Source of the DNA: a virus
DNA: 52,809 nucleotides
IMG/VR virus record: IMGVR_UViG_3300025282_003863
Location: 1-52,809 of that record
Direction: 5' to 3' (one strand)
Shown: positions 1-52,809 of the stretch, piece after piece
How the letters are laid out: each line of letters starts with the position of its first letter
Position numbering within the stretch: position 1 is the first letter of the stretch
Notes under the pieces: model-generated
What the model saw: the letters and a program-made list of their open reading frames with translations, nothing else
Databases searched by the model: none
What the model was told of the DNA's origin: nothing
Position numbers and translations under genes: made by a program

Positions 1-2
1 TT

Positions 3-62
3 ATTTCAAATACACATGAAGCTCCTAGTGGTACAACTACACTATATACTCACGGGTTTTAA
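3..62 (+). CDS. C-terminal end of an unidentified protein (partial)
   Basis: Frame 3 is open from the window edge and ends with a TAA at 60-62, three bases before the next ATG. The readable tail ends in TTTLYTHGF. The tight spacing to the next gene fits the packing of the whole plus-strand block, so this is probably the end of another virion gene. Only about 19 residues are visible, so no function can be given and a chance open stretch cannot be excluded. Confidence 0.45.
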   Translation: MSNTHEAPSGTTTLYTHGF

Positions 63-64
63 AT

Positions 65-1822
65 ATGGCAGTTCAATATACTAATAGCTCAGGGGCAGCA
101 AGAAAATTAATCCCCGCGCCAATGGCAAACATCTCCAAGGAGTTCACAAAGAATGGGGCTGGAGATATAATTGGCTCTGTTTATAACATAACTCTAACTG
201 GGGTAATGTTGTCATTTAGAGGCTCGCCTAGTTGCGACCCAAGCTCTCTTGCAATCACTTGGAATCCTGCAACTGATGATTCCCTTGAGGTTCCAGAAGC
301 CAGTCGTCTTGCATGTATACTCAGAAAGCAAGAAGCTATTAGGGAGTTGTTCCGATATACTGGGGATAACTATCTACTAGATGCTGATGATGCTACAGGC
401 ACAGGAAAGACTACGGGGGATGGCGGTCTTTTAGAAATACAATCGTCTGATGGTTCATCCCCGCTAAAGTTTGCGGCGAAGGTAGTTGACATTGATTTTG
501 AAGGAGAAGACCCTTCTAGAGTGGGTTGGAACCAGTTGTGCAGGTATACGATTACGCTTGAAGCCGAAGCAATGATTGGGCCTGATGGAACAGCCCCGGT
601 TATAGAAGACCAGTTTGCTTGGAACATTTCCGATTCAACAGAAAGTTGGGAAATAGCGGAAGAAGATGGCCTTAGAGGGATTACACAAGACGGGCCTGAA
701 GCGGTTGACCCGGTGACCGGCGTGATTGTCGACTATAGCCTTATTACGCCAACCAAATCTTTTACTGTCACCCATACAGTAAGCGCCGTTGGAAGAAACA
801 AATACGACATAAACAGCCCGACAATCCTAGCAACCAGCGGTATCGCTTGGCAACAGGCTAGGGGGTATGTGGAGCAGATTCTCAAATATGAAGCATGTCC
901 GGTTGAAGACCTGACAAGGCATCAGCTTAATGCCAAAGGTGTCTTGGATTTAGAGCCGGGATACGCAAGCAGAAACCACGCAAGAACCCAGCAGATAGAT
1001 GAAACCACGGGGTCTTTTTCGGTTACAGAGACCTTCGTTTTAAGTACAGCCAACGCAACAGAACAGGTCGAATGTCAATTAACCACAAGCGCAGAAGATG
1101 CCCTCACTAGAGTATCTTTAAATGGTACTATTACTGGACTTAACAGTAATTGTCCAACCGCATCTGGAATAAATGCATTTGCAAACGCCAGCGGAGTATG
1201 GACCGGGATAAGCAGCGATGCTATATTGAGAGGCAGGGCGGCTAATCTTGGTGGTATAGAAGACGAAAATACATTAAATATCATTCCTGTCAATAAAACA
1301 GTTGGAACAAATCCCAATCAGGGAATAATTACATATACCATAGACTTTGATAACAGGCCACTGGGATGTATTCCGGGGGCACTTTCGGAAAATATAAATA
1401 TACAAGACACAGTGCCGGGATATTTATTCGCAACGATTCCAACAATCGGAAGAAAGAGAGGACCAATACTTCAGTGGTTGGGGGCAGCAGATTCTCCTTA
1501 CGTAAGAAGTCTTTCTCTTGAAGTTGTAGTGCCTCCTAAGACCTATGCAAATTGTGACGTAACCACAATTAAAGACGCACTCATTACCGACAAGCCTAGC
1601 AATAGAACAACACCGGATGATATGAAAACTGCTATTGACAAGATTATTGACGCAGCAGACCCCACAGACGAAACCGGAGTAGAAAATAATAAGGTTTTCT
1701 ATGCAGCCCCACAAGAAACTTGGGACTATAGAGCAGGAAGATATTCACTTAATATTACTTGGACCTATGAGAAGAGCCTTACAAATTACCCGACAATCTT
1801 CTCGCCAAATATGAATTTCTAG
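65..1822 (+). CDS. Probable virion structural protein (tail or baseplate)
   Basis: A 585-residue protein rich in Thr, Asn, Gly and Asp and predicted from its sequence to be mostly beta strand. It has no signal peptide, no membrane segment and no enzyme motif that I recognise. The stretch around residues 240-330 (TVTHTVSAVG, a conserved-looking WQQARGYV, then RNHARTQQIDETTGSFSVTE) has the character of phage tail or baseplate proteins. The gene is followed after 3 bases by a very large structural-type gene, which supports a place in the late virion operon. The start is the first ATG after the preceding stop. The family is not identified; the structural role is inferred from composition and position. 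Confidence 0.6.
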   Translation: MAVQYTNSSGAARKLIPAPMANISKEFTKNGAGDIIGSVYNITLTGVMLSFRGSPSCDPSSLAITWNPATDDSLEVPEASRLACILRKQEAIRELFRYTGDNYLLDADDATGTGKTTGDGGLLEIQSSDGSSPLKFAAKVVDIDFEGEDPSRVGWNQLCRYTITLEAEAMIGPDGTAPVIEDQFAWNISDSTESWEIAEEDGLRGITQDGPEAVDPVTGVIVDYSLITPTKSFTVTHTVSAVGRNKYDINSPTILATSGIAWQQARGYVEQILKYEACPVEDLTRHQLNAKGVLDLEPGYASRNHARTQQIDETTGSFSVTETFVLSTANATEQVECQLTTSAEDALTRVSLNGTITGLNSNCPTASGINAFANASGVWTGISSDAILRGRAANLGGIEDENTLNIIPVNKTVGTNPNQGIITYTIDFDNRPLGCIPGALSENINIQDTVPGYLFATIPTIGRKRGPILQWLGAADSPYVRSLSLEVVVPPKTYANCDVTTIKDALITDKPSNRTTPDDMKTAIDKIIDAADPTDETGVENNKVFYAAPQETWDYRAGRYSLNITWTYEKSLTNYPTIFSPNMNF

Positions 1823-1825
1823 TAT

Positions 1826-4800
1826 ATGGCTACAACAAATAATCAAACATCAGACGGTTCTCAAACCACCTTTCTTGGCGCCACGATAATAGACTTCAAT
1901 TCTAGTCTGGCGTTTAGAAGTCAGGGTTCGTCTCTACAGATAAATATCGTAGAAGATAAAGCAAACGTAAGAACAACTAACGATATATCTTACGGTAATT
2001 ATAACTTTACTACAGACGGACAGGGCAGGGTAGCAAGCGTAGCCAACGACCCAAATATTCCAAGCTCATATCCTGCCGGAGATGAGTTCTATTTCCCTGC
2101 TCTGGGAAACGCTGTATTTTTTAAGTTTGAAGAGTTTAAGTTTAATGGAATATTGAAATCTGTAGAAAGAAATATAAGTCCAGCCGGGGGAGTCACTCAC
2201 ACGGTATCGGTTGAAGACGCAACCTCTGTTCTGGATGGAGTTCAGGTCATTCTGGGCGACTACATAGGCATGGGAGAGCCAAACTACGGGTGGTCCACCG
2301 CCACGTACAACTACTCAAATAGAGGACCAAGCACATTTGAAGGCGGCGCTCTAAACAACCCCACGTTTAATTTTGGTTCCAGCCCATATCTAAGTTTGGG
2401 AATGTGGAACCCCGGCGGGTTCAGCCAAATATTTTATAACGTGATAAATCCATACGGTTATATTGAACAGTTTTTTGGATTGGGAACTACTAGAACAAAC
2501 TGGGACGGTACAATTGCTGGCATGGACCAGACCGGCATGAACTGGCTGACCTGTCTTGAAACCGTAGTAGATGTTATTAACGAAAAGATATGGGGTCCGC
2601 ATCATCAATTTGGTGGTCCAATCAAATTTGCTGGAAGCAGATTTAGAGTTGATATGATTGATTTATGGGATTTGTATGTAGATGGTATACTTCCAGTTAA
2701 CTATAGATTTGGAACTAACAACTCCACTCTTCTTCAGCTTATCTCGGATGTTTGTCAAACTGCTAGCTGTGACTTTTACTTGACTATTGACAGGATTGGT
2801 AGGGAGCAAGATTACGACCCAAGCTCTACTACAAATGAATGGCTTAATAGAATTGGTCCAGCAATAGGTAATGGTGTTGCAGATATAAACGATACAGACC
2901 CAACGGACGGCGCTCCTATATCTGGAGTCATCAGGGTAAATGTTGTCAGAAGAACAGCCCCTCCAACAAGCCTCACTGTCATACAAAATATGATTGAGGA
3001 GTTGGTTGGCGCGGGAGACGTGTCTAGAGGTCAAAGAAACCTAGACAGGCCAGACCAGCCGCAAGAAACTGCCGGTGTTCCGTTCGAGGCAGACGATGTA
3101 GTCACCGACTCCGCTGGCGAACTTAAGAGGTTGGTGTCTGCCACTCACGGTAGGGAGCTTTCAGACGACCCGATAGGTAAAGTTCTTATCGGGGGTAAAC
3201 AGTCTCGTATTGCTACAGGAAACTCGATATTTCAAGTATGGGCCACTTCAACAAATTCCGTTGGAGCATCTCTTAGTGCTACTGGTGTAAACTCTATTAA
3301 TGATGCCAGCCAAGTCATGGCTCAGGTTCCCGGTGTCGGATTCTATCTGTGTACAGTTAGAGAAATGCGACACGCGATGGTTAGCAAAGATGCTTGGGAG
3401 GCTTTTATTTGTGCTTGTCGTTCTGGGATACCAAACGCCTTTAATCCCGGCGGAATGAATATAGCTGGAGCATATAATATTGGCTCAAGTTTTTCTAGAA
3501 TAACGCCATCTATTCTAGCAAAGCTACAGACAGGTAACCTAACTCCTTTTCTATATAATGCCTTAACCAGAATAGAAACAAACATTTCAAATCAGGTGCA
3601 TGCTGCTCAGTTAAATGAACAAACTGACAAAATTTATAACGCCGTCAGAACTTTGGCTAACGATTTTTACGGGAAACAATTGGCGGTCCCTCTTCCGTTA
3701 ATGGTCAAGGGCTACGGGGAAGTTGGGCAAAGGGTAAATGAGTGGGAAATAACCAGCGCTGGCTGGGTAGAGCCGGGATATATTAACGGACAATATGATG
3801 CAAATCTGGTTGATGACAAAGGAAGAGTTAAGGGTTTTGTAACGTACTCTACTTGGAATGATTTTAGCGAATTTGGAGACGATGACTTTGTGTATCCAAG
3901 TGCTGGAAGTGCTACTCTCGTTAACCTAAATATAGATTCAAAAGTTTTTGACGCTGGGATATACAACTACGCTCTGGTTAAAGTTGGCAGCACTCCAAAA
4001 AGATTTGACATGAACTACAACGGGCTGTGGGAAAGTATGGACCTCGCCTATGGAACATCGCTACAGTCTCAAGCCTTTACAACAAGCTTTGGCTCTGACA
4101 ACGGTAAATATACTATAGCCCCTTCTACGGCATACCCGTTTGAATATGGAGTTCCACAAGAATCAAGGTATCACGTTTACGGTCCTTGGGCCTCTCAGTC
4201 CGCTACAATTGGGACGGGGTATGGAAAGATAGACCTAGAGGTTGACAGCGAATTAAAACCAGAAAACTTTGCTTCAACGAACATCTTAGATAGCATAGCC
4301 TTGGCTAGAGTTTTTGCTAACACTGTAGACGGACAACAGGCCGAAAGGGGAAGCATAACTCTTACGGGTGGGCCAACAAGCGGAACCGACCCGCAGATAG
4401 ACAGCGTTGACTTAGGAACCCAGCTAATCAATGGAGGCCCATATTTAACAGGGCTTAGTGTTAACGTAGCAGCAGACCAGATACAAACAACATACCAAAT
4501 GGCTACTTGGAAAGTTGCTTTTGGCAAGCTCGCTATGTTCAACCAGAAAAAAATTGAAGAGGTGGTTAACAATAGGAACAAGGCATCTAAAATATTTAGA
4601 CAACTATTTAAAGTTCCGCCGCCGAATAAATTTTATACCAACATGAAGAACAAGCTGACTCCTCCAAAGAGGTTTCAGGCTACTACATCACATCCTTACG
4701 TTGGAATGCATGCTTATAAGTTTGGTGATTTTGTATATCCTTATGTAGGCTCTTTAGGCAATGATGAGCTAAGGGTTTACTCCCAAAACGATGGAACCAA

Positions 4801-5566
4801 TAAATCCTATGTGGATTGGAGCGCGGTGGTTAGAGGCTTTGGAGCACAAGGCCCGACTGGAAATTTCCCCGGACACCACAACGGAACTGGGTTTGAGATG
4901 GGGGGAGATAACATGTGGCCAACAGCGCAATATCTCAATCACTGGAACTTTGTCGGAGACGAGGCTGGCCATGATACGGGTGTTGTAAAGAGCAACAACC
5001 CGGACCCAACTATTGAAAGGGGTGGATTTGGAGTCAATCAAAAACCTGTGGGATTGCGAGGTCCGCTGTATCTTGTGGGGTGGGGCTTTGACCTTTGTGC
5101 GGACCCAGTCCCCGGAGTTTCCGGTTCTGGTGAAGGTGCAGAAAGAGAGTTTATAGCAAACCATAGAAGAAAAAGCGATAGCTGGAAGGCTGGCCCAGTT
5201 GACCTTAGATGGAACTCAACAACAGAGACTTGGCAACCTCCTCCGCAGATTCTTGAAGGAACATCAAAGCAAAATAGCTGTGATGGCTCATTTCTGGCTG
5301 AGCTAAATGATTGCAATTCAAGAGAAGTTACAGTACAGAACCCTCTCAAGATTCCGGTTAGAATAAGTTCTAACATTCTCATATGGTCAGACCAAGAAGA
5401 AAACAACTACAAGTTGATTCAATCTCAATACCATCTAGAAGAAGACTATGTAGTATGTGACGTTTCGTGCTGCTCAGACGGAACTTTGGCAGTTTCGCTG
5501 AAAGACTTCTATATCCAGTGGCCAGCAGACCCAGAATGTGTCGAGTGTCCAGAGCCAGAATGTTAG
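1826..5566 (+). CDS. Large virion protein, possibly tail hub or baseplate
   Basis: A 1246-residue protein, the largest in the window, Gly/Asn/Thr-rich and without membrane segments. Residues of about 90-140 (FKFNGILKSVER, then a Val/Thr-rich strand followed by EDATSVLDGVQ) resemble the ligand-free beta-domain seen in tail-hub proteins of the gp27/gp44 type, but this is a weak impression and not a diagnosis. The C-terminus is Cys-rich (CDVSCC at about 1213, then ECVECPEPEC at the very end), a feature shared in style with the Ser/Cys-rich protein two genes downstream. It starts 3 bases after the previous stop. A tail-spike or adsorption-apparatus role is equally possible. Confidence 0.6.
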   Translation: MATTNNQTSDGSQTTFLGATIIDFNSSLAFRSQGSSLQINIVEDKANVRTTNDISYGNYNFTTDGQGRVASVANDPNIPSSYPAGDEFYFPALGNAVFFKFEEFKFNGILKSVERNISPAGGVTHTVSVEDATSVLDGVQVILGDYIGMGEPNYGWSTATYNYSNRGPSTFEGGALNNPTFNFGSSPYLSLGMWNPGGFSQIFYNVINPYGYIEQFFGLGTTRTNWDGTIAGMDQTGMNWLTCLETVVDVINEKIWGPHHQFGGPIKFAGSRFRVDMIDLWDLYVDGILPVNYRFGTNNSTLLQLISDVCQTASCDFYLTIDRIGREQDYDPSSTTNEWLNRIGPAIGNGVADINDTDPTDGAPISGVIRVNVVRRTAPPTSLTVIQNMIEELVGAGDVSRGQRNLDRPDQPQETAGVPFEADDVVTDSAGELKRLVSATHGRELSDDPIGKVLIGGKQSRIATGNSIFQVWATSTNSVGASLSATGVNSINDASQVMAQVPGVGFYLCTVREMRHAMVSKDAWEAFICACRSGIPNAFNPGGMNIAGAYNIGSSFSRITPSILAKLQTGNLTPFLYNALTRIETNISNQVHAAQLNEQTDKIYNAVRTLANDFYGKQLAVPLPLMVKGYGEVGQRVNEWEITSAGWVEPGYINGQYDANLVDDKGRVKGFVTYSTWNDFSEFGDDDFVYPSAGSATLVNLNIDSKVFDAGIYNYALVKVGSTPKRFDMNYNGLWESMDLAYGTSLQSQAFTTSFGSDNGKYTIAPSTAYPFEYGVPQESRYHVYGPWASQSATIGTGYGKIDLEVDSELKPENFASTNILDSIALARVFANTVDGQQAERGSITLTGGPTSGTDPQIDSVDLGTQLINGGPYLTGLSVNVAADQIQTTYQMATWKVAFGKLAMFNQKKIEEVVNNRNKASKIFRQLFKVPPPNKFYTNMKNKLTPPKRFQATTSHPYVGMHAYKFGDFVYPYVGSLGNDELRVYSQNDGTNKSYVDWSAVVRGFGAQGPTGNFPGHHNGTGFEMGGDNMWPTAQYLNHWNFVGDEAGHDTGVVKSNNPDPTIERGGFGVNQKPVGLRGPLYLVGWGFDLCADPVPGVSGSGEGAEREFIANHRRKSDSWKAGPVDLRWNSTTETWQPPPQILEGTSKQNSCDGSFLAELNDCNSREVTVQNPLKIPVRISSNILIWSDQEENNYKLIQSQYHLEEDYVVCDVSCCSDGTLAVSLKDFYIQWPADPECVECPEPEC

Positions 5567-5567
5567 A

Positions 5568-6359
5568 ATGTCAAGAGTTATTTATAAGAAGCCACACAGG
5601 AGAGAAAATAACGAGAGCGATGGTCCTTACAACAAAATGCTCAAGCCAGAGGTTTCTAATTGGGCTATAGGAATTACAGTATCGCCAAGGTCAAAAGAGC
5701 AGGAGTATTATACTAGAACAATAGATAGTGTGATAAGGGCGGGATGGAAAAATCCTCACCTTTTTATAGAACCGAATACAGAACTGCGAGAAAGACATTT
5801 AGAATTACCTAGAATAAACAGAAAAGAAAAATACGGATGCTGGAAAAATTGGTTCGAGGGATTGAAGGAGCTTGTTGAATTATACCCCGATGCAGATTGT
5901 TACGGCATGATACAAGACGATGTCGTTTTCTGTAGAGGGGTTCGTATTTTTTTAGAGAAGGTTTTATGGCCTAATGCAGATGTTGGATTGGTTTCAGTTT
6001 TTACTCCATCGCACTATACAGAAGATAAGCCGGGTTTTTATAGAAGAAACTATGGAGGAAAATTGTGGATGGCTCAGACATTCTTTTTTCCACCAGACAG
6101 AGCAAAAAATTGTATAAATCATGCAGTTTGTACAGGCCATGATGGAGATAGAAATATAGATAATATTATTGGTAGATGGTTGTATAGGATAAAAAAGCCT
6201 CCGTATTATTTTTCACCATCCCTGTCTCAACATATTGGGAAGACATCCACTCTCTGGAATAATAATCTGAACCAAGCAAAAGGAAGAAAGTCTGCAAAAG
6301 ATTTTGTTGGAGAAGATTACGATATATCACATGGAATGACTGATGACAGTAACATATAA
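5568..6359 (+). CDS. GT-A-type glycosyltransferase-like protein
   Basis: A 263-residue protein with the look of a nucleotide-sugar transferase of GT-A fold: an N-terminal strand ending in ITVSPRS, a charged middle, and an acidic pair in CYGMIQDDVVF (about residues 111-121) where GT-A enzymes bind the metal and sugar nucleotide. The C-terminal half has the aromatic-rich, HIGKTS-containing stretch common in such phage proteins. I chose the ATG at 5568, just after the TAG of the preceding gene; an in-frame start at 5538 would overlap the virion gene by 29 bases. It opens the glycan block embedded in the late arm and overlaps the Ser-rich gene by 17 bases. Donor and acceptor are unknown. Confidence 0.65.
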   Translation: MSRVIYKKPHRRENNESDGPYNKMLKPEVSNWAIGITVSPRSKEQEYYTRTIDSVIRAGWKNPHLFIEPNTELRERHLELPRINRKEKYGCWKNWFEGLKELVELYPDADCYGMIQDDVVFCRGVRIFLEKVLWPNADVGLVSVFTPSHYTEDKPGFYRRNYGGKLWMAQTFFFPPDRAKNCINHAVCTGHDGDRNIDNIIGRWLYRIKKPPYYFSPSLSQHIGKTSTLWNNNLNQAKGRKSAKDFVGEDYDISHGMTDDSNI

Positions 6360-7227
6360 AGAAGGTTGTGAATGCTGTAGCGTTAGTTCTAGCAGTATAT
6401 CTTCTGTTAGCAGCAGTAGTATTTCCTCTGTTTCGTCTTCTAGTTCCGAAAGTCAATCTTCTTTGTCTTCCAGCAGTAGTTCTTTATCATCCTCTATTGC
6501 GTCACATCTTTGTGACTGCGGGCATTGTGTTTGGTTTAAAACAATTACAGCAACCACTTGGACTCAGGGAGACGGTGATGAGGATACTGATGGAGACCAT
6601 TGTACTTACACAAGCCAAAACGATTGTGACTGCGCCACGCCGCCGCCAGACGGTGTTCCCGGCAACAACTGTGATGGGTACAAGAGTGATACATACGGAA
6701 GTGACACTATTCGTTGTTATAAATGTTGTGATGTAAATTCCGGTGATTGTGGCTGTGCCTGTTGTATAGAAGAGGATATAACAGGACGGTTGATGGAGGA
6801 GAGCGACCCCAGTGGGTGTAATTTAGGTAATAGTGCAACATTCACTCTTTCATACAAAGATGGAGTCGAGCCTACGCCAGACGCCTCTGAGGTGGGGGAA
6901 AGCGTAGGAGACTGGTGGAGGGGAAACGCAACTTATGCTGGTGGTACTTTTAAAGTAGTTGTATATTGTTTAGAAACCTTCGGTGGGTGTGAGAATTTTT
7001 GGGCTTATATAGAGGAGGACTATCCCGATTGTGTTCTTAGCTTAACCAATGGGGCTGAAAATAAGCATATTGTAGCAGGAACCGTAGATGACTGTACGTG
7101 TCAGCCCCTTTCGGTTAAACTTGGAGCATTTTCTGGAGTAGGAAGTTCGGATGCGGAATGCCCCTGTGCAGGATGCGCTATTGGGAGTGCTTGTGCCATT
7201 GCCTTTAGATTAGAGTTAACGAATTAA
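6343..7227 (+). CDS. Ser/Cys-rich probable virion or fibre protein
   Basis: A 294-residue protein with no enzyme motif. Residues 13-54 are a low-complexity run with 31 Ser out of 42, built from variants of an SSSSISSV unit. The rest is remarkably Cys-rich: I count 27 Cys, many as CxC, CC or CxxC, in a beta-rich, Gly/Asp/Thr-rich background. There is no signal peptide. It overlaps the upstream glycosyltransferase by 17 bases and is followed by a Cys-rich small gene and a fucosyltransferase-type gene. A long Ser run lying among glycosyltransferases suggests a glycosylated linker of a virion protein or fibre. That role is inference; metal binding by the Cys clusters is another possibility. Confidence 0.55.
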   Translation: MTVTYKEGCECCSVSSSSISSVSSSSISSVSSSSSESQSSLSSSSSSLSSSIASHLCDCGHCVWFKTITATTWTQGDGDEDTDGDHCTYTSQNDCDCATPPPDGVPGNNCDGYKSDTYGSDTIRCYKCCDVNSGDCGCACCIEEDITGRLMEESDPSGCNLGNSATFTLSYKDGVEPTPDASEVGESVGDWWRGNATYAGGTFKVVVYCLETFGGCENFWAYIEEDYPDCVLSLTNGAENKHIVAGTVDDCTCQPLSVKLGAFSGVGSSDAECPCAGCAIGSACAIAFRLELTN

Positions 7228-7239
7228 AAAGGAACCGAC

Positions 7240-7665
7240 ATGGCTTGTGAATGCGATGGCCCCGGCTGGTGTTCAAGGCACTTGGTAGACAAGGAAGAGC
7301 ACTGGCACAAACTATGCAAAACCAGAGAGGATTATTTTAATCTGTGGGAGATGGGTGCGGGGCCGGGTCAGTCAGTACTTACCGATGAAGATAAGGAAAA
7401 TATTAAAAATAGGATACGCATAGAAGCTCCAAACATAATCCGAAAGGCTTGGAATTTTGGCAAGGCCATTACAAATTTTATATCAAATGACGGAGCAAAG
7501 GTTTCTCAAGAAGAGTATGAAAACAGGCTGGAACAATGTGACCAGTGTCTTTTTAGAGACGGGAACAAATGCCTTCACAAGTCGTGCGGATGTTTCTTAA
7601 CTAAGAAGGCTCAATTTAGTTCAGAGTCCTGCCCTCTTGGAAGATGGCCCGAACAAGATGGATAG
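7240..7665 (+). CDS. Small Cys-rich protein, probable metal binder
   Basis: A 141-residue protein with Cys/His clusters at both ends: CECDGPGWCSRH near residue 3 and a C-terminal block of the form CxxC-x7-C-x4-CGC-x13-CP followed by GRW (about residues 105-137). The central part is helical and charged. The C-terminal block recalls small DUF6171-like zinc or iron-sulfur modules that occur beside phage glycosyltransferases; I am not certain of the family. The start ATG follows a good AAGGA ribosome-binding site at about 7229. The gene overlaps the fucosyltransferase-type gene by 8 bases, so the two are likely translated together. No enzymatic function can be assigned. Confidence 0.55.
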   Translation: MACECDGPGWCSRHLVDKEEHWHKLCKTREDYFNLWEMGAGPGQSVLTDEDKENIKNRIRIEAPNIIRKAWNFGKAITNFISNDGAKVSQEEYENRLEQCDQCLFRDGNKCLHKSCGCFLTKKAQFSSESCPLGRWPEQDG

Positions 7666-8503
7666 AATAATTCTTTCTGACCCTCATAATGGGCTATGCA
7701 ACAAGTTGAGAAATCTTATTTGCGCAATGAAAATGGCTTCATCTCTAGATGCTAGATTCGTTCTAAGGTGGATTCCTTGGGACTGTTGTGGAGCCTACTT
7801 CAACCATCTTTTTAAGAATGAGTACGAGCTTGATGACGGGCATGAAAACGGAAGGTCGGTTGTAAGTCAGATAAATCTAGAGTACATAGACCCTTCCCTG
7901 CTAGAAGAATATGACATAGTTAAGGTCGGTGGTCATAAGCCGTTTTCTTTTGAACAAGAGATACAAACTTGGACTTCTGATTTTTGGGACGGCGTCAGGC
8001 CATTCTTTTATAAGTTACAGCCAGTCGACGAGGTATCTCAGCTAGTTGCTGATGTAGAAAGCGAGATAGGGGAGAACACGGTTGGTGTCCACGTAAGGAG
8101 GGGAGACCATAGCGTTGCCCATAACGTCTCCAAGTACGAACTGTTTGTGGAAGAGATGAAAGCACAGAGAGACGCCAACTTTTATGTAGCAACAGAATGC
8201 CAACTCACTCTTAATAAGCTCGTTGATATGTTTGGGAATAGGATAATAAAGGTTGATGATTATTGTGACGGTAAGTTTCGTTCAATAAGAAATTGTCACT
8301 ATGCAATAAGGGTTGCTTTGGCAGAAATGTTGTTGCTGTCAAAAACAAGTAAAATAATAGGGTCAGCTAGAAGTTCATTTTCTACCTTTCCAGCAATAAT
8401 GGCTGGGATTCCATTTAAAAGAATGGGTTCTGGGGAACACTACGCTGACGACCATTACATAGACATGTACAAAGAAGACCTCGTAGAAGTACCATGCCAT
8501 TAG
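7658..8503 (+). CDS. Fucosyltransferase-superfamily glycosyltransferase (GT-B)
   Basis: A 281-residue protein with hallmarks of the alpha-1,2/alpha-1,6/protein-O-fucosyltransferase superfamily. There is an N-terminal NGLCNKLRN loop (residues 11-19), which in this superfamily binds GDP-fucose, and a GVHVRRGDH motif (about 143-151) equivalent to the HxRxxD peptide of NodZ and FUT enzymes. Near the C-terminus is an IIGSARSSFSTFPA segment like the conserved SxFS region. GDP-fucose is therefore the likely donor, which agrees with a GDP-fucose synthase gene at 29567-30541 on the other strand. I chose the ATG at 7658, because an in-frame ATG at 7637 would lengthen the overlap with the upstream gene. 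The acceptor is unknown. Confidence 0.7.
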   Translation: MDRIILSDPHNGLCNKLRNLICAMKMASSLDARFVLRWIPWDCCGAYFNHLFKNEYELDDGHENGRSVVSQINLEYIDPSLLEEYDIVKVGGHKPFSFEQEIQTWTSDFWDGVRPFFYKLQPVDEVSQLVADVESEIGENTVGVHVRRGDHSVAHNVSKYELFVEEMKAQRDANFYVATECQLTLNKLVDMFGNRIIKVDDYCDGKFRSIRNCHYAIRVALAEMLLLSKTSKIIGSARSSFSTFPAIMAGIPFKRMGSGEHYADDHYIDMYKEDLVEVPCH

Positions 8504-9216
8504 TAGCTGGAATAATACCAACGTATGGACAGTTTGATTATGCTAGGATAGCAACAGAAAGCTTCTTAAGAAGCGAGAGCGACTCTGTGGCTATTGTTAT
8601 TGATGACGCCAGTCCAGACTGGGATGATAGATGGCTTGAGGGTCTGGACGAAACTAGGATTATTCAACACATATTTGACGAGAATAAAGGGGTAACTAGG
8701 TCTTGGAACTGGGGAATAAAAAGAGCGCACGATATAAAGGCTGAGTTCGTTGTTGTAGGAAACAGCGACTTATTATTTCCAGAGAATTGGTTTACACCAG
8801 TTAGGAAGGCTTTTAGGTATGGGTGGGAGTTTCTTGGCCCATTAACAAACGCGCCCGGAGACAGGAGAAAGCAAAAGATTAATAGGCATGTGAAAGATTA
8901 CGAATTGACAGACGACCCCGAATATATAAAGAAGTTGGTAGATAGGCTTCCTAAATATTCGAGTAAAAATGTTATACGAGAACGTATAAATGGTTACTGT
9001 ATGGTGGGACGACCAAAAAGCTGGATGGCCTATGGAATGTTTAACGAAAAAAGACACCCTATGACACACCAAGAGTCATCCTTTTTCAGGAATGTTTCTA
9101 GGAGTGGTGGCGGAAACAATATTGGAATAGCCATGCATAGCTTTGTCTTTCATTACAGGAGTGTCAGTAAAGGATTAAAAAGAGGAAGCCTAGACGAAGG
9201 GAACTTTAGACCATGA
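8494..9216 (+). CDS. Family 2-type glycosyltransferase
   Basis: A 240-residue GT-A enzyme. The N-terminus AGIIPTYGQFDYAR (residues 5-18) followed by IVIDDASPD (about 35-43) is the classic nucleotide-binding start of GT2 proteins. The ENKGVTRSWNWGI segment matches the usual N-x-G-x-x-x-A/S-x-N-x-G signature. An acidic site lies in VVGNSDLLFP (about 89-98), a relaxed DxD in which the first Asp is replaced by Asn. It overlaps the gene on each side (10 bases upstream, 4 bases ATGA downstream). The sugar added cannot be predicted. Confidence 0.75.
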   Translation: MPLVAGIIPTYGQFDYARIATESFLRSESDSVAIVIDDASPDWDDRWLEGLDETRIIQHIFDENKGVTRSWNWGIKRAHDIKAEFVVVGNSDLLFPENWFTPVRKAFRYGWEFLGPLTNAPGDRRKQKINRHVKDYELTDDPEYIKKLVDRLPKYSSKNVIRERINGYCMVGRPKSWMAYGMFNEKRHPMTHQESSFFRNVSRSGGGNNIGIAMHSFVFHYRSVSKGLKRGSLDEGNFRP

Positions 9217-9734
9217 CGCCGGAAGTTCTTGAATGGTATAAAGATATAATACCTAAATACTCTAAAGAGAAGCCTAGAGTTTTAGACGTAGGTTCCATGG
9301 ATATTAATGGTAGTCTAAAAGATGTAGTTTCTTATTCTGAATATGTAGGAATAGACATAGAAGAAGGGAAGAATGTTGACATAGTATTAAACGCCCATGA
9401 CATATCTAAGAGATTTAACAAGGACTCTTTCGATATAGTGGCATGCTCGTCTATGCTAAATAACGACCCAGAGTTTTGGGTTAGTATTGAAAATATGAGA
9501 AGGGTTCTCAGGAAATATGGACTACTTCTAATAACAGTACCCGGAATAAATTTTAGAAATTCAGAAAACTATCCAACTGACTATTATAGATTTACCATTG
9601 ACGTATTTAAAGATTTGTTTTTCAAAGGAATGGAAGTTGTAGACATTCAAAATATTTATGATAGCGGAAATTTGTGTACAATTGTAGGAGCGGCTACAGG
9701 CAAAATTAAAAAAAAAGATACAAGACCAATCTGA
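9213..9734 (+). CDS. Class I SAM-dependent methyltransferase
   Basis: A 173-residue Rossmann-type methyltransferase. Motif I is VLDVGSMDINGS (about residues 23-34), motif II is YVGIDIEEGKNVD (about 44-56), and the motif IV region is FDIVACSSMLNND (about 73-85), followed by LLLITVPG. It belongs to the broad Methyltransf_11 group found beside glycosyltransferases, so O-methylation of a sugar is the likely role. The start overlaps the previous stop as ATGA. The following gene appears to begin at or just beyond the stop. Confidence 0.75.
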   Translation: MTPEVLEWYKDIIPKYSKEKPRVLDVGSMDINGSLKDVVSYSEYVGIDIEEGKNVDIVLNAHDISKRFNKDSFDIVACSSMLNNDPEFWVSIENMRRVLRKYGLLLITVPGINFRNSENYPTDYYRFTIDVFKDLFFKGMEVVDIQNIYDSGNLCTIVGAATGKIKKKDTRPI

Positions 9735-9763
9735 TATACTACATAGCTCCGTTTAAGGGGGAA

Positions 9764-10459
9764 ATGTGGAAGTGGAATATACGGGAGCTATCTAGATTTA
9801 AGAACTCTTTTAATAACAAGAAGATTGTTTTTATTGCTACTGACAAGGGGTTTGCTGAACCCGAAGAAGTAAAAGAACAATTTAGCAAGGCGGGATTTAA
9901 CGACATAGAATTTCACTTAATTCCAAACAATGAGAACCTCGGAGAGTGTGCCCCTCTTTACGAGATGATGGATATGGTTTATTCGTTAGACAATAATGAA
10001 TACACATTCTTTGCTCATGCCAAAGGTGTAACAAGAGAAACGGTTAGGAAAGAGGATTGGTATAACGTTGAAGCAAACAAGACTTGGATAAAGAAAATGT
10101 TAATGCATAACTTGTTTTCTACAGAGAAAATTCATAGGATTCTTTTGGAGAAACCATGTTTTGGAATTATGAAATCAACCTTTGAGGAAAGAAAGCTTGG
10201 ATGGTATTTTATTAACTCAAAGCACAGGTGGATTTATGCTGGAGGATTTTTTTGGTTTAAACATTCCAGCCTTTTTTCACAAAAGTATAAGTCTATAATT
10301 TTTCAAAAACGGTACACTATAGAAAGCTATCTTTCTAACTTCTTTACTTACGACGAGTCCGGTTCAGAGTTGTCTGGAATGGGAGACGTTGTTAATTACA
10401 GCAATTCTCCATTTAGCGAAACGAATTGGAGAAAATGGGTAGAAAAGGGTTATGTATGA
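9764..10459 (+). CDS. HAKG-type glycan protein, paralogue of 12014-12835
   Basis: A 231-residue protein related to the product of 12014-12835. Both have a W-x-WNI-x-x-L start, a central FFAHAKG motif (about residues 87-93 here), an acidic GEC/REC-x-x-x-Y/F-x-M segment and a late GGFFWFKH or GSFTWFNH motif. Such proteins occur in large viruses and bacterial capsule regions and are probably GT-A-like transferases; the chemistry is unproven. The ATG at 9764 has AAGGGGG only a few bases upstream. The reading frame stays open and similar to the paralogue back to 9731 (LIYYIAP against LMYHIFP), so the true start may be a CTG at 9731-9733 overlapping the preceding TGA. Confidence 0.6.
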   Translation: MWKWNIRELSRFKNSFNNKKIVFIATDKGFAEPEEVKEQFSKAGFNDIEFHLIPNNENLGECAPLYEMMDMVYSLDNNEYTFFAHAKGVTRETVRKEDWYNVEANKTWIKKMLMHNLFSTEKIHRILLEKPCFGIMKSTFEERKLGWYFINSKHRWIYAGGFFWFKHSSLFSQKYKSIIFQKRYTIESYLSNFFTYDESGSELSGMGDVVNYSNSPFSETNWRKWVEKGYV

Positions 10460-11259
10460 GCAAGCTTCCAATATCTGTTATAGTCCCTTTCAATCATAGA
10501 GATTCTTGGTTGTTTGAAAACTATTGCCTTCCCGCAATAGAGCAAAACAATCCAGAAGAAATAATAGTAATCAATAACGATAGGACTAGGGGGGCAAAAA
10601 TAAATGAGGGTTTTGAAAAATCAAGGTGCGAATATATTTTTATAGCTGATAGCAATAGCTGCCCCTGTGCAAACCTTCTTTCTAGAATGATGGATATACT
10701 CACTAAGATAGAGGGAAATCCAAACCATTTAAACTTCTCGTTTGTGTACTCAGATTTTTGGGCAATAAAAACAAACTGTCATGCAGAATTTTCAATTAAA
10801 GATGGGGCAAAAAAGTTTTTTACACAAGAGTTTGATTGGGAATTCTATACAAATTTTTATGAAGACCTTCGAGGGTGGCCTAGGGAAGATGCATACAGGC
10901 ACTGGATTAAAAATGGAAAGCTTGAGGGGAGAAAGGGGAGCGCTGCAAGCCACGCTTCATTCTTTGTTAAGAACATATACTTCAGTAGAATGGCACTTGA
11001 GGAAAACTCTTATTTAGAATCTCAGGCTCTCATTAAAAGGGATAAGTTTAAGCCGTATGATGAAGACCTGAAGTGCCTTGAAGACTGGGACTTCTGGCTT
11101 AATGTTACTTCTGATGGAACGTTTGGGATGTATATTACTGATATCTATCCTTTGTGTATTAGATTTTTTAATAACATCGAACACTCTATTAAAGACGACT
11201 CTTACTGGGGGCAGGAAGAATCCCTCATAAGAGAAAGATATGGAATTTCATGTCTGTAG
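10456..11259 (+). CDS. Family 2-type glycosyltransferase
   Basis: A 267-residue GT-A enzyme. ISVIVPFNHRDSW (about residues 6-18) and IIVINNDRTRGAKINEGF (about 36-53) give the nucleotide-binding fold. The metal-site region is IFIADSNSCPC (about 62-72), with ADSNS replacing a strict DxD. The C-terminal half contains WEFYTNFYEDLRGW and a CLEDWDFWLNV segment of the ED-WD-LW type usual in GT2 enzymes. The ATG at 10456 overlaps the previous TGA in the 4-base ATGA form, so I prefer it to the in-frame ATG at 10426. Confidence 0.72.
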   Translation: MSKLPISVIVPFNHRDSWLFENYCLPAIEQNNPEEIIVINNDRTRGAKINEGFEKSRCEYIFIADSNSCPCANLLSRMMDILTKIEGNPNHLNFSFVYSDFWAIKTNCHAEFSIKDGAKKFFTQEFDWEFYTNFYEDLRGWPREDAYRHWIKNGKLEGRKGSAASHASFFVKNIYFSRMALEENSYLESQALIKRDKFKPYDEDLKCLEDWDFWLNVTSDGTFGMYITDIYPLCIRFFNNIEHSIKDDSYWGQEESLIRERYGISCL

Positions 11260-12014
11260 AAGTTGAATATACTGACAGAATGGGGAACAATATGTTTCAG
11301 TATTCGACTGGAAGAATATTGGCGGAAGGTCTTGGTTTTGAATTGATATGCAGACCCATACAGGGGTTTGAGGCAACAAATGAAAGCGTGCATGGAAAAA
11401 GATACGAGCACCCAATTGAGGTTGTAGACGGATATAATTCTCGTTTGGATTATAATTATTTACAGGAATACTTAGAGAATAATTCTAGTAGGAAAATAAT
11501 TGTAAAGGGGCATCTTCAAAAGTATCAATATTTTAAACACCACAAAAAAGAGTTGAGAAGGTGGTTTAGACAGCCAGACTATTATCCATTCATATCTAAA
11601 GATGACCTAGTTATTCATATACGACTGGGAGATTATTTTGAGCATAACGTTGATAGCTCAACTCACTGCTTGAGTAAAGAGTACTATCAAAAGGTCATAG
11701 ACCTAGCAAATCCTAACAATGTGTTTGTTGTAACAGAAGAGCCATATCATGAATTTATTGTAGAGTTTTCAAAAAAAACAGGATGTCAGGTAATCTCTCA
11801 AAACTCAATAAAAGACTTTGCGTTTATAAGCTCCTTTAATAAGATATGTATATCTAAATCTACTTTCTCTTGGTGGGCTGCATTTCTATCGGATGCAGAA
11901 GAAATATACATACCAAATGCTTCACATGGAATATGGTGCTGGGAAGAGTGTCGTGGAGAAGGAATAGACCTATTTGTTGATGATGAACCTAGATATATAA
12001 ATGTAGAGTGTTAA
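11250..12014 (+). CDS. GT11-type alpha-1,2-fucosyltransferase
   Basis: A 254-residue protein, a little shorter than typical GT11 members (about 280-300). The N-terminal MGNNMFQYSTGR (residues 11-22) is the GT11 signature loop. VIHIRLGDY (121-129, with His123, Arg125 and Asp128) is the HxRxxD GDP-fucose site, and ISKSTFSWWAAFL (about 206-218) is the third conserved motif. It should transfer L-fucose from GDP-fucose, most likely to a galactose or similar residue; the acceptor is inferred from the family only. It overlaps the GT2 gene by 10 bases and the HAKG paralogue by 1 base (TAATG). GDP-fucose synthase is encoded in the minus-strand island. Confidence 0.85.
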   Translation: MSVEVEYTDRMGNNMFQYSTGRILAEGLGFELICRPIQGFEATNESVHGKRYEHPIEVVDGYNSRLDYNYLQEYLENNSSRKIIVKGHLQKYQYFKHHKKELRRWFRQPDYYPFISKDDLVIHIRLGDYFEHNVDSSTHCLSKEYYQKVIDLANPNNVFVVTEEPYHEFIVEFSKKTGCQVISQNSIKDFAFISSFNKICISKSTFSWWAAFLSDAEEIYIPNASHGIWCWEECRGEGIDLFVDDEPRYINVEC

Positions 12015-12835
12015 TGATAAGGAACTTGATGTATCACATATTTCCATGTCCAGATGCTCATTGGCATTGGAAATGGAATATAGATACTCTTTCGCAATAT
12101 ATAAATAGGTTTAACGGAAGACTAATAGTGGGAATAGCCGTGGAGCCTAAAGGGCACAAATTTAATTCTGATTCAGCCGATGAAGTAATTGATAGGTTTC
12201 TTAATACAGAACATTTAATGGGAAGGGCTTTACTTAAACATAAAAAGGAACCTGAATTTATTGTTAGGCAAAACTATGGACACTTAAGAGAATGTACAAC
12301 ATTCTATGATATGTTAAGAATTGTAGAATCTAAAAGAGAAGACGAGATTACATTTTTTGCCCATGCCAAAGGGATGAGAAAGTCAAGACAAAGATATTTA
12401 TATGCTATCCGCAGGTGGATATCTTTTATGTTAAAAAGCAATTTAGACAATATAGATTACATAGACAAGACTATGAGGGAATACGGATGTGCAGGAGTTT
12501 TAAAGGGAGGCGCGGGAAAAGGCTCCCCGATACAGACCTACAATAGAAATATTTTTAATAAACAAGAATGGTTTTATGATGGTAGTTTTACTTGGTTTAA
12601 TCATAAAAAACTATTTTCAAATCCAGAACGTTACAATAATAAATTGATGGATTATGCGTATGGGGTTGAGTGGTATCCATGCCAAATGTTCGACTGGGAA
12701 GAGGCATGCGATATAACTACAAGCGAACAGAGAAGCGCCTTGTTTAAAGGAAGTAGGACTTTTATGTGGGTATGGAAAGAGTTTCTTAAAGACCATAAGG
12801 ATGCAATAAGTTGGTTTAATATGGAGGGATTATAA
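12014..12835 (+). CDS. HAKG-type glycan protein, paralogue of 9764-10459
   Basis: A 273-residue protein that shares its domain order with the product of 9764-10459: an N-terminal strand MYHIFP, WHWKWNIDTL, then GRLIVGIAV, RECTTFYDMLRI, FFAHAKGMRK (about residues 113-122), CAGVLKGG and YDGSFTWFNHK. It carries an extra segment of about 30 residues after GIAVEP that the paralogue lacks. The fold looks GT-A-like and the genomic setting is purely glycan-related, so a transferase role is likely but not demonstrated. The start is the ATG of a TAATG overlap with the fucosyltransferase; a GTG at 12008 is the alternative. Confidence 0.6.
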   Translation: MIRNLMYHIFPCPDAHWHWKWNIDTLSQYINRFNGRLIVGIAVEPKGHKFNSDSADEVIDRFLNTEHLMGRALLKHKKEPEFIVRQNYGHLRECTTFYDMLRIVESKREDEITFFAHAKGMRKSRQRYLYAIRRWISFMLKSNLDNIDYIDKTMREYGCAGVLKGGAGKGSPIQTYNRNIFNKQEWFYDGSFTWFNHKKLFSNPERYNNKLMDYAYGVEWYPCQMFDWEEACDITTSEQRSALFKGSRTFMWVWKEFLKDHKDAISWFNMEGL

Positions 12836-12837
12836 AC

Positions 12838-13497
12838 ATGAAAAAAATGTATTACTTCACAGATGACTTTCCTTTTTTGCAAATCATAAGAAGCATGATT
12901 GGTACAAAAGATTTTCAACAATTGCATTTTGTTAAAAACTATAGCAAGTTCAAAAGAGAGGAAGACCAGAGCACTATTTTCCACAAGAAATTTTATGAAA
13001 ATTATAGCAAGATGGAAAAGTTATTTGATAAATTTGTAGAAGAGAATATACAGTGTTTGTACGGAGAGCCGATTGTATATCAAAGCATACCAACATTTCG
13101 TGTGCATTTGCCGGGGAATTTAGCTGTGGGAGAGTGGCATAAAGATAAGGATTACAGGGACGCTTCATGGGCAGAACAGGTTAAAGAAGATAACTTTTTC
13201 GTTCCTTTGACTAGTGCTTACGGAACCAATACCGTGTGGTCTGAAAGTAGGGAGGGTTGGGGAGATTTTTCTCCAATCGAAGCGGAATATGGAGAAATGA
13301 TTCAGTGGGATGCGTCAAATTTGACACATGGGAACAAAGAAAATATGACGGGGCAAACAAGAGTAAGTTTCGATTTTAGGGTCATTCCAGAGTCTAGGTA
13401 CGTTGATAGTGACCATTTAACTATCAATACCAAGGTTCCGTTCTCTCTGGGAGGGTACTATAAGAAGTCGAAAATGGTGTATAATACTATGAGCTAG
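12838..13497 (+). CDS. 2-oxoglutarate/Fe(II)-dependent oxygenase-like protein
   Basis: A 219-residue double-stranded beta-helix oxygenase. The iron ligands are visible as His101 and Asp103 in GEWHKDKDY and His164 in SNLTHGN. Arg175 in TRVSFDFR sits where the family binds 2-oxoglutarate. The layout resembles StrG-like oxygenases of aminoglycoside and phage glycan clusters. It would hydroxylate or otherwise oxidise a small molecule or glycan; the substrate is unknown. The gene starts 2 bases after the previous stop and ends the plus-strand glycan block. Confidence 0.7.
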   Translation: MKKMYYFTDDFPFLQIIRSMIGTKDFQQLHFVKNYSKFKREEDQSTIFHKKFYENYSKMEKLFDKFVEENIQCLYGEPIVYQSIPTFRVHLPGNLAVGEWHKDKDYRDASWAEQVKEDNFFVPLTSAYGTNTVWSESREGWGDFSPIEAEYGEMIQWDASNLTHGNKENMTGQTRVSFDFRVIPESRYVDSDHLTINTKVPFSLGGYYKKSKMVYNTMS

Positions 13498-13522
13498 CTC
13501 AAAAACTCAAGGAGATTTAACA

Positions 13523-14236
13523 ATGGCAACGATAGCCTTTTATGCTGGAGATGGCCATACTATAGAGCATACCCAAGGTTCTGGACTAGGATTTTTTTCC
13601 GGTGCTTTTGGTAGTTCTGTAGAGGTTGGCGCATTCCAAGGCGCAACATTCATTACAGATTCTTCTGGTTCCACTGAGGGTCCAGTAGTAGATAACATTA
13701 AGTATAAAGACAGTCAAAGTGGTATAGTCACAGGTGCTCCAGATGGAACTGGACTTAAATATATTCCAAACTATAGAGCACCGCTGAATATCAGATTTAC
13801 TCATGCGAGCGCTGTGAAAACACAGAATGTAAGAATGAGAATTTTTGATAGGACTAATGCAGACTATCCGGCAAGCGGCGTAAGCACCAGAGTTGCCGAA
13901 CTAATTCACCCAAACAACACCATGACAGTATTGGGGTCTGGAGATGGGCTTTGGTGGGGAGATTCTGCTCATGACGGTACAGACGTTCATGACGGCATGA
14001 CCGGAGGAGCCAACCAAGATGTAAGACTGGGAGCAAGTGCTTACACAGTTGGTGGAACTGGTATCATAGTTCCACTGTCAGATTCTCCAGCAACCAGTGG
14101 AGAGCATTGTGGAACTGGTTCCGGCAGCGTGATTACAGACACTCAGCACGATTGGTTTATAGCAATCAGCGCAAGCCCAGATAGCATTGGTAGCAAAACC
14201 AGTTATGGTCTTTATGTTAGCCTAGAATATCTCTAG
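13523..14236 (+). CDS. Probable virion protein
   Basis: A 237-residue protein, Gly/Ser/Thr/Asp-rich and beta-strand-rich, with no Cys-rich or enzymatic motif. The middle has NVRMRIFDRTN and the end has WFIAISASPDSIGSKTSYGLYVSLEYL-type strands, typical of phage decoration or tail-fibre-type domains. It has its own strong ribosome-binding site (AAGGAG at about 13509) and is the last gene before the terminator, which fits a late protein made at high level. The family is not recognised; the virion role is inferred from composition and place. Confidence 0.55.
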   Translation: MATIAFYAGDGHTIEHTQGSGLGFFSGAFGSSVEVGAFQGATFITDSSGSTEGPVVDNIKYKDSQSGIVTGAPDGTGLKYIPNYRAPLNIRFTHASAVKTQNVRMRIFDRTNADYPASGVSTRVAELIHPNNTMTVLGSGDGLWWGDSAHDGTDVHDGMTGGANQDVRLGASAYTVGGTGIIVPLSDSPATSGEHCGTGSGSVITDTQHDWFIAISASPDSIGSKTSYGLYVSLEYL

Positions 14237-14282
14237 GAAAGCTGCAACAAATTTAATTGTCGTTGTCATGGGTGACAACAAA

Positions 14283-14319
14283 AAAGCCCCGGCTCGTAAG
14301 AACCGGGGCTTTCTTTTTT
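14283..14319. terminator. Bidirectional intrinsic terminator between convergent arms
   Basis: A perfect 10-base-pair stem (14283-14292 with 14303-14312, core GCCCCGG/CCGGGGC) with a 10-base loop is flanked by an A-tract on the left (14279-14285) and a T-tract on the right (14311-14319). Transcripts from either direction would therefore form a GC-rich hairpin followed by uridines. It sits between the last plus-strand gene and the last minus-strand gene. The 99 bases from 14237 to 14335 hold nothing else that I can recognise. Confidence 0.93.
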
Positions 14320-14335
14320 CGGACTGTCAGAGATT

Positions 14336-14671
14336 CTACACTAGCTTTTTACTTTTGGCGTCCCATTTCATCCAGCCCTTGTCAGGAAGCCAGTCTCCGT
14401 CTTTCCCCTTTCTCTTGGGGAATAATCCTCCACCCTTCTTATGAGAACCAAACTGCAAAACTGCTCCGCAGTCCAGACATCTAATCTCATAGTAGTGATT
14501 ATCTTCTACGGTTCTGACAACAAACTTTAGATTTTCAGCACCACATTTTCCACAGACGCCCTCGTCAAAAACCTCTTGAAATCGAGCGAGTTGCTCGAAC
14601 ATTTCTCGTTGGGTGTCGCATTCAAATTCGGCGGTTAGCCGACCGTTCGCATTTTTGTAAGATGCTCTCAT
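14336..14671 (-). CDS. Zinc-ribbon phage protein of unknown function
   Basis: A 111-residue protein with a treble-clef-like zinc ribbon: CGKCG (about residues 40-44) and CLDCG (about 65-69), separated by about 20 residues of beta strand. The Lys/Gly-rich tail contains FGSHKKGGGLFPKRK and WLPDKGWMKW. The N-terminal part is helical. Similar small ribbons often lie beside phage recombination genes, and here the start overlaps the stop of a possible strand-annealing protein as ATGA, so a DNA-related accessory role is plausible. I chose the ATG at 14671 because of that overlap; an ATG at 14683 is the alternative. Confidence 0.6.
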   Translation of the reverse strand: MRASYKNANGRLTAEFECDTQREMFEQLARFQEVFDEGVCGKCGAENLKFVVRTVEDNHYYEIRCLDCGAVLQFGSHKKGGGLFPKRKGKDGDWLPDKGWMKWDAKSKKLV

Positions 14672-15591
14672 TGCTTTCTCCATTCTGAGTCGTATCCAGA
14701 GATTTCTTCTGGAATACTAGTATCGCCGTTTTGATACTTATTCAGTTGCCTAATCATTTCGCTCGCAGTATTTTTAGTAATACTATCAATTTTAGAGTAA
14801 GAGTTTTTGCCGCTATTGATAAAGCCACTAACACTTATATCAAGCTGCTTACACTTATTGTCAACGAATCCAATCTGCTGGCTACTAATCCTGTCTTCAG
14901 GGTTCCAGTCCCCGTCAGTAGTCTTAGGGGCGACAGCCTGTCTAACGATGCTGACAATATCCTTTTTAGACAGTTCCTCTGCTGCTAGCGCTCTAATCTT
15001 AAGAGCCTTTCGAAGAGCGCGTCCTTCCGCCCTAGTACTGGCGGTTGCTACTGGATGAGCACAGAAAAGGTCGTCGGTATTTCCATGCCACACATCCGCC
15101 GCGTCAGCATAGGTTCTCATCTCGCCGCTGTTCATCCAGTTAAAGGTAACCCTGTACGTAACGGTTGCCCTTCCCGGCCCGTCATCGTTGTTTGGTGCTA
15201 CCACATTGATAGGACCGGATTCCATTATGTCCCCAAGCAGAAGCTCAGCAACTCGTCTAAGCCCTGCGGTGATTGGGTTTCCTTCAACAAGCTCGTTGGG
15301 TTGAAAGAACTGCATCACATAGTCGTGCCATTCGGGGGAGGTGATGGATGGCCTGTCTGATTCTTCATCCTCGTCATTTTCGTCATTGGTTTCAAAAGAA
15401 GCGTCTTCGGAAATAAAATCATTTTCCATGTCAATAGTTTCCAACACTTGTTCTAGCTCCTCTTGCAAAAGAGACATGTGTAGCCTTACCAGTTCTTCTT
15501 TTTTTAGAGAGTCTGTTTTTGAGAGGTCTACACCTCTAGACTCTAGGTCTTGTTTTATTTCTTTTACCGTCATCTTCTTATAGTCTACCAT
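14668..15591 (-). CDS. SAP-domain protein, possible ssDNA-annealing recombinase
   Basis: A 307-residue protein in three parts. Residues about 7-38 form a SAP-like helix pair (TVKEIKQDLESRG, then KKEELVRL), a DNA-binding motif. Next is an acidic linker rich in Asp, Glu and Asn (about 55-78). The central domain (about 85-220) contains RATVTYRVTFNW and a helix HPVATASTRAEGRALRKAL that recalls the annealing core of Rad52/ERF-type phage proteins. The C-terminus (about 235-290) has the SSQQIGFVDNKC and SEMIRQLNKY pattern often seen at the end of phage annealing proteins. The annealing role is inference. The ATG at 15591 with GAGG upstream is preferred over an in-frame TTG at 15606. Confidence 0.5.
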   Translation of the reverse strand: MVDYKKMTVKEIKQDLESRGVDLSKTDSLKKEELVRLHMSLLQEELEQVLETIDMENDFISEDASFETNDENDEDEESDRPSITSPEWHDYVMQFFQPNELVEGNPITAGLRRVAELLLGDIMESGPINVVAPNNDDGPGRATVTYRVTFNWMNSGEMRTYADAADVWHGNTDDLFCAHPVATASTRAEGRALRKALKIRALAAEELSKKDIVSIVRQAVAPKTTDGDWNPEDRISSQQIGFVDNKCKQLDISVSGFINSGKNSYSKIDSITKNTASEMIRQLNKYQNGDTSIPEEISGYDSEWRKQ

Positions 15592-15595
15592 TTCT

Positions 15596-16378
15596 CTATG
15601 CCTCAATTTCTATGTACCTCTTTGATTTTACAGGGAACTTTTTTGATATCTTATTTAGCTCTGTTAGTATCAAGGACAGAGTTTGCCTCTTGTTTTTTTC
15701 AGATATATTTTTATTTATCTGCTTGACCCTAATCATGCAATAGCCTTTTGAGAGGATAAGGCCAGACTTCTTGGCGTCCGACCTTATATTCTTTTGGAGG
15801 CTGTCTTCTCCCCATATAGGAAGAAAGTGTGCTGGACCGTCGATTTCTATAGCCGTCTTCAAGGACGGAACGAACAGGTCCACCTCCAAGTTCTCAGCCG
15901 GAATCAAACCCTTCATGTGAAATATAACGTCGTACCCTTCGCTTGTCAAGCCTTGTTTCAGGAATTTCTCAATTTTGGAACCCTCCTGACTGGCCCTGCG
16001 AACAGCTTCCGCCGCCATGCTCCGCAATTCGAACTTCTCGTTCTCTGTCATTTCGTCCCACTGTCGTTTAGCCAGTTCAATCCTTCGTTCTCTTTCTTCT
16101 TCTGGCATATTTTCCCAGTGATTAGCCATGCCCTCGCTAATTTTGATTCTTTCTTCTTCTGTTCTCTTTCGTCCCTTCGTCGGATGCTTATGTCTTCCAG
16201 ACTTAAGAGCGTTTGACTGAGCCTCGCTCTTGCTCTTTAAGTCTACCCCAAGAAACTTCAGTGCTCGCCTGACCTTGTTGGGATATGTTCCCAGCTTCTC
16301 AGAAATCCAGTACGTGCTTCTATCGTTCTCTACATATTCTCTGACTAGGAAATCCTTGTTGTCTTCAGCAAATCTCAT
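15596..16378 (-). CDS. Vsr-like (EDxHD-type) homing endonuclease
   Basis: A 260-residue protein. The N-terminus (about 10-45) is a helix-turn-helix typical of homing-enzyme DNA-recognition modules, and KGRKRTEEERIKIS (about 68-81) resembles a NUMOD3 motif. The C-terminal domain (about 135-240) is of the very-short-patch-repair/DUF559 fold: LEVDLFVP (Asp167), AIEIDGPAH (Glu178, Asp180, His184) and PIWGEDSLQKN (Asp192), matching the EDxHD pattern of I-Bth0305I-type nucleases. It lies free-standing between the glycan island and the SAP protein, overlapping its upstream neighbour by 14 bases. It probably spreads itself or adjacent genes; the target is unknown. Confidence 0.75.
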   Translation of the reverse strand: MRFAEDNKDFLVREYVENDRSTYWISEKLGTYPNKVRRALKFLGVDLKSKSEAQSNALKSGRHKHPTKGRKRTEEERIKISEGMANHWENMPEEERERRIELAKRQWDEMTENEKFELRSMAAEAVRRASQEGSKIEKFLKQGLTSEGYDVIFHMKGLIPAENLEVDLFVPSLKTAIEIDGPAHFLPIWGEDSLQKNIRSDAKKSGLILSKGYCMIRVKQINKNISEKNKRQTLSLILTELNKISKKFPVKSKRYIEIEA

Positions 16379-16838
16379 TGTTTATAGTCTCCATCATTTT
16401 TTTGATATTAAAATCTTCTACTATAGAAGAAGGCGTCTTGTTGCAGTAATTCTTTATAGCCTTGGAGTGACTTTCACTTCGGGCGACAAGAACAACTGAC
16501 TTGTCTATAAAAGCTCGTATGCTGTGTTCATAGTTTCTTCCAGTGTCTCTCATCCATTCCAAGTCCCATACATAGAATATTTTCTTAGACGGAGAGATAG
16601 ATTTAATCGCTGTGAGGCATGTAGAAATGCTGGTTGCTATTAAAGTCCCATCAAAGTAGGGAAGTTCTGTAGTGTTCATAACAGCAAATCTGGGTGGAAG
16701 AACATGCGAAGTTATATTTTGAACAAATATCGTATAATCATTTGTACTGTCTTCAGAAACTATTTCGTTTAGCTTTTTAACCAAGCAATAAGAAAGATGC
16801 GAAGCGCTTAGGTCTTCTATTATTATTCCAATTTTCAT
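16365..16838 (-). CDS. Short GT-B-like glycan protein
   Basis: A 157-residue protein beginning MKIGIIIEDLSASHLSY, a Rossmann strand and turn as in GT-B glycosyltransferases, followed by VWDLEWM and a VLVARSESHSKAIKNYCN segment like the interdomain region of GT4 enzymes. It is less than half of a normal GT-B enzyme and lacks the C-terminal nucleotide-sugar domain. It is either a half-enzyme working with another subunit or a specialised stand-alone domain; no frameshifted remainder is visible next to it. The start overlaps the cupin gene as ATGA. Confidence 0.45.
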   Translation of the reverse strand: MKIGIIIEDLSASHLSYCLVKKLNEIVSEDSTNDYTIFVQNITSHVLPPRFAVMNTTELPYFDGTLIATSISTCLTAIKSISPSKKIFYVWDLEWMRDTGRNYEHSIRAFIDKSVVLVARSESHSKAIKNYCNKTPSSIVEDFNIKKMMETINNEIC

Positions 16839-17218
16839 CTAAAGTGTCTCCTAGCTTCTAAAAATGACGACATATCTTCTATATAGTCAGACTTATCGTA
16901 TGGAGTAGAACATATCGAAAGCAATACATCATCACCGGTCATAAAAACTTGTGAATCCCAAATCATTTTGTCAACAAATATGGCGTCATTAGGAGTAAGA
17001 AGCTTCTTAAACAATTTCTTTCCATCGTGGAGTTTTACTATAATCTGTCCCTGCACACACACTAAAATTTGTTGCGTTCTGAAGTGGGCGTGATTCCCTC
17101 TTTCCTCTCCCTTGGGAACATTAGTTACATAGAACACCCTCTTTGCTTCAAAAGGAAGTTCTGAGAATTCTATCGGAACCAATGTTCCGTTATCGTCAGA
17201 TAAGATATGAAGACGCAT
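16835..17218 (-). CDS. FdtA/WxcM-like sugar 3,4-ketoisomerase (cupin)
   Basis: A 127-residue single-domain cupin matching dTDP-4-keto-6-deoxyglucose 3,4-ketoisomerases (FdtA, QdtA, TylM-type). The family landmarks are LSDDNGTLVPIEF at the N-terminus, KRVFYVTNVPKGEERGNHAH (the catalytic His pair, about residues 30-49), QILVCVQGQIIVKLHDG and a late AIFVDKMIWDSQ. These enzymes move the keto group so that an aminotransferase can make a 3-amino-3,6-dideoxyhexose. The next gene upstream is exactly such an aminotransferase, as in fdtA-fdtB pairs. I chose the ATG at 17218, which fits the family N-terminus; ATGs at 17227 and 17251 are also in frame. Confidence 0.78.
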   Translation of the reverse strand: MRLHILSDDNGTLVPIEFSELPFEAKRVFYVTNVPKGEERGNHAHFRTQQILVCVQGQIIVKLHDGKKLFKKLLTPNDAIFVDKMIWDSQVFMTGDDVLLSICSTPYDKSDYIEDMSSFLEARRHFR

Positions 17219-18143
17219 GGGTGACATCCACGATATATTTAATTTGTTCATCTGTTAACTGTTCATGAAAAGGTAAACTTACTGTCTCCTTACTCGCTTT
17301 CTCAGAAAGGGGCATAGGTTCTCCACAGTTTAATGCATCCATCTCATATACTTTGTGGTTATGCAAACACCTGTAATGTATTCCGCAAGAGATTTCCTTC
17401 TTCTTCATATGATTTACAAACAGGTCGTTGTTAGAGACACGAATCCTATATAAATGATTACTAGTATTCTTCAGAGAGAAAGCTTCATTATATAGTTTTC
17501 TAATCTCAGACATCCTCTCTTGCTTCTCATCAAGCCTCTTAAGATTTTCGTTGGCTATATAAGCCTGAATTGAATTTGGGTGCATCTTCCACCCACACAA
17601 CTCAATGTTTCTTTCCCAGTTATTGTGACGACTATTTGTCCCATTCATGACAAACATTTTAAAATGGTCGATTATTCCCTCGTCATCAGACACAATCATT
17701 CCACCATCGCATCCACCCACGGGCTTTGTAGGATAGAAGCTAAATATCATAGTGTCTATTTCATTGTCGGATTCGTTTTTAAACTGGTTTCTTTCTACCT
17801 TCTGAGCAGAGTCCACTGTCTTTTGCTTAAACAGGTTTGAATAGCAAAGTGTATATGAATCACCAACCCAGTCGACATCATCCGTAAAAGTAAAATACGA
17901 ATTGGAATTTATGATTGCGTTTGGAACTACATTGGGTATCATGCTGGGTATTGTAAAAGTTCTTGTAAATATTTTTCCTACCAGATATATTAGACTGGAG
18001 GCACTGTTTGCCATGCATGCATATTTTGCACCTACGTAATCAGCAAACCTTTCTTCAAACTCAGTTACAATTTTATCATGAAGAAGATTTGAAAATATAG
18101 AGGTATCTATTGTGTAGTTATTTATATGTGCGAAGTTAATCAT
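17196..18143 (-). CDS. DegT/DnrJ/EryC1-type sugar aminotransferase
   Basis: A 315-residue PLP-dependent aminotransferase, somewhat shorter than the usual 360-390. It has EFEERFADYVGAKYACMAN followed by SASSLIYLVG (the phosphate-binding Ser-rich loop) and FSFYPTKPVGGCDGGMIV, whose Lys (about residue 140) is the expected Schiff-base lysine. Near the C-terminus are GIHYRCLHNH and VSLPFHEQLTDEQI, both standard for the family. Beside the FdtA-like cupin it probably adds an amino group at C3 of a dTDP-sugar (FdtB-like); a PseC-like C4 reaction is the alternative. The ATG at 18143 overlaps the upstream stop by 8 bases. Confidence 0.8.
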   Translation of the reverse strand: MINFAHINNYTIDTSIFSNLLHDKIVTEFEERFADYVGAKYACMANSASSLIYLVGKIFTRTFTIPSMIPNVVPNAIINSNSYFTFTDDVDWVGDSYTLCYSNLFKQKTVDSAQKVERNQFKNESDNEIDTMIFSFYPTKPVGGCDGGMIVSDDEGIIDHFKMFVMNGTNSRHNNWERNIELCGWKMHPNSIQAYIANENLKRLDEKQERMSEIRKLYNEAFSLKNTSNHLYRIRVSNNDLFVNHMKKKEISCGIHYRCLHNHKVYEMDALNCGEPMPLSEKASKETVSLPFHEQLTDEQIKYIVDVTHASSYLI

Positions 18144-18774
18144 TTTTGATAAGCATAACATTCAGGGCATGATAATCAGAACATCCAATGATTTCATCAG
18201 ACTTACATAAATATCCGTGCTCCTTCAGTAGGTTGAAGAATCTTGATACGTTATGTCTATATTCATAAGTATCTATAACATTATAAGCTCTGTAAACCCT
18301 ATAGTTACTTAGCTCAGCAGTTAGGTTAATTCTTTGAAGCAGCAAAAATTTACAGGAAAGAGACAGGAGATGTTCTAGAGCCTCATCTCCGTTTGGAAGA
18401 ATATCCAAAAGGCCATTGACAACAATTACATCTCCATCCTCCATGTCGGAAGGAGATATATCTTGATACTTAGCCAGTCTAAAATCAGTATCTGAAGGCC
18501 AACTTCCTCTAGCAATTTCTAGGGCGCTATCAGAATAATCATATCCCACGTAAGACATTTCGGGAAAGTGTTTTCTTATAAGTTCAGAATAAACACCGGC
18601 CCCACAGCCAATATCAACCAGTCTCCTTGCGTCACATTTGGTTGTCAAGAATTCTAGGGACTTAACCAAATGTTTCCAGTGGACGGGATACGAGGACTGT
18701 AGCTCTCGCATATTAAGAGAAAGCTGCTGCTTGAAAACGTCGGCAGAATCTCTCCAAGAGTTGACGTGTTCCAT
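18136..18774 (-). CDS. Class I SAM-dependent methyltransferase
   Basis: A 212-residue methyltransferase with motif I RLVDIGCGAGVYSELI (about residues 50-65), motif II YVGYDYSDSALEIA (about 75-88) and DGDVIVVNGLLDILP (about 112-126) as motif IV. The C-terminal part mentions CSDYHALNVMLIK, typical of small sugar or peptide methyltransferases in polysaccharide clusters. An AGGAGGGG ribosome-binding site lies in the last codons of the upstream gene, just before the ATG at 18774, which decides the start over the in-frame TTG at 18798. Its substrate is unknown. Confidence 0.75.
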   Translation of the reverse strand: MEHVNSWRDSADVFKQQLSLNMRELQSSYPVHWKHLVKSLEFLTTKCDARRLVDIGCGAGVYSELIRKHFPEMSYVGYDYSDSALEIARGSWPSDTDFRLAKYQDISPSDMEDGDVIVVNGLLDILPNGDEALEHLLSLSCKFLLLQRINLTAELSNYRVYRAYNVIDTYEYRHNVSRFFNLLKEHGYLCKSDEIIGCSDYHALNVMLIKND

Positions 18775-18775
18775 T

Positions 18776-19498
18776 TTATCCCCTCCTGTTGTGGGCAATT
18801 ATCGCCATTCTTTCAGAGCCTTCTTCTTGAAGAATTCCGCCCCCGTGAATAATGTCGGTGTCGAATATCAGAAGGGAGCCTTTAGAGGCTTCGGCGTAAA
18901 CCACATCCTCCTCAGAGTATCCCATAGAGGGGTTGGACTCAAGAGTGTATTTATCATTTAATAGTTCGTGCATTTGATATAAGTTTCTAATCTTTTTGGA
19001 TTCTATCTGAGAACCCTTGATGTATCTAAAAGCCCCGGTTTCTTTTTCGCAGTCGGTAATGTAAATCATAAACTTGAATGCTTGGTATGGGTCAAAGTGT
19101 AGAACAGAATTTCTAGTAACTCCATCCACCTGATTTGGAAGCAAGTACTCGTGGCTAAAAAATACTTGTAAAAGCTTGTTTGCGTTACCATAATAGTATG
19201 CATCAGCCATTATAGAAAACCATGCGTTGTTAAGAACATTTAACATGGAGGGAAATCTGTTTAGGTTGTGGCGCTGTATTCTACAAATTTTTCCAAAGGG
19301 GTAGGAGCCGGGCGTCACCGTGCCGTCACAACAGTATTCATCTCCAGTGTTCAACTCAGAAAACTGGGATTCCATTTCTTCACGAAGGGATTCAACCTCC
19401 TCGTCGGTTAGGAAATTATCAAACTTGTATAGACCGTCGCCACTAACTACGGTGTCTAGAATGGTTTGGCTTTCTTCTTGCGATGGAAACGTTGGCAT
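18776..19498 (-). CDS. Phytanoyl-CoA hydroxylase-like 2OG-Fe(II) oxygenase
   Basis: A 240-residue oxygenase of the PhyH type. The iron-binding triad is complete: His134 and Asp136 in SVLHFDPYQ and His218 in DTDIIHGGG. Arg230 in SERMAIIAHNR is the probable 2-oxoglutarate anchor. KFMIYITDCEKETGAFRYIK (about 142-161) is the conserved core strand pair of PhyH proteins, and the N-terminal FDNFLTDEEVESLREE is their usual start. It probably hydroxylates a glycan precursor or small metabolite. It is preceded by a 2-base gap and followed immediately by the methyltransferase. Confidence 0.75.
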   Translation of the reverse strand: MPTFPSQEESQTILDTVVSGDGLYKFDNFLTDEEVESLREEMESQFSELNTGDEYCCDGTVTPGSYPFGKICRIQRHNLNRFPSMLNVLNNAWFSIMADAYYYGNANKLLQVFFSHEYLLPNQVDGVTRNSVLHFDPYQAFKFMIYITDCEKETGAFRYIKGSQIESKKIRNLYQMHELLNDKYTLESNPSMGYSEEDVVYAEASKGSLLIFDTDIIHGGGILQEEGSERMAIIAHNRRG

Positions 19499-19500
19499 TA

Positions 19501-20157
19501 TTATGCTCCGTCTGTATCTATAAAATGCTGTGGTACTGGCTCTACAAAATCTGTCGACTTATCTCTTTTAGCGAAACAATAAATCATGCAATCGTTTGGT
19601 ATAAATTCTATGAAAGAACCAGAGTGTTCTTGAAATTTCATACAGCTTGTAGATGCTTCGTTTAGGTAGGTATTGTTCGGGTCGAAAACATGCCATTGGT
19701 TTACTTGTCTGGTTTTAGTTCCCATCCCTAAAATCTCAAAGTTATTGGCCCTATAAAAATCTCTAAACAAAGCAGGGCTTAAAGAATAAAACCCCCTTCC
19801 ATAGAATCCAGATAGGTTGCCCGTGTGTACTATGCAGGAGGACTCTTTAAGCAGGGACAGGATATTTTTCCAAACCATGGCTATGTTGAAGCAGCAGTAC
19901 AAGGTTCCAGAATCTATCACCCAGTCATACTGTGAACAAAGCTCTTCTGGCACAGGGTCGTTTAGATTTATTTTGTGGGTAGGATTTCCATTGATATCAA
20001 AAGTGTGTACGGTGTCGAAGCCTAGAAGGTTCTTAAATTCATCCATTCCAGACAGGCTATGCAGAGAAACATCCCCGAGTATCGCACAGCTAGTTCCCTC
20101 TGGATTCGATTCTCTAAATCGAAGGAGCATTTTCATATCTGAATGTTCTATGGACAT
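19501..20157 (-). CDS. Degenerate methyltransferase-like protein
   Basis: A 218-residue protein with an atypical Rossmann pattern: CAILGDVSLHSL (about residues 24-35) stands where motif I should be but lacks the GxGxG loop. VHTFDINGNPTHKINLN (about 50-66) resembles motif II with its acidic residue, and YDWVIDSGTLYCCFN (about 77-91) resembles motif IV. Related sequences of this kind accompany glycosyltransferases in virus genomes. It may be a divergent methyltransferase or a protein that has lost SAM binding. The start overlaps the upstream stop by 10 bases with AAGGGA just upstream. Confidence 0.5.
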   Translation of the reverse strand: MSIEHSDMKMLLRFRESNPEGTSCAILGDVSLHSLSGMDEFKNLLGFDTVHTFDINGNPTHKINLNDPVPEELCSQYDWVIDSGTLYCCFNIAMVWKNILSLLKESSCIVHTGNLSGFYGRGFYSLSPALFRDFYRANNFEILGMGTKTRQVNQWHVFDPNNTYLNEASTSCMKFQEHSGSFIEFIPNDCMIYCFAKRDKSTDFVEPVPQHFIDTDGA

Positions 20158-20981
20158 CGTTGTCCCTTGTAGTGTCTGTATATCATGACCTTAAGCTCTG
20201 CCATGTCTGGCTCATGTATATTTCGAATACCGTCTGGAACTTCTTCAACAATCTTCTCAGCGGATATTGGTACGTAGTCTTCTATCTTATAGACATTGTG
20301 ATACTCACAAAACGCCTCTGCCAAATTGTGGAGCTTGACTCTGTGACAGCTATCAAGACTTATGTACGAAGACTTGGTGTCTAGATTCTCTAAGATTTTT
20401 TTGGCAACGTCGCTTGCGCTAACAAAATATCTCACGGTGTCATTGATGTTAACCCTTATAGGCTCCTTGTTTTTTATGCAGCTGTGCCATATTTCCAGAA
20501 CGCTGCCACTGGAGAAGAAAAAGTTCACGCCCTGTATGACAGAGAAGCTGTTCTCTAGCATCACCTTCTCCATAAGAAGTTTTGTAGAACCGTATACACA
20601 GGAAGGGTTTATGGCTTTGTCAGTACTTACAGCAACAACATTTTTTACCTTGTTTTTTTTAGCCACACTAATTATATTTCTACTGCCGTTAATATTTACT
20701 TCTATAGCTTTTGTGGGATTGTTTTCACATATACCTATATGTTTCATGGCAGCACAGTGTACTATATACTCAACATTGTTCTGCTCTACGATTCTATCTA
20801 AAATTTCAGCATCCGTAGATATGTCCACGCAGTAAGATTTTACTTCTGGATGTTCTAACTGCATCTCTTTGTCTCGTATTTCAGAATGAGACAATACTAT
20901 AACATCCATATCGTTGTTCAAGCATTCTCTCAGTAGGCTTCTGCCTAAAAACCCGGTCCCGCCGGTTATAAGTATTGTCAT
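20148..20981 (-). CDS. PseB/CapD-like nucleotide-sugar 4,6-dehydratase
   Basis: A 277-residue extended short-chain dehydrogenase. GGTGFLG (residues 7-13) binds NAD(P), and VSTDKAINPSCVYGSTK (about 118-134) carries the STDKA plus YGxTK signature of inverting UDP-GlcNAc 4,6-dehydratases such as PseB and FlaA1, with Asp121, Lys122, Tyr130 and Lys134 all present. The protein is about 50 residues shorter than PseB (about 330). It could provide a UDP-4-keto-6-deoxy sugar for amino-sugar or pseudaminic-type synthesis, which fits the aminotransferase and NeuB/NeuA genes in the same island. The ATG at 20981 directly follows the upstream TAA; an earlier start would overlap it by 59 bases. Confidence 0.7.
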   Translation of the reverse strand: MTILITGGTGFLGRSLLRECLNNDMDVIVLSHSEIRDKEMQLEHPEVKSYCVDISTDAEILDRIVEQNNVEYIVHCAAMKHIGICENNPTKAIEVNINGSRNIISVAKKNKVKNVVAVSTDKAINPSCVYGSTKLLMEKVMLENSFSVIQGVNFFFSSGSVLEIWHSCIKNKEPIRVNINDTVRYFVSASDVAKKILENLDTKSSYISLDSCHRVKLHNLAEAFCEYHNVYKIEDYVPISAEKIVEEVPDGIRNIHEPDMAELKVMIYRHYKGQRCP

Positions 20982-20982
20982 G

Positions 20983-21777
20983 TTAACTCCCGAAAGGCAT
21001 TCCGCATATGGGGTTTCCAGCGGGAACGTCCATGTTGTCACATATTTTTAAAAACGGAGAGGCGGCTTTTGCACTCATAAAGTATACTCCCTCAACATCA
21101 CTGTCCCAAGAGGCGTATCCTTTTTGATGTTCTTCTTGATTTATAGATTTATATAGCGAGAGCATTTCCGACTTGATTTTTGAATCGACTTTAAACTGGT
21201 AGAAATATTCTGGAGTAATAGTGGAACAGTCAACTATATGATGTCCGTAGCCGGTATGAGGTATGGATTCACACGAAGAATAATTTATCAAGTGGGTTCC
21301 TCCGTCTCTTTTCATATGCATCAGCAACGGTTTTAATGAATAATACCTTATGACAACTGTTGAAAAGAACCCAAAGGGAACATCCTTATCTTTACAGAGA
21401 TAAAATAACCCCGCAAATAGCTGAGCATGTTGGCCATTAAGATGTTCGTCGCCGTGGAAGGGGTGGGTTATTATAACATCTATATCTTCAGGATTTAGTT
21501 CTAGACTTTCAAGACCGTTGACAAAAGACTTTGGGAATTCATGAAGGGGAATTCCACCTCTTTCTGGAATATCTTCATCGCCAACGTACCAATTATTTAT
21601 TCCAATTAGATTCATAACGCTTTCAAATTCTTTATATCTCTCTGGATGATGCCTTCCGGTTGCGCACAAAACATAAGGCTCTACTTCCTCTCTATTGCTG
21701 AGGAAATTTAGAATGCCTCCTATCCACAAGCTTTCGTCATCTGGATGGGCAACCACGAATAGTATCTTGTGTGCCAT
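20983..21777 (-). CDS. LmbE/PIG-L-type N-acetyl-sugar deacetylase
   Basis: A 264-residue zinc deacetylase. The N-terminal ILFVVAHPDDESLWIGG (about residues 5-21) is the AHPDDE motif binding zinc and the catalytic base, and VIITHPFHGDEHLNGQH (about 105-121) supplies the other histidines. Members remove an acetyl group from N-acetylglucosamine on lipids, thiols or sugar intermediates. In this island a free amino sugar could be the substrate of later acylation or sulfation, which is inference. The gene starts 14 bases after the sulfotransferase stop. Confidence 0.82.
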   Translation of the reverse strand: MAHKILFVVAHPDDESLWIGGILNFLSNREEVEPYVLCATGRHHPERYKEFESVMNLIGINNWYVGDEDIPERGGIPLHEFPKSFVNGLESLELNPEDIDVIITHPFHGDEHLNGQHAQLFAGLFYLCKDKDVPFGFFSTVVIRYYSLKPLLMHMKRDGGTHLINYSSCESIPHTGYGHHIVDCSTITPEYFYQFKVDSKIKSEMLSLYKSINQEEHQKGYASWDSDVEGVYFMSAKAASPFLKICDNMDVPAGNPICGMPFGS

Positions 21778-21791
21778 TGTATTTCTTTATT

Positions 21792-22502
21792 CTAGAAAGT
21801 ATACTTTAGTAAATCTAAATCTTTTTCATACATACGCTCTACAATTTTTTTGGTCGTAGAATCGTACATTTCTCTATAAGGAGGTCTTCCGGCAGAGACA
21901 TTGTGGGTTCGATATCCAAAGCCTCGTGCAGGAATGCTTGCATTAACGTCAATAATTAAACACAGAAGAGAAAAGTCATCAGTGAAGTTTTCAAAACTGC
22001 CAACGAAGTCCAGTTTAAATTTGTCTTCTTCATCAAAAATATACATATGTTGAGGGCAGAAATGTATTTTGTTTCCGGTGGGAACCTTCATGAATTCGTC
22101 ATTGTTAAAAAAGTCGCCTGTAAAATAAGGGGTTGGGGCAGGATAGACACAAATCGCATTAGAGACTAGCTCTTCAGCCTCTAGAAGAAAGGTTTTAAAA
22201 CTATAAGTATCCTTCAAATTTCTCATTCGTGTAAGCTGCCAGTAATACTGAGAAACCATTCGGTCGTAAGGGTTTCTGACAAAAGAAAACTTAAAATAAT
22301 TTTTTTCTTCTTCCGGTCTGTATTGATAAAATATTTCAAAGGGGTAGTGCTGGGCTGGTCCATGTTTAAGAGTGCCAAACATTACCGTATCATTATCGGC
22401 ATTCATGGTCTTATTGAATAGTCCAAGGTACTTTTCAACGGTAGTTCCTGCCGTTTTAGTAATGTGAAAAAATGTTATTTTACGACGATGGCAAGTAGGC
22501 AT
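21792..22502 (-). CDS. PAPS-dependent carbohydrate sulfotransferase
   Basis: A 236-residue protein of the Sulfotransfer_2 group (chondroitin 4-O-/uronyl 2-O-type). The 5-prime-phosphosulfate loop is FFHITKTAGTTVEKYL (about residues 11-26) and the 3-prime-phosphate site is FSFVRNPYDRMVSQYYW (about 72-88, with Arg76). CPQHMYIF (about 142-149) and the Arg/His-rich C-terminal stretch are typical too. It should transfer sulfate from PAPS to a glycan hydroxyl; the PAPS must come from the host. There is no signal peptide or membrane anchor, so it acts in the host cytoplasm. The start overlaps the methyltransferase stop by one base (TAATG). Confidence 0.85.
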   Translation of the reverse strand: MPTCHRRKITFFHITKTAGTTVEKYLGLFNKTMNADNDTVMFGTLKHGPAQHYPFEIFYQYRPEEEKNYFKFSFVRNPYDRMVSQYYWQLTRMRNLKDTYSFKTFLLEAEELVSNAICVYPAPTPYFTGDFFNNDEFMKVPTGNKIHFCPQHMYIFDEEDKFKLDFVGSFENFTDDFSLLCLIIDVNASIPARGFGYRTHNVSAGRPPYREMYDSTTKKIVERMYEKDLDLLKYTF

Positions 22503-23203
22503 TATACCTTCTTTAGAATTACTGCCAGATATTCTTTGGTAAGATGTTTAGCTATTATCTTATAATTTAAACTACTAGAATGAGATTCATAAAAACGAAG
22601 CCATTCTTCCGAAGTTTTTACATTAATGTGCGCAGCAGAGAAGCCGTTATTTATGCAGACACCATCAGCCCAAGCATCTTCGCAAGCGTTTTCATGAACC
22701 ACGTATTGTCTGGATACTCTAACAGCCTCCTTTAGACAATCTTCTTCCCATTCTTTTGGTATATGCTCCATTCCATCAAGATGTTGTACCAAATCAAAGG
22801 AACTGTCTGAGAATCTCTTGAGTTTTTTTGCATTTCCTTTAAAAACCTTGCCCCTTATTTCTGGAAAATTAGATTGAGAAATTTTAATAAACTCTTTAGA
22901 GATGTCTACACCGTATGCGTCTACGCCTTGCGCTATAAGCCAACTCATACAACCACCGGGTCCAGAGCCTACATCCAGCACTTTAAAGGGGCGGTCCTGT
23001 TTGCCTCCCCATGATATTATCTGAGAGTATACTACGGATACGTGACCAAGCTCTTTGGTTGTTCTTATGACCTGTTTATCTCTATGAAAATCCGAGCCAT
23101 AATTACAACTGGCAACAAGATAGTCATACTTAGCAGCTTCTGATATCTCCAGTTTCTGGTCTTCAGAAAGTTCTTCAAGTTTTTTATGTTCACCGGGAAT
23201 CAT
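22502..23203 (-). CDS. Class I SAM-dependent methyltransferase
   Basis: A 233-residue Methyltransf_11-type protein with textbook motifs: VLDVGSGPGGCMSWL (about residues 74-88, motif I), AYGVDISKEFIKIS (about 95-108, motif II) and FDLVQHLDGMEHIPKEW (about 131-147, motif IV). An N-terminal extension of about 70 residues precedes the domain. It resembles small-molecule or sugar methyltransferases. The start overlaps the GT4 stop as ATGA and the end overlaps the sulfotransferase start by one base, so the three are probably translated together. Confidence 0.78.
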   Translation of the reverse strand: MIPGEHKKLEELSEDQKLEISEAAKYDYLVASCNYGSDFHRDKQVIRTTKELGHVSVVYSQIISWGGKQDRPFKVLDVGSGPGGCMSWLIAQGVDAYGVDISKEFIKISQSNFPEIRGKVFKGNAKKLKRFSDSSFDLVQHLDGMEHIPKEWEEDCLKEAVRVSRQYVVHENACEDAWADGVCINNGFSAAHINVKTSEEWLRFYESHSSSLNYKIIAKHLTKEYLAVILKKV

Positions 23204-24249
23204 ATCTTAAGCTCCGAGTAAAATTTATTATAATGTTCTTCGGTAGTCATGTGGCCATTGTAAAGCCTGCTGTCTACCCAAGGCAGTTCAGTATAGTGAG
23301 ACGGAAGCCTACTGACTAAGTCATCAGTATTAATTAGTTCTCCATCGAACTCTTGTCCATGCAGAGAATATAGTTTATCAAAATAAATCTTTAGCTGTTC
23401 TAAGCCCCTATCTTCTCTATATCCATTAGCGAGAGACTCCGTATCGAATGAAAACTTGTCATGGTTTTCAACCGCGCGAATAAGGCATTCATTGGCATTG
23501 TTATAGTCTTCCCAAACCACGGAGTTGCCGTCTGTTAAGAAGTCTTTTCCACTTCCAAGCTGGCCAGCATACATGACTACCGGTATCTCAGTCAGCAAAG
23601 CCTCTGCAATCACTCCGGGGCTTCCCTCACAATCTGAAAACAGGGTTGCACATTTGGAAGACTGGTAAAAATAAGAAAGCTGAGTTTTGCTCAGTCCTTT
23701 AAATTCTAAATTTTGAGCCAGTCTCATGAGTGTAAACAACTGTCTCTCTTCTTTTGAGAACATGCGATAGTACGCATCCTCTATATCCATAAAATGGTCT
23801 TCTGGCGTGTCTTCATGTCTCTTTGGGGAAATCAAAAGAACCTTGTATTTATACCCTTTACCGTATATCTTTTTTATTTCTCTAAAGAATATGTCTAGCT
23901 TCTTGACATTAGCTGCTCTAGAAATATTAATTATGTCCCAGTACTTTTTTACTTCGGGGTCTTTTCTAAAAACGGTGGATGTAAAGTTAGAGCTTACAAT
24001 TGGAATTTCAAAAGCGTCTGGATATCTTCGTGATATATCTGTTACTGAAGGTCTTCCCATAAAGAAGCTGGCAAAGCCCGGATATGGAGCGCCATTAGAA
24101 AATCCACCATAGTGGACACCTATGAAATATTTTTCGCTTATCCTGTTCATCATATCAGGATAATGGTCTTTGCCCCTGTAGGCTTCTTGGTGAGAAATTA
24201 CTACGATTCCTTTGGCGGAATCTGTGGGGCGTTTGAATATATGGGCCAT
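23200..24249 (-). CDS. GT4-like glycosyltransferase
   Basis: A 349-residue GT-B enzyme. The N-terminal domain contains GIVVISHQEAYRG and IGVHYGGFSNG. The C-terminal domain shows the usual GT4 donor site: FKGLSKTQLSYFYQSSKCATLFS (shortened here as LSKTQLSYFYQ), then DCEGSPGVIAEALLTEIPVV (about residues 207-226), in which the Glu of EAL replaces the second Glu of the EX7E motif, and a G-S-G-K-D loop. The acceptor is unknown. The start overlaps the NeuA-type gene by one base (TAATG), linking it to nonulosonate activation. Confidence 0.7.
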   Translation of the reverse strand: MAHIFKRPTDSAKGIVVISHQEAYRGKDHYPDMMNRISEKYFIGVHYGGFSNGAPYPGFASFFMGRPSVTDISRRYPDAFEIPIVSSNFTSTVFRKDPEVKKYWDIINISRAANVKKLDIFFREIKKIYGKGYKYKVLLISPKRHEDTPEDHFMDIEDAYYRMFSKEERQLFTLMRLAQNLEFKGLSKTQLSYFYQSSKCATLFSDCEGSPGVIAEALLTEIPVVMYAGQLGSGKDFLTDGNSVVWEDYNNANECLIRAVENHDKFSFDTESLANGYREDRGLEQLKIYFDKLYSLHGQEFDGELINTDDLVSRLPSHYTELPWVDSRLYNGHMTTEEHYNKFYSELKI

Positions 24250-24881
24250 TATAACATATTGCCTATGAGGACTAGGTCTTCTTCTGTATCTATTTGAAAA
24301 CTCTTATACAGTGGCATTTCCACCACTCCAATATTTCCGCTATATCTTAGTTTCGACTGCAATAAATTGTCCTTCTTTGTTATATAGAAAGCTCCGTTCT
24401 CAACATATTTCTCATCCATTTGTTGTCGCATCGGCCTGTTGTTGGCATCCCATCCATCTGGGTTAACCTCTTTTGTCCATCTCGGAACCCAGTGCTCTTT
24501 ATATACACTAAAAACAGAGTCGTACTCATTCATCATTTGAATACCTCTATCTATATATGCAGACTCTAGGAGTGGGGAGGTTGGTTGTATAAAGACCAGT
24601 ATATCAAAATCAACGTTATCACAAAAATGAAGAAGTGTTTCTTCACTCTGTGAATAGTCCTTGGAAATTTCTGCTGGCCTGTCTATTACCATTGCTCCGC
24701 ACTCAATTGAAACCCGCTTGATTTCATCATTATCAGTTGAAACCCAAGTCTCCTGAGATTCTGAATTAAGAGACGCCTGTATCGCATAATGAATAAGAGG
24801 CTTCCCGTTTAGGGGAGCTATGTTCTTATTGGGGATTCCTTTGCTTCCTCCCCTCGCCGGTAGAAGAGATACTGTTCTCAT
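24249..24881 (-). CDS. neuA: CMP-nonulosonate (sialic acid-type) cytidylyltransferase
   Basis: A 210-residue nucleotidyltransferase of the NeuA/PseF/LegF family, which couples CTP to a nonulosonic acid. The N-terminal LLPARGGSKGIPNKNI (about residues 6-21) is the CTP-binding loop; WVSTDNDEIKRVS, SEETLLHF, FIQPTSPLL (about 96-104) and a late FQIDTEEDL carry the other conserved positions. The length is typical for the bacterial catalytic domain alone. Directly upstream is the NeuB-type synthase (ATGA overlap) and next to that a GT29 sialyltransferase-type gene. Which nonulosonate is used cannot be told from the sequence. Confidence 0.88.
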   Translation of the reverse strand: MRTVSLLPARGGSKGIPNKNIAPLNGKPLIHYAIQASLNSESQETWVSTDNDEIKRVSIECGAMVIDRPAEISKDYSQSEETLLHFCDNVDFDILVFIQPTSPLLESAYIDRGIQMMNEYDSVFSVYKEHWVPRWTKEVNPDGWDANNRPMRQQMDEKYVENGAFYITKKDNLLQSKLRYSGNIGVVEMPLYKSFQIDTEEDLVLIGNML

Positions 24882-25705
24882 TTCCTAAGCTTATCCCTGA
24901 CTAGTTTCTCACCTTCTGTTATTTTCTTGACCCCATCCCCCAGAGCCATCTCTAGTTCTCGTATTCCCTTCACAAGTTTTATTAATCCGTGAGGTTCTAC
25001 AGAGCACATCTGGTCCGTTCCCCACATTGTCCTGTCTAGAGTTATGTGTCTTTCGATTACCGTTGCTCCAAGACAAATGCTCGCTATTGTAGTTGTTAAG
25101 CCGAACTCGTGGCCGCTATATCCAACCTCGCACTCATATCTTTCCTTAAGTCTAGATATACATCTAAGGTTTATGTCTTCAATTGGAGCCGGATATGTAG
25201 AGTTGCAGTGCAACAAAGAAAAATCATGACCATCCAAGCAATCTACAGCTAAGTCAATCTCTTCTACTGTACTCATTCCGGTAGACAAAACTATTTTTTT
25301 ATCTAGAGACTTACATGCCTCTATTAGTTCATGGTCCGTCAGTAAAGCCGAGGGAATCTTTACTAGGGAAATATCATAGTCTCGTATAAAATCTAAACTG
25401 TCCAAATCCCAAACCGATACAGACCAGTCGATGCCAATATTTTTACAGTGAGACTGTATTTCTTTATACTCGGTCTCGCCAAATTCCATCCTGTGTTTAT
25501 ATTCAATATAGGTCATGTCACCCCAAGGGGTGTTCTTAATTGTTCCCTTTTGATGTTCTGGCACGCATACGTCGGGATTTCTTTTCTGAAATTTTACTAC
25601 ATCACATCCAGCAATCTTAGAAATGTCAATTAATCTCTTGGCGACATCTAAGTCTCCATTGTGATTAATTCCTATTTCAGATATTATTGTTATGTTACTT
25701 TTCAT
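24878..25705 (-). CDS. neuB: NeuB-type nonulosonate synthase lacking the SAF domain
   Basis: A 275-residue TIM-barrel synthase that would condense PEP with a hexosamine derivative. The conserved features are ISEIGINHNGDLDVA (about residues 8-22), VVKFQKR, VKIPSALLTDHEL, STGMSTVEEI, LLHCNSTYPAP (about 184-194), VGYSGHEFG and ERHITLDR (about 223-230). The protein ends right after ALGDGVKKITEGEKLVRDKL, where normal NeuB (about 345 residues) continues into the SAF/antifreeze-like domain that closes the active site of the partner subunit. No SAF domain is encoded nearby. Sialic, legionaminic or pseudaminic acid are all possible products. Confidence 0.85.
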   Translation of the reverse strand: MKSNITIISEIGINHNGDLDVAKRLIDISKIAGCDVVKFQKRNPDVCVPEHQKGTIKNTPWGDMTYIEYKHRMEFGETEYKEIQSHCKNIGIDWSVSVWDLDSLDFIRDYDISLVKIPSALLTDHELIEACKSLDKKIVLSTGMSTVEEIDLAVDCLDGHDFSLLHCNSTYPAPIEDINLRCISRLKERYECEVGYSGHEFGLTTTIASICLGATVIERHITLDRTMWGTDQMCSVEPHGLIKLVKGIRELEMALGDGVKKITEGEKLVRDKLRK

Positions 25706-26322
25706 TTGTAAAATATAACCAACCCTTCATTTACCCATTTAGAGATTACTTGTCTCTCCTCTGTAAAAAGATGACTGCTAACAGAATTTAGCTCCCAGTA
25801 ATGCACACAGCCCTCTTCACCGACCCCAAATCCAAAAATGGTGGGCCTAAGCCCGCTCTTTATAAGAAGCCACAGAAACCCAAAGCCAGCGCTTGGTCTG
25901 GTTCCGTTTGTCATGGGGGTTAGGTTGGAATAAATTGTGTCATAGTTAGACAAAAACGGTTTAGAAGTTTCGTGTATATTTTGTTCTCTGTTTACCCATC
26001 CCGGTTCTCCCCCAGAAGCGCCCGGACCCAACCAAACAACATTAATATTTTCTTGCTCTTTTATAAAGAAGGTTGGCTGGCCATCTGTTTCCCATCCTGT
26101 GTGTGGAATGTTTCCAAAAACATGATTGTTTGCAACCCTTATGGTTGTCTTCGTTCCAACATGTTTTTCATATCCATCAGTTGGCGCCCTGTTGAATCTA
26201 ACAACGTCATCAAAGCTGTCGATAAGTTCGCCGTACTCCGTTGTTAAAAGCCTTGGGCTTGAGGCGACAATGGCAACGTTTTCACTTACATTAAGCTCTG
26301 GTTCTATGTGCTGGACAATCAT
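25702..26322 (-). CDS. GT29-type sialyltransferase
   Basis: A 206-residue soluble protein carrying counterparts of all four GT29 sialylmotifs. L motif (residues 16-62): VAIVASSP, then YGELIDSFDDVVRFNRAPT and VGTKTTIR. S motif (about 143-166): PSAGFGFLW to IFGFG. Motif III: HYWE (174-177). VS motif: His184 and Glu189 in SHLFTEE, with His184 the expected catalytic base. It lacks the membrane anchor and the Cys of the L-to-S disulfide of animal enzymes, as suits a cytoplasmic enzyme. It should transfer a sialic-acid-type sugar from the CMP-donor made by the NeuA gene two positions downstream. The start overlaps the preceding stop as ATGA. Confidence 0.85.
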   Translation of the reverse strand: MIVQHIEPELNVSENVAIVASSPRLLTTEYGELIDSFDDVVRFNRAPTDGYEKHVGTKTTIRVANNHVFGNIPHTGWETDGQPTFFIKEQENINVVWLGPGASGGEPGWVNREQNIHETSKPFLSNYDTIYSNLTPMTNGTRPSAGFGFLWLLIKSGLRPTIFGFGVGEEGCVHYWELNSVSSHLFTEERQVISKWVNEGLVIFYK

Positions 26323-27200
26323 ACATACTTCCTAAGCTGAGAGTCAAACCTTTGTTTTAGAAATTCCATATTTTCTTGTACAATCTGGGGATGTTCTGCA
26401 TCAAACATCTTGGTTCTGCATTCTCCCCTGAACTGAGGTTTGAATTCGTGAACTCCGTTGTAATGATTTTCTATTGATTCTTTTCCGTTGTCTTCAGAGG
26501 TTACCCACGGTAAATAAACGTTGGAAAAGTAATCGTCTATACAGTTATCCATACTAACAGCAGCTTTATAGTATTGGACCTTGTTATATACTTGGTCTGG
26601 AAAAACATAAGAGTAGTGATACATTCTTATGCCATGATTCTCCCAAAGCCATTTGAAGTCCATGTGGCTCTCGGGCCAAGCGTGGGGGCTTGTGTGGGCC
26701 ATCGTGGGCGGTCTGTGGGTCTTCCAGCGAGAGCCGGGGTAAACCTTACAGATGCGGCGAAACTCGGCGTTTTCCTCAAACCCGCCAAGGATTCTGTCAA
26801 ACCCTCCATAAAAGCTACAGCTTTGAAATCCGGCGGTTGTAAACCTGTGGTCAGTTAGCAGCTTGATTATGGTTTCGATATCCTCCGGTTTAAATATCTC
26901 ATCCGAGTCAAGGTTCCAGACATAATCACACGACGGGTCTAGATGCTTCATGTATGCAGAGCATTGTTCGTCCTTCTCAGAGTATTGTCCACGAACAATT
27001 GTAATCTTTCCTTCTGGGTCTGGGAAAGATTGTAAAATCTCATTTGTTTCATCCGTTGAGGTTGTAAACCCCTGCGACTGCCAATACCCAACCGGACCCT
27101 CTGCTATGAGAATCTGGTGGGCAAACGGATACACGGACTTTAGGCACTCTTCTAGAACAAAGCCGCCATTAAACACAATCATCCCGAAGGCTATTTTCAT
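26319..27200 (-). CDS. GT-A glycosyltransferase
   Basis: A 293-residue family-2-like enzyme. The N-terminus MKIAFGMIVFNGGFVLEECL is the usual first strand and helix. YVWNLDSDEIFKPEDIE (about residues 93-109) contains the metal-binding DSD. The C-terminal part is rich in His, Trp and Tyr (WKTHRPPTM, MYHYSYVF), as in GT2-like enzymes of phage and capsule clusters. The DNA coding for about residues 125-185 is visibly more GC-rich than its surroundings. It overlaps both neighbours by 4 bases. Confidence 0.72.
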   Translation of the reverse strand: MKIAFGMIVFNGGFVLEECLKSVYPFAHQILIAEGPVGYWQSQGFTTSTDETNEILQSFPDPEGKITIVRGQYSEKDEQCSAYMKHLDPSCDYVWNLDSDEIFKPEDIETIIKLLTDHRFTTAGFQSCSFYGGFDRILGGFEENAEFRRICKVYPGSRWKTHRPPTMAHTSPHAWPESHMDFKWLWENHGIRMYHYSYVFPDQVYNKVQYYKAAVSMDNCIDDYFSNVYLPWVTSEDNGKESIENHYNGVHEFKPQFRGECRTKMFDAEHPQIVQENMEFLKQRFDSQLRKYV

Positions 27201-28135
27201 AATACATACTTCTTTTTAGTTTCTGTCATGTGGTGCATATAGTCTACATAAATATCTTCAACACCCGGATGGCTACGAATACCCGGACCCCACTCCCCTC
27301 CTCTATCCATCGAAAAAGAGTTTTCATTATAGTTAGGAGAGAAGTGACTAAAGTGGTTGAACACAATGTCCTGCTCCAGAGTATCAGAATCTTTGAGAAC
27401 ATAGTGTAGAGGGTCTCGCCAGACTACTCTAGTTAGACTGGAGAAATCAAACATTGTGAAGTTCCAAGGGGCGCCATTTCCTACCTTGTGGCAAAGAATT
27501 TGTATGCTATCTGGGTCAAAGAACTCTTCAAATAGCTCAAGATACTTTTGGTCTCCGCAAGAACCAAATATATCAGAGAACTGGTTGTTTGGGTGTATGC
27601 AACAGTCTCTCCAAAATCTAAGACAGGACTTTCCTATGGAATCATTTCTAAAATAAACAATCCCAACATTAAAATAGCCCGGATTTCTGGCTGTCTTATT
27701 GAGTTCGATATGTTTGTGAGTTATTACCCCTATGCTTTTCCCCTCGACGGCCTCTGTAATTCTCTCAGCAGAGTCGTAAAAGAAAATATCAGAGTCTGCA
27801 TACAAAACGTGCTCAAGGCTAAGCCTTAGCATCAAAAAGTGACAGAAGAAAGACGCCAGCATCCAGTGGAACGGGCTTTGCCCATCGCTTGTATCGATTG
27901 GTCTGGACTCATTATTCTTCTTGAGGATTTCGAAGTTGGGGTCTTTTTCTATATCTTCAAGAGTATAGACAACTAGGTTTGGAAGCTCAAGCTCTCTGAG
28001 TTTGTCTTCAGTAAATGAATCCATTGCAAGATAATACAGTGTGAAATTGTCACCTGTGTACTTGACAAGAGAGTCATACAGACATAGTCCGTTTATTATA
28101 TAGTTTCTATCGCTAAGGGTTAGTACGTTAATCAT
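27197..28135 (-). CDS. GT8-like nucleotide-diphosphosugar transferase
   Basis: A 312-residue GT-A protein. INVLTLSDRNYIINGLCLYDSL (residues 2 onward) resembles the start of GT8-type enzymes, which call up the sugar nucleotide while 'standing in place'. The metal site is LYADSDIFFYD (about residues 115-125), a DSD motif, and GYFNVGIVYFRND (about 153-165) is the conserved FNxG segment. A C-terminal FNHFSHFSPNY provides the late His. The donor is probably a UDP-sugar by family precedent. It overlaps the FkbM gene by 8 bases. Confidence 0.7.
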   Translation of the reverse strand: MINVLTLSDRNYIINGLCLYDSLVKYTGDNFTLYYLAMDSFTEDKLRELELPNLVVYTLEDIEKDPNFEILKKNNESRPIDTSDGQSPFHWMLASFFCHFLMLRLSLEHVLYADSDIFFYDSAERITEAVEGKSIGVITHKHIELNKTARNPGYFNVGIVYFRNDSIGKSCLRFWRDCCIHPNNQFSDIFGSCGDQKYLELFEEFFDPDSIQILCHKVGNGAPWNFTMFDFSSLTRVVWRDPLHYVLKDSDTLEQDIVFNHFSHFSPNYNENSFSMDRGGEWGPGIRSHPGVEDIYVDYMHHMTETKKKYVL

Positions 28136-28769
28136 TTTTTACATAAAAGGCGTCACCCCAGCTTCCGCCTCCCCACGAAGTTTCTTCTCTGACGAACCCA
28201 TACGCACCAAGAAATTCGTCCAACTTCTCAACCAGAACACAGTCCTCGTATAACTCCTCGCGATTGACTTCGGTGAGTATATAGTCAACGTAATTTAGAG
28301 TTTCGGCAGCACCCTTCAAGACCTCAAGCTCAAACCCCTGAACATCTATGTTTAAAAAGTTGAACCCCTGTTGCGGAAGGCCGGAATCTTTCCAGTAATC
28401 ATCTAGCCTAATCATATCAACTTCAATTGTCTCGTTGAAGGTAATGTGTGGATATTGTTCAAGATGTTTCTTTGGCTTTAGGACAGAACTGGAAGCTCCA
28501 GAACCATTTCCTACCCCTCCGGGTGTGTGAGAAACATTAAGCTCAACCTTCTTATTTTGATTTCCAACTGCCTTATTTACAACTGTTGAGAAACCAACGT
28601 TATCTTTGAGGATTGAAAATATATTCGGTTGCGGTTCAAAAAATATAAGGTTGTTCACCCCAAATCTAAAATAGGTTGGATATTCTTCCCCTATAAAAGA
28701 GCCTATATGAATAAGTCCTCTTATGTTTAAATCATGTTTGTAATGTATATATTCAAAATCAATTAGCAT
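28128..28769 (-). CDS. FkbM-family methyltransferase
   Basis: A 213-residue protein with the FkbM layout: GLIHIGSFIGEE (about residues 18-29) as SAM loop, LIFFEPQPNIFSILKDNV (about 41-58), VVNKAVGNQNKKVELNV and a C-terminal FNFLNIDVQGFELEVLKGA (about 131-149), whose IDVQGxE motif is diagnostic. Such enzymes O-methylate sugars or polyketides. I chose the ATG at 28769; a TTG at 28805 is the only earlier start in frame. The start overlaps the upstream stop by 11 bases. Confidence 0.82.
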   Translation of the reverse strand: MLIDFEYIHYKHDLNIRGLIHIGSFIGEEYPTYFRFGVNNLIFFEPQPNIFSILKDNVGFSTVVNKAVGNQNKKVELNVSHTPGGVGNGSGASSSVLKPKKHLEQYPHITFNETIEVDMIRLDDYWKDSGLPQQGFNFLNIDVQGFELEVLKGAAETLNYVDYILTEVNREELYEDCVLVEKLDEFLGAYGFVREETSWGGGSWGDAFYVKND

Positions 28770-29589
28770 TTGGAAATATCTCCAGTTCCTGATGGCATCC
28801 CACAACGTTGGAAAAATCTATGGATTCCAAAGATATGGTTTCTCCATCTATGTATCTACGATTCATGTCTTTCAAAGAGATTCCAAATTTTTCACCGGCC
28901 CGATTTTTAGAATCGCCCGCTATATTGATTGGGATGTTCACCACACAGCTATGCTGGAGGCAGCAAATATATGGCGGCAGAACCTTCGTATGATTGGTTC
29001 CATCGCCCTCAAGATTGTTTGGATTAGAAAATTGATATTTTGACAGAAGCTGTTGTATTTCAGTCTTTCTGTACACATGGCCGTCTACGGAAAAGGGATA
29101 GTAAAAATTGCTCAGCATGCCAGTGTAGTTCTTCCAATCCCAAACAAAGAAGTTGTCTTTATATATAGCAACCTTCTTCGGTGTTACGCAAACCTGTCCG
29201 GTATATTGGTCTTGAATAGTAGTGTTCTCGCCAAGCCTGAATGATAAGCACCCAATGTTTTCAACTGAGTCAAACAATTCTTTTATATCATCCCTGCCTA
29301 CATGTGACGGCCTATAAAATATGTCGTCATCTGTAAAGAAGCAGACCAGATTTTCTGATTTGTCAACAGTGTCCAGAGTATCTTTTTGAAAGTCTTCTTC
29401 TTGAATCCAGTTTACCCCGTCGTATCCGGGGAAGCTTCTCTGGGCCATTTGGTAGCCTATCTTATGTTCCTCATCTGTGTACTTATATATTACATTTGTT
29501 CCAGACAGAAGGAAATTTTTAGATAAGCTATGCAGAAGAAGATGAAGCTGAGATGCTCGGTCTCTACTAAAAATTATGGATGACAGCAT
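28759..29589 (-). CDS. GT-A-like glycosyltransferase
   Basis: A 276-residue protein. SSIIFSRDRASQLHLLLHSL (residues 3 onward) is a family-2-type first strand and helix, and LVCFFTDDDIFYRPSH (about 81-96) carries a TDDD acidic site. A Cys-His-rich stretch (YICCLQHSCVVN) lies at about residues 206-217. Related proteins are common in phage and algal-virus glycan clusters. Substrates are unknown. It overlaps the GDP-fucose synthase stop by 23 bases. Confidence 0.62.
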   Translation of the reverse strand: MLSSIIFSRDRASQLHLLLHSLSKNFLLSGTNVIYKYTDEEHKIGYQMAQRSFPGYDGVNWIQEEDFQKDTLDTVDKSENLVCFFTDDDIFYRPSHVGRDDIKELFDSVENIGCLSFRLGENTTIQDQYTGQVCVTPKKVAIYKDNFFVWDWKNYTGMLSNFYYPFSVDGHVYRKTEIQQLLSKYQFSNPNNLEGDGTNHTKVLPPYICCLQHSCVVNIPINIAGDSKNRAGEKFGISLKDMNRRYIDGETISLESIDFSNVVGCHQELEIFPNAN

Positions 29590-30541
29590 TCTTATTTTCC
29601 CTAAACCATTTTATAGTTTTTTTCATCCCCTCTTCGAGGCTTGTTCTTGCCATAAAAGAAAATTCCTCTTTGGCCTTACTCACATCCAGACATCTTCTCG
29701 GCTGACCATTAGGTTTAGAGGTGTCAAAAACTATCGTTCCATCAAACCCCATAAGCTTTGCAATCAGGCCGACTAAATCCTTAATTGTGATTTCTCTTCC
29801 CGTTCCAATGTTTACGGGGTCTGGCTTGTTGTAATAACGAATAGCATCAACGATGGCTTTTGCGCAATCTTCCACGTAAAGAAACTCCCGTGACGCCTCT
29901 CCATTTCCCCAGACGCTAACGACGCTGCTTTCGTTATCTATAGCCTCTTGAAATTTTAATATCAGCGCAGGAATAACATGACTGTATTCTGGATTAAAAT
30001 TATCGTGAGGCCCATACATGTTTACAGGGACCAAAGTAATGCCATTAAAATCATACTGTTTCCTATAAGCCTGTAGCATTTCCATGAGAGCTTTCTTGGC
30101 TATCCCATAGGGAGCATTGGTCTCTTCGGGATACCCGTCCCACATATCTTCCTCTTTAAAAGGAACTGGGGTGTGCTTGGGGTATGCGCAAACCGTGCTG
30201 ACCAAAAGAAATTTTTTACATCCCATTTTTCTAGACTGTTCAATCAGGTTCAGGCCCATTGCCATGTTCTCGTAGAAAAACAAGCCGGGATACCTTTGGT
30301 TTGCTCCTATTCCTCCGACTCTAGCAGCTAGATGTATTATCGTATCTGGCTTGTAGGTTTTAAGAACATGTATACAGTCTACTTCTTTTGCCAGATTGAG
30401 AGAAAAGCTTTCACTAGAGCCGCCTAGTTCAATTATCTCGTTATGCTCCTCTGGTCCGTCGTCTGTAAAAGACTGTTTCTTTAGCTCTGAGGAGACGTGT
30501 CTTCCAAGAAATCCATAAGCTCCCGTAACTAATATTCTCAT
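29567..30541 (-). CDS. fcl: GDP-L-fucose synthase
   Basis: A 324-residue NADPH-dependent epimerase/reductase converting GDP-4-keto-6-deoxymannose to GDP-L-fucose. GAYGFLG (7-13) binds NADP. The active site has VSTVCAYPK (114-122, including Cys118), and APYGIAKKA with Tyr145 and Lys149. AARVGGI (72-78) and NMYGPHDNFN followed by HVIPALI are hallmarks that separate Fcl from other epimerases. Gmd, the preceding enzyme, is not in this window. Two fucosyltransferase-type genes on the plus strand are the logical users of the product. The ATG at 30541 overlaps the upstream TGA (ATGA), so I prefer it to the in-frame start at 30580. Confidence 0.88.
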   Translation of the reverse strand: MRILVTGAYGFLGRHVSSELKKQSFTDDGPEEHNEIIELGGSSESFSLNLAKEVDCIHVLKTYKPDTIIHLAARVGGIGANQRYPGLFFYENMAMGLNLIEQSRKMGCKKFLLVSTVCAYPKHTPVPFKEEDMWDGYPEETNAPYGIAKKALMEMLQAYRKQYDFNGITLVPVNMYGPHDNFNPEYSHVIPALILKFQEAIDNESSVVSVWGNGEASREFLYVEDCAKAIVDAIRYYNKPDPVNIGTGREITIKDLVGLIAKLMGFDGTIVFDTSKPNGQPRRCLDVSKAKEEFSFMARTSLEEGMKKTIKWFRENKNAVIHNF

Positions 30542-31590
30542 ACTCTTGTCTCCATAAATTTCACGAGGGCTTGTTTGCAATCAGTTTTTTCTTTCTCCAA
30601 GGACAGTTCGCCACATATCTGCATTACTCTATGGAAATAAGTATGCTTGTTTATTACGGTTTCGTATCCTCTTTCAATGTATTCCAGCCTTTCTCTCGGG
30701 TTATTTAGAAAGTGATTAACCAAGTCAAAGAACTCTTCTGGAGTTTTTGCAAAGGGAACCTCGTTATTTGTATAAACTTCCTCCGCTAAAGAGGACACAT
30801 AATCAGAAATACAAAAACACCTATTCGATAGAATTTTAAAAGTTCTTTCATTTATGTCTATTCCAAAGTCCTGAGCGTGTGGCTCGCTTATGTTAGGACA
30901 AATAGTAGCTGATGCCATTACGTCCTTTACAACACCGTCCGAAACAAATCCCAAGTATTGCGTACTTGGCCAAGGCTGGTTACCGAATATCTTTACGTTA
31001 TACTTATCTACTGGATAGAGAAAGGGCATAAAGTATCTATTAAAGCTTTTGCTTTTATATCCCCAGTATCCCCCAACAAAAGACATGTCGCTTCTTAGAT
31101 GGGGGACTTCTCTACCATTGGTGTAATCAAAAATGTCTGCGGCGTTCAAAAGGCCCACAGACCTGACCCCAAGATTTTCCCATCCGTTGTGGGTTCTTTC
31201 AATACATTTCTGTGTGTAGTGAGCAAAGACAAAGTCGGGCTTTCCCGTTTGTCTTTTTAAGGCTTCTACGTAATGCTTATCTTTATCAGATACAAATAAA
31301 ACATTGTACTTTTCTGGGTCTATATCTTTTTGTATATCACCCCAGTCCGGGGCTTTCATAATCACTTTCATTTCTGGACGAGCGCTGATGCACTTAATTA
31401 AAGACTCATCTATATTATAAGTTTGACCTATAAATAAGTCTGGTTCAAATTCATCAAAGGCATCGAAAGCATTTTTAGTCTTGATGTCCCACAGGATGGT
31501 TTCGTGACCGGCGTAACTGAAGGCGCTCGCCCAGCCCTTCCTGATAAAGAAGTGCGCGGTAGAACCATCGCTAGATATCATTACTCTCAT
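30538..31590 (-). CDS. CgeB-like GT-B glycosyltransferase
   Basis: A 350-residue protein of the CgeB/DUF3880 type: MRVMISSDGSTAHFFIRKGW (N-terminal Rossmann strand with an RKGW turn), LRSDMSFVGGYWGYKS (about residues 165-180) and IDINERTFKILSNRCFCISDY (shortened: INERTFKILSNRCF, about 246-259), then a terminal HTYFHRV. This pattern matches the glycosyltransferase domain of spore-maturation CgeB proteins and their relatives in surface-sugar clusters. The overlap with the preceding gene (ATGA) ties it into the island. Substrates are unknown. Confidence 0.7.
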   Translation of the reverse strand: MRVMISSDGSTAHFFIRKGWASAFSYAGHETILWDIKTKNAFDAFDEFEPDLFIGQTYNIDESLIKCISARPEMKVIMKAPDWGDIQKDIDPEKYNVLFVSDKDKHYVEALKRQTGKPDFVFAHYTQKCIERTHNGWENLGVRSVGLLNAADIFDYTNGREVPHLRSDMSFVGGYWGYKSKSFNRYFMPFLYPVDKYNVKIFGNQPWPSTQYLGFVSDGVVKDVMASATICPNISEPHAQDFGIDINERTFKILSNRCFCISDYVSSLAEEVYTNNEVPFAKTPEEFFDLVNHFLNNPRERLEYIERGYETVINKHTYFHRVMQICGELSLEKEKTDCKQALVKFMETRV

Positions 31591-32273
31591 GCTATGTCCT
31601 TGATGGAATTAATAACTTTTATGTCTCCAGCCTTGCATTCCTGTATTTCAATTTTTCCACCATTATCTATTACTAGGTTTAACAATTCAAAAACAAAAAA
31701 TCTACCCTTTCCCTTGTCTGTACAAGCCTTTCTGAGAAGTCCGAATTCTTTTCCTTGCAAGAAAACAACTCCGTCCCAGCAGTTTTCAAGACCAAAAGAA
31801 AAGTTTCCTATGTGGTCCCCAATTTTAGATGCGCTTATCTCGTTTTTTGGCTTGCCGTTTTTATGACATAGAGCAAACGAACGGGAGAAGTCAAGTTTTT
31901 TGAAAGCATTCCTGCTTATCAGTATGTTGCCATCTATAATTAACAGCCTGTCTCCGCATATATTATTTATTACGAGCCTTAAGCTTTCCGAAGAGTTTGT
32001 TTCAGAGTAAAGTTGATTTTCTACTATTCTAACATGTTCTGGTATGTAATTAATAATCTTTTCACATTCAAAACCAAGCACAACAACCAAGTCAGATATG
32101 CAGGATGTTTCTCCTATAAGCTTAATTTGATTTTGTATTATAGTAGAACTGCCGTGCTTTAGTAGACACTTTGGTCCGTAAGACCTGACCCTGTAATCGG
32201 TCTCGTTACCAAGTATAGCCACTGAAATATTATCATCGTAGCTTTTTTTAATTTCAGATATAAATCTATTCAT
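31587..32273 (-). CDS. LicC-like sugar or choline-type nucleotidyltransferase
   Basis: A 228-residue nucleotidyltransferase-fold protein. It follows the LicC/NTP_transferase order: PKCLLKHGSSTIIQNQI (about residues 33-49), VVVLGFECEKIINYI (about 62-76), VENQLYSETNSSESLRL (about 84-100) and LLIIDGNILIS (about 109-119). The usual GxGxR phosphate loop is altered to LGNETDYRVR (about 20-29), so catalysis may be changed. It could activate a sugar phosphate or a phosphocholine-like group for attachment to the glycan. Function is inferred. It overlaps both neighbours by 4 bases. Confidence 0.6.
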   Translation of the reverse strand: MNRFISEIKKSYDDNISVAILGNETDYRVRSYGPKCLLKHGSSTIIQNQIKLIGETSCISDLVVVLGFECEKIINYIPEHVRIVENQLYSETNSSESLRLVINNICGDRLLIIDGNILISRNAFKKLDFSRSFALCHKNGKPKNEISASKIGDHIGNFSFGLENCWDGVVFLQGKEFGLLRKACTDKGKGRFFVFELLNLVIDNGGKIEIQECKAGDIKVINSIKDIA

Positions 32274-33064
32274 ACATCAGCCGCACGACGTTTCATTTTT
32301 TCCATAATGATTGATTGCGTTCTCTGATGACTCTCAAGTGTGACATTTGTGGTTTGATTGCTTCCGGTTTCTCTCATCATGGCTAGAGATTCTGGGATAT
32401 GAAACATCATAAATTTTTCACTTATTCTTATCCACAAATCGTAGTCTTCAGAGCATCCAATAAAACTTTGGCTACCCGGACCATGTAAGTCTGGGTCAAA
32501 AATTTGACCCTTGTCATCTCTTGCAAAGTCTAGAGCTTGTTTTGTTATCAAAGCGCCGCTGTGAATCATGCATTGGTTCATTAGTGCCGCTCTGTTATAT
32601 GGAGGTTTATATTCTCTTACAACGGTGTTAGATTCAGTGTAAGTTATATCGTAATCTGCATACACAACGCCAACATGAGGCTGATTTTCTATCAGCTTGT
32701 CCACACATTTTCTTACTTTTGATTCGTAATAATAATCGTCAGCGTCAAGTATCCCATAAATGTCAGTAAAATCCCAAGTGTAATCTATCCCGGTATTTCT
32801 TGCTACACTTGCTCCACCATTTTCTCTGTTTATTGCTATGAGAGTTCTATTCTCAGATATATTTTGAGTAATGATGGGAGTGTCATCTGCTCTACACATT
32901 GACCTAATAACAGACCACGAGTCATCAGTTGACCCATCATTTATGACGCAAACTTGAATTGGCCCATCGTAGTCTTGATTGATAGCGCTTTGTACTGCGC
33001 TCTCAATATAGTGGGCATAATTATAGTTAGCTATTAGAAGAGTAACTATCGGCTTTCGATTCAT
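32270..33064 (-). CDS. Family 2 glycosyltransferase
   Basis: A 264-residue GT2 enzyme with all landmarks: VTLLIANYNYAHYIESAVQS (residues 7-26), VCVINDGSTDDSW (about 38-50), RENGGASVARNTGI (about 80-93) and YGILDADDYYY (about 103-113) with the DADD metal site. Later it has CSEDYDLWIRI (about 200-210), the conserved ED-x-D-LW element. It is the most canonical glycosyltransferase of the island. It overlaps the next upstream gene by 38 bases, the largest overlap in the region. Confidence 0.85.
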   Translation of the reverse strand: MNRKPIVTLLIANYNYAHYIESAVQSAINQDYDGPIQVCVINDGSTDDSWSVIRSMCRADDTPIITQNISENRTLIAINRENGGASVARNTGIDYTWDFTDIYGILDADDYYYESKVRKCVDKLIENQPHVGVVYADYDITYTESNTVVREYKPPYNRAALMNQCMIHSGALITKQALDFARDDKGQIFDPDLHGPGSQSFIGCSEDYDLWIRISEKFMMFHIPESLAMMRETGSNQTTNVTLESHQRTQSIIMEKMKRRAADV

Positions 33065-33893
33065 CGGGTAGTTCGTCCCACTTTTTGATTAGATAGTGCT
33101 CGCCCCTTGCGTCTGCAAGCATGTGTATTTTTTCCATAATTGGCTTAACAATATTTCCACGCAAAAGTTTATAGGTTGTTGCGTTCATAAATAAACCACT
33201 GATACTATTTTCTTCTGGCCCTAGCGCCACAATTCTCAACATTTCTTCATTTAAGGCATGATTTATTTTGAACAAAAAGTTTGAAGGAACAATATCTCCA
33301 GAAGAAAAGATTGCATAGTATCCATTCTTTGCTCTGGCAAAAGAAACGTCCAGACATCTGTCTGCGGTGGCTTCTCCATCCGCTATGCTAACAAAAAAGA
33401 ACTTTATTTCTTTTGGCTGCAAGAGGTTTTGTAGATAATTGACAATCTCATATCTCTCTACATCAGCGCTGCAAGACACTATGATATAGTATGGATTTAT
33501 CTCTTCTTGATTGACTATAGAGTCTATAGTTTTTTTCAGGTCTTCTATACTGTGACCTTTTGTCATAAGAACATTGAATCCACATCGTATTAGGTTCTCT
33601 TGCCTTACTCTTTCTGTGGGATTCTTGTAGAAAGGCCTATGGTAGGTTCCGGTTTCTTTCCAAAAATCGTTTCGATGACCATTGCAGAATCCCTTAACTA
33701 TAAAGAATTCTTTTTCATCATTGTAAGCTTCTTCAACCTTAGTGCCGTTCTGTTTAAATTTTTCTATCCTTCCAAGCTCGCAATCGGACTGGGTGTTACC
33801 AACAAACTTAGCAAAAACGCAATCAACGCACGCAGTTGTTATTTCAAAAGATTCACCCTCTTTAGTGCCGCTATTTGTAGTATCTTTACTCAT
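33027..33893 (-). CDS. GT-A-like protein with N-terminal Cys cluster
   Basis: A 288-residue protein. The first 70 residues carry four Cys (C22, C25, C38, C70) in CVDCVFA, TQSDCELGR and GFCNGHR, a possible zinc or iron-sulfur site. The remainder has a GT-A-like start (FNVLMTKGHSIEDLKKTIDS, about residues 106-125), then IIVSCSADV, VSFARAKNGYYAIFSSGDIV (about 204-223) in place of a DxD and a LIKKWDEL end. Such fused Cys-plus-transferase proteins are not common. It is next to GT2 and GT4 genes. Function is inferred from fold and context. Confidence 0.5.
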   Translation of the reverse strand: MSKDTTNSGTKEGESFEITTACVDCVFAKFVGNTQSDCELGRIEKFKQNGTKVEEAYNDEKEFFIVKGFCNGHRNDFWKETGTYHRPFYKNPTERVRQENLIRCGFNVLMTKGHSIEDLKKTIDSIVNQEEINPYYIIVSCSADVERYEIVNYLQNLLQPKEIKFFFVSIADGEATADRCLDVSFARAKNGYYAIFSSGDIVPSNFLFKINHALNEEMLRIVALGPEENSISGLFMNATTYKLLRGNIVKPIMEKIHMLADARGEHYLIKKWDELPDESKADSYSSNS

Positions 33894-34315
33894 GGCCTTT
33901 GAGCCTCCACAATCATATTAAATCCGCTTAGCCTTTTCTTTAAAATAGTCAAGCCCTTTTTTGATAAAATTTCTGAAAGGTCAGATATTGAAATCTGGCT
34001 GGACCTGCCCTCGTGAATAATTTGATTAAACTCTTTTATAGAAAGAGAGGTGTGAGACACTGCTCTGCAAACTTCGAAAGCATCTACTCCACCTATTACT
34101 AACTTTCCACCATGTCTCAGTTTTTTAATCCAGCCATCTATTAGCTCTTCTATTTTTTCCATAGGAACAAAGTTAATTATATCTGTTGCTAATATTTCAA
34201 CGGCTTCAGAATCGCTGACCATGTTGCCGAATGCAGCGATATCTCCTCCTTCAGCAGCGTTGATGTTTAGATATCCTGAGACATTACTAGGTTTTATAGT
34301 AAGATTTACCTTCAT
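33890..34315 (-). CDS. Methyltransferase-like protein without SAM loop
   Basis: A 141-residue protein that reads like the second half of a class I methyltransferase: YLNINAAEGGDIAAFGNM, then AVEILATDIINFVPMEKI (motif IV region, about residues 38-55) and LRHGGKLVIGGVDAFE (about 66-81). The classic GxGxG motif I is missing. Related short forms occur in glycan clusters where they may pair with a partner. It is flanked by ATGA and TAATG overlaps, so it is a maintained gene rather than debris. Confidence 0.5.
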   Translation of the reverse strand: MKVNLTIKPSNVSGYLNINAAEGGDIAAFGNMVSDSEAVEILATDIINFVPMEKIEELIDGWIKKLRHGGKLVIGGVDAFEVCRAVSHTSLSIKEFNQIIHEGRSSQISISDLSEILSKKGLTILKKRLSGFNMIVEAQRP

Positions 34316-35355
34316 TATGCACCTGTATATACTGTTTGAGAAGCCTCTTCAAAAACTTCATTCCACTCAGAAATAAACCTATCTACAGAGAACTTTGAAA
34401 GAATTGTATTTCTGGCTTCTTGTCCCATTGAAGAACGTATGGAATCTCCTTCATCTGAAAGAAGAAGTTCTAGGTAGTATTTCATCTCCTCTGAGGAGTT
34501 TGTAATAAAACCATTCACCCCATTCTCTATTATTTCTGGAACAACACAGGTTGCGGTAGAAACAACGGCGCATCCACATGACATCGCCTCAAGGAGTGAC
34601 ATTGGAATTGGCGAAACCGTTGAGGTGTTGAGAAAAACCTTAGCGGTTCTGTAAGAAGAAACTAAGTCTTCGATAGAACTCGACGGCTCGGACATTCCGG
34701 GGTTGTCACCAACCAGCTTTATCGGCAGTCCATTGGTAACCTGTTCCCATAGGCTGTATCCTAGACAGTAGTCTCTCTGCTTGTACTGGTTCGCCACAGA
34801 TAGCACATGGTCTATCTTCTGGCAGCTTTCGTCTGGAGAAAATATCTCTGAATCTATCCCGTGGTAAATAGCCCTGCTGTCCTCTCTTTTGTCCCACTCC
34901 CATTCCTTCATGCTGTAATCAGATATAAAGACGTTTCTGCACCCGGTCATCTGGCTGAAGGACAAGAACTGTTCCTGTGGCCACCCGTCAGGAATCTTGT
35001 GGAGTGGAAGGGTATGTTCTAGGGTTACTATTGGAAGATGTAGAGACTTTGCCATGTTCTTAGATAGTTCGAACTGTCCAAACTTGCTCTGAGAGAATAT
35101 TAAATCGAAGTCTAAATGAAGAGGAACGCTTATGGAGTTTCCAGCAGCTTTATAAATATGATAATTGTCTGGAATATCTCCGTGGTCAACATTCCAGTCT
35201 TTCATTGTGTCGTTAGTCAGCGCATAAAAGTTATGTCCCGTTTTTGACAGGGTGGTTTCATACCTTTCATGCGTAGGAAAGGTTAGTATATTAAGAGGCT
35301 CGCCCGATTCTCGGGTAGCCGCCCTAGATATAGCAGACATAGGGCTAGCTGGCAT
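34315..35355 (-). CDS. GT4 glycosyltransferase
   Basis: A 346-residue GT-B enzyme. The acceptor domain has FDLIFSQSKFGQFELS and IVTLEHTLP. The donor domain contains NVFISDYSMKEWEW, AIYHGIDSEIFSPDE (about residues 161-175), a VLSVANQYKQRDY strand and SPIPMSLLEAMSCGCAVVST (about 250-269), in which Glu of LLEAMSCG is part of the EX7E donor site. It overlaps the upstream GT4 gene by 11 bases; the ATG at 35355 has AAAGG about 7 bases upstream, which supports it over the ATG at 35340. Confidence 0.78.
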   Translation of the reverse strand: MPASPMSAISRAATRESGEPLNILTFPTHERYETTLSKTGHNFYALTNDTMKDWNVDHGDIPDNYHIYKAAGNSISVPLHLDFDLIFSQSKFGQFELSKNMAKSLHLPIVTLEHTLPLHKIPDGWPQEQFLSFSQMTGCRNVFISDYSMKEWEWDKREDSRAIYHGIDSEIFSPDESCQKIDHVLSVANQYKQRDYCLGYSLWEQVTNGLPIKLVGDNPGMSEPSSSIEDLVSSYRTAKVFLNTSTVSPIPMSLLEAMSCGCAVVSTATCVVPEIIENGVNGFITNSSEEMKYYLELLLSDEGDSIRSSMGQEARNTILSKFSVDRFISEWNEVFEEASQTVYTGA

Positions 35356-36475
35356 TCTCCAACCTTTCTTTAATTAGGCTTCCGATGTTTTCATAAGAAT
35401 AGTTATATGAATCTTTTCTACAAATGTTTCTTTTGTGTTCATATACATTCTTGTTTGTATTTTTTAGAGTGTACACATGTCTCATTGAAGTTTGCAGAAG
35501 TCTTATGTTAACATTGACCCAGTCTTCTTGTCCAGTACATATGTCTTGAAAAGTATCCACCATTCCGAACACTGGCTCTGGACTTCCGTCAACAAGAATT
35601 CCACCATCTTGAACAAAGTCTGCCATACCGCCAACGTTTGTACAAATAGGAGTATTGCCAAATCCCATCGCGTCAAATGCCGGTATGCACCAAGCCTCTC
35701 CAAAACTTGGCATTACAAAACAGTCCATTGAAGAATGAAGCTTAAGCATCTCTTCATCTGTTAGGTATTGTGTTAAAACAACTTCTTTCTTATAGTCCTT
35801 AGTGTCCTTATACAGCTTTAGATTTCTTTTTACCTGTTCGCAAATTTCTTGTATGTGCAAGAATAGAGACTCTGGAGTTTCTCCAAACTTGTTTGCTTTT
35901 ATAACTAAAGATACTGGTTCATTAGGAGAAAATTCCAAATGAAATGCTTTAACTAATGCTGCAAGATTTTTTCTTCTAGTCACTTCTCCAATAAAGTAGA
36001 AGCAAAATGTATTTTCGGTTGTTTCTACATTAAGCCTATCATAACTACTTTCATATCTAGAAACATCGCAAGGGATAGGGATTACTGATAACGGTATATT
36101 TATGCCGCTGTTTTTAGAAGCTGTTATATTATGATTACAACACACCCAAGCTTCATCAAGCTGATTTATTCTATTGGGCCAAATGGAATGAGCGCAAGAA
36201 GAGGTCTCTATAAAATAAAGCGCTATATTTTTCTTAAACCTTCCATTGTAATCCATGTGGTGTGGTAAAACATTCTGTATGCATACGTCGGACCCAGAAG
36301 AACTTTTGTTTTCAAGTTCAAGTATTCTTTCTGGAAGGTCTACGTTTCTAGAGTTAAGCTTTATTGGTCTACAAACAACATCTATTCCGGCAGAATCCAT
36401 TGACAGAATATAGTCTATAGCTGCATTTCCCCAGCCAGTTCCTTCTCTATAGTGTCCTACGAATAATACCTTCAT
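35345..36475 (-). CDS. GT4 glycosyltransferase
   Basis: A 376-residue GT-B enzyme. The N-terminal MKVLFVGHYREGTGWGNAA contains the Gly-rich loop after the first strand. The donor domain shows FYFIGEVTRRKNLAALVKAF (about residues 150-169), YLTDEEMLKLHSSMDCFVMPSFG (shortened: LTDEEMLKLHSSMD) and EAWCIPAFDAMGFGNTPICTN, with EX7E changed to E...D. It is one of three successive GT4-type genes, which suggests sequential assembly of one chain. It ends as ATGA overlap with the zinc-finger GT4 gene. Confidence 0.78.
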   Translation of the reverse strand: MKVLFVGHYREGTGWGNAAIDYILSMDSAGIDVVCRPIKLNSRNVDLPERILELENKSSSGSDVCIQNVLPHHMDYNGRFKKNIALYFIETSSCAHSIWPNRINQLDEAWVCCNHNITASKNSGINIPLSVIPIPCDVSRYESSYDRLNVETTENTFCFYFIGEVTRRKNLAALVKAFHLEFSPNEPVSLVIKANKFGETPESLFLHIQEICEQVKRNLKLYKDTKDYKKEVVLTQYLTDEEMLKLHSSMDCFVMPSFGEAWCIPAFDAMGFGNTPICTNVGGMADFVQDGGILVDGSPEPVFGMVDTFQDICTGQEDWVNVNIRLLQTSMRHVYTLKNTNKNVYEHKRNICRKDSYNYSYENIGSLIKERLENAS

Positions 36476-38130
36476 AACAGAACCTTATGCCTCATTTTCT
36501 CCCAATAGTTTCTTCTATTGCACAACTCTAGCATGTGCTTGTAAGCGTCGTGTGGATTAAATACCATAGTCTTGGGAGCCGAATCTAAAAGGGAGTTTTC
36601 ATTATAGTATATTCCTCCCATTCCTTCTGTAGTCTGTCCATAGTTCAGGTCTCTGACAAGCCTAGAAGACATATAGGAGTTTAGCTTTTCTGGTTCCCCC
36701 AAGACATTTATTATAAGCCAGTCCACTAAATTTTTGTTGTCCATACCCTCTGGGTATCTGTCGCTGGGTAAGTGAATTCTTGGCGGTGATTTCCAAGTCT
36801 CAGATTCGGGCAGAATTTCTACAGAATCAAATCTTTGTTCCCATTTATCAGCTGTTTGGTTCCATTGATAATGTTCTTCAAAAAGCTTCCTTGACTCAAA
36901 TCCCTTTTTCATACGCATTGCCTGTGGCAAATCAAAAAACTCTACGAACTTTTGAGCAGTGTGTTCATTATCAGGAACCGCTCTCATGCATCCAGTTTCT
37001 AACTCTTTGTAGAGAGTTTTCGGCTTGAGAGGAGTTCCTCCGAGTTTTCTTATGACGCTGCTCATAGCAGAGTAGTCGACACTCATGACTGGAACTCCAC
37101 AGGCGGCGGCTTCTACTTGCGGCAATCCAAACCCCTCACTGTTTGCATATTGTACATACAGGTCAAAGCAATTAACTATTGAAGAAAGTATCTCTACTGG
37201 TACGCCGTTTCTAACATTGGAAAGCTTTGCAGAGAATTTATTGCATTTTTTGCACTGAGAGATTGCATCTTTAAAGAAGTCTGGGAACACATAGCCGCAT
37301 TCGCTACAAATATATGTAAACAGGCATTTACTTGCCACCCCACACTTCATCATTATTTCTGGCAAGTCCCAGCCGAGGTCGGGGTAGCTGGTGTGGCAAT
37401 ACAAATAGACATCGGTTCTTCCACTCTTGTCTAAGAACATTCTGAATGCTTCAAAAAGGTCTGGATACAGTTTGCGTCTTTGGTTTCGCATAACTGTTCC
37501 AATTATTTTTACACCGTCTTCAAATCCAAGACTTCTTTTGTGAGCCTCTTTATCTTGCACTGGAGAGTAAGATGAATCTGCGGAGGGTGGAGCGCTTCCA
37601 AGGCAGTTTATAGCTGCTCCGCTTTGTTCTTTGAGAGAAGACAGTGCCCAATCAGAATAGGTAAACACACCATCGGCATTAGCATAAGTATGAATCCACT
37701 GCTTGTGTTGAGGAGCGGCATCAACCGTTGGCATTATGGTCCAGTTATAGAACTTTCTAAACGGAGACCTTTCCTGAAACTCCATCATCCAAAAGTCACG
37801 TATGTCACATACTATATCTGGTTTAAAATCCAGACATATCGATTCAAATTTCCAAGCACCAAACTGGTTTATATTGTTTGAGTTGTATTCTTCAACAGCT
37901 TTTGTATTATTTATGTCCGGTATATTTGGATAGAATTTCCAAGGAACATCTTTAATTTCAGGCTCCTCTGGCTTACCATAGGTTCCAAGTTCTGCTATAT
38001 CATACTTGCCAGTTGCATGAAGCCTACGCAAAACCTCTCTGGTATACGTAGCGTAGCCAGTGCTTAGATAGGAAGCCTCCCCACAGAAAAGGATTCTTCT
38101 CTTTCTTGTTAAGTTCTGTGAACCAACCAT
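36472..38130 (-). CDS. GT4-like glycosyltransferase with zinc-finger insertion
   Basis: A 552-residue GT-B enzyme, about 150 residues longer than standard GT4. The N-terminal ILFCGEASYLSTGYATYTRE and late SEGFGLPQVEAAACGVPVMS (about residues 333-352, with both Glu of EX7E) are normal. Between them, inside the donor domain, is a CxxC...CxxC zinc ribbon (Cys275, Cys278, Cys293, Cys296: YICSECGY and SQCKKCNKF). A C-terminal extension of about 120 residues follows. It starts directly after the sigma-factor stop and so opens the glycan island in transcription order. Confidence 0.7.
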   Translation of the reverse strand: MVGSQNLTRKRRILFCGEASYLSTGYATYTREVLRRLHATGKYDIAELGTYGKPEEPEIKDVPWKFYPNIPDINNTKAVEEYNSNNINQFGAWKFESICLDFKPDIVCDIRDFWMMEFQERSPFRKFYNWTIMPTVDAAPQHKQWIHTYANADGVFTYSDWALSSLKEQSGAAINCLGSAPPSADSSYSPVQDKEAHKRSLGFEDGVKIIGTVMRNQRRKLYPDLFEAFRMFLDKSGRTDVYLYCHTSYPDLGWDLPEIMMKCGVASKCLFTYICSECGYVFPDFFKDAISQCKKCNKFSAKLSNVRNGVPVEILSSIVNCFDLYVQYANSEGFGLPQVEAAACGVPVMSVDYSAMSSVIRKLGGTPLKPKTLYKELETGCMRAVPDNEHTAQKFVEFFDLPQAMRMKKGFESRKLFEEHYQWNQTADKWEQRFDSVEILPESETWKSPPRIHLPSDRYPEGMDNKNLVDWLIINVLGEPEKLNSYMSSRLVRDLNYGQTTEGMGGIYYNENSLLDSAPKTMVFNPHDAYKHMLELCNRRNYWEKMRHKVLL

Positions 38131-38604
38131 CTATCCCAAATCTTTCCTGAGTTTAATTAGGATTGTTTTCATTGAAGATTTTATATAATTTCTAGAGAGT
38201 TCCATATTGTCTGAAATCTCTCTATAAGAGTTGTTACCAAGTCTAAGCTTAAGTATAGATTTTTCTTCTTCTGACAAAGAGTCGGTTAGAGTATCCCAGT
38301 CTATGCTCTTCTCTGGAACCTCTATATCTTCAAGGGGAACTTTCTTTACGTTATGCTTCTTGTTCTTGTTTATATACTTAATTATTTCATTTCTTATGCA
38401 TGTTGTGGCATAAGTTGAAAGCTTGCTTCTTTTAGGGTCGTGCTTTCTTATTGCTTTGAGAAGGCCAATAAGTCCAGATTGTATATAGTCCTCTAAATCT
38501 GAAGACCTTGAAGAACAAAAGGCTAAAGCCTGAGAAACAACAAGGCCATAGTTATCCATGACCTGTTGCTGTTCAGACTTTAGCCCAACATTGTTCTCTT
38601 CCAT
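38131..38604 (-). CDS. Short sigma-70-family RNA polymerase sigma factor
   Basis: A 157-residue sigma factor with only regions 2 and 4. Region 2: DLEDYIQSGLIGLLKAIRKH (about residues 35-54) and STYATTCIRNEIIKYI (about 63-78), the -10-binding helix. Region 4: LSEEEKSILKLRLGNNSYRE then SRNYIKSSMKTILIKLRK (about 110-155), the -35-type helix-turn-helix. Regions 1 and 3 are absent, as in phage late-gene sigma factors such as T4 gp55. It probably directs host RNA polymerase to phage promoters, perhaps those of the late plus-strand arm. I see no convincing consensus promoter in the window. Confidence 0.85.
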   Translation of the reverse strand: MEENNVGLKSEQQQVMDNYGLVVSQALAFCSSRSSDLEDYIQSGLIGLLKAIRKHDPKRSKLSTYATTCIRNEIIKYINKNKKHNVKKVPLEDIEVPEKSIDWDTLTDSLSEEEKSILKLRLGNNSYREISDNMELSRNYIKSSMKTILIKLRKDLG

Positions 38605-38605
38605 A

Positions 38606-38995
38606 TTACACTGTAGCTTCTTCAGTCTCCGATTCTGCGCGTACTGAAGAATCCTCTTCGTAATCTTCGTCAGAATTTCGAAAGCTGTTAATTAAATCGA
38701 ACTTGTTAACACGAAATTTAATGGTGTGCCTTTTGTTGCCACTGTCGTCGTTCCATCTTTCCTGCCTTGCGGAGCAGGTTACAGCAATCTTGTCTCCTTT
38801 AAGGCAATACTTTGCAATAGTTGAAGCGCCGCTATCCCAAGCTACAAAATCTAGAAAGTCCACAGTTTTAACTTTGCCTTCCTTGGTCTTTCTATACTCT
38901 GGGATAGCCAAGGTAAAATCTAAAACGTCTACGCCATTTGCCTTGCGGACCTCCGGGTCTTTCACAAAGCGTCCTACAAAACTGCAAGAGTTCAT
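38606..38995 (-). CDS. ssb: Single-stranded DNA-binding protein
   Basis: A 129-residue OB-fold SSB of the bacterial type: NSCSFVGRFVKDPEVRKANG (residues 2-21), VLDFTLAIPEYRKTK, VDFLDFVAWDSGASTIAKYC (about 44-63) and GDKIAVTCSARQERW (about 67-81). The tail is acidic (EDYEEDSS, then ESETEEATV) but lacks the DIPF tip that binds host partners, so its interactions may be phage-specific. It protects ssDNA during replication and recombination. It lies 1 base before the sigma factor and 12 bases after the unknown gene upstream. Confidence 0.88.
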   Translation of the reverse strand: MNSCSFVGRFVKDPEVRKANGVDVLDFTLAIPEYRKTKEGKVKTVDFLDFVAWDSGASTIAKYCLKGDKIAVTCSARQERWNDDSGNKRHTIKFRVNKFDLINSFRNSDEDYEEDSSVRAESETEEATV

Positions 38996-39007
38996 TCCAA
39001 AATCTCC

Positions 39008-39571
39008 TTAGAGCGGAATCGTGTCCAGTAACCGATATCCTTCGAGGACATCTTCTTCTATTGCCCCAGACGCCAAATCTGTCTCCTCATCTTCTATTTT
39101 TAGAAACATAAAGCCAGCAAGTTTTGATTCCTTCCGCCCATCCTCCTTCGATAGGCTGGGTTTAAATATATTATACAGCGAGAACGTGGTTTCCCCCAGT
39201 CCCTTTTCGTTTAGCAGAAATATAATCTCTGGTGAAAGTTTTATACTTTTAGTTTTATAGTATATGTCATAATATGCTAGAGTCCTTGCGGCATATCTAG
39301 GACACGGAATAAAAACGTTAGTTTCAAGAGTTTGGCTTTCTTCCTCTGGGGCGTGAGAAGGGAAGCTTGTGGCAACATAACTTATTCCAGATGTATCATA
39401 AGCCTCATTTAATTCTTCAAAACAATACACACTAGTTAGTCCATCAAAGACGGGCTTTACGCAGGTTCTTTGTGGATATTCTACTAGACATGCATTTGCG
39501 TCTATATCAGGATAGACCGATACAAAATATTTGTGACTTTTGAAGAAGTCGTATATTGATTCAGAACACAT
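39008..39571 (-). CDS. Protein of unknown function in replication block
   Basis: A 187-residue acidic protein that I do not recognise. It is mixed alpha/beta with conserved-looking CVEYPQRTC-like turns (actual segment ACLVEYPQRTC, about residues 27-37), CFEELNEAYDTS and an acidic C-terminal part (DEETDLASGAIEEDVLEGY). There is no membrane segment, signal peptide or nucleotide-binding motif. It sits between the polymerase C-half and SSB, so a replication-associated role is possible, but nothing in the sequence proves it. A 24-base gap precedes it. Confidence 0.5.
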   Translation of the reverse strand: MCSESIYDFFKSHKYFVSVYPDIDANACLVEYPQRTCVKPVFDGLTSVYCFEELNEAYDTSGISYVATSFPSHAPEEESQTLETNVFIPCPRYAARTLAYYDIYYKTKSIKLSPEIIFLLNEKGLGETTFSLYNIFKPSLSKEDGRKESKLAGFMFLKIEDEETDLASGAIEEDVLEGYRLLDTIPL

Positions 39572-39595
39572 TTTATGTTATAAAGTATCATGTAT

Positions 39596-41248
39596 TCAAA
39601 TTTGAGAAACCCTTTGAACAATAAAGCTATCCTTCTTTTTTGACCGCTCTCCTATGATAAGAACAGTATTTCCTTTAACAAGCAACTCTTTGTTTTCTTC
39701 CCAAGTTTCTGGGAAGGCTATCACTGAAGAAAGCTCGCAGGAGTTGTCCTCAACGGTTATGAAAGCCATCTTTTTATTTTTCATCTTGCCATTTTTTATA
39801 GCCCACTCTCTACAAGATTTTACTTCGACAGCTAGAGACATCTTTCCCGGCTTTCCATCGATGAACTCCTTGCAAGTGCCATTTGACATGCTCGTATCAC
39901 ATGAGTCTATCTTGGAATACGTAATAGAGACACCCAGAAGCCTGTCTTCCTCATTGGCGATGTCGTTTGGAAAATCTTTTAGTTCATACGGGGGGTTTTT
40001 CAGTTGGTAGACGAGGTCTTTGACTATTTCACATCTGTTTTTATTAGATGTTCCGCCGCCATCTTTTTTGGTGGGAGTCAATGCCTTTAGTGCGTCAAGA
40101 ACATTGTCCCAGTTTTTGTATCTTTCTTTAACCCAGTCTTTTTCTTTGGTCGTAAGTTTTTGCCAAGTTTCAAATTCATATAGAGTTCTGCTTCTTGACT
40201 TGTGGTCTGGAAAAAACGATAAAGCACCAACCAATATTAAGGAAGAAATTACTTTGGTTGTGTTCAATCCCGAAACATTAATCAAAAATTCATACCAAGT
40301 CCAGTCGGACATCTCTTTGCCAAATACCTGCTCTTGTTCTCTGATAGAGTTGAACAGCTTTTTGGCTTGGCTTTCGCCTATATATTTTATATCTTTAAAT
40401 CCAAAGGTTATTAACCCATCTCTAATTTCAAAGCTCTCAGACATATGTTTTATAGAGGGGGTGGTGACTGTTATTTCGTTTAGTTTTGCATCAGAAATTA
40501 GCTCTCTAATTTCCTCTTGGGAATCTGGCTTTCCTCTAGCGTAGTATAGGTAATTGCAGTAAAAATTGAGGGGAAAATGTGCCTTAGCGTAAGCAGACCA
40601 ATAACCACAAACAGCATAACTAACAGCATGGGACTTATTAAAAGCATACCGATTCGATTTTTCAATCCAACTGAATATCTCCTCCGCAATTTCTGTAGAT
40701 ACAACACCCTTTTTTTTCGCCCCCTTTAAAAACTTTTTCTTAATGTCTGCCATGAGGTCGGCTTTTTTCTTGCCGATTGCTTTGCGCAGATTGTCTGCCT
40801 CTTGGAGATTAAAGCCCGCTATGACTTCCACAATCTTCATTGATTGCTCTTGATATACCAGAACCCCTTGGGTTGACTTCAGTATCGGCTCTAAGGAGTC
40901 GTGTAGATAGCTTATTTCCTCTTCGCCGTGTTTACGGTCAACATAATGCTGCGTCATGGACTTGCCGTCCACGATTGCCTTTAAGCATCCCGGTCTCAGA
41001 AGAGCAGACAAAGCGGCCAGTTCTTCTATGCTCTTTGGCTTTACTCTTTTTGCCCAAGACTGACCTAAATTACTTTCAAGCTGAAAAACACCTTTTGTTT
41101 TGCCTTCACAGATTATGTCCCAAGTTTTGGAACACGAGTAGTCAATTTTAGATATATCAATATCTATACTTGGAGTACTATTATTTCCAGAGGGAGAGCG
41201 GTCCTTTAATTTAAACTTGCATCCACATTTAAATGTAAGATTTTCCAT
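39596..41248 (-). CDS. dnaE: DNA polymerase III alpha subunit, C-terminal half
   Basis: A 550-residue protein that begins in the alpha-subunit palm and fingers: TKGVFQLESNLG (about 50-61), ALSALLRPGCLKAIVDGKS (about 81-99), GVLVYQEQSMKIVEVIAGF (about 132-150), ADNLRKAIGKKK (about 154-165), KSNRYAFNKSHAVSYAV (about 205-221) and LNFYCNYLYYARG. The end (FITVEDNSCELSSVIAFPE, about 500-518) is the OB fold. The catalytic Asp residues are in the other half gene, at 42619-44541. A Cys pair near the start (FKCGCKF) has no clear counterpart in bacterial DnaE. The ATG at 41248 is chosen; a TTG at 41266 is the alternative. Confidence 0.9.
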   Translation of the reverse strand: MENLTFKCGCKFKLKDRSPSGNNSTPSIDIDISKIDYSCSKTWDIICEGKTKGVFQLESNLGQSWAKRVKPKSIEELAALSALLRPGCLKAIVDGKSMTQHYVDRKHGEEEISYLHDSLEPILKSTQGVLVYQEQSMKIVEVIAGFNLQEADNLRKAIGKKKADLMADIKKKFLKGAKKKGVVSTEIAEEIFSWIEKSNRYAFNKSHAVSYAVCGYWSAYAKAHFPLNFYCNYLYYARGKPDSQEEIRELISDAKLNEITVTTPSIKHMSESFEIRDGLITFGFKDIKYIGESQAKKLFNSIREQEQVFGKEMSDWTWYEFLINVSGLNTTKVISSLILVGALSFFPDHKSRSRTLYEFETWQKLTTKEKDWVKERYKNWDNVLDALKALTPTKKDGGGTSNKNRCEIVKDLVYQLKNPPYELKDFPNDIANEEDRLLGVSITYSKIDSCDTSMSNGTCKEFIDGKPGKMSLAVEVKSCREWAIKNGKMKNKKMAFITVEDNSCELSSVIAFPETWEENKELLVKGNTVLIIGERSKKKDSFIVQRVSQI

Positions 41249-41912
41249 CTGCAAAAGCCTTTTCAAATTGTGTTTTAGGTGCTAACGCCCTGTGAAACTT
41301 CAAAAATCTTATCATTATATTTGCAGTATCTTTAACATCCTTTAGAGCATCATGGGAACCCTCTTTATCTATCCCCATATAGTCTCTCATTGAATCCATG
41401 CTTATAGACTTTACGTCTGGATTATTTTCCATCCAAACCCAAACTAGGTCCATTACGTCTAGTTTGTATGCTTTATTAAAGAGTTTTTGCCCGCCAGTTT
41501 TATCATCTCTAGGACCATATTGCTGACACATTCTATTAACTATTGGCATATCAAAGCCGTTTATGTTATACCCAGCAGGTATTGGCGCATAGAAAGAAGT
41601 TTTTTTAAAGTTGTACTTATTAACAAAATCTGAGAACTTCCCCCACACCTGTTTGGGATGGGGGGCTTTGGCCAAAGACTCCCTGTCCTTGTGTGTGATT
41701 GCCAGAGCCTCTTCCTCTAGGGGGTCAAGACCAGATTCAATAGCTTCGTCATCGTCAATTATGGGTCTGATTTCACTATTGAAATATCCACCCGGTTGTA
41801 CGGTTAGCTTTCTTCCATGAATAGCTACCGCAGCTATTTGTGTAGGCTGTGTCTTGTGTGGGTTTCTGCTTCCTGTTTCAAAATCAAAAACAATTATGTC
41901 TCTGTAATTCAT
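41229..41912 (-). CDS. DEDDh 3'-5' exonuclease (proofreading-type)
   Basis: A 227-residue DnaQ-like exonuclease. ExoI is IVFDFETGSRN (Asp10 and Glu12), ExoII is GYNINGFDMPIVNR (about residues 114-127) with the conserved Asp, and ExoIII is KEGSHDALKDVKDTANI (about 184-199), carrying the His-Asp pair of DEDDh enzymes. It lies between the two polymerase halves, the right place for a proofreading partner. It overlaps the polymerase C-half by 20 bases and the nuclease upstream by 4 (ATGA). Confidence 0.86.
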   Translation of the reverse strand: MNYRDIIVFDFETGSRNPHKTQPTQIAAVAIHGRKLTVQPGGYFNSEIRPIIDDDEAIESGLDPLEEEALAITHKDRESLAKAPHPKQVWGKFSDFVNKYNFKKTSFYAPIPAGYNINGFDMPIVNRMCQQYGPRDDKTGGQKLFNKAYKLDVMDLVWVWMENNPDVKSISMDSMRDYMGIDKEGSHDALKDVKDTANIMIRFLKFHRALAPKTQFEKAFADGKSYI

Positions 41913-42394
41913 AGCAGTCCTTTTATTAGGGCTTTCAATCCGTCTTCTTCTAAATCATCCATTCTAATAAATAATGGTCCCAGTATGTCTTCCTTTTTGT
42001 ATATGTACAAAGCGGCGTTGTTGTCTCCACCGTATACAACCTCTTTAAACGGAGGAACTTCTTCCAAGAAGTCCTTTAGGGATTCTGATTTTACTACCCA
42101 CGAATTTAGATTATTGCCAGCCCCAAGAACGTAAACCCATAAGTCGGCTTTCGTGGCGGTTATCCCGCTTGGGCGGTCCACTTTTGTGTTGTGGTGTTCT
42201 ATAGCTATATTGCCAGTTTCTTCCGCCTTATAGTCGTACTTTACTTCTATAGTAAAGCCCCTTCTTCCAACTTTGCACTCTAAGTCGTAGTCGTATCTCT
42301 TTTCGTAGTCGTCATTTTTGGAACACTTTATTCCACAACTTTCTAATACGCTTTTAGCAAAGTCTTCTCCAATTCTACCTTTGCTAAAACTCAT
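41909..42394 (-). CDS. PD-(D/E)XK-like endonuclease
   Basis: A 161-residue protein with a restriction-endonuclease-like core: SKGRIGEDFAKSVLESCGI (about residues 4-22), YDYDLECKVGRRGFTIEVKYD (shortened: GFTIEVKYD, about 46-54), in which Asp and the E-x-K triad form the PD-(D/E)XK metal site. The C-terminal half lacks recognisable motifs. A Holliday-junction resolvase-like or structure-specific nuclease role is plausible beside the polymerase genes. It starts with TAATG overlap on the upstream small gene. Confidence 0.62.
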   Translation of the reverse strand: MSFSKGRIGEDFAKSVLESCGIKCSKNDDYEKRYDYDLECKVGRRGFTIEVKYDYKAEETGNIAIEHHNTKVDRPSGITATKADLWVYVLGAGNNLNSWVVKSESLKDFLEEVPPFKEVVYGGDNNAALYIYKKEDILGPLFIRMDDLEEDGLKALIKGLL

Positions 42395-42615
42395 TATATT
42401 TTCCTCTTGAGTTCTAAGAACTTAGTCACAGCTTTGTCTAAGCTCTTATACAACTCGCTATGCTTAACCTTTGGATGTTCACAATCAACTTGATAAATTT
42501 TACCGTCAAAATATCCTTTATAATAATCACTGAGAATGCATATGCTCAGTTGCTTATACTCGACAGCGCATCCGTCTTGGATAATCTTTTTGTATAGTTG
42601 CTTATTGGAAACCAT
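42394..42615 (-). CDS. Small protein of unknown function
   Basis: A 73-residue protein, Lys-rich and hydrophobic-alternating, with no motif I recognise (MVSNKQLYKKIIQDG at the start, ELYKSLDKAVTKFLELKRK helix at the end). It is tightly packed: the downstream nuclease overlaps its stop by one base and the polymerase N-half gene ends 3 bases upstream, so it is likely a real gene. No function can be proposed. Confidence 0.5.
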   Translation of the reverse strand: MVSNKQLYKKIIQDGCAVEYKQLSICILSDYYKGYFDGKIYQVDCEHPKVKHSELYKSLDKAVTKFLELKRKI

Positions 42616-42618
42616 TAA

Positions 42619-44541
42619 TTAAACCTCGATTACTCCACATGATAATTGACTACTAATACCCATAATTTTATCCAAAAGGTTTACACCCAAAATATCAAAC
42701 TTGACATGCCCCATGGCTTCCAAGTCAACCATTTCTAATCCAGCTATCTTGTCAGACCCCTTTGATTCTCTAATCATCGGACAGACTTTATCTAGATTGT
42801 GCGAGGAAATGACCACGCCAGCGGCATGCTTGCCTTGGGATTTATAAGTTCCTTCAATTCTCATTGCTTGTTGAAAAAGTTTTGCGTATGTGCCGACTAA
42901 ATTATTTTCTTTGTCTAGCCTACAATAGTCTTTAAGCTCTTCAGGTGTGTTAATTAAAGCCCACATAATTATTGAAGGCTCTTCCATGTCCTGAAGTTGG
43001 TCAGAAATTTCGTGCTCTTGTGGAAGCGTTTTAGTTATGGCATTCATTTCGTCGTATGAACAGGCGTCGTGCGCTCTAAGAACTTCTTTTAATGCGCTTC
43101 TTCCCTGAAGCTTTAAGAAGGTAATCATCTGTCCGACATTGTAATGGCCATATTTTGAGCGAATATATTTTATAACTTCGTCTCTTTTTGTGGCGGGAAC
43201 ATCTATATCAATATCAGGTAAAGAAATATGTCCGTCTGTATTTCTTCCGGCGTTATAGAATCTCTCAAAAATTAAGCCGAATTCTACGGGGTCCACCTGA
43301 GTGATGCCTATTAAGTATGAGATTAAGCTTCCGGCAGCCGACCCTCTCCCCGGACCCGGAAGCCATCCTTCTTGCCTGACATAATTAACTATGTCTCTAA
43401 CGATTAGGAAATATCCAGCTAGATTAGCGTCCTTGATTACTTCTAATTCTTTTTTGATTGTTTCCAAATATGTCTGTGTAGAATGTTCATCTGATATCTT
43501 GCCCGATTTTATGAGCAATCTCTTCCACCCGTCTCTACACAAAGAGCGAAGATATGCGTCTTCACTAAGGCTGTCTGGACATGAAAACTTTGGAAGAATA
43601 GGATGCCCTAATATATTATATTCTTCACACAAGCCAGATATCACACGTGTGTTTAATATCTCCTCTTTTGTATGAAGGGGTTCAATCTCTTCCGGTGTTG
43701 GTATGTGGTAATTATCAGACCTAAAGAAACCGGAAAGACCTATATCGCTTCCTTCATTTAGCTTTTGCTCGACCTTTTGCAATGTAGTTTTCATCGCTGA
43801 GCAAAGAAGCATGCGTTGGTCTGGGGCATCTTCCTTGGTGGGATAGTGGGAGTCAGCCGTGGCAACAGGAGGAGTTCCACTCTTGGAGCTAAGGCTTCTT
43901 AGGCATTCTGCTATTAACTCGGAGGCGGGGAAGTTCTCTTTATCTATAAGCTGAATTTCAATATAGAAGTTTTCCTTGCCAAATATATTTATATACTTAG
44001 ACAGAAGAATACTGGCCTCTTCAAACCAATTTCTTTTAAGGTGCTTGGCCGCTTCTTCATATGACTTAGAATTATAAGCCTTTTTCCAATTAACAAAAAG
44101 AACATTGGCGAGGTCGCTGCCGGGATGTCCGCTAAAAGCTATTAAGTTTTGATTCTTGTTAAGCTCTTCTAGAATACTTAAATCAATTCTAGGTCTAAAA
44201 TAGAACACATCTTCATCATTGCTTCTTGAAACTATCGAAATTAAGTCTAACCAACCATCTTTATTTTTTGCGAGAACCACAAGATGGCTAAGTGTTCTGT
44301 TTTCTTTATCTTGAATTGTTGCCGAGTCTTGAGAAAGATACAGTTCACATCCCAAGATGGGTTTGATTCCCTTCTCTTTCATCGCTTTGACAAAAGAGAC
44401 GGCTCCAGATATTGTTCCATGGTCTGTAAGGGCACAAACATCGTATCCGAGAGTCTCGCATCTGTCAGATATCTGGCCGGGCTTAGACAGACCATCCAGC
44501 AAGCTATAGTGGCTGTGCAAATGTAGAGGAACCCAAGTCAT
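42619..44541 (-). CDS. dnaE: DNA polymerase III alpha subunit, N-terminal half
   Basis: A 640-residue protein with the PHP domain (HLHSHYS at 7-13, LTDHGT at 38-43) followed by the polymerase palm: LPGPGRGSAAGSLISYLIG (about 394-412), SLPDIDIDVPATKRD (about 440-454) holding Asp445 and Asp447, KHAAGVVIS (about 571-579) and HVKFDILGVNLLDKI (about 612-626) with the third catalytic Asp616. All three catalytic Asp residues are therefore in this half. The protein stops right after this motif, where DnaE normally continues into the FQLES region, which is encoded at 39596-41248. There is no intein-like sequence at the break. Confidence 0.92.
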   Translation of the reverse strand: MTWVPLHLHSHYSLLDGLSKPGQISDRCETLGYDVCALTDHGTISGAVSFVKAMKEKGIKPILGCELYLSQDSATIQDKENRTLSHLVVLAKNKDGWLDLISIVSRSNDEDVFYFRPRIDLSILEELNKNQNLIAFSGHPGSDLANVLFVNWKKAYNSKSYEEAAKHLKRNWFEEASILLSKYINIFGKENFYIEIQLIDKENFPASELIAECLRSLSSKSGTPPVATADSHYPTKEDAPDQRMLLCSAMKTTLQKVEQKLNEGSDIGLSGFFRSDNYHIPTPEEIEPLHTKEEILNTRVISGLCEEYNILGHPILPKFSCPDSLSEDAYLRSLCRDGWKRLLIKSGKISDEHSTQTYLETIKKELEVIKDANLAGYFLIVRDIVNYVRQEGWLPGPGRGSAAGSLISYLIGITQVDPVEFGLIFERFYNAGRNTDGHISLPDIDIDVPATKRDEVIKYIRSKYGHYNVGQMITFLKLQGRSALKEVLRAHDACSYDEMNAITKTLPQEHEISDQLQDMEEPSIIMWALINTPEELKDYCRLDKENNLVGTYAKLFQQAMRIEGTYKSQGKHAAGVVISSHNLDKVCPMIRESKGSDKIAGLEMVDLEAMGHVKFDILGVNLLDKIMGISSQLSCGVIEV

Positions 44542-44544
44542 GGC

Positions 44545-45564
44545 TTACCCCGGTGCTGAGTAATATCCAAGAGTGAAACCTTCTTTAGTACACTCATCAA
44601 CAGTCTGATTTATTCCGTCTTTGTTTATCTTATCTTTTATGTGAGAACACATCCGCTGGTTTGTACCTTGCCAGTTGTTTTTATAATAGTGGCAAAGCTT
44701 AGTACATTTCCAATGGTTGTGGTCCTCTGAAAGAAGCTTGGGAGACTGGTTATTTTTTATCTCTTCAAATCTATTCTTTAGCATGTCTAAAAATAGCTTC
44801 TTATCAGATTCGTCAAAACAAAGCGAGAACGGACCTCCGTCTCGGATATAAAAGATGGTCATTATGGTCTGCTCATAGTTTGGGAAAAGATGAGACAGCG
44901 CATAATGATAAAGCAGAAGCTGTGGGTCTTTAGAGAGCTTGTCGTAGTCCTTCTCTTGACCCGTTGCCCAATCTATTCTTCTGCCGGTTTTCCAGTCTAC
45001 GGCCTCCATAACCCCATCGGAGACCTCTGTGACCAAATCTATAGTCCCCTTGATTGCGAGGTGTCCACTGACCTCGGACCCATCAGGCATAGTGTAGTCG
45101 TATTTAGCCCAAGGCTCTTTAATCTCGATATCGAAATGAGGCTCTGGGGCAACGACGTTTCTGTTTCTGGGGTCAAACTGGCCTTGATTAAATTCCAAGG
45201 CTGCGTGGGACCACTTCACGCAGTCCTTGTAATCCCTAGGGGCGTATTTATGCACCGACTCAGAAACGTAGTGCTCGTAGCTCTTGTCTATTAAAGAGTC
45301 AACATACTTAGAAGACAGCATCTTGTCCTTGGTAATTCTAATTCTTCCCAAGGAGTCATCTTTGTAACTCTTTTTATTATCTTGAACGGCCTTCTTTGAA
45401 CGGGCCAAGCATTCCATAACCTTATGAACAATGGTTCCCATCTCGGCCTTTTTACTAGAACCAGAGGGGTAACCAAGAACATAGTTTATAAAGTACTGTT
45501 GTTGACAGAAGTCATAATTATTATAAGAAGAGCTTCTTATGTAAGTAACGTACACTATTTCCAT
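44545..45564 (-). CDS. Cas4/RecB-like PD-(D/E)XK nuclease with Fe-S-type Cys
   Basis: A 339-residue nuclease. MGTIVHKVMECL (about residues 42-53) holds the first His; KGTIDLVTEV (about 172-181) and EAVDWKTGRR (about 187-196) are the D and E/DxK active-site motifs, followed by a QLLLYHYAL helix. Cys20 (DFCQQQYF) and three C-terminal Cys (WKCTKLC, then QRMCSH, about 285-307) are placed as in AddB/Cas4 4Fe-4S nucleases. It probably processes DNA ends in recombination or replication. The start overlaps the ThyX stop by 10 bases. Confidence 0.8.
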   Translation of the reverse strand: MEIVYVTYIRSSSYNNYDFCQQQYFINYVLGYPSGSSKKAEMGTIVHKVMECLARSKKAVQDNKKSYKDDSLGRIRITKDKMLSSKYVDSLIDKSYEHYVSESVHKYAPRDYKDCVKWSHAALEFNQGQFDPRNRNVVAPEPHFDIEIKEPWAKYDYTMPDGSEVSGHLAIKGTIDLVTEVSDGVMEAVDWKTGRRIDWATGQEKDYDKLSKDPQLLLYHYALSHLFPNYEQTIMTIFYIRDGGPFSLCFDESDKKLFLDMLKNRFEEIKNNQSPKLLSEDHNHWKCTKLCHYYKNNWQGTNQRMCSHIKDKINKDGINQTVDECTKEGFTLGYYSAPG

Positions 45565-46178
45565 CCCAATGCGGAGGCGGTAATGGGGAACTGCTCAACA
45601 AAAATGCCCTTGATTTCACTTGCTATGTCCTGATGCTCTTTCTGAGTTGACTCGTGGGTTCTTAGCTGGATATAATGAACCCAACTTCTTACAGTACCAT
45701 TCATGTACATTCGAGTTTTTGTATTGAGTGGTAGAAAAAATCTAGCGCTTTCTTTTGCTATCCCTCTCTTAAGCGCCTCCTTGTACTTGGAATAAGACCT
45801 TCTGTTCTCTTCCTTTAGGGCTATCTTATACCACTCTTTATCATGTTTTGACAAATCGTCTAGTGAGTTCTGACGATTCTTATTGTCTTGTCTTCTGGGT
45901 TTAATATCTTCAAAGCCTTCGACCTCTGCATATCGCTGGCTAAACTCTTGGAAAGAAAAGCTTCTGTGTCTAAGAATTTGGGCAGCTACTCCTCTGGTGG
46001 TATTGATTTCTATCACCATGTTTGCCATTTCAAATATTGACCAATGACCATGCTTTATGCAAAAGCCAAGAAGGTTTTCAACATTAAGATTTTCCTGATT
46101 TTTTGGATTGCTCACTCTGGCGCAATATCCAATAATAATTTCAGGGTTCGGGGTAACAGAGACAAGCCTAGCGGCCAT
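45555..46178 (-). CDS. thyX: Flavin-dependent thymidylate synthase
   Basis: A 207-residue ThyX. The signature RHRSFSFQEFSQRY (residues 70-83) matches the RHRxxSxxxxSxR motif, with HGHWSIFEM (about 43-51) for flavin binding and ARFFLPLNTKTRMYMNG (about 143-159) plus SWVHYIQLRTHESTQKE for substrate binding. It makes dTMP from dUMP using FADH2 and methylene-tetrahydrofolate, helping phage DNA synthesis. It overlaps the cupin stop by 11 bases and the nuclease start by 10. Confidence 0.93.
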   Translation of the reverse strand: MAARLVSVTPNPEIIIGYCARVSNPKNQENLNVENLLGFCIKHGHWSIFEMANMVIEINTTRGVAAQILRHRSFSFQEFSQRYAEVEGFEDIKPRRQDNKNRQNSLDDLSKHDKEWYKIALKEENRRSYSKYKEALKRGIAKESARFFLPLNTKTRMYMNGTVRSWVHYIQLRTHESTQKEHQDIASEIKGIFVEQFPITASALGWK

Positions 46179-46521
46179 ATTTATCCTTAAGCCTTTCTAT
46201 GTCGTCTTCACAACATGTTCCATGTTGCATTTCATATATGACCAAAGGCTCATTGCCAGTATTTACAACGTTGTGGACCACGTTCATTGGGATGTGTACG
46301 TTGTAACCCGGAGAAATTTTCCACACTGTTTGATTATAAACCATAGTACCATTACCAGACACGCAATACCAAAACTCACCACGCTTCTGGTGTCTTTGTA
46401 AAGATAGTTCTCCATCAACGTTAACGGTAATCTTTTTGAAGACTACCACATCTTCTCTGTATATATCTTCATAAAAGCCCCAAGGCTTTTCTATTTTAGC
46501 TCCGAGCTTAGCCATCCCCAT
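46168..46521 (-). CDS. Phosphomannose isomerase-type (class II) cupin
   Basis: A 117-residue single-domain cupin closely matching the isomerase domain of type II PMI/GMP enzymes: EKPWGFYED (about residues 11-19), GELSLQRHQKRGEFWYCVSG (about 37-56) with the metal His/Glu residues, a late NVVHNVVNTGNEPLVIYEMQ and the terminal CCEDDIERLKDKYGR. It would convert fructose-6-phosphate to mannose-6-phosphate, the entry to GDP-mannose and GDP-fucose. Its place far from the island, between dNMP kinase and ThyX, is notable. An ATG at 46515 is an alternative start. Confidence 0.78.
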   Translation of the reverse strand: MGMAKLGAKIEKPWGFYEDIYREDVVVFKKITVNVDGELSLQRHQKRGEFWYCVSGNGTMVYNQTVWKISPGYNVHIPMNVVHNVVNTGNEPLVIYEMQHGTCCEDDIERLKDKYGR

Positions 46522-47237
46522 CCCCCTAAAATAGCTATTAGTTTTTTACATTGTTCGTCCACAGTTAATTCTGAGTTGTCAATAACACCATCAAATTCTT
46601 TAAAATCGTCTAATGCAGTTTCGCTTTCGTGTTCGTCTTCGTTAACTCTTCTCGTTAGCCTTATAACCCTGCCGCCAGCTTTGTGGATGGCATTCACCTC
46701 GTTGGGGAATCTACAGTCTCCAACTAAAGCAAGACCCACCTGCTCAGCAGACATTTGTCTTATTAGATAGGATGTCCAGATGTCTGGCTTAAGACTTCGG
46801 CACATGTCTGTTCCGAAATGCTGTAAGAATCCCCTTGCGGTAAAGTTCTCATCAGTACCCGGTTTTTTAATATCTATCTCTTCATTTTTCTGAGAGCCAG
46901 TTCCGTAGCACTGTTCTCTGGTCAATCCAAAAAGTGTCATGGCTACAGATTTCAGTGAGTCGGCAAAGTTGTATGCTTTTACATAAGGCCAGACTCTTTG
47001 TGCTGCGTAATTAGCGAAATCGTCATCTGTTCTGTGGACATCAAAAACACCCATTCCCTCTGTTTCTTCGCCTTTCTCGTCAGTAAATATGGTGTTGACT
47101 AAAAGCCCCCCTCTGTCGTTAAGCTCAAAGTGTTTGATGACATCGTTACGTTTCATCTCGTATCCATGCATGAAGTTAACGCACGTAGTCTTTCCGCTGC
47201 GCTTTACTCCAGAAAGTCCGAGTATTCTATGGTTCAT
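46491..47237 (-). CDS. Deoxynucleoside monophosphate kinase
   Basis: A 248-residue P-loop kinase related to T4 gp1. Walker A is GVKRSGKT (residues 10-17). FADSLKSVAMTLFGL (about 91-105) and LVGDCRFPNEVNAIHKAGG (about 171-189) followed by RVIRLTRR are the landmarks of phage dNMP kinases. It phosphorylates dNMPs for replication. It starts with an ATGA overlap on the primase stop and overlaps the cupin by 31 bases. Confidence 0.84.
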   Translation of the reverse strand: MNHRILGLSGVKRSGKTTCVNFMHGYEMKRNDVIKHFELNDRGGLLVNTIFTDEKGEETEGMGVFDVHRTDDDFANYAAQRVWPYVKAYNFADSLKSVAMTLFGLTREQCYGTGSQKNEEIDIKKPGTDENFTARGFLQHFGTDMCRSLKPDIWTSYLIRQMSAEQVGLALVGDCRFPNEVNAIHKAGGRVIRLTRRVNEDEHESETALDDFKEFDGVIDNSELTVDEQCKKLIAILGGWGWLSSELK

Positions 47238-48283
47238 ACCAAACCCTCAAGCTGAGGCAAAAGGTTAGACTTTATATCTTCTACCTTCATATCTCCCACA
47301 TCTTTACTGTTGGAGGATGGGAAGTACAAGTTAAATAGTTTGTCACACTTTTGTTTGATTTTTTCTTTGCCAACCTGACCGGCCTCGTCAGAATCTGTGA
47401 GAACAACAAGATTCAAGGCTCCAGACCTTTCTAATATTATACGCTGTTGCTCGCTCAAAGAACAACCAAACATTCCAACAGCGTTGAAAATTCCTGCCTC
47501 ACCCAGTCTCCAGACATCTCCCTGACCCTCCACAAGTATGGCCGTCTTGCTTTTCAGGACATGTTCTTTTGCATACCAGTAGTTATATAAGCAGGTGCTT
47601 TTTTTGAATCCCTTGCTATTTATCCACTTTCCCATTGTATTGCTATTGGTTCTTCTTCCTACACATCCAATCATATATTCATGATTGTCATCATATACAG
47701 GAACAACCACCCTGCTGTACATTGGCTTGCTTCTATCGTTACAGTATCCCACATCATATTTATCTAGAGTTTCCGGCAGAAACCCTCTATTAAGATAGTA
47801 CTCAGATGGGATAGATATTCTTTCTCTTACTCTCTCTCTGGTTATATTTGTTTTGTTCTGCTCTGTACCCTGATTTAAAACATTTACGGAAGAAAGAAAT
47901 TCTCTGCTCGTCTTTGGTGGAGGGGGTGGTTCTAGTATGTCCTCCCCAATAAATTTTTCACAGAAGCTGACCACTTCTGAGAAAGAGGCGTCGTCGCCTT
48001 TCTCTATGCTCAGAAGTCCTCGGATAAGACCCAAGATATCATTGTAATATTCTTTTTCACATGCCCTTGTCCAGCATCTCCAGAAGCCTAGATATTCTTC
48101 GTCGCCATCAATAGTTATAGTAAAGCCGGTAGGGTTATCGCCGCCATGTATAGGACATGGGCAAGAAATCCACTCGTCGTATTCTCTGTATTCGATATTA
48201 AAATAGTCAAGTATATCTCTAATTCTTGACTTCATATGGCCTTGAAGATGTTCTATCTTAGGGTTGCTATTTTTTTCCTTCAT
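47234..48283 (-). CDS. DNA primase (CHC2 zinc finger plus Toprim)
   Basis: A 349-residue DnaG-type primase. A zinc motif of the CHC2 kind is in SCPCPIHGG and FWRCWTRACEKEY (about residues 39-76). The Toprim core follows at TAILVEGQGDVWRL (about 246-259, with the conserved Glu) and LVVLTDSDEAGQ (about 295-306, with the DxD). It makes RNA primers for the DnaB-like helicase encoded directly upstream. The ATG at 48283 overlaps the helicase by 17 bases; an in-frame ATG at 48352 would overlap it by 86. Confidence 0.86.
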   Translation of the reverse strand: MKEKNSNPKIEHLQGHMKSRIRDILDYFNIEYREYDEWISCPCPIHGGDNPTGFTITIDGDEEYLGFWRCWTRACEKEYYNDILGLIRGLLSIEKGDDASFSEVVSFCEKFIGEDILEPPPPPKTSREFLSSVNVLNQGTEQNKTNITRERVRERISIPSEYYLNRGFLPETLDKYDVGYCNDRSKPMYSRVVVPVYDDNHEYMIGCVGRRTNSNTMGKWINSKGFKKSTCLYNYWYAKEHVLKSKTAILVEGQGDVWRLGEAGIFNAVGMFGCSLSEQQRIILERSGALNLVVLTDSDEAGQVGKEKIKQKCDKLFNLYFPSSNSKDVGDMKVEDIKSNLLPQLEGLV

Positions 48284-49781
48284 CGATGATTTCCGATAGC
48301 CTCTCCAAGCTTTGGTCTGTATCTTCTTCCGCCTGTGACTCAATATCGTCATTGACTATAAACCCTTCATCCTTCTCTTTGGTTTTCAATTTAACTTCGT
48401 TTCTAGTTTTTCCCTCAATAAGCTTAGCTTGCTCTCCGTACATCGTCATGTTTATATAGTCAGTATCACTAAGCGCTGGCCCATGGCGACATATGATTGG
48501 AACCAATTTCTTGTTTCCATTATCATCACCGTCTTCTGCTACTTCTTCTATGCTCTTATTTTTAAAGATGGAAAAACTTGTACAGAGCCAGATGAGCCTG
48601 TCGGACCCACTAACAACATCGGTAGTCTCTCTGGTTATGCCATCTCTATTTAACTGGACAAAGGACAAACACGGACAGTCGTATTGAACACAGAAGTTGT
48701 GGAGAGATGTCATCTGGAAACCAAGGACTTGAAACTCCCTGAGACTATCGCTAATTTGTCCAGAAGACATTAGTTTCAGATAGTCGTATACAATCAGACA
48801 ATCGTTTACTCGCCCATTTTCATCAAAGCCAACCTTCTGGAAAATCCACCTTCTCATAATAGAAAGGGTTTCTTCAAAAGACCTTCCAGCTATACTGATA
48901 TAGTCATACGGGATGTCCTGAACTTCGCTTGCGGCTTCTTTTACTTTAGACCTAACACAGTCATTTTCTGCAAAGCTTCCAGTAGAAATATCATTGATGC
49001 TGGTATCACTAAGGTTGGCAAGAATCCTGTTTAGGTGGTCCTCCTTTGACATTTCGGTGTCCAGCATCAGGACGGGTATCTTGAGCTTCCCTGACACATG
49101 GAGGGCTACATTTTCTGCAAATACGCTCTTTCCTACTTTGGGCCTTGCCGCAACTAAGTCAACACACTTTCTTCTAAACCCGCCACCTATGGCTTCATCA
49201 TACCTTGCATACCCACTAGAGATTCCAACCATCTCGGTTGGATTTTCTTCCAAGTGTGCAATATACTCTTCTATCTCTGAACCAATCTTGTTAGGTTTGT
49301 CATCATCAGACCTATTAAAAGCGTGGGACAACTCCATGATTGGAGCTTCCGCAATGCTAATTATTTCGTTTACACTTTCGTCTCCGGTGATATCAGAGAT
49401 GTTGGCGTGGACAATTTTTACTTGTCTTTGTATGTCTCTAGCTAGTTGAAGTTTTCTTATCTTGACTGCGTGGTTTCTTACATTCTCCAATTCGATTGGA
49501 AAATTATACACTCCACGAAGATGTTCTACTGCCTCTTTGTCTTTAAAGTTTTCACCAAATCCTAAGTCGTTTGCTGCGGCAAGTACAGATGATATATCTA
49601 TTACTGAAGATTCTTCAAATACCTTCTTTAGGCATTTGTAGATTATCTGATTTTCTTCGATAACAAAACTGTCTGACTCTACTATACCGTCTACATCTAC
49701 AAAGGCATCTATACCATGGGAACATATTCCAGACAGAACCGCCCTTTCTGCCGCCGGATTATGCAACATGCTTTGCGACAT
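48267..49781 (-). CDS. DnaB-like replicative DNA helicase
   Basis: A 504-residue RecA-fold hexameric helicase. The N-terminal domain (PAAERAVLSGIC, about 9-20) is DnaB-like. In the motor domain Walker A is ARPKVGKS (212-219), followed by VLMLDTEMSKEDHLNRILA and CLIVYDYLKLMS (Walker B, about 331-342) and a late FVQLNRDG sensor segment (about 373-380). The C-terminal tail is acidic and irregular. It unwinds the phage DNA at the fork with the primase. The ATG at 49781 forms TAATG with the upstream stop; a GTG at 49793 is the alternative. Confidence 0.87.
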   Translation of the reverse strand: MSQSMLHNPAAERAVLSGICSHGIDAFVDVDGIVESDSFVIEENQIIYKCLKKVFEESSVIDISSVLAAANDLGFGENFKDKEAVEHLRGVYNFPIELENVRNHAVKIRKLQLARDIQRQVKIVHANISDITGDESVNEIISIAEAPIMELSHAFNRSDDDKPNKIGSEIEEYIAHLEENPTEMVGISSGYARYDEAIGGGFRRKCVDLVAARPKVGKSVFAENVALHVSGKLKIPVLMLDTEMSKEDHLNRILANLSDTSINDISTGSFAENDCVRSKVKEAASEVQDIPYDYISIAGRSFEETLSIMRRWIFQKVGFDENGRVNDCLIVYDYLKLMSSGQISDSLREFQVLGFQMTSLHNFCVQYDCPCLSFVQLNRDGITRETTDVVSGSDRLIWLCTSFSIFKNKSIEEVAEDGDDNGNKKLVPIICRHGPALSDTDYINMTMYGEQAKLIEGKTRNEVKLKTKEKDEGFIVNDDIESQAEEDTDQSLERLSEIIDEGKK

Positions 49782-50245
49782 TAACCGACACACCTTTCAC
49801 ATACGTAAAAATCCCTCTTAAGGGATGGGCTAACTTTATAACTTTTTTGACACTTACTACACGTTACATCTGCTTTGATTGACTTCCTTCTGGTTCTAGG
49901 AACCGGCGGATTGGCAGAATCATCTATAAGATTTTTTTTATCTTCTGATACAATAGACCCATCATCAGTCCATTCGTTTTCTCTCTCTCCTCTATAAATC
50001 GGTTCAGACCTAGTTCTTCCTCCTGTGGAAGACTGGACCGTCTCTTCGCTTCGGGCCGGGGCTATGAAATCTTCTTTGTGAGATGAAACAACTTCATCCG
50101 CGAGGGGATGTTTTTCCAGTTTAGGCTCGACTTCATCAGAGTTATGTTCTACACTCTCCCCTGTTAAACTTTTAAACCCATCTGCTACGACACTCATGTC
50201 GTTTTTCTGAATGCCTTCCCTTATTAAGTCAATGGGACTGCTCAT
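49781..50245 (-). CDS. Small protein with C-terminal zinc ribbon
   Basis: A 154-residue protein. The long N-terminal part is acidic, Ser-rich and probably disordered; the last 30 residues hold TCSKCQKSYKV and FYVCERCVG, a CxxC...CxxC zinc ribbon. It could be a helicase-loader or scaffold-type protein because it lies just upstream of the helicase (overlap of one base), but the sequence does not prove that. The start overlaps the next gene's stop as ATGA. Confidence 0.5.
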   Translation of the reverse strand: MSSPIDLIREGIQKNDMSVVADGFKSLTGESVEHNSDEVEPKLEKHPLADEVVSSHKEDFIAPARSEETVQSSTGGRTRSEPIYRGERENEWTDDGSIVSEDKKNLIDDSANPPVPRTRRKSIKADVTCSKCQKSYKVSPSLKRDFYVCERCVG

Positions 50246-50730
50246 GAGTATGCCTTCCTCTTACTTAGTTCTGTTAAAACATCTGCCATCTTTCTGACAT
50301 CTCTTATTTTTTCCTGAAGTCTATCTACCCTTGCTTGTGCGTGCTTTCTAATTGTTTCTAGTTTTTCTGCAAACGGATTTTGATTAATAATTTGCTGCTG
50401 TTTTATATCATGCTTAGTGTACTTGCCATACTGGTCAATCTCTACAGAAACTATTCTTCTTATATTGTCTAAAGCAAAGTTTAGCTTTACTATGTTCTGG
50501 TTATGCTCGTCTTGCAGGTAGTTAGCATAGCCATGAAGAACATATGATTTATGCAAGCACTCTTCAGACGTTAACCTAGAAAGAGCCTCTGTAGTAAGAT
50601 TTAAAGCCTCTGCCGCCTCTAGGTTAAAACCTACGACGTTCAGAGACTTTGAGTTTATGTAGTTGTCTACAGCTTGTTCGAATTTAGCCAGACGTTCCGA
50701 TGGCGTTAAGGATTGATTTTCTCCACTCAT
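50242..50730 (-). CDS. Coiled-coil protein next to RecA, possible recombination mediator
   Basis: A 162-residue, almost entirely helical protein with a long coiled-coil-like stretch (about 95-160: DNIRRIVSVEIDQYGKYTKH and RVDRLQEKIRDVRKMADVLT, Glu/Lys/Arg-rich) and YVLHGYANYLQDEHNQNIV before it. Size and place beside the recombinase recall UvsY-type mediators, but I see no diagnostic motif. Its start overlaps the upstream endonuclease by 47 bases. Confidence 0.45.
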   Translation of the reverse strand: MSGENQSLTPSERLAKFEQAVDNYINSKSLNVVGFNLEAAEALNLTTEALSRLTSEECLHKSYVLHGYANYLQDEHNQNIVKLNFALDNIRRIVSVEIDQYGKYTKHDIKQQQIINQNPFAEKLETIRKHAQARVDRLQEKIRDVRKMADVLTELSKRKAYS

Positions 50731-51118
50731 CTGGACCTTCTCTGTAATCTAGTACCGCCATGTAAATATTATTAATACTGCACCATTCTTGTTTGTCTCT
50801 GTCCCTAGCCTTTGATTGATAAAAGTCTCTCTTGCTCTTATGGTAAAATTCATTATATGAATAGTGCTGCTCTCCGTGAACTTCTACTACTAGTGGTCTA
50901 TCTGGGATAAAGAAATCTGCATATAATATAGAATTTCTAGTCGCAGTCCTTGTACCGGGAAGGGAAACTTCCTCAAGTATTATAGACCGTGGGAACAGGT
51001 CACGCAAGGTCAATCTGGCCAGTTTGTGGGGAGCGGAAGCCTTGCGAGAACGGCGTCGTTTGGAGTCCTTGGAGAAGTTCCATCCGCGTTCCCTCCCGTC
51101 CAACCCGACTACCCTCAC
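50684..51118 (-). CDS. Vsr-like endonuclease
   Basis: A 144-residue nuclease with an EDxHD-type core: ILEEVSLPG (Glu50), LYADFFIPDRP (Asp68), LVVEVHGEQHY (Glu79, His81, His85) and RDRDKQEWC. The N-terminal 45 residues are Arg/Lys-rich (RRRSRKASAPHK), suited to DNA binding, and coded by visibly more GC-rich DNA than the neighbours. It starts at a GTG overlapping the RecA stop (GTGA). It may be a homing or a structure-specific nuclease. Confidence 0.65.
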   Translation of the reverse strand: MRVVGLDGRERGWNFSKDSKRRRSRKASAPHKLARLTLRDLFPRSIILEEVSLPGTRTATRNSILYADFFIPDRPLVVEVHGEQHYSYNEFYHKSKRDFYQSKARDRDKQEWCSINNIYMAVLDYREGPDEWRKSILNAIGTSG

Positions 51119-52209
51119 AGCATCTCCCTGATATCATTCTCAAGAATTTCCATAAGGAAGCTGTTCCCTTCTAAGAAGTTGTACAGACGCTCCTGTCCTT
51201 GAAATTTAAAGAACTTGGTCACTGATTCTATGTTTGATGAGTCAACTTCATTATCAGAAAGAAGCTTGGAAACAGACGGGTTGATAAGATTCTTCTCTTC
51301 TTCTAGAACGAAATCACACTTATACCAAGAGCCAGCTTTTGAAACCAAGCCAAACTCAAGAGCCATGTTTATGATTTCTTGAGTCCTATCTATTCCAATT
51401 CCGTATTTAATCCAGCTTTGAGCCTCGCCTCCGGGGAACCCACCGGCAGAGGAGCAGAGGACTCTCCAGTTGACCATCTGACCAATCTGTTTTCCCCCGG
51501 CTTCCCAAGGTCTTGTATTCTTTATCTCTAAGTGGGTGTCGACTTGATACCTAATCTTTACGCCGCTGTCAGCTATCTTAGTTTTTCCATATCCAGTTGT
51601 ATTGGCAATAAAGTGGGTTATCATTATAATGATACTTTTTTGCCTAGGGACAACATTGCCAAGACGCTTGGTAAAGTTACTTAATATCTTAGGTAGCCCT
51701 GCTCTAAACTGGCCACTCACTTCGTCCATTAGTTCTCTGGACGGAATTAAAGAAGACACGGAGTCTATAATCACAACGCAGTTAGGCTCGGCTCTGACAT
51801 ACTTCTCGACTATGTCAAGGTAGTCTTCAGCACTAATTGGTTCATCTTCAGACTCAACGATTTTTATTTTTTCTTTTTCAAGGCCCTTGATACCACCAAG
51901 GTTCATAGATTTAAGTCTTCCCTCGGCATTAATATATACTATTGGCCTCTCACCATGTTCTTTGCTTTGACAAGTTGCAGCAAACTGCAAGGCAGTCGTT
52001 GTCTTGCCACTCTTTGGGTCTCCAGTGAGTATTACCCAGCTACCTTCCTTTATGCCACCACCCAGAGCCAAATCAAGCGCCGGTGTAAAAGGAATAACCT
52101 CTAGATTTTCGCTTTCATCAAATACGGTAGTTCCACTCCTAACTACCTTGCCGTATTTCTTCATTACCTCTCGGGTAGTATCGTCGTTAAAATCTGATGC
52201 CTTAGCCAT
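51115..52209 (-). CDS. RecA/UvsX-like recombinase
   Basis: A 364-residue strand-exchange ATPase. Walker A is GDPKSGKTT (63-71), the ATP-cap/Glu segment is VYINAEGRLKSMN (about 91-103) and Walker B is CVVIIDS (144-150, Asp149). SGQFRAGLPKILSNFTKRLG (about 164-183) and IIMITHFIANTTGYGKTK correspond to the loop-bearing core. GGFPGGEAQSWIKYGIGID is a later conserved stretch. It drives recombination-dependent replication and repair. It overlaps its upstream gene by 8 bases. Confidence 0.88.
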   Translation of the reverse strand: MAKASDFNDDTTREVMKKYGKVVRSGTTVFDESENLEVIPFTPALDLALGGGIKEGSWVILTGDPKSGKTTTALQFAATCQSKEHGERPIVYINAEGRLKSMNLGGIKGLEKEKIKIVESEDEPISAEDYLDIVEKYVRAEPNCVVIIDSVSSLIPSRELMDEVSGQFRAGLPKILSNFTKRLGNVVPRQKSIIIMITHFIANTTGYGKTKIADSGVKIRYQVDTHLEIKNTRPWEAGGKQIGQMVNWRVLCSSAGGFPGGEAQSWIKYGIGIDRTQEIINMALEFGLVSKAGSWYKCDFVLEEEKNLINPSVSKLLSDNEVDSSNIESVTKFFKFQGQERLYNFLEGNSFLMEILENDIREML

Positions 52210-52633
52210 CTAGTTCCCTCAGTTTTCCTATCTTCGTTTGTTTTCCGTAAGGTTTCCTTGGTTGAGATTCAGTAGAGTCTTTGTACTCTTTAGCAGACGA
52301 AGACTCTTTTTGTAGCCGGGCTTCTTCTGCCCTAATAAGGTCTTCTAGTCCGGGGAATCTCAGTGAATATATTTTTTTTCCACGAGCCGTATTGAGAGCA
52401 GCGACCACGGCTCTGTCGTCGTGCTTATTTGTAAGACGATTTGCTTCTATGACCTGAAGCTGGTAAGTTTTTTTCCACTTGGGAGTATTCCAGAACTTAT
52501 ACGCCAAAGAACCTTCATTAGATTTCTCAGCCATCCTTTGGCACATAAGCTCTGCCACATATTGAGCAGACGTACAATAGTCCCCCGTGGAGGGAGATTT
52601 GTACCGACTGCTTTCGCTTCTATTCTTTGTCAT
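52202..52633 (-). CDS. Basic protein of unknown function
   Basis: A 143-residue Lys/Arg-rich protein of unknown family. A helical centre (QYVAELMCQRMAEKSNEGSL, then LAYKFWNTPKWKKTYQLQV) is followed by a basic, probably disordered C-terminus (PRKPYGKQTKIGKL). It is tightly packed between the recombinase and the next gene, with overlaps of 8 and 14 bases, so it is a maintained gene. DNA binding is suggested only by charge. Confidence 0.5.
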   Translation of the reverse strand: MTKNRSESSRYKSPSTGDYCTSAQYVAELMCQRMAEKSNEGSLAYKFWNTPKWKKTYQLQVIEANRLTNKHDDRAVVAALNTARGKKIYSLRFPGLEDLIRAEEARLQKESSSAKEYKDSTESQPRKPYGKQTKIGKLRELDG

Positions 52634-52809
52634 GTCTTGATATTAAACAATCACCTGCGGTAGTTGCGTTTCTAAGTTCGGCTCCCTCTTTTATAAGTTC
52701 GGGAACTTTCCATTTTTCAACACGAAGCATTCCATCATTCAAGGTTCCAACTATATATAATTCATTTGTTATATTTGATGTCATAAATGCAGACGCGCCC
52801 TTGCAGAAA
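52620..52809 (-). CDS. C-terminal end of an unidentified protein (partial)
   Basis: The minus-strand frame is open from the window edge (first full codon at 52808) to a TAG at 52622-52620, giving 62 residues. The visible part runs ASAFMTSNITNELYIVGT, then LNDGMLRVEKWKVPELIKEG and ends in GDCLISRHDKE. It overlaps the next gene by 14 bases, the usual arrangement of this arm, so it is probably the end of another replication-side gene. No function can be inferred. Confidence 0.55.
   Translation of the reverse strand, partial: FCKGASAFMTSNITNELYIVGTLNDGMLRVEKWKVPELIKEGAELRNATTAGDCLISRHDKE

Follow-up and report, generated by a model that had tools for sequence, protein, structure and literature searches.

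A phage contig carries a gene for a 206 aa protein that, judged by profile, motifs and predicted fold, belongs to glycosyltransferase family GT29. The gene lies in one operon with genes for a NeuB-type nonulosonate synthase and a NeuA-type cytidylyltransferase, and the linkage of GT29 to such donor genes recurred in other phages and in bacteria.

The GT29 gene and its operon

The analyzed stretch of DNA (the window), 52,809 nt long, is a linear fragment from IMG/VR. A related contig of 119 kb (G001) contains the entire window at positions 12536-65344 with about 99.9-100% identity. Pfam-type scans revealed PolIII-alpha, DnaB, primase, RecA-like and sigma genes, and rIIA and ribonucleotide reductase genes were present in the longer contig. 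The source of the contig is a phage, in agreement with the initial annotation, and it is probably a marine, tailed one. A lytic phage was suggested by the rIIA, ribonucleotide reductase and replication genes. The glycan cluster comprised the following features, together with methyltransferase genes:

25702..26322, minus strand: GT29-type sialyl/nonulosonyltransferase, 206 aa (PF00777, E 2.7e-18)
24878..25705, minus strand: NeuB-type nonulosonate synthase, TIM barrel only, 275 aa (PF03102, E 1.1e-75)
24249..24881, minus strand: NeuA/PseF-type CMP-nonulosonate cytidylyltransferase, 210 aa (PF02348, E 9.5e-28)
26319..27200, minus strand: GT2-type glycosyltransferase (PF00535, E 4.8e-7)
27197..28135, minus strand: GT8-type glycosyltransferase (PF01501, E 9e-6)
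23200..24249, minus strand: GT4-type glycosyltransferase, after NeuA (PF13692, E 4.2e-6)
21792..22502, minus strand: Sulfotransferase_2 family protein (PF03567, E 1.3e-17)
29567..30580, minus strand: GDP-L-fucose-synthase-like NAD-dependent epimerase (NF047922, E 3.5e-84, under the cut-off of that model)
20148..21041, minus strand: PseB/CapD-like nucleotide-sugar dehydratase, Polysacc_synt_2 (PF02719, E 1.3e-46; PseB model 125 bits, under cut-off)
17196..18161, minus strand: DegT/PseC-like sugar aminotransferase (PF01041, E 1.9e-33; PseC model 90 bits, under cut-off)
11250..12014, plus strand: GT11-type (fucosyltransferase family) protein (PF01531, E 1.5e-12)
6343..7227, plus strand: Ser-/Cys-rich protein with mucin-like serine tracts (from the translation), a possible glycan acceptor

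The genes are transcribed in the order GT29, NeuB, NeuA, and both junctions consist of a 4-base ATGA overlap. Open reading frames, junctions and Pfam matches thus all agreed with the three overlapping genes described initially. The upstream GT2 gene also overlaps the GT29 gene by 4 bases, and the GT4 gene starts at the last base of NeuA (1-base overlap). The overlaps are therefore a property of the whole operon and not of the trio alone. On the plus strand, glycosyltransferase genes follow large tail-protein-like open reading frames in a block that also includes the serine-rich protein; since the large frames lacked a family match, their reading as tail genes is an impression. The open reading frame at 16365-16838 was considered as LT-IIB, but scored 19.7 bits against a cut-off of 25, and we took this match as chance.

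The 206 aa protein matched PF00777, the Pfam model of GT29, with 66.8 bits (cut-off 23), and the same model was matched by all 62 aligned relatives at E<=0.01. A profile of 50 viral relatives aligned end to end with the catalytic domain of pig ST3Gal1 (2.1e-35), which argues against a chance match. This profile also matched ST6Gal1, ST8Sia3 and ST6GalNAc2, and more weakly CstII of family GT42 (E 3e-7). The AlphaFold (AF2) model reached a pLDDT of 91.3 and a pTM of 0.91. When it was compared to the PDB by Foldseek at E<=1e-3, the top 30 of 31 matches were GT29 structures and the remaining one was the GT42 enzyme Cst-I (E 1.3e-4). Superposition with ST3Gal1 (2wnb) gave a TM score of 0.70 over the query at 2.8 A. 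Both the profile search and the fold comparison thus bore out the initial assignment to GT29.

The four sialylmotifs named in the initial annotation are located at about residues 16-62 (L), 143-165 (S), 174-177 (III) and 184-189 (VS), and the named residues are conserved in viral relatives. N44 of motif L, S144 and G146 of motif S, H174 and Y175 of motif III, and H184 and E189 of motif VS were invariant in six of six phage GT29s; G146, H184 and E189 were invariant over 50 viral sequences. In the profile alignment N44, S144, G146, H174, H184 and E189 line up with the sialylmotifs of ST3Gal1. H184 aligns with the VS histidine that was described as the catalytic base (PMC10225777).

Both the N-terminal signal anchor and the L-S disulfide of Golgi-type GT29s are absent from the 206 aa protein, as the initial annotation had proposed. 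The protein starts 15 residues ahead of motif L, its maximal Kyte-Doolittle value is 1.22 (at residue 149), and its single cysteine is C172, while V16 and G157 occupy the cysteine positions of motifs L and S. Lack of anchor and disulfide does not, however, mark a specially "stripped-down" enzyme, since this is the ordinary prokaryotic form of GT29 (PMC5811610).

Donor genes and their linkage to GT29

The NeuB protein scored 257 bits against the NCBIfam model NeuB_NnaB (TIGR03569; cut-off 399.65), with an alignment that reached only position 277 of 329, and 191 bits against the PseI model, which is under the equivalog cut-off. The best NCBIfam model for NeuA was PseF, with 111 bits against a cut-off of 205.7. 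Since both proteins remained under the curated equivalog cut-offs, the nonulosonate that is made cannot be told from the sequence, and we dropped Neu5Ac as a certain product.

E10, K38, K116, H199, H220 and D231 were invariant in nine of nine phage NeuBs, so the active site of the barrel appears to be kept. The NeuB sequence ends before the SAF domain, and this domain is part of the curated NeuB and PseI models; activity or product may therefore differ. Most close viral relatives were similarly short (270-299 aa in 76 of 81, in a set picked by similarity to the NeuB of the window). Neither an SAF domain (PF08666) nor an NeuC-type epimerase (PF02350) was detected in the window or in the two related contigs, G001 and G002, all of which may be incomplete. 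The "self-contained" cassette of the initial annotation is not supported by these results. As NeuC was not detected and PseB- and PseC-like genes are present, the sugar could be of the Pse/Leg type or could rely on ManNAc from the host.

The related phage contig G002 (about 95% identical, with 91-97% DNA identity to the window in the flanks) carries NeuA-NeuB in reversed order at the place where the window has NeuB-NeuA. The NeuB proteins of the two contigs are 39% identical and the NeuA proteins are barely alignable (a 79-residue match at 32%), whereas GT29 is retained with 84-86% identity. The comparison indicates that donor genes of different origin were exchanged in G002 while GT29 was kept. 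Recent gene swaps are visible in the glycosyltransferase cluster.

An alignment scan detected GT29 relatives in 191 viral contigs, 80 of which were analyzed. After clustering at 90%, 29 of 72 GT29 clusters adjoined NeuA or NeuB. Among loci whose flank held a donor gene, the direct neighbor of GT29 was NeuA or NeuB in 26 of 36 cases, compared to 4.4 expected from the neighboring genes; only 12% of the other genes at those loci adjoined a donor gene, and none of 100,000 simulations reached 26. The coupling of GT29 to donor genes, initially proposed for this phage, is thus real and recurs beyond it. It was also found for bacterial GT29s, which adjoin NeuA or share an open reading frame with it at loci L102, L103, L107, L108 and L116 from three phyla (Bacteroidota, Planctomycetota, Verrucomicrobiota); one planctomycete open reading frame matched both NeuA and GT29. 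The adjacency label switched 17 times on the GT29 tree, which indicates that adjacency was gained or lost repeatedly. A GT29 gene within 6 kb was rare at phage NeuB loci (5 of 81), so phage NeuB and NeuA usually seem to serve other transferases. Marine phages commonly carry NeuB/NeuA sets, for which GT29 is one partner among several.

Proposed role of the cassette

We consider it likely that a soluble GT29 of the prokaryotic type acts with the donor synthesis and activation genes, and that a CMP-nonulosonate is transferred onto a phage-built glycan, most likely on virion proteins. NeuB would form a nine-carbon nonulosonate from PEP and a six-carbon amino sugar, which NeuA would convert to the CMP-nonulosonate. 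GT29, with His184 as catalytic base, would then pass the nonulosonate, with inversion, to a sugar acceptor. Most likely this acceptor is a cytoplasmic glycan made by the surrounding phage glycosyltransferases and borne by virion proteins; candidate builders are the GT2, GT4, GT8 and GT11 proteins, the fucose-synthase-like protein, the sulfotransferase and the methyltransferases. This cytoplasmic, virion-directed reading was favored because export machinery was not recognized, membrane proteins were near-absent and glycosyltransferase genes stand next to tail-like open reading frames. No families of the Wzx, Wzy or WaaL type were found in Pfam scans of the window, and in a crude hydropathy scan only 1 of 46 scored open reading frames, a glycosyltransferase, barely passed the transmembrane threshold. 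The virion step relies on what was not found and on analogy; PMC12619734 cites glycosylation of virion proteins in mycobacteriophages as a precedent. Since the gene set recurs in many phages, sialic-acid-like sugars are probably attached to some target by a number of phages, perhaps to the phage particles themselves.

The GT29 could instead change the host surface by capping lipid-linked O-antigen or LPS precursors, which host flippase and ligase would export, and thereby block superinfection or hide the cell. Serotype-changing phage glycosyltransferases are established, as noted in PMC12619734. The closest GT29 from a bacterium, an Opitutales protein with 38% identity, is encoded at a chromosomal locus beside glycosyltransferase- and methyltransferase-like genes, and the sugar and aminotransferase genes of the phage resemble surface-polysaccharide genes. 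We nevertheless regard this reading as rather unlikely: a membrane glycosyltransferase of the serotype-conversion type, a flippase, a polymerase or an acetyltransferase was not seen in the window by Pfam and hydropathy scans, and a long-lived surface change would be less useful to a probable lytic phage. Another view is that GT29 draws on a CMP-Kdo or CMP-sialate pool of the host, while NeuB and NeuA supply another transferase of the cluster. The scores of NeuB and NeuA, under every equivalog cut-off, and the many viral GT29 loci without a donor gene inside 6 kb would fit this view, as would the fact that plant GT29-like proteins are thought to use Kdo-like sugars. We consider it improbable, since adjacency to NeuA or NeuB is far more frequent for GT29 than for the neighboring genes and since the planctomycete open reading frame unites NeuA and GT29.

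That GT29 is a catalytically dead relic, carried along by chance in a fast-shuffled glycosyltransferase cluster, would agree with the recent swaps in this cluster. This is very improbable in view of a reading frame that is intact in four contigs at 84-100% identity, of catalytic His, Glu and Gly residues that are invariant over 50 divergent sequences, and of an intact fold in a high-confidence model. If the preferred reading of an active cassette holds, there are phages that attach sialic acids or other nonulosonates to some target, which is most likely the phage itself. Cytoplasmic GT29 enzymes that lack glycosylated stems and disulfides and are paired with donor synthesis would then offer chemists tractable tools and serve as a simple model for the family that builds the sialosides of animals.

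Known relatives, distribution and phylogeny

Petit et al. 2018 (PMC5811610) described 23 bacterial GT29s without transmembrane domain or motif cysteines, 19 of them alphaproteobacterial, and found their function not predictable. Those proteins share sialylmotifs L, S, III and VS, the lack of an anchor and the lack of the motif L-S cysteines with the protein of the window; they are cellular, whereas the latter is phage-borne and comes with NeuB and NeuA genes of its own directly attached. The vertebrate Golgi enzymes ST3Gal1, ST6Gal1, ST6GalNAc2 and ST8Sia3 have the same fold and catalytic residues, but differ by signal anchor, stem and L/S cysteines and are about 21% identical. The enzymes Cst-I and Cst-II of Campylobacter jejuni are distant fold relatives from another CAZy family, GT42, with a far weaker match than GT29; GT42 Cst enzymes occur in bacterial operons with neuB and neuA.

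Sequence records contain GT29s of mimivirus ChoanoV1, herpesviruses and squirrelpox virus, and a UniProt entry from an uncultured Caudovirales phage (A0A6J5NLG3) is already named as GT29. Animal viruses presumably acquired their GT29 genes from the host. Adjacent NeuB or NeuA genes were not found described for these earlier virus-encoded GT29s, nor for those of the coccolithoviruses EhV-18 and EhV-156 (PMC5371807). Azotobacter phage TayeBlu has a gene named alpha-2,3/2,8-sialyltransferase; the name suggests a GT42-type enzyme, and donor genes go unmentioned in the excerpt of PMC12772287. Anchorless, disulfide-free bacterial GT29s and a phage GT29 record were therefore already known, while a phage GT29 joined to NeuB and NeuA, and the recurrence of this form, were not found in the open-access papers searched.

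PF00777 was rarely matched in bacterial genomes at E<=0.001: in Verrucomicrobiota by 5 of 289, in Bacteroidota by 3 of 396 and in Planctomycetota by 4 of 294. Of these, 4, 1 and 4 scored over the cut-off of the model, and each count includes the center genome, for which a match was known beforehand. A single-sequence scan of genome contigs revealed no relatives, and an alignment of 11 close relatives detected three. A plasmid search gave no GT29 match. The nearest bacterial relative stems from the Opitutales MAG mentioned above. In the phylogeny that was proposed initially, with viral and bacterial GT29s, the protein of the window grouped among phage GT29s. Capture of an animal or host gene was rejected on the basis of this position and of the Opitutales MAG as nearest bacterium.

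ST3Gal1 and ST6Gal1 grouped with two viral contigs and the GT29s of the 484-kb phage LR756508, which has four GT29 genes and one NeuB (support 98/94). A clade of eukaryotes and sampled bacteria was rejected with a p-AU of 4e-7, for a grouping named after the tree had been seen. The tree is unrooted and short, with two eukaryotic sequences; as it lacks alphaproteobacterial, plant and protist GT29s, the placement of animal GT29 among huge-phage sequences is a lead only. In an improbable but far-reaching reading, much of the GT29 diversity of prokaryotes resides in phages, and the animal Golgi enzymes stem from a phage-like or huge-phage-associated lineage and not directly from a gene of the mitochondrial ancestor. 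These sequences add to the prokaryotic part of the GT29 family, and how sialylation arose in eukaryotes is a question that depends on this part. Three GT29 queries against 50,697 phage records matched two of them, LR756508 and Stenotrophomonas phage DLP6, whose GT29 relative, gene AAY80_202, is annotated as 'hypothetical protein'.

GT29 and NeuB genes in other genomes

GT29 homologues were also found in other phages. The 484-kb phage LR756508 (L008) carries four GT29 genes and one NeuB gene, all within 5 kb (5213-10034); the record holds no annotation for any of the five. In Stenotrophomonas phage vB_SmaS-DLP_6, the GT29 homologue AAY80_202 (L100 4941-5732), recorded as 'hypothetical protein', lies next to a nucleotide-sugar transferase gene. 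This cultured phage offers an experimental handle on a phage GT29 homologue.

Fusions involving GT29 or NeuB were present in five of the compared loci:

L072 412-1515, methyltransferase-GT29
L080 6573-7661, methyltransferase-GT29
L116 1069-2301, single planctomycete ORF with matches to NeuA and GT29
L023 7177-8700, NeuB-cupin
L024 7219-9108, NeuB-SAF-xylose-isomerase-like barrel

One scan returned at least 545 NeuB relatives, and the length was 270-299 aa in 76 of the 81 NeuB loci examined. NeuB-type synthases that lack the C-terminal SAF domain, such as the one encoded at 24878-25705 of the window, abound in contigs of marine phages.

Glycan cluster and possible acceptor

Between the window (21792-25702) and its close relative G002, the glycan cluster differs through clean swaps of gene blocks, namely NeuB/NeuA and sulfotransferase/methyltransferase. 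The product of 6343-7227, whose gene overlaps a GT-like gene, is rich in Ser and Cys with long serine tracts and is a possible glycan acceptor.

Split DNA polymerase III alpha

DNA polymerase III alpha is encoded by two separate ORFs within 39596-44541 of the window, with three genes between them, including one for an RNase_T exonuclease:

42619-44541, PHP and NTPase part
39596-41266, fingers part

Follow-up and report, generated by a model that had tools for sequence, protein, structure and literature searches.

Many uncultured viruses, whose hosts are bacteria, encode the alpha subunit of DNA polymerase III in two genes, broken at the linker between palm and fingers and with an exonuclease gene lying between the halves. 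The locus described here is contained in a window of 52,809 bases, the virus record IMGVR_UViG_3300025282_003863 of IMG/VR, and its products are, by their catalytic aspartates and domain order, a C-family DNA polymerase (Pol III alpha, DnaE type) of predicted activity. A preliminary description had reported the polymerase as lying in two genes, and both the observation and the positions are borne out. We consider it probable that Pol III alpha acts here as two polypeptides that reassemble non-covalently, accompanied by an epsilon-like exonuclease, and we infer the binding of the halves, polymerization and proofreading from the computational findings.

The five genes of the locus are transcribed from the minus strand in the order N-half, orf73, PDEXK161, exo227 and C-half (Table 1), with a 3-nt gap after the N-half followed by overlaps of 1, 4 and 20 nt. 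The C-half most likely begins at the ATG at 41248 rather than at a TTG at 41266, the former being preferred because relatives most often start their C-half 20 nt inside the exonuclease gene. Helicase, primase and SSB genes recognized by Pfam surround the split polymerase in the window; the Cas4/RecB-like exonuclease gene recurs upstream of the N-half in most relatives whose flank was examined, and an SSB gene is also found downstream of the C-half in relatives.

Table 1. Features of the split polymerase locus and its immediate neighbors in the window.
Feature	Position	Strand	Remarks
Upstream neighbor, PD-(D/E)XK (Cas4/RecB-like) exonuclease	44545..45564	-	Pfam PDDEXK_1, 3e-18; same compact gene row
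Pol III alpha N-half	42619..44541	-	640 aa; PHP, palm, thumb; catalytic D443, D445, D616
orf73	42394..42615	-	Small gene; no supported Pfam or PHROG family
PDEXK161, PD-(D/E)XK-like nuclease candidate	41909..42394	-	161 aa; PHROG 13596 (unknown function), no Pfam match
exo227, DEDDh-type 3'-5' exonuclease, epsilon/DnaQ-like	41229..41912	-	227 aa; Pfam RNase_T, PHROG 192
Overlap of exonuclease end and C-half start	41229..41248	-	20 nt; from sequence
Pol III alpha C-half	39596..41248	-	550 aa; end of palm-fingers linker, fingers, HhH, OB fold
Cys module of C-half	41132..41227	-	C8-G9-C10 ... C39; predicted beta-hairpin extension at the break
Downstream neighbor, SSB	38606..38995	-	Pfam SSB, 5.3e-18

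The domain order PHP, palm, fingers, HhH and OB is present, but it is spread over two proteins. The N-half matches the Pfam families PHP (4.6e-39) and DNA_pol3_alpha (3.9e-70), and it holds the whole catalytic triad, as the preliminary description had it; the three aspartates are invariant in 63 of 63 N-halves and align with those of Pol III alpha chains in the PDB. The C-half matches the finger domain (1.2e-50) and HHH_6, together with a weak OB match that lies below the Pfam cut-off. When aligned by profile with solved Pol III alpha, the N-half stops at about residue 566 of the E. coli protein and the C-half begins at about residue 578. After the motif KFDILG the N-half continues for only about 24 residues, and conserved polymerase linker opens the C-half, the whole palm-fingers linker of intact proteins measuring 39-56 residues (median 45). 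The C-half had been thought to start just before the FQLES motif, which in fact lies some 55 residues into it; the cut is thus in the linker. AlphaFold2 predictions were made for the separate halves, the concatenated N+C sequence having served only as a search query, and each half folds confidently alone: the N-half with a mean pLDDT of 92.9 and pTM of 0.90, the C-half with 91.9 and 0.85. The best PDB match found by Foldseek is in both cases the Pol III alpha structure 2hpi (E 5e-46 for the N-half, 1e-22 for the C-half). The model of the N-half closes with a helix at residues 621-635, just past KFDILG, so that the cut follows directly on a closed element of the fold.

Relatives were collected by single-protein and alignment scans of IMG/VR and by scans of GTDB genomes and isolates. 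The comparison of intact with split forms that the preliminary description had proposed yielded 220 linked loci (136 of them distinct) with an identical break and an exonuclease between the halves, and none in which the halves are fused. Four further loci are split at the palm-fingers joint with no exonuclease between the parts, namely those of the cultured phages phiT1 and Fowlmouth and of two metagenomic records (L291 and L307). Another 115 classified loci, from bacteria and other phages, are intact at this joint, a few of them being cut instead between PHP and palm, and in none of the 115 is the exonuclease of the N-exo-C arrangement present. At the palm-fingers joint all of the comparison bacterial DnaE loci, and most of the other phage DnaE sampled, are a single protein. 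Two contigs from metagenome-assembled genomes, labeled Flavobacteriales and Lokiarchaeota, also have the split polymerase and nest within the phage clade; they probably belong to phages and were mis-binned.

A tree of 95 rows and 1005 columns places the 53 split rows, 52 with the exonuclease and one without (L290), in a single clade with SH-aLRT support of 100 and a long stem (0.66), in a quick reconstruction that carries SH-aLRT rather than bootstrap values and in which some intact rows form long branches. Since phiT1 and Fowlmouth have separate places on the tree, as does L291, they represent independent breaks at the same joint, and the split state requires four changes overall; the palm-fingers joint thus broke repeatedly, and once in the N-exo-C clade. 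In four records (L290, L295, L307 and L308) the N- and C-halves lie apart, by about 14 kb in L290, and no exonuclease was detected in these four; a sister record of 119 kb contains one N-half. The N-half of the L290 type bears an insertion of about 110 residues, which we considered as a possible intein and rejected, as it reads without intein-like sequence.

The gene between the halves that is constant is the exonuclease. It matches Pfam RNase_T (7.9e-13) and PHROG 192, annotated as 'DNA polymerase exonuclease subunit' (6.1e-23), and its DEDDh residues D10, E12, D121, H187 and D192 are invariant among its relatives (set A3); a crude motif pattern finds its two ends in 131 of the 136 loci. It is present in all 220 linked loci, stands directly before the C-half in 112 of the 136 distinct ones, and overlaps the C-half frame in 91 of 134, the 20 nt of the window being the commonest value; in 16 of 136 distinct loci nothing else lies between the halves. 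The preliminary description spoke of three unrelated genes inserted into the polymerase, which is not supported: the exonuclease is a fixed part of the unit, and the other two are optional. Of the 136 distinct loci, 55 contain a relative of orf73, which invariably lies between the N-half and the exonuclease, and eight contain a relative of PDEXK161, a PD-(D/E)XK candidate by a reading of its motif (YDYDLEC...FTIEVK). Other passengers include uracil-DNA glycosylases (seven loci), endonuclease VII-like genes after the exonuclease (ten), HNH-like genes and methyltransferases, and a block of metabolic genes occupies the interval in three loci. With a length varying from about 0.7 to 6.8 kb, the interval is a site of gene gain and loss in which the exonuclease is constant and orf73 and PDEXK161 are variable passengers. 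Genes split by homing endonucleases, such as gp43 and nrdA of T4-like phages, have such an enzyme at the break. There is no homing endonuclease at the break in the window; the endonuclease VII-like or HNH-like genes between the exonuclease and the C-half in 10-13 loci could be later arrivals.

From gene order and overlap, the likeliest role of the exonuclease is that of an epsilon-like proofreading subunit for the core of the split alpha, and the 20-nt overlap is a probable case of translational coupling, which would tie synthesis of the exonuclease to that of the C-half. The PHP domain is pertinent here. Its nine metal ligands, which we assigned by aligning the domain with Taq alpha, persist in most members, and where retained they could constitute an alternative proofreading site. 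One subclade has lost both these ligands and about 100 N-half residues, and one record (L316) has lost the ligands separately while its N-half has kept its length; the exonuclease is kept in both cases, which would fit its being the main proofreader.

The exonuclease might instead be a mere neighbor, acting for example in host-DNA degradation or repair, with the enzyme consisting of the two alpha halves only. This is unlikely in our judgment, though several facts speak for it: the L290-type relatives, phiT1 and Fowlmouth are split without the exonuclease, and thus it is not required for the split as such; no isolate relative of the exonuclease adjoins a dnaE gene; the PHP ligands offer most members another possible proofreader; and the weak relationship to solved DnaQ and PolC exonucleases (best 3.1e-07) leaves room for a different role. 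Against it stand the constancy, position and frequent overlap of the gene, its dN/dS of 0.02-0.05, the name of its PHROG, and its retention where the PHP site has decayed. A more elaborate form of the proofreader reading, which we regard as doubtful, is a three-part core of alpha-N, exonuclease and alpha-C in which the exonuclease, its synthesis coupled to that of the fingers subunit, would dock where the palm-fingers joint has been opened, or close by. If true, the geometry of proofreading would differ from that in E. coli, where epsilon is bound to PHP, as well as from that in PolC, where the exonuclease is built in, and docking at the opened joint could explain the PHP decay in one subclade.

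For the polymerase itself, the reading that we prefer is that the replicative alpha subunit is made as two polypeptides cut in the palm-fingers loop, which would bind without covalent joining and rebuild one active site; the N-half would supply the catalytic aspartates and the primer side, and the C-half the fingers, the template and dNTP contacts and the OB fold. That the halves must associate as proteins had been proposed from the outset, and two genes with no intein support it, binding being the predicted step. A suggested aid to pairing, the extra Cys pair (FKCGCKF) at the start of the C-half, has fared less well. The Cys module, F-x-CGC-x with a third Cys at position 39, is invariant or nearly so in nearer relatives (A1) and is predicted by the AlphaFold2 model of the C-half to form a hairpin (E3-5/E11-14). 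Its CxC is found in 34 of the 53 split rows of the tree, including the deepest branches (L290 and L320), and absent from 19, with about four changes; it is seen only on the split side of the tree. CxC is ancestral to the N-exo-C clade, and the module may have arisen together with the split. Members that lack it keep an identical split, and since it has been lost repeatedly, pairing cannot as a rule depend on it, so that an essential role was rejected. Of 18 members with a decayed PHP site, 17 also lack the Cys module, the exception (L186) having a truncated start, and ten members with intact PHP lack it as well.

Two other routes could yield one continuous enzyme from these genes. Joining at the RNA level, through a group I, group II or split intron or through ribosome bypassing, would accord with the frequency of introns in phage polymerase genes (cited in PMC10580990), and yet seems very improbable: Rfam returned nothing for positions 39000-45000 even at an E of 1; the exonuclease gene in the interval is conserved, is subject to strong purifying selection and overlaps the C-half in its frame; the interval varies in length as given above, and the halves of L290 are some 14 kb apart; and the N-half stop and C-half start are kept. 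Joining after translation by a split intein is how the cyanobacterial split DnaE works (PMC7765530), and intein-like sequence does occur in the C-half of two relatives (L179 and L180) and, at a different break, in the Bacteroides phage BS-TP1. In the window neither edge could accommodate an intein of at least 100 residues, Pfam finds none, and the edges are polymerase-like across the clade, so that this route can hardly be credited; the earlier statement that neither edge carries an intein, and that the cyanobacterial arrangement does not apply, is upheld.

Nor does the locus resemble a gene in decay. Cargo genes, including HNH and endonuclease VII-like ones, keep entering the interval, as might be expected of an interrupted polymerase in a phage reliant on that of its host, but the catalytic residues are invariant and both halves are kept across deep divergence. 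Between the window and a close relative (L004) dN/dS is 0.165 for the N-half, 0.12 for orf73, 0.035 for PDEXK161, 0.045 for the exonuclease and 0.063 for the C-half, and between two other members (L006 and L009) it is 0.067, 0.019 and 0.064 for N-half, exonuclease and C-half; both halves are thus under purifying selection (about 0.06-0.17), and decay is to us scarcely believable. A frameshift in the polymerase gene was likewise rejected on the strength of many independent contigs. An assembly or binning artefact, to which one might point because the close members all come from metagenome contigs, can safely be dismissed, as the junction recurs in independent metagenomes at 100% (L002, L003 and L005), 94-98% (L004 and L022), 60-72% and down to about 40-50% protein identity to the window, with no fused member.

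We note that eight large records of the clade (111-244 kb, possibly incomplete) gave no match to PolA or PolB, and the split enzyme is therefore the only recognized DNA polymerase there; it is best read as the replicase, a reading that draws on gene content. Neither a DnaN-type clamp nor a delta'-type clamp-loader protein was found in the same eight possibly incomplete records.

The persistence of these genes indicates that an essential Pol III catalytic subunit can be maintained as two proteins in a virus lineage that is both large and old, and that natural cuts recur at the palm-fingers linker. It provides a naturally tested split point, of use in engineering and in studies of how an active site is put together from its two sides. 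The clade also offers a natural experiment on proofreading, with members that have both a PHP site and the exonuclease, members in which PHP has decayed and the exonuclease is kept, and members in which the exonuclease is not detectable. For annotation, the lesson is that such halves are easily overlooked as fragments or frameshifts.

Several known systems resemble this one in part. Group 2.2 jumbo phages encode a minimal Pol III alpha in two proteins, which have no other Pol III domains, are cut inside the catalytic module, are encoded by distant genes and occur beside a family B polymerase (Iyer et al. 2021, PMC7824862); the window, in contrast, has PHP, HhH and OB domains and linked genes, and no PolB in the clade records mentioned above. 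A precedent for non-covalent reassembly is a replicative polymerase of family B rather than Pol III alpha, the gp43A and gp43B of Aeromonas phages 25 and 44RR, which form two polypeptides without an intein, sometimes with a homing endonuclease between them; those of phage 25 co-purify and polymerize, and the split has been described for a few T4-like phages (PMC2988022).

An exonuclease is likewise associated with Pol III alpha in PolC and in the DnaE-epsilon core. In PolC the exonuclease lies within the same chain. Phage WFC (Wifcevirus) has a DnaQ-like gene directly before dnaE, yet its alpha is intact. The break in cyanobacterial DnaE is located elsewhere, further into the fingers. That enzyme is also a two-gene Pol III alpha, but its parts are joined by the split intein (PMC7765530) that the window lacks. 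Bacteroides DAC phages were suggested as carriers of the N-exo-C arrangement by a 26% exonuclease match and by gene lengths, and were rejected: the neighbors of their exonuclease gave no match to the profile of either half, and they resemble terminase and ligase on reading. Phage 0305phi8-36 was also considered as a possible earlier case of a split, without result.

Two-gene forms of phage Pol III alpha are also known as GenBank annotation. In Gordonia phages LilyPad and BiteSize, Microbacterium phage Hiddenleaf and Rhodococcus phage Grayson the cut differs in that it separates PHP from palm, some 300-345 residues into the protein. Rossellomorea phage phiT1 (gp20/gp19/gp18; PV767480) and Mycobacterium phage Fowlmouth (gp85/gp86; NC_048734) are likewise split at the palm-fingers joint, but with only a 49-residue gene between the halves in the former, nothing in the latter, an exonuclease in neither, and separate places on the tree. 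The literature that we searched, which was mostly open-access and had the survey of replicases by Kazlauskas and Venclovas (2011) outside its scope, yielded no description of the N-exo-C arrangement. While a two-gene Pol III alpha as such is already known, the arrangement reported here is a widespread variant of it that has apparently not been described before.

Across the relatives compared with the window, the PHP metal ligands, nine residues identified by alignment to Taq alpha, are lost from the N-half gene (PHP and palm) in the A5 subclade (L054, L058, L063, L073, L075, L076, L079, L089, L099, L301, L312, L314, L315, L325, L352 and L361), within which the N-half is about 100 aa shorter. 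They are also lost, separately, in L316. The A5 subclade and L316 retain the exonuclease and are without CxC, the Cys module at the start of the C-half.

Endonuclease VII-like genes are inserted between the exonuclease gene and the C-half in L064, L066, L071 and others, and are possibly the trace of a mobile endonuclease. A block of metabolic genes (dehydrogenases, an aminotransferase and an amidinotransferase-like gene) lies within the split-polymerase operon of L008, L030 and L031, between orf73 and the exonuclease gene. The two halves are widely separated in L290, L295, L307 and L308 with L363-L366 (by about 14 kb in L290's record); an exonuclease was sought in these loci and not found, and their palm carries an insertion of about 110 aa adjoining the catalytic motif.

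The phage split polymerase is also present in two MAGs, one labelled Flavobacteriales and the other Lokiarchaeota, on contigs (L186 and L187) that are probably viral and mis-binned. In the window itself, a sigma-70-like gene lies directly downstream of SSB.

Coordinates of additional features in the window and in one other phage
Feature	Location	Content
Sugar and glycosyltransferase genes, in large number	window 11250-38130	NeuB, DegT aminotransferase, epimerases, GT families 1, 8 and 11
Small sigma-70-like protein	window 38131-38604	157 aa; regions 2 and 4
Pol III alpha pieces of Bacteroides phage BS-TP1 (L271)	789-5294	break within palm

Intein-like sequence occurs in some other Pol III alpha genes. 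In L179 and L180 it interrupts the C-half, at a conserved motif (FNKSH), and ends in EHIFYANGIAVSN, followed by SHSSAYG. In Bacteroides phage BS-TP1 it stands at the end of the N piece, and a Dda-like helicase gene separates the two pieces.
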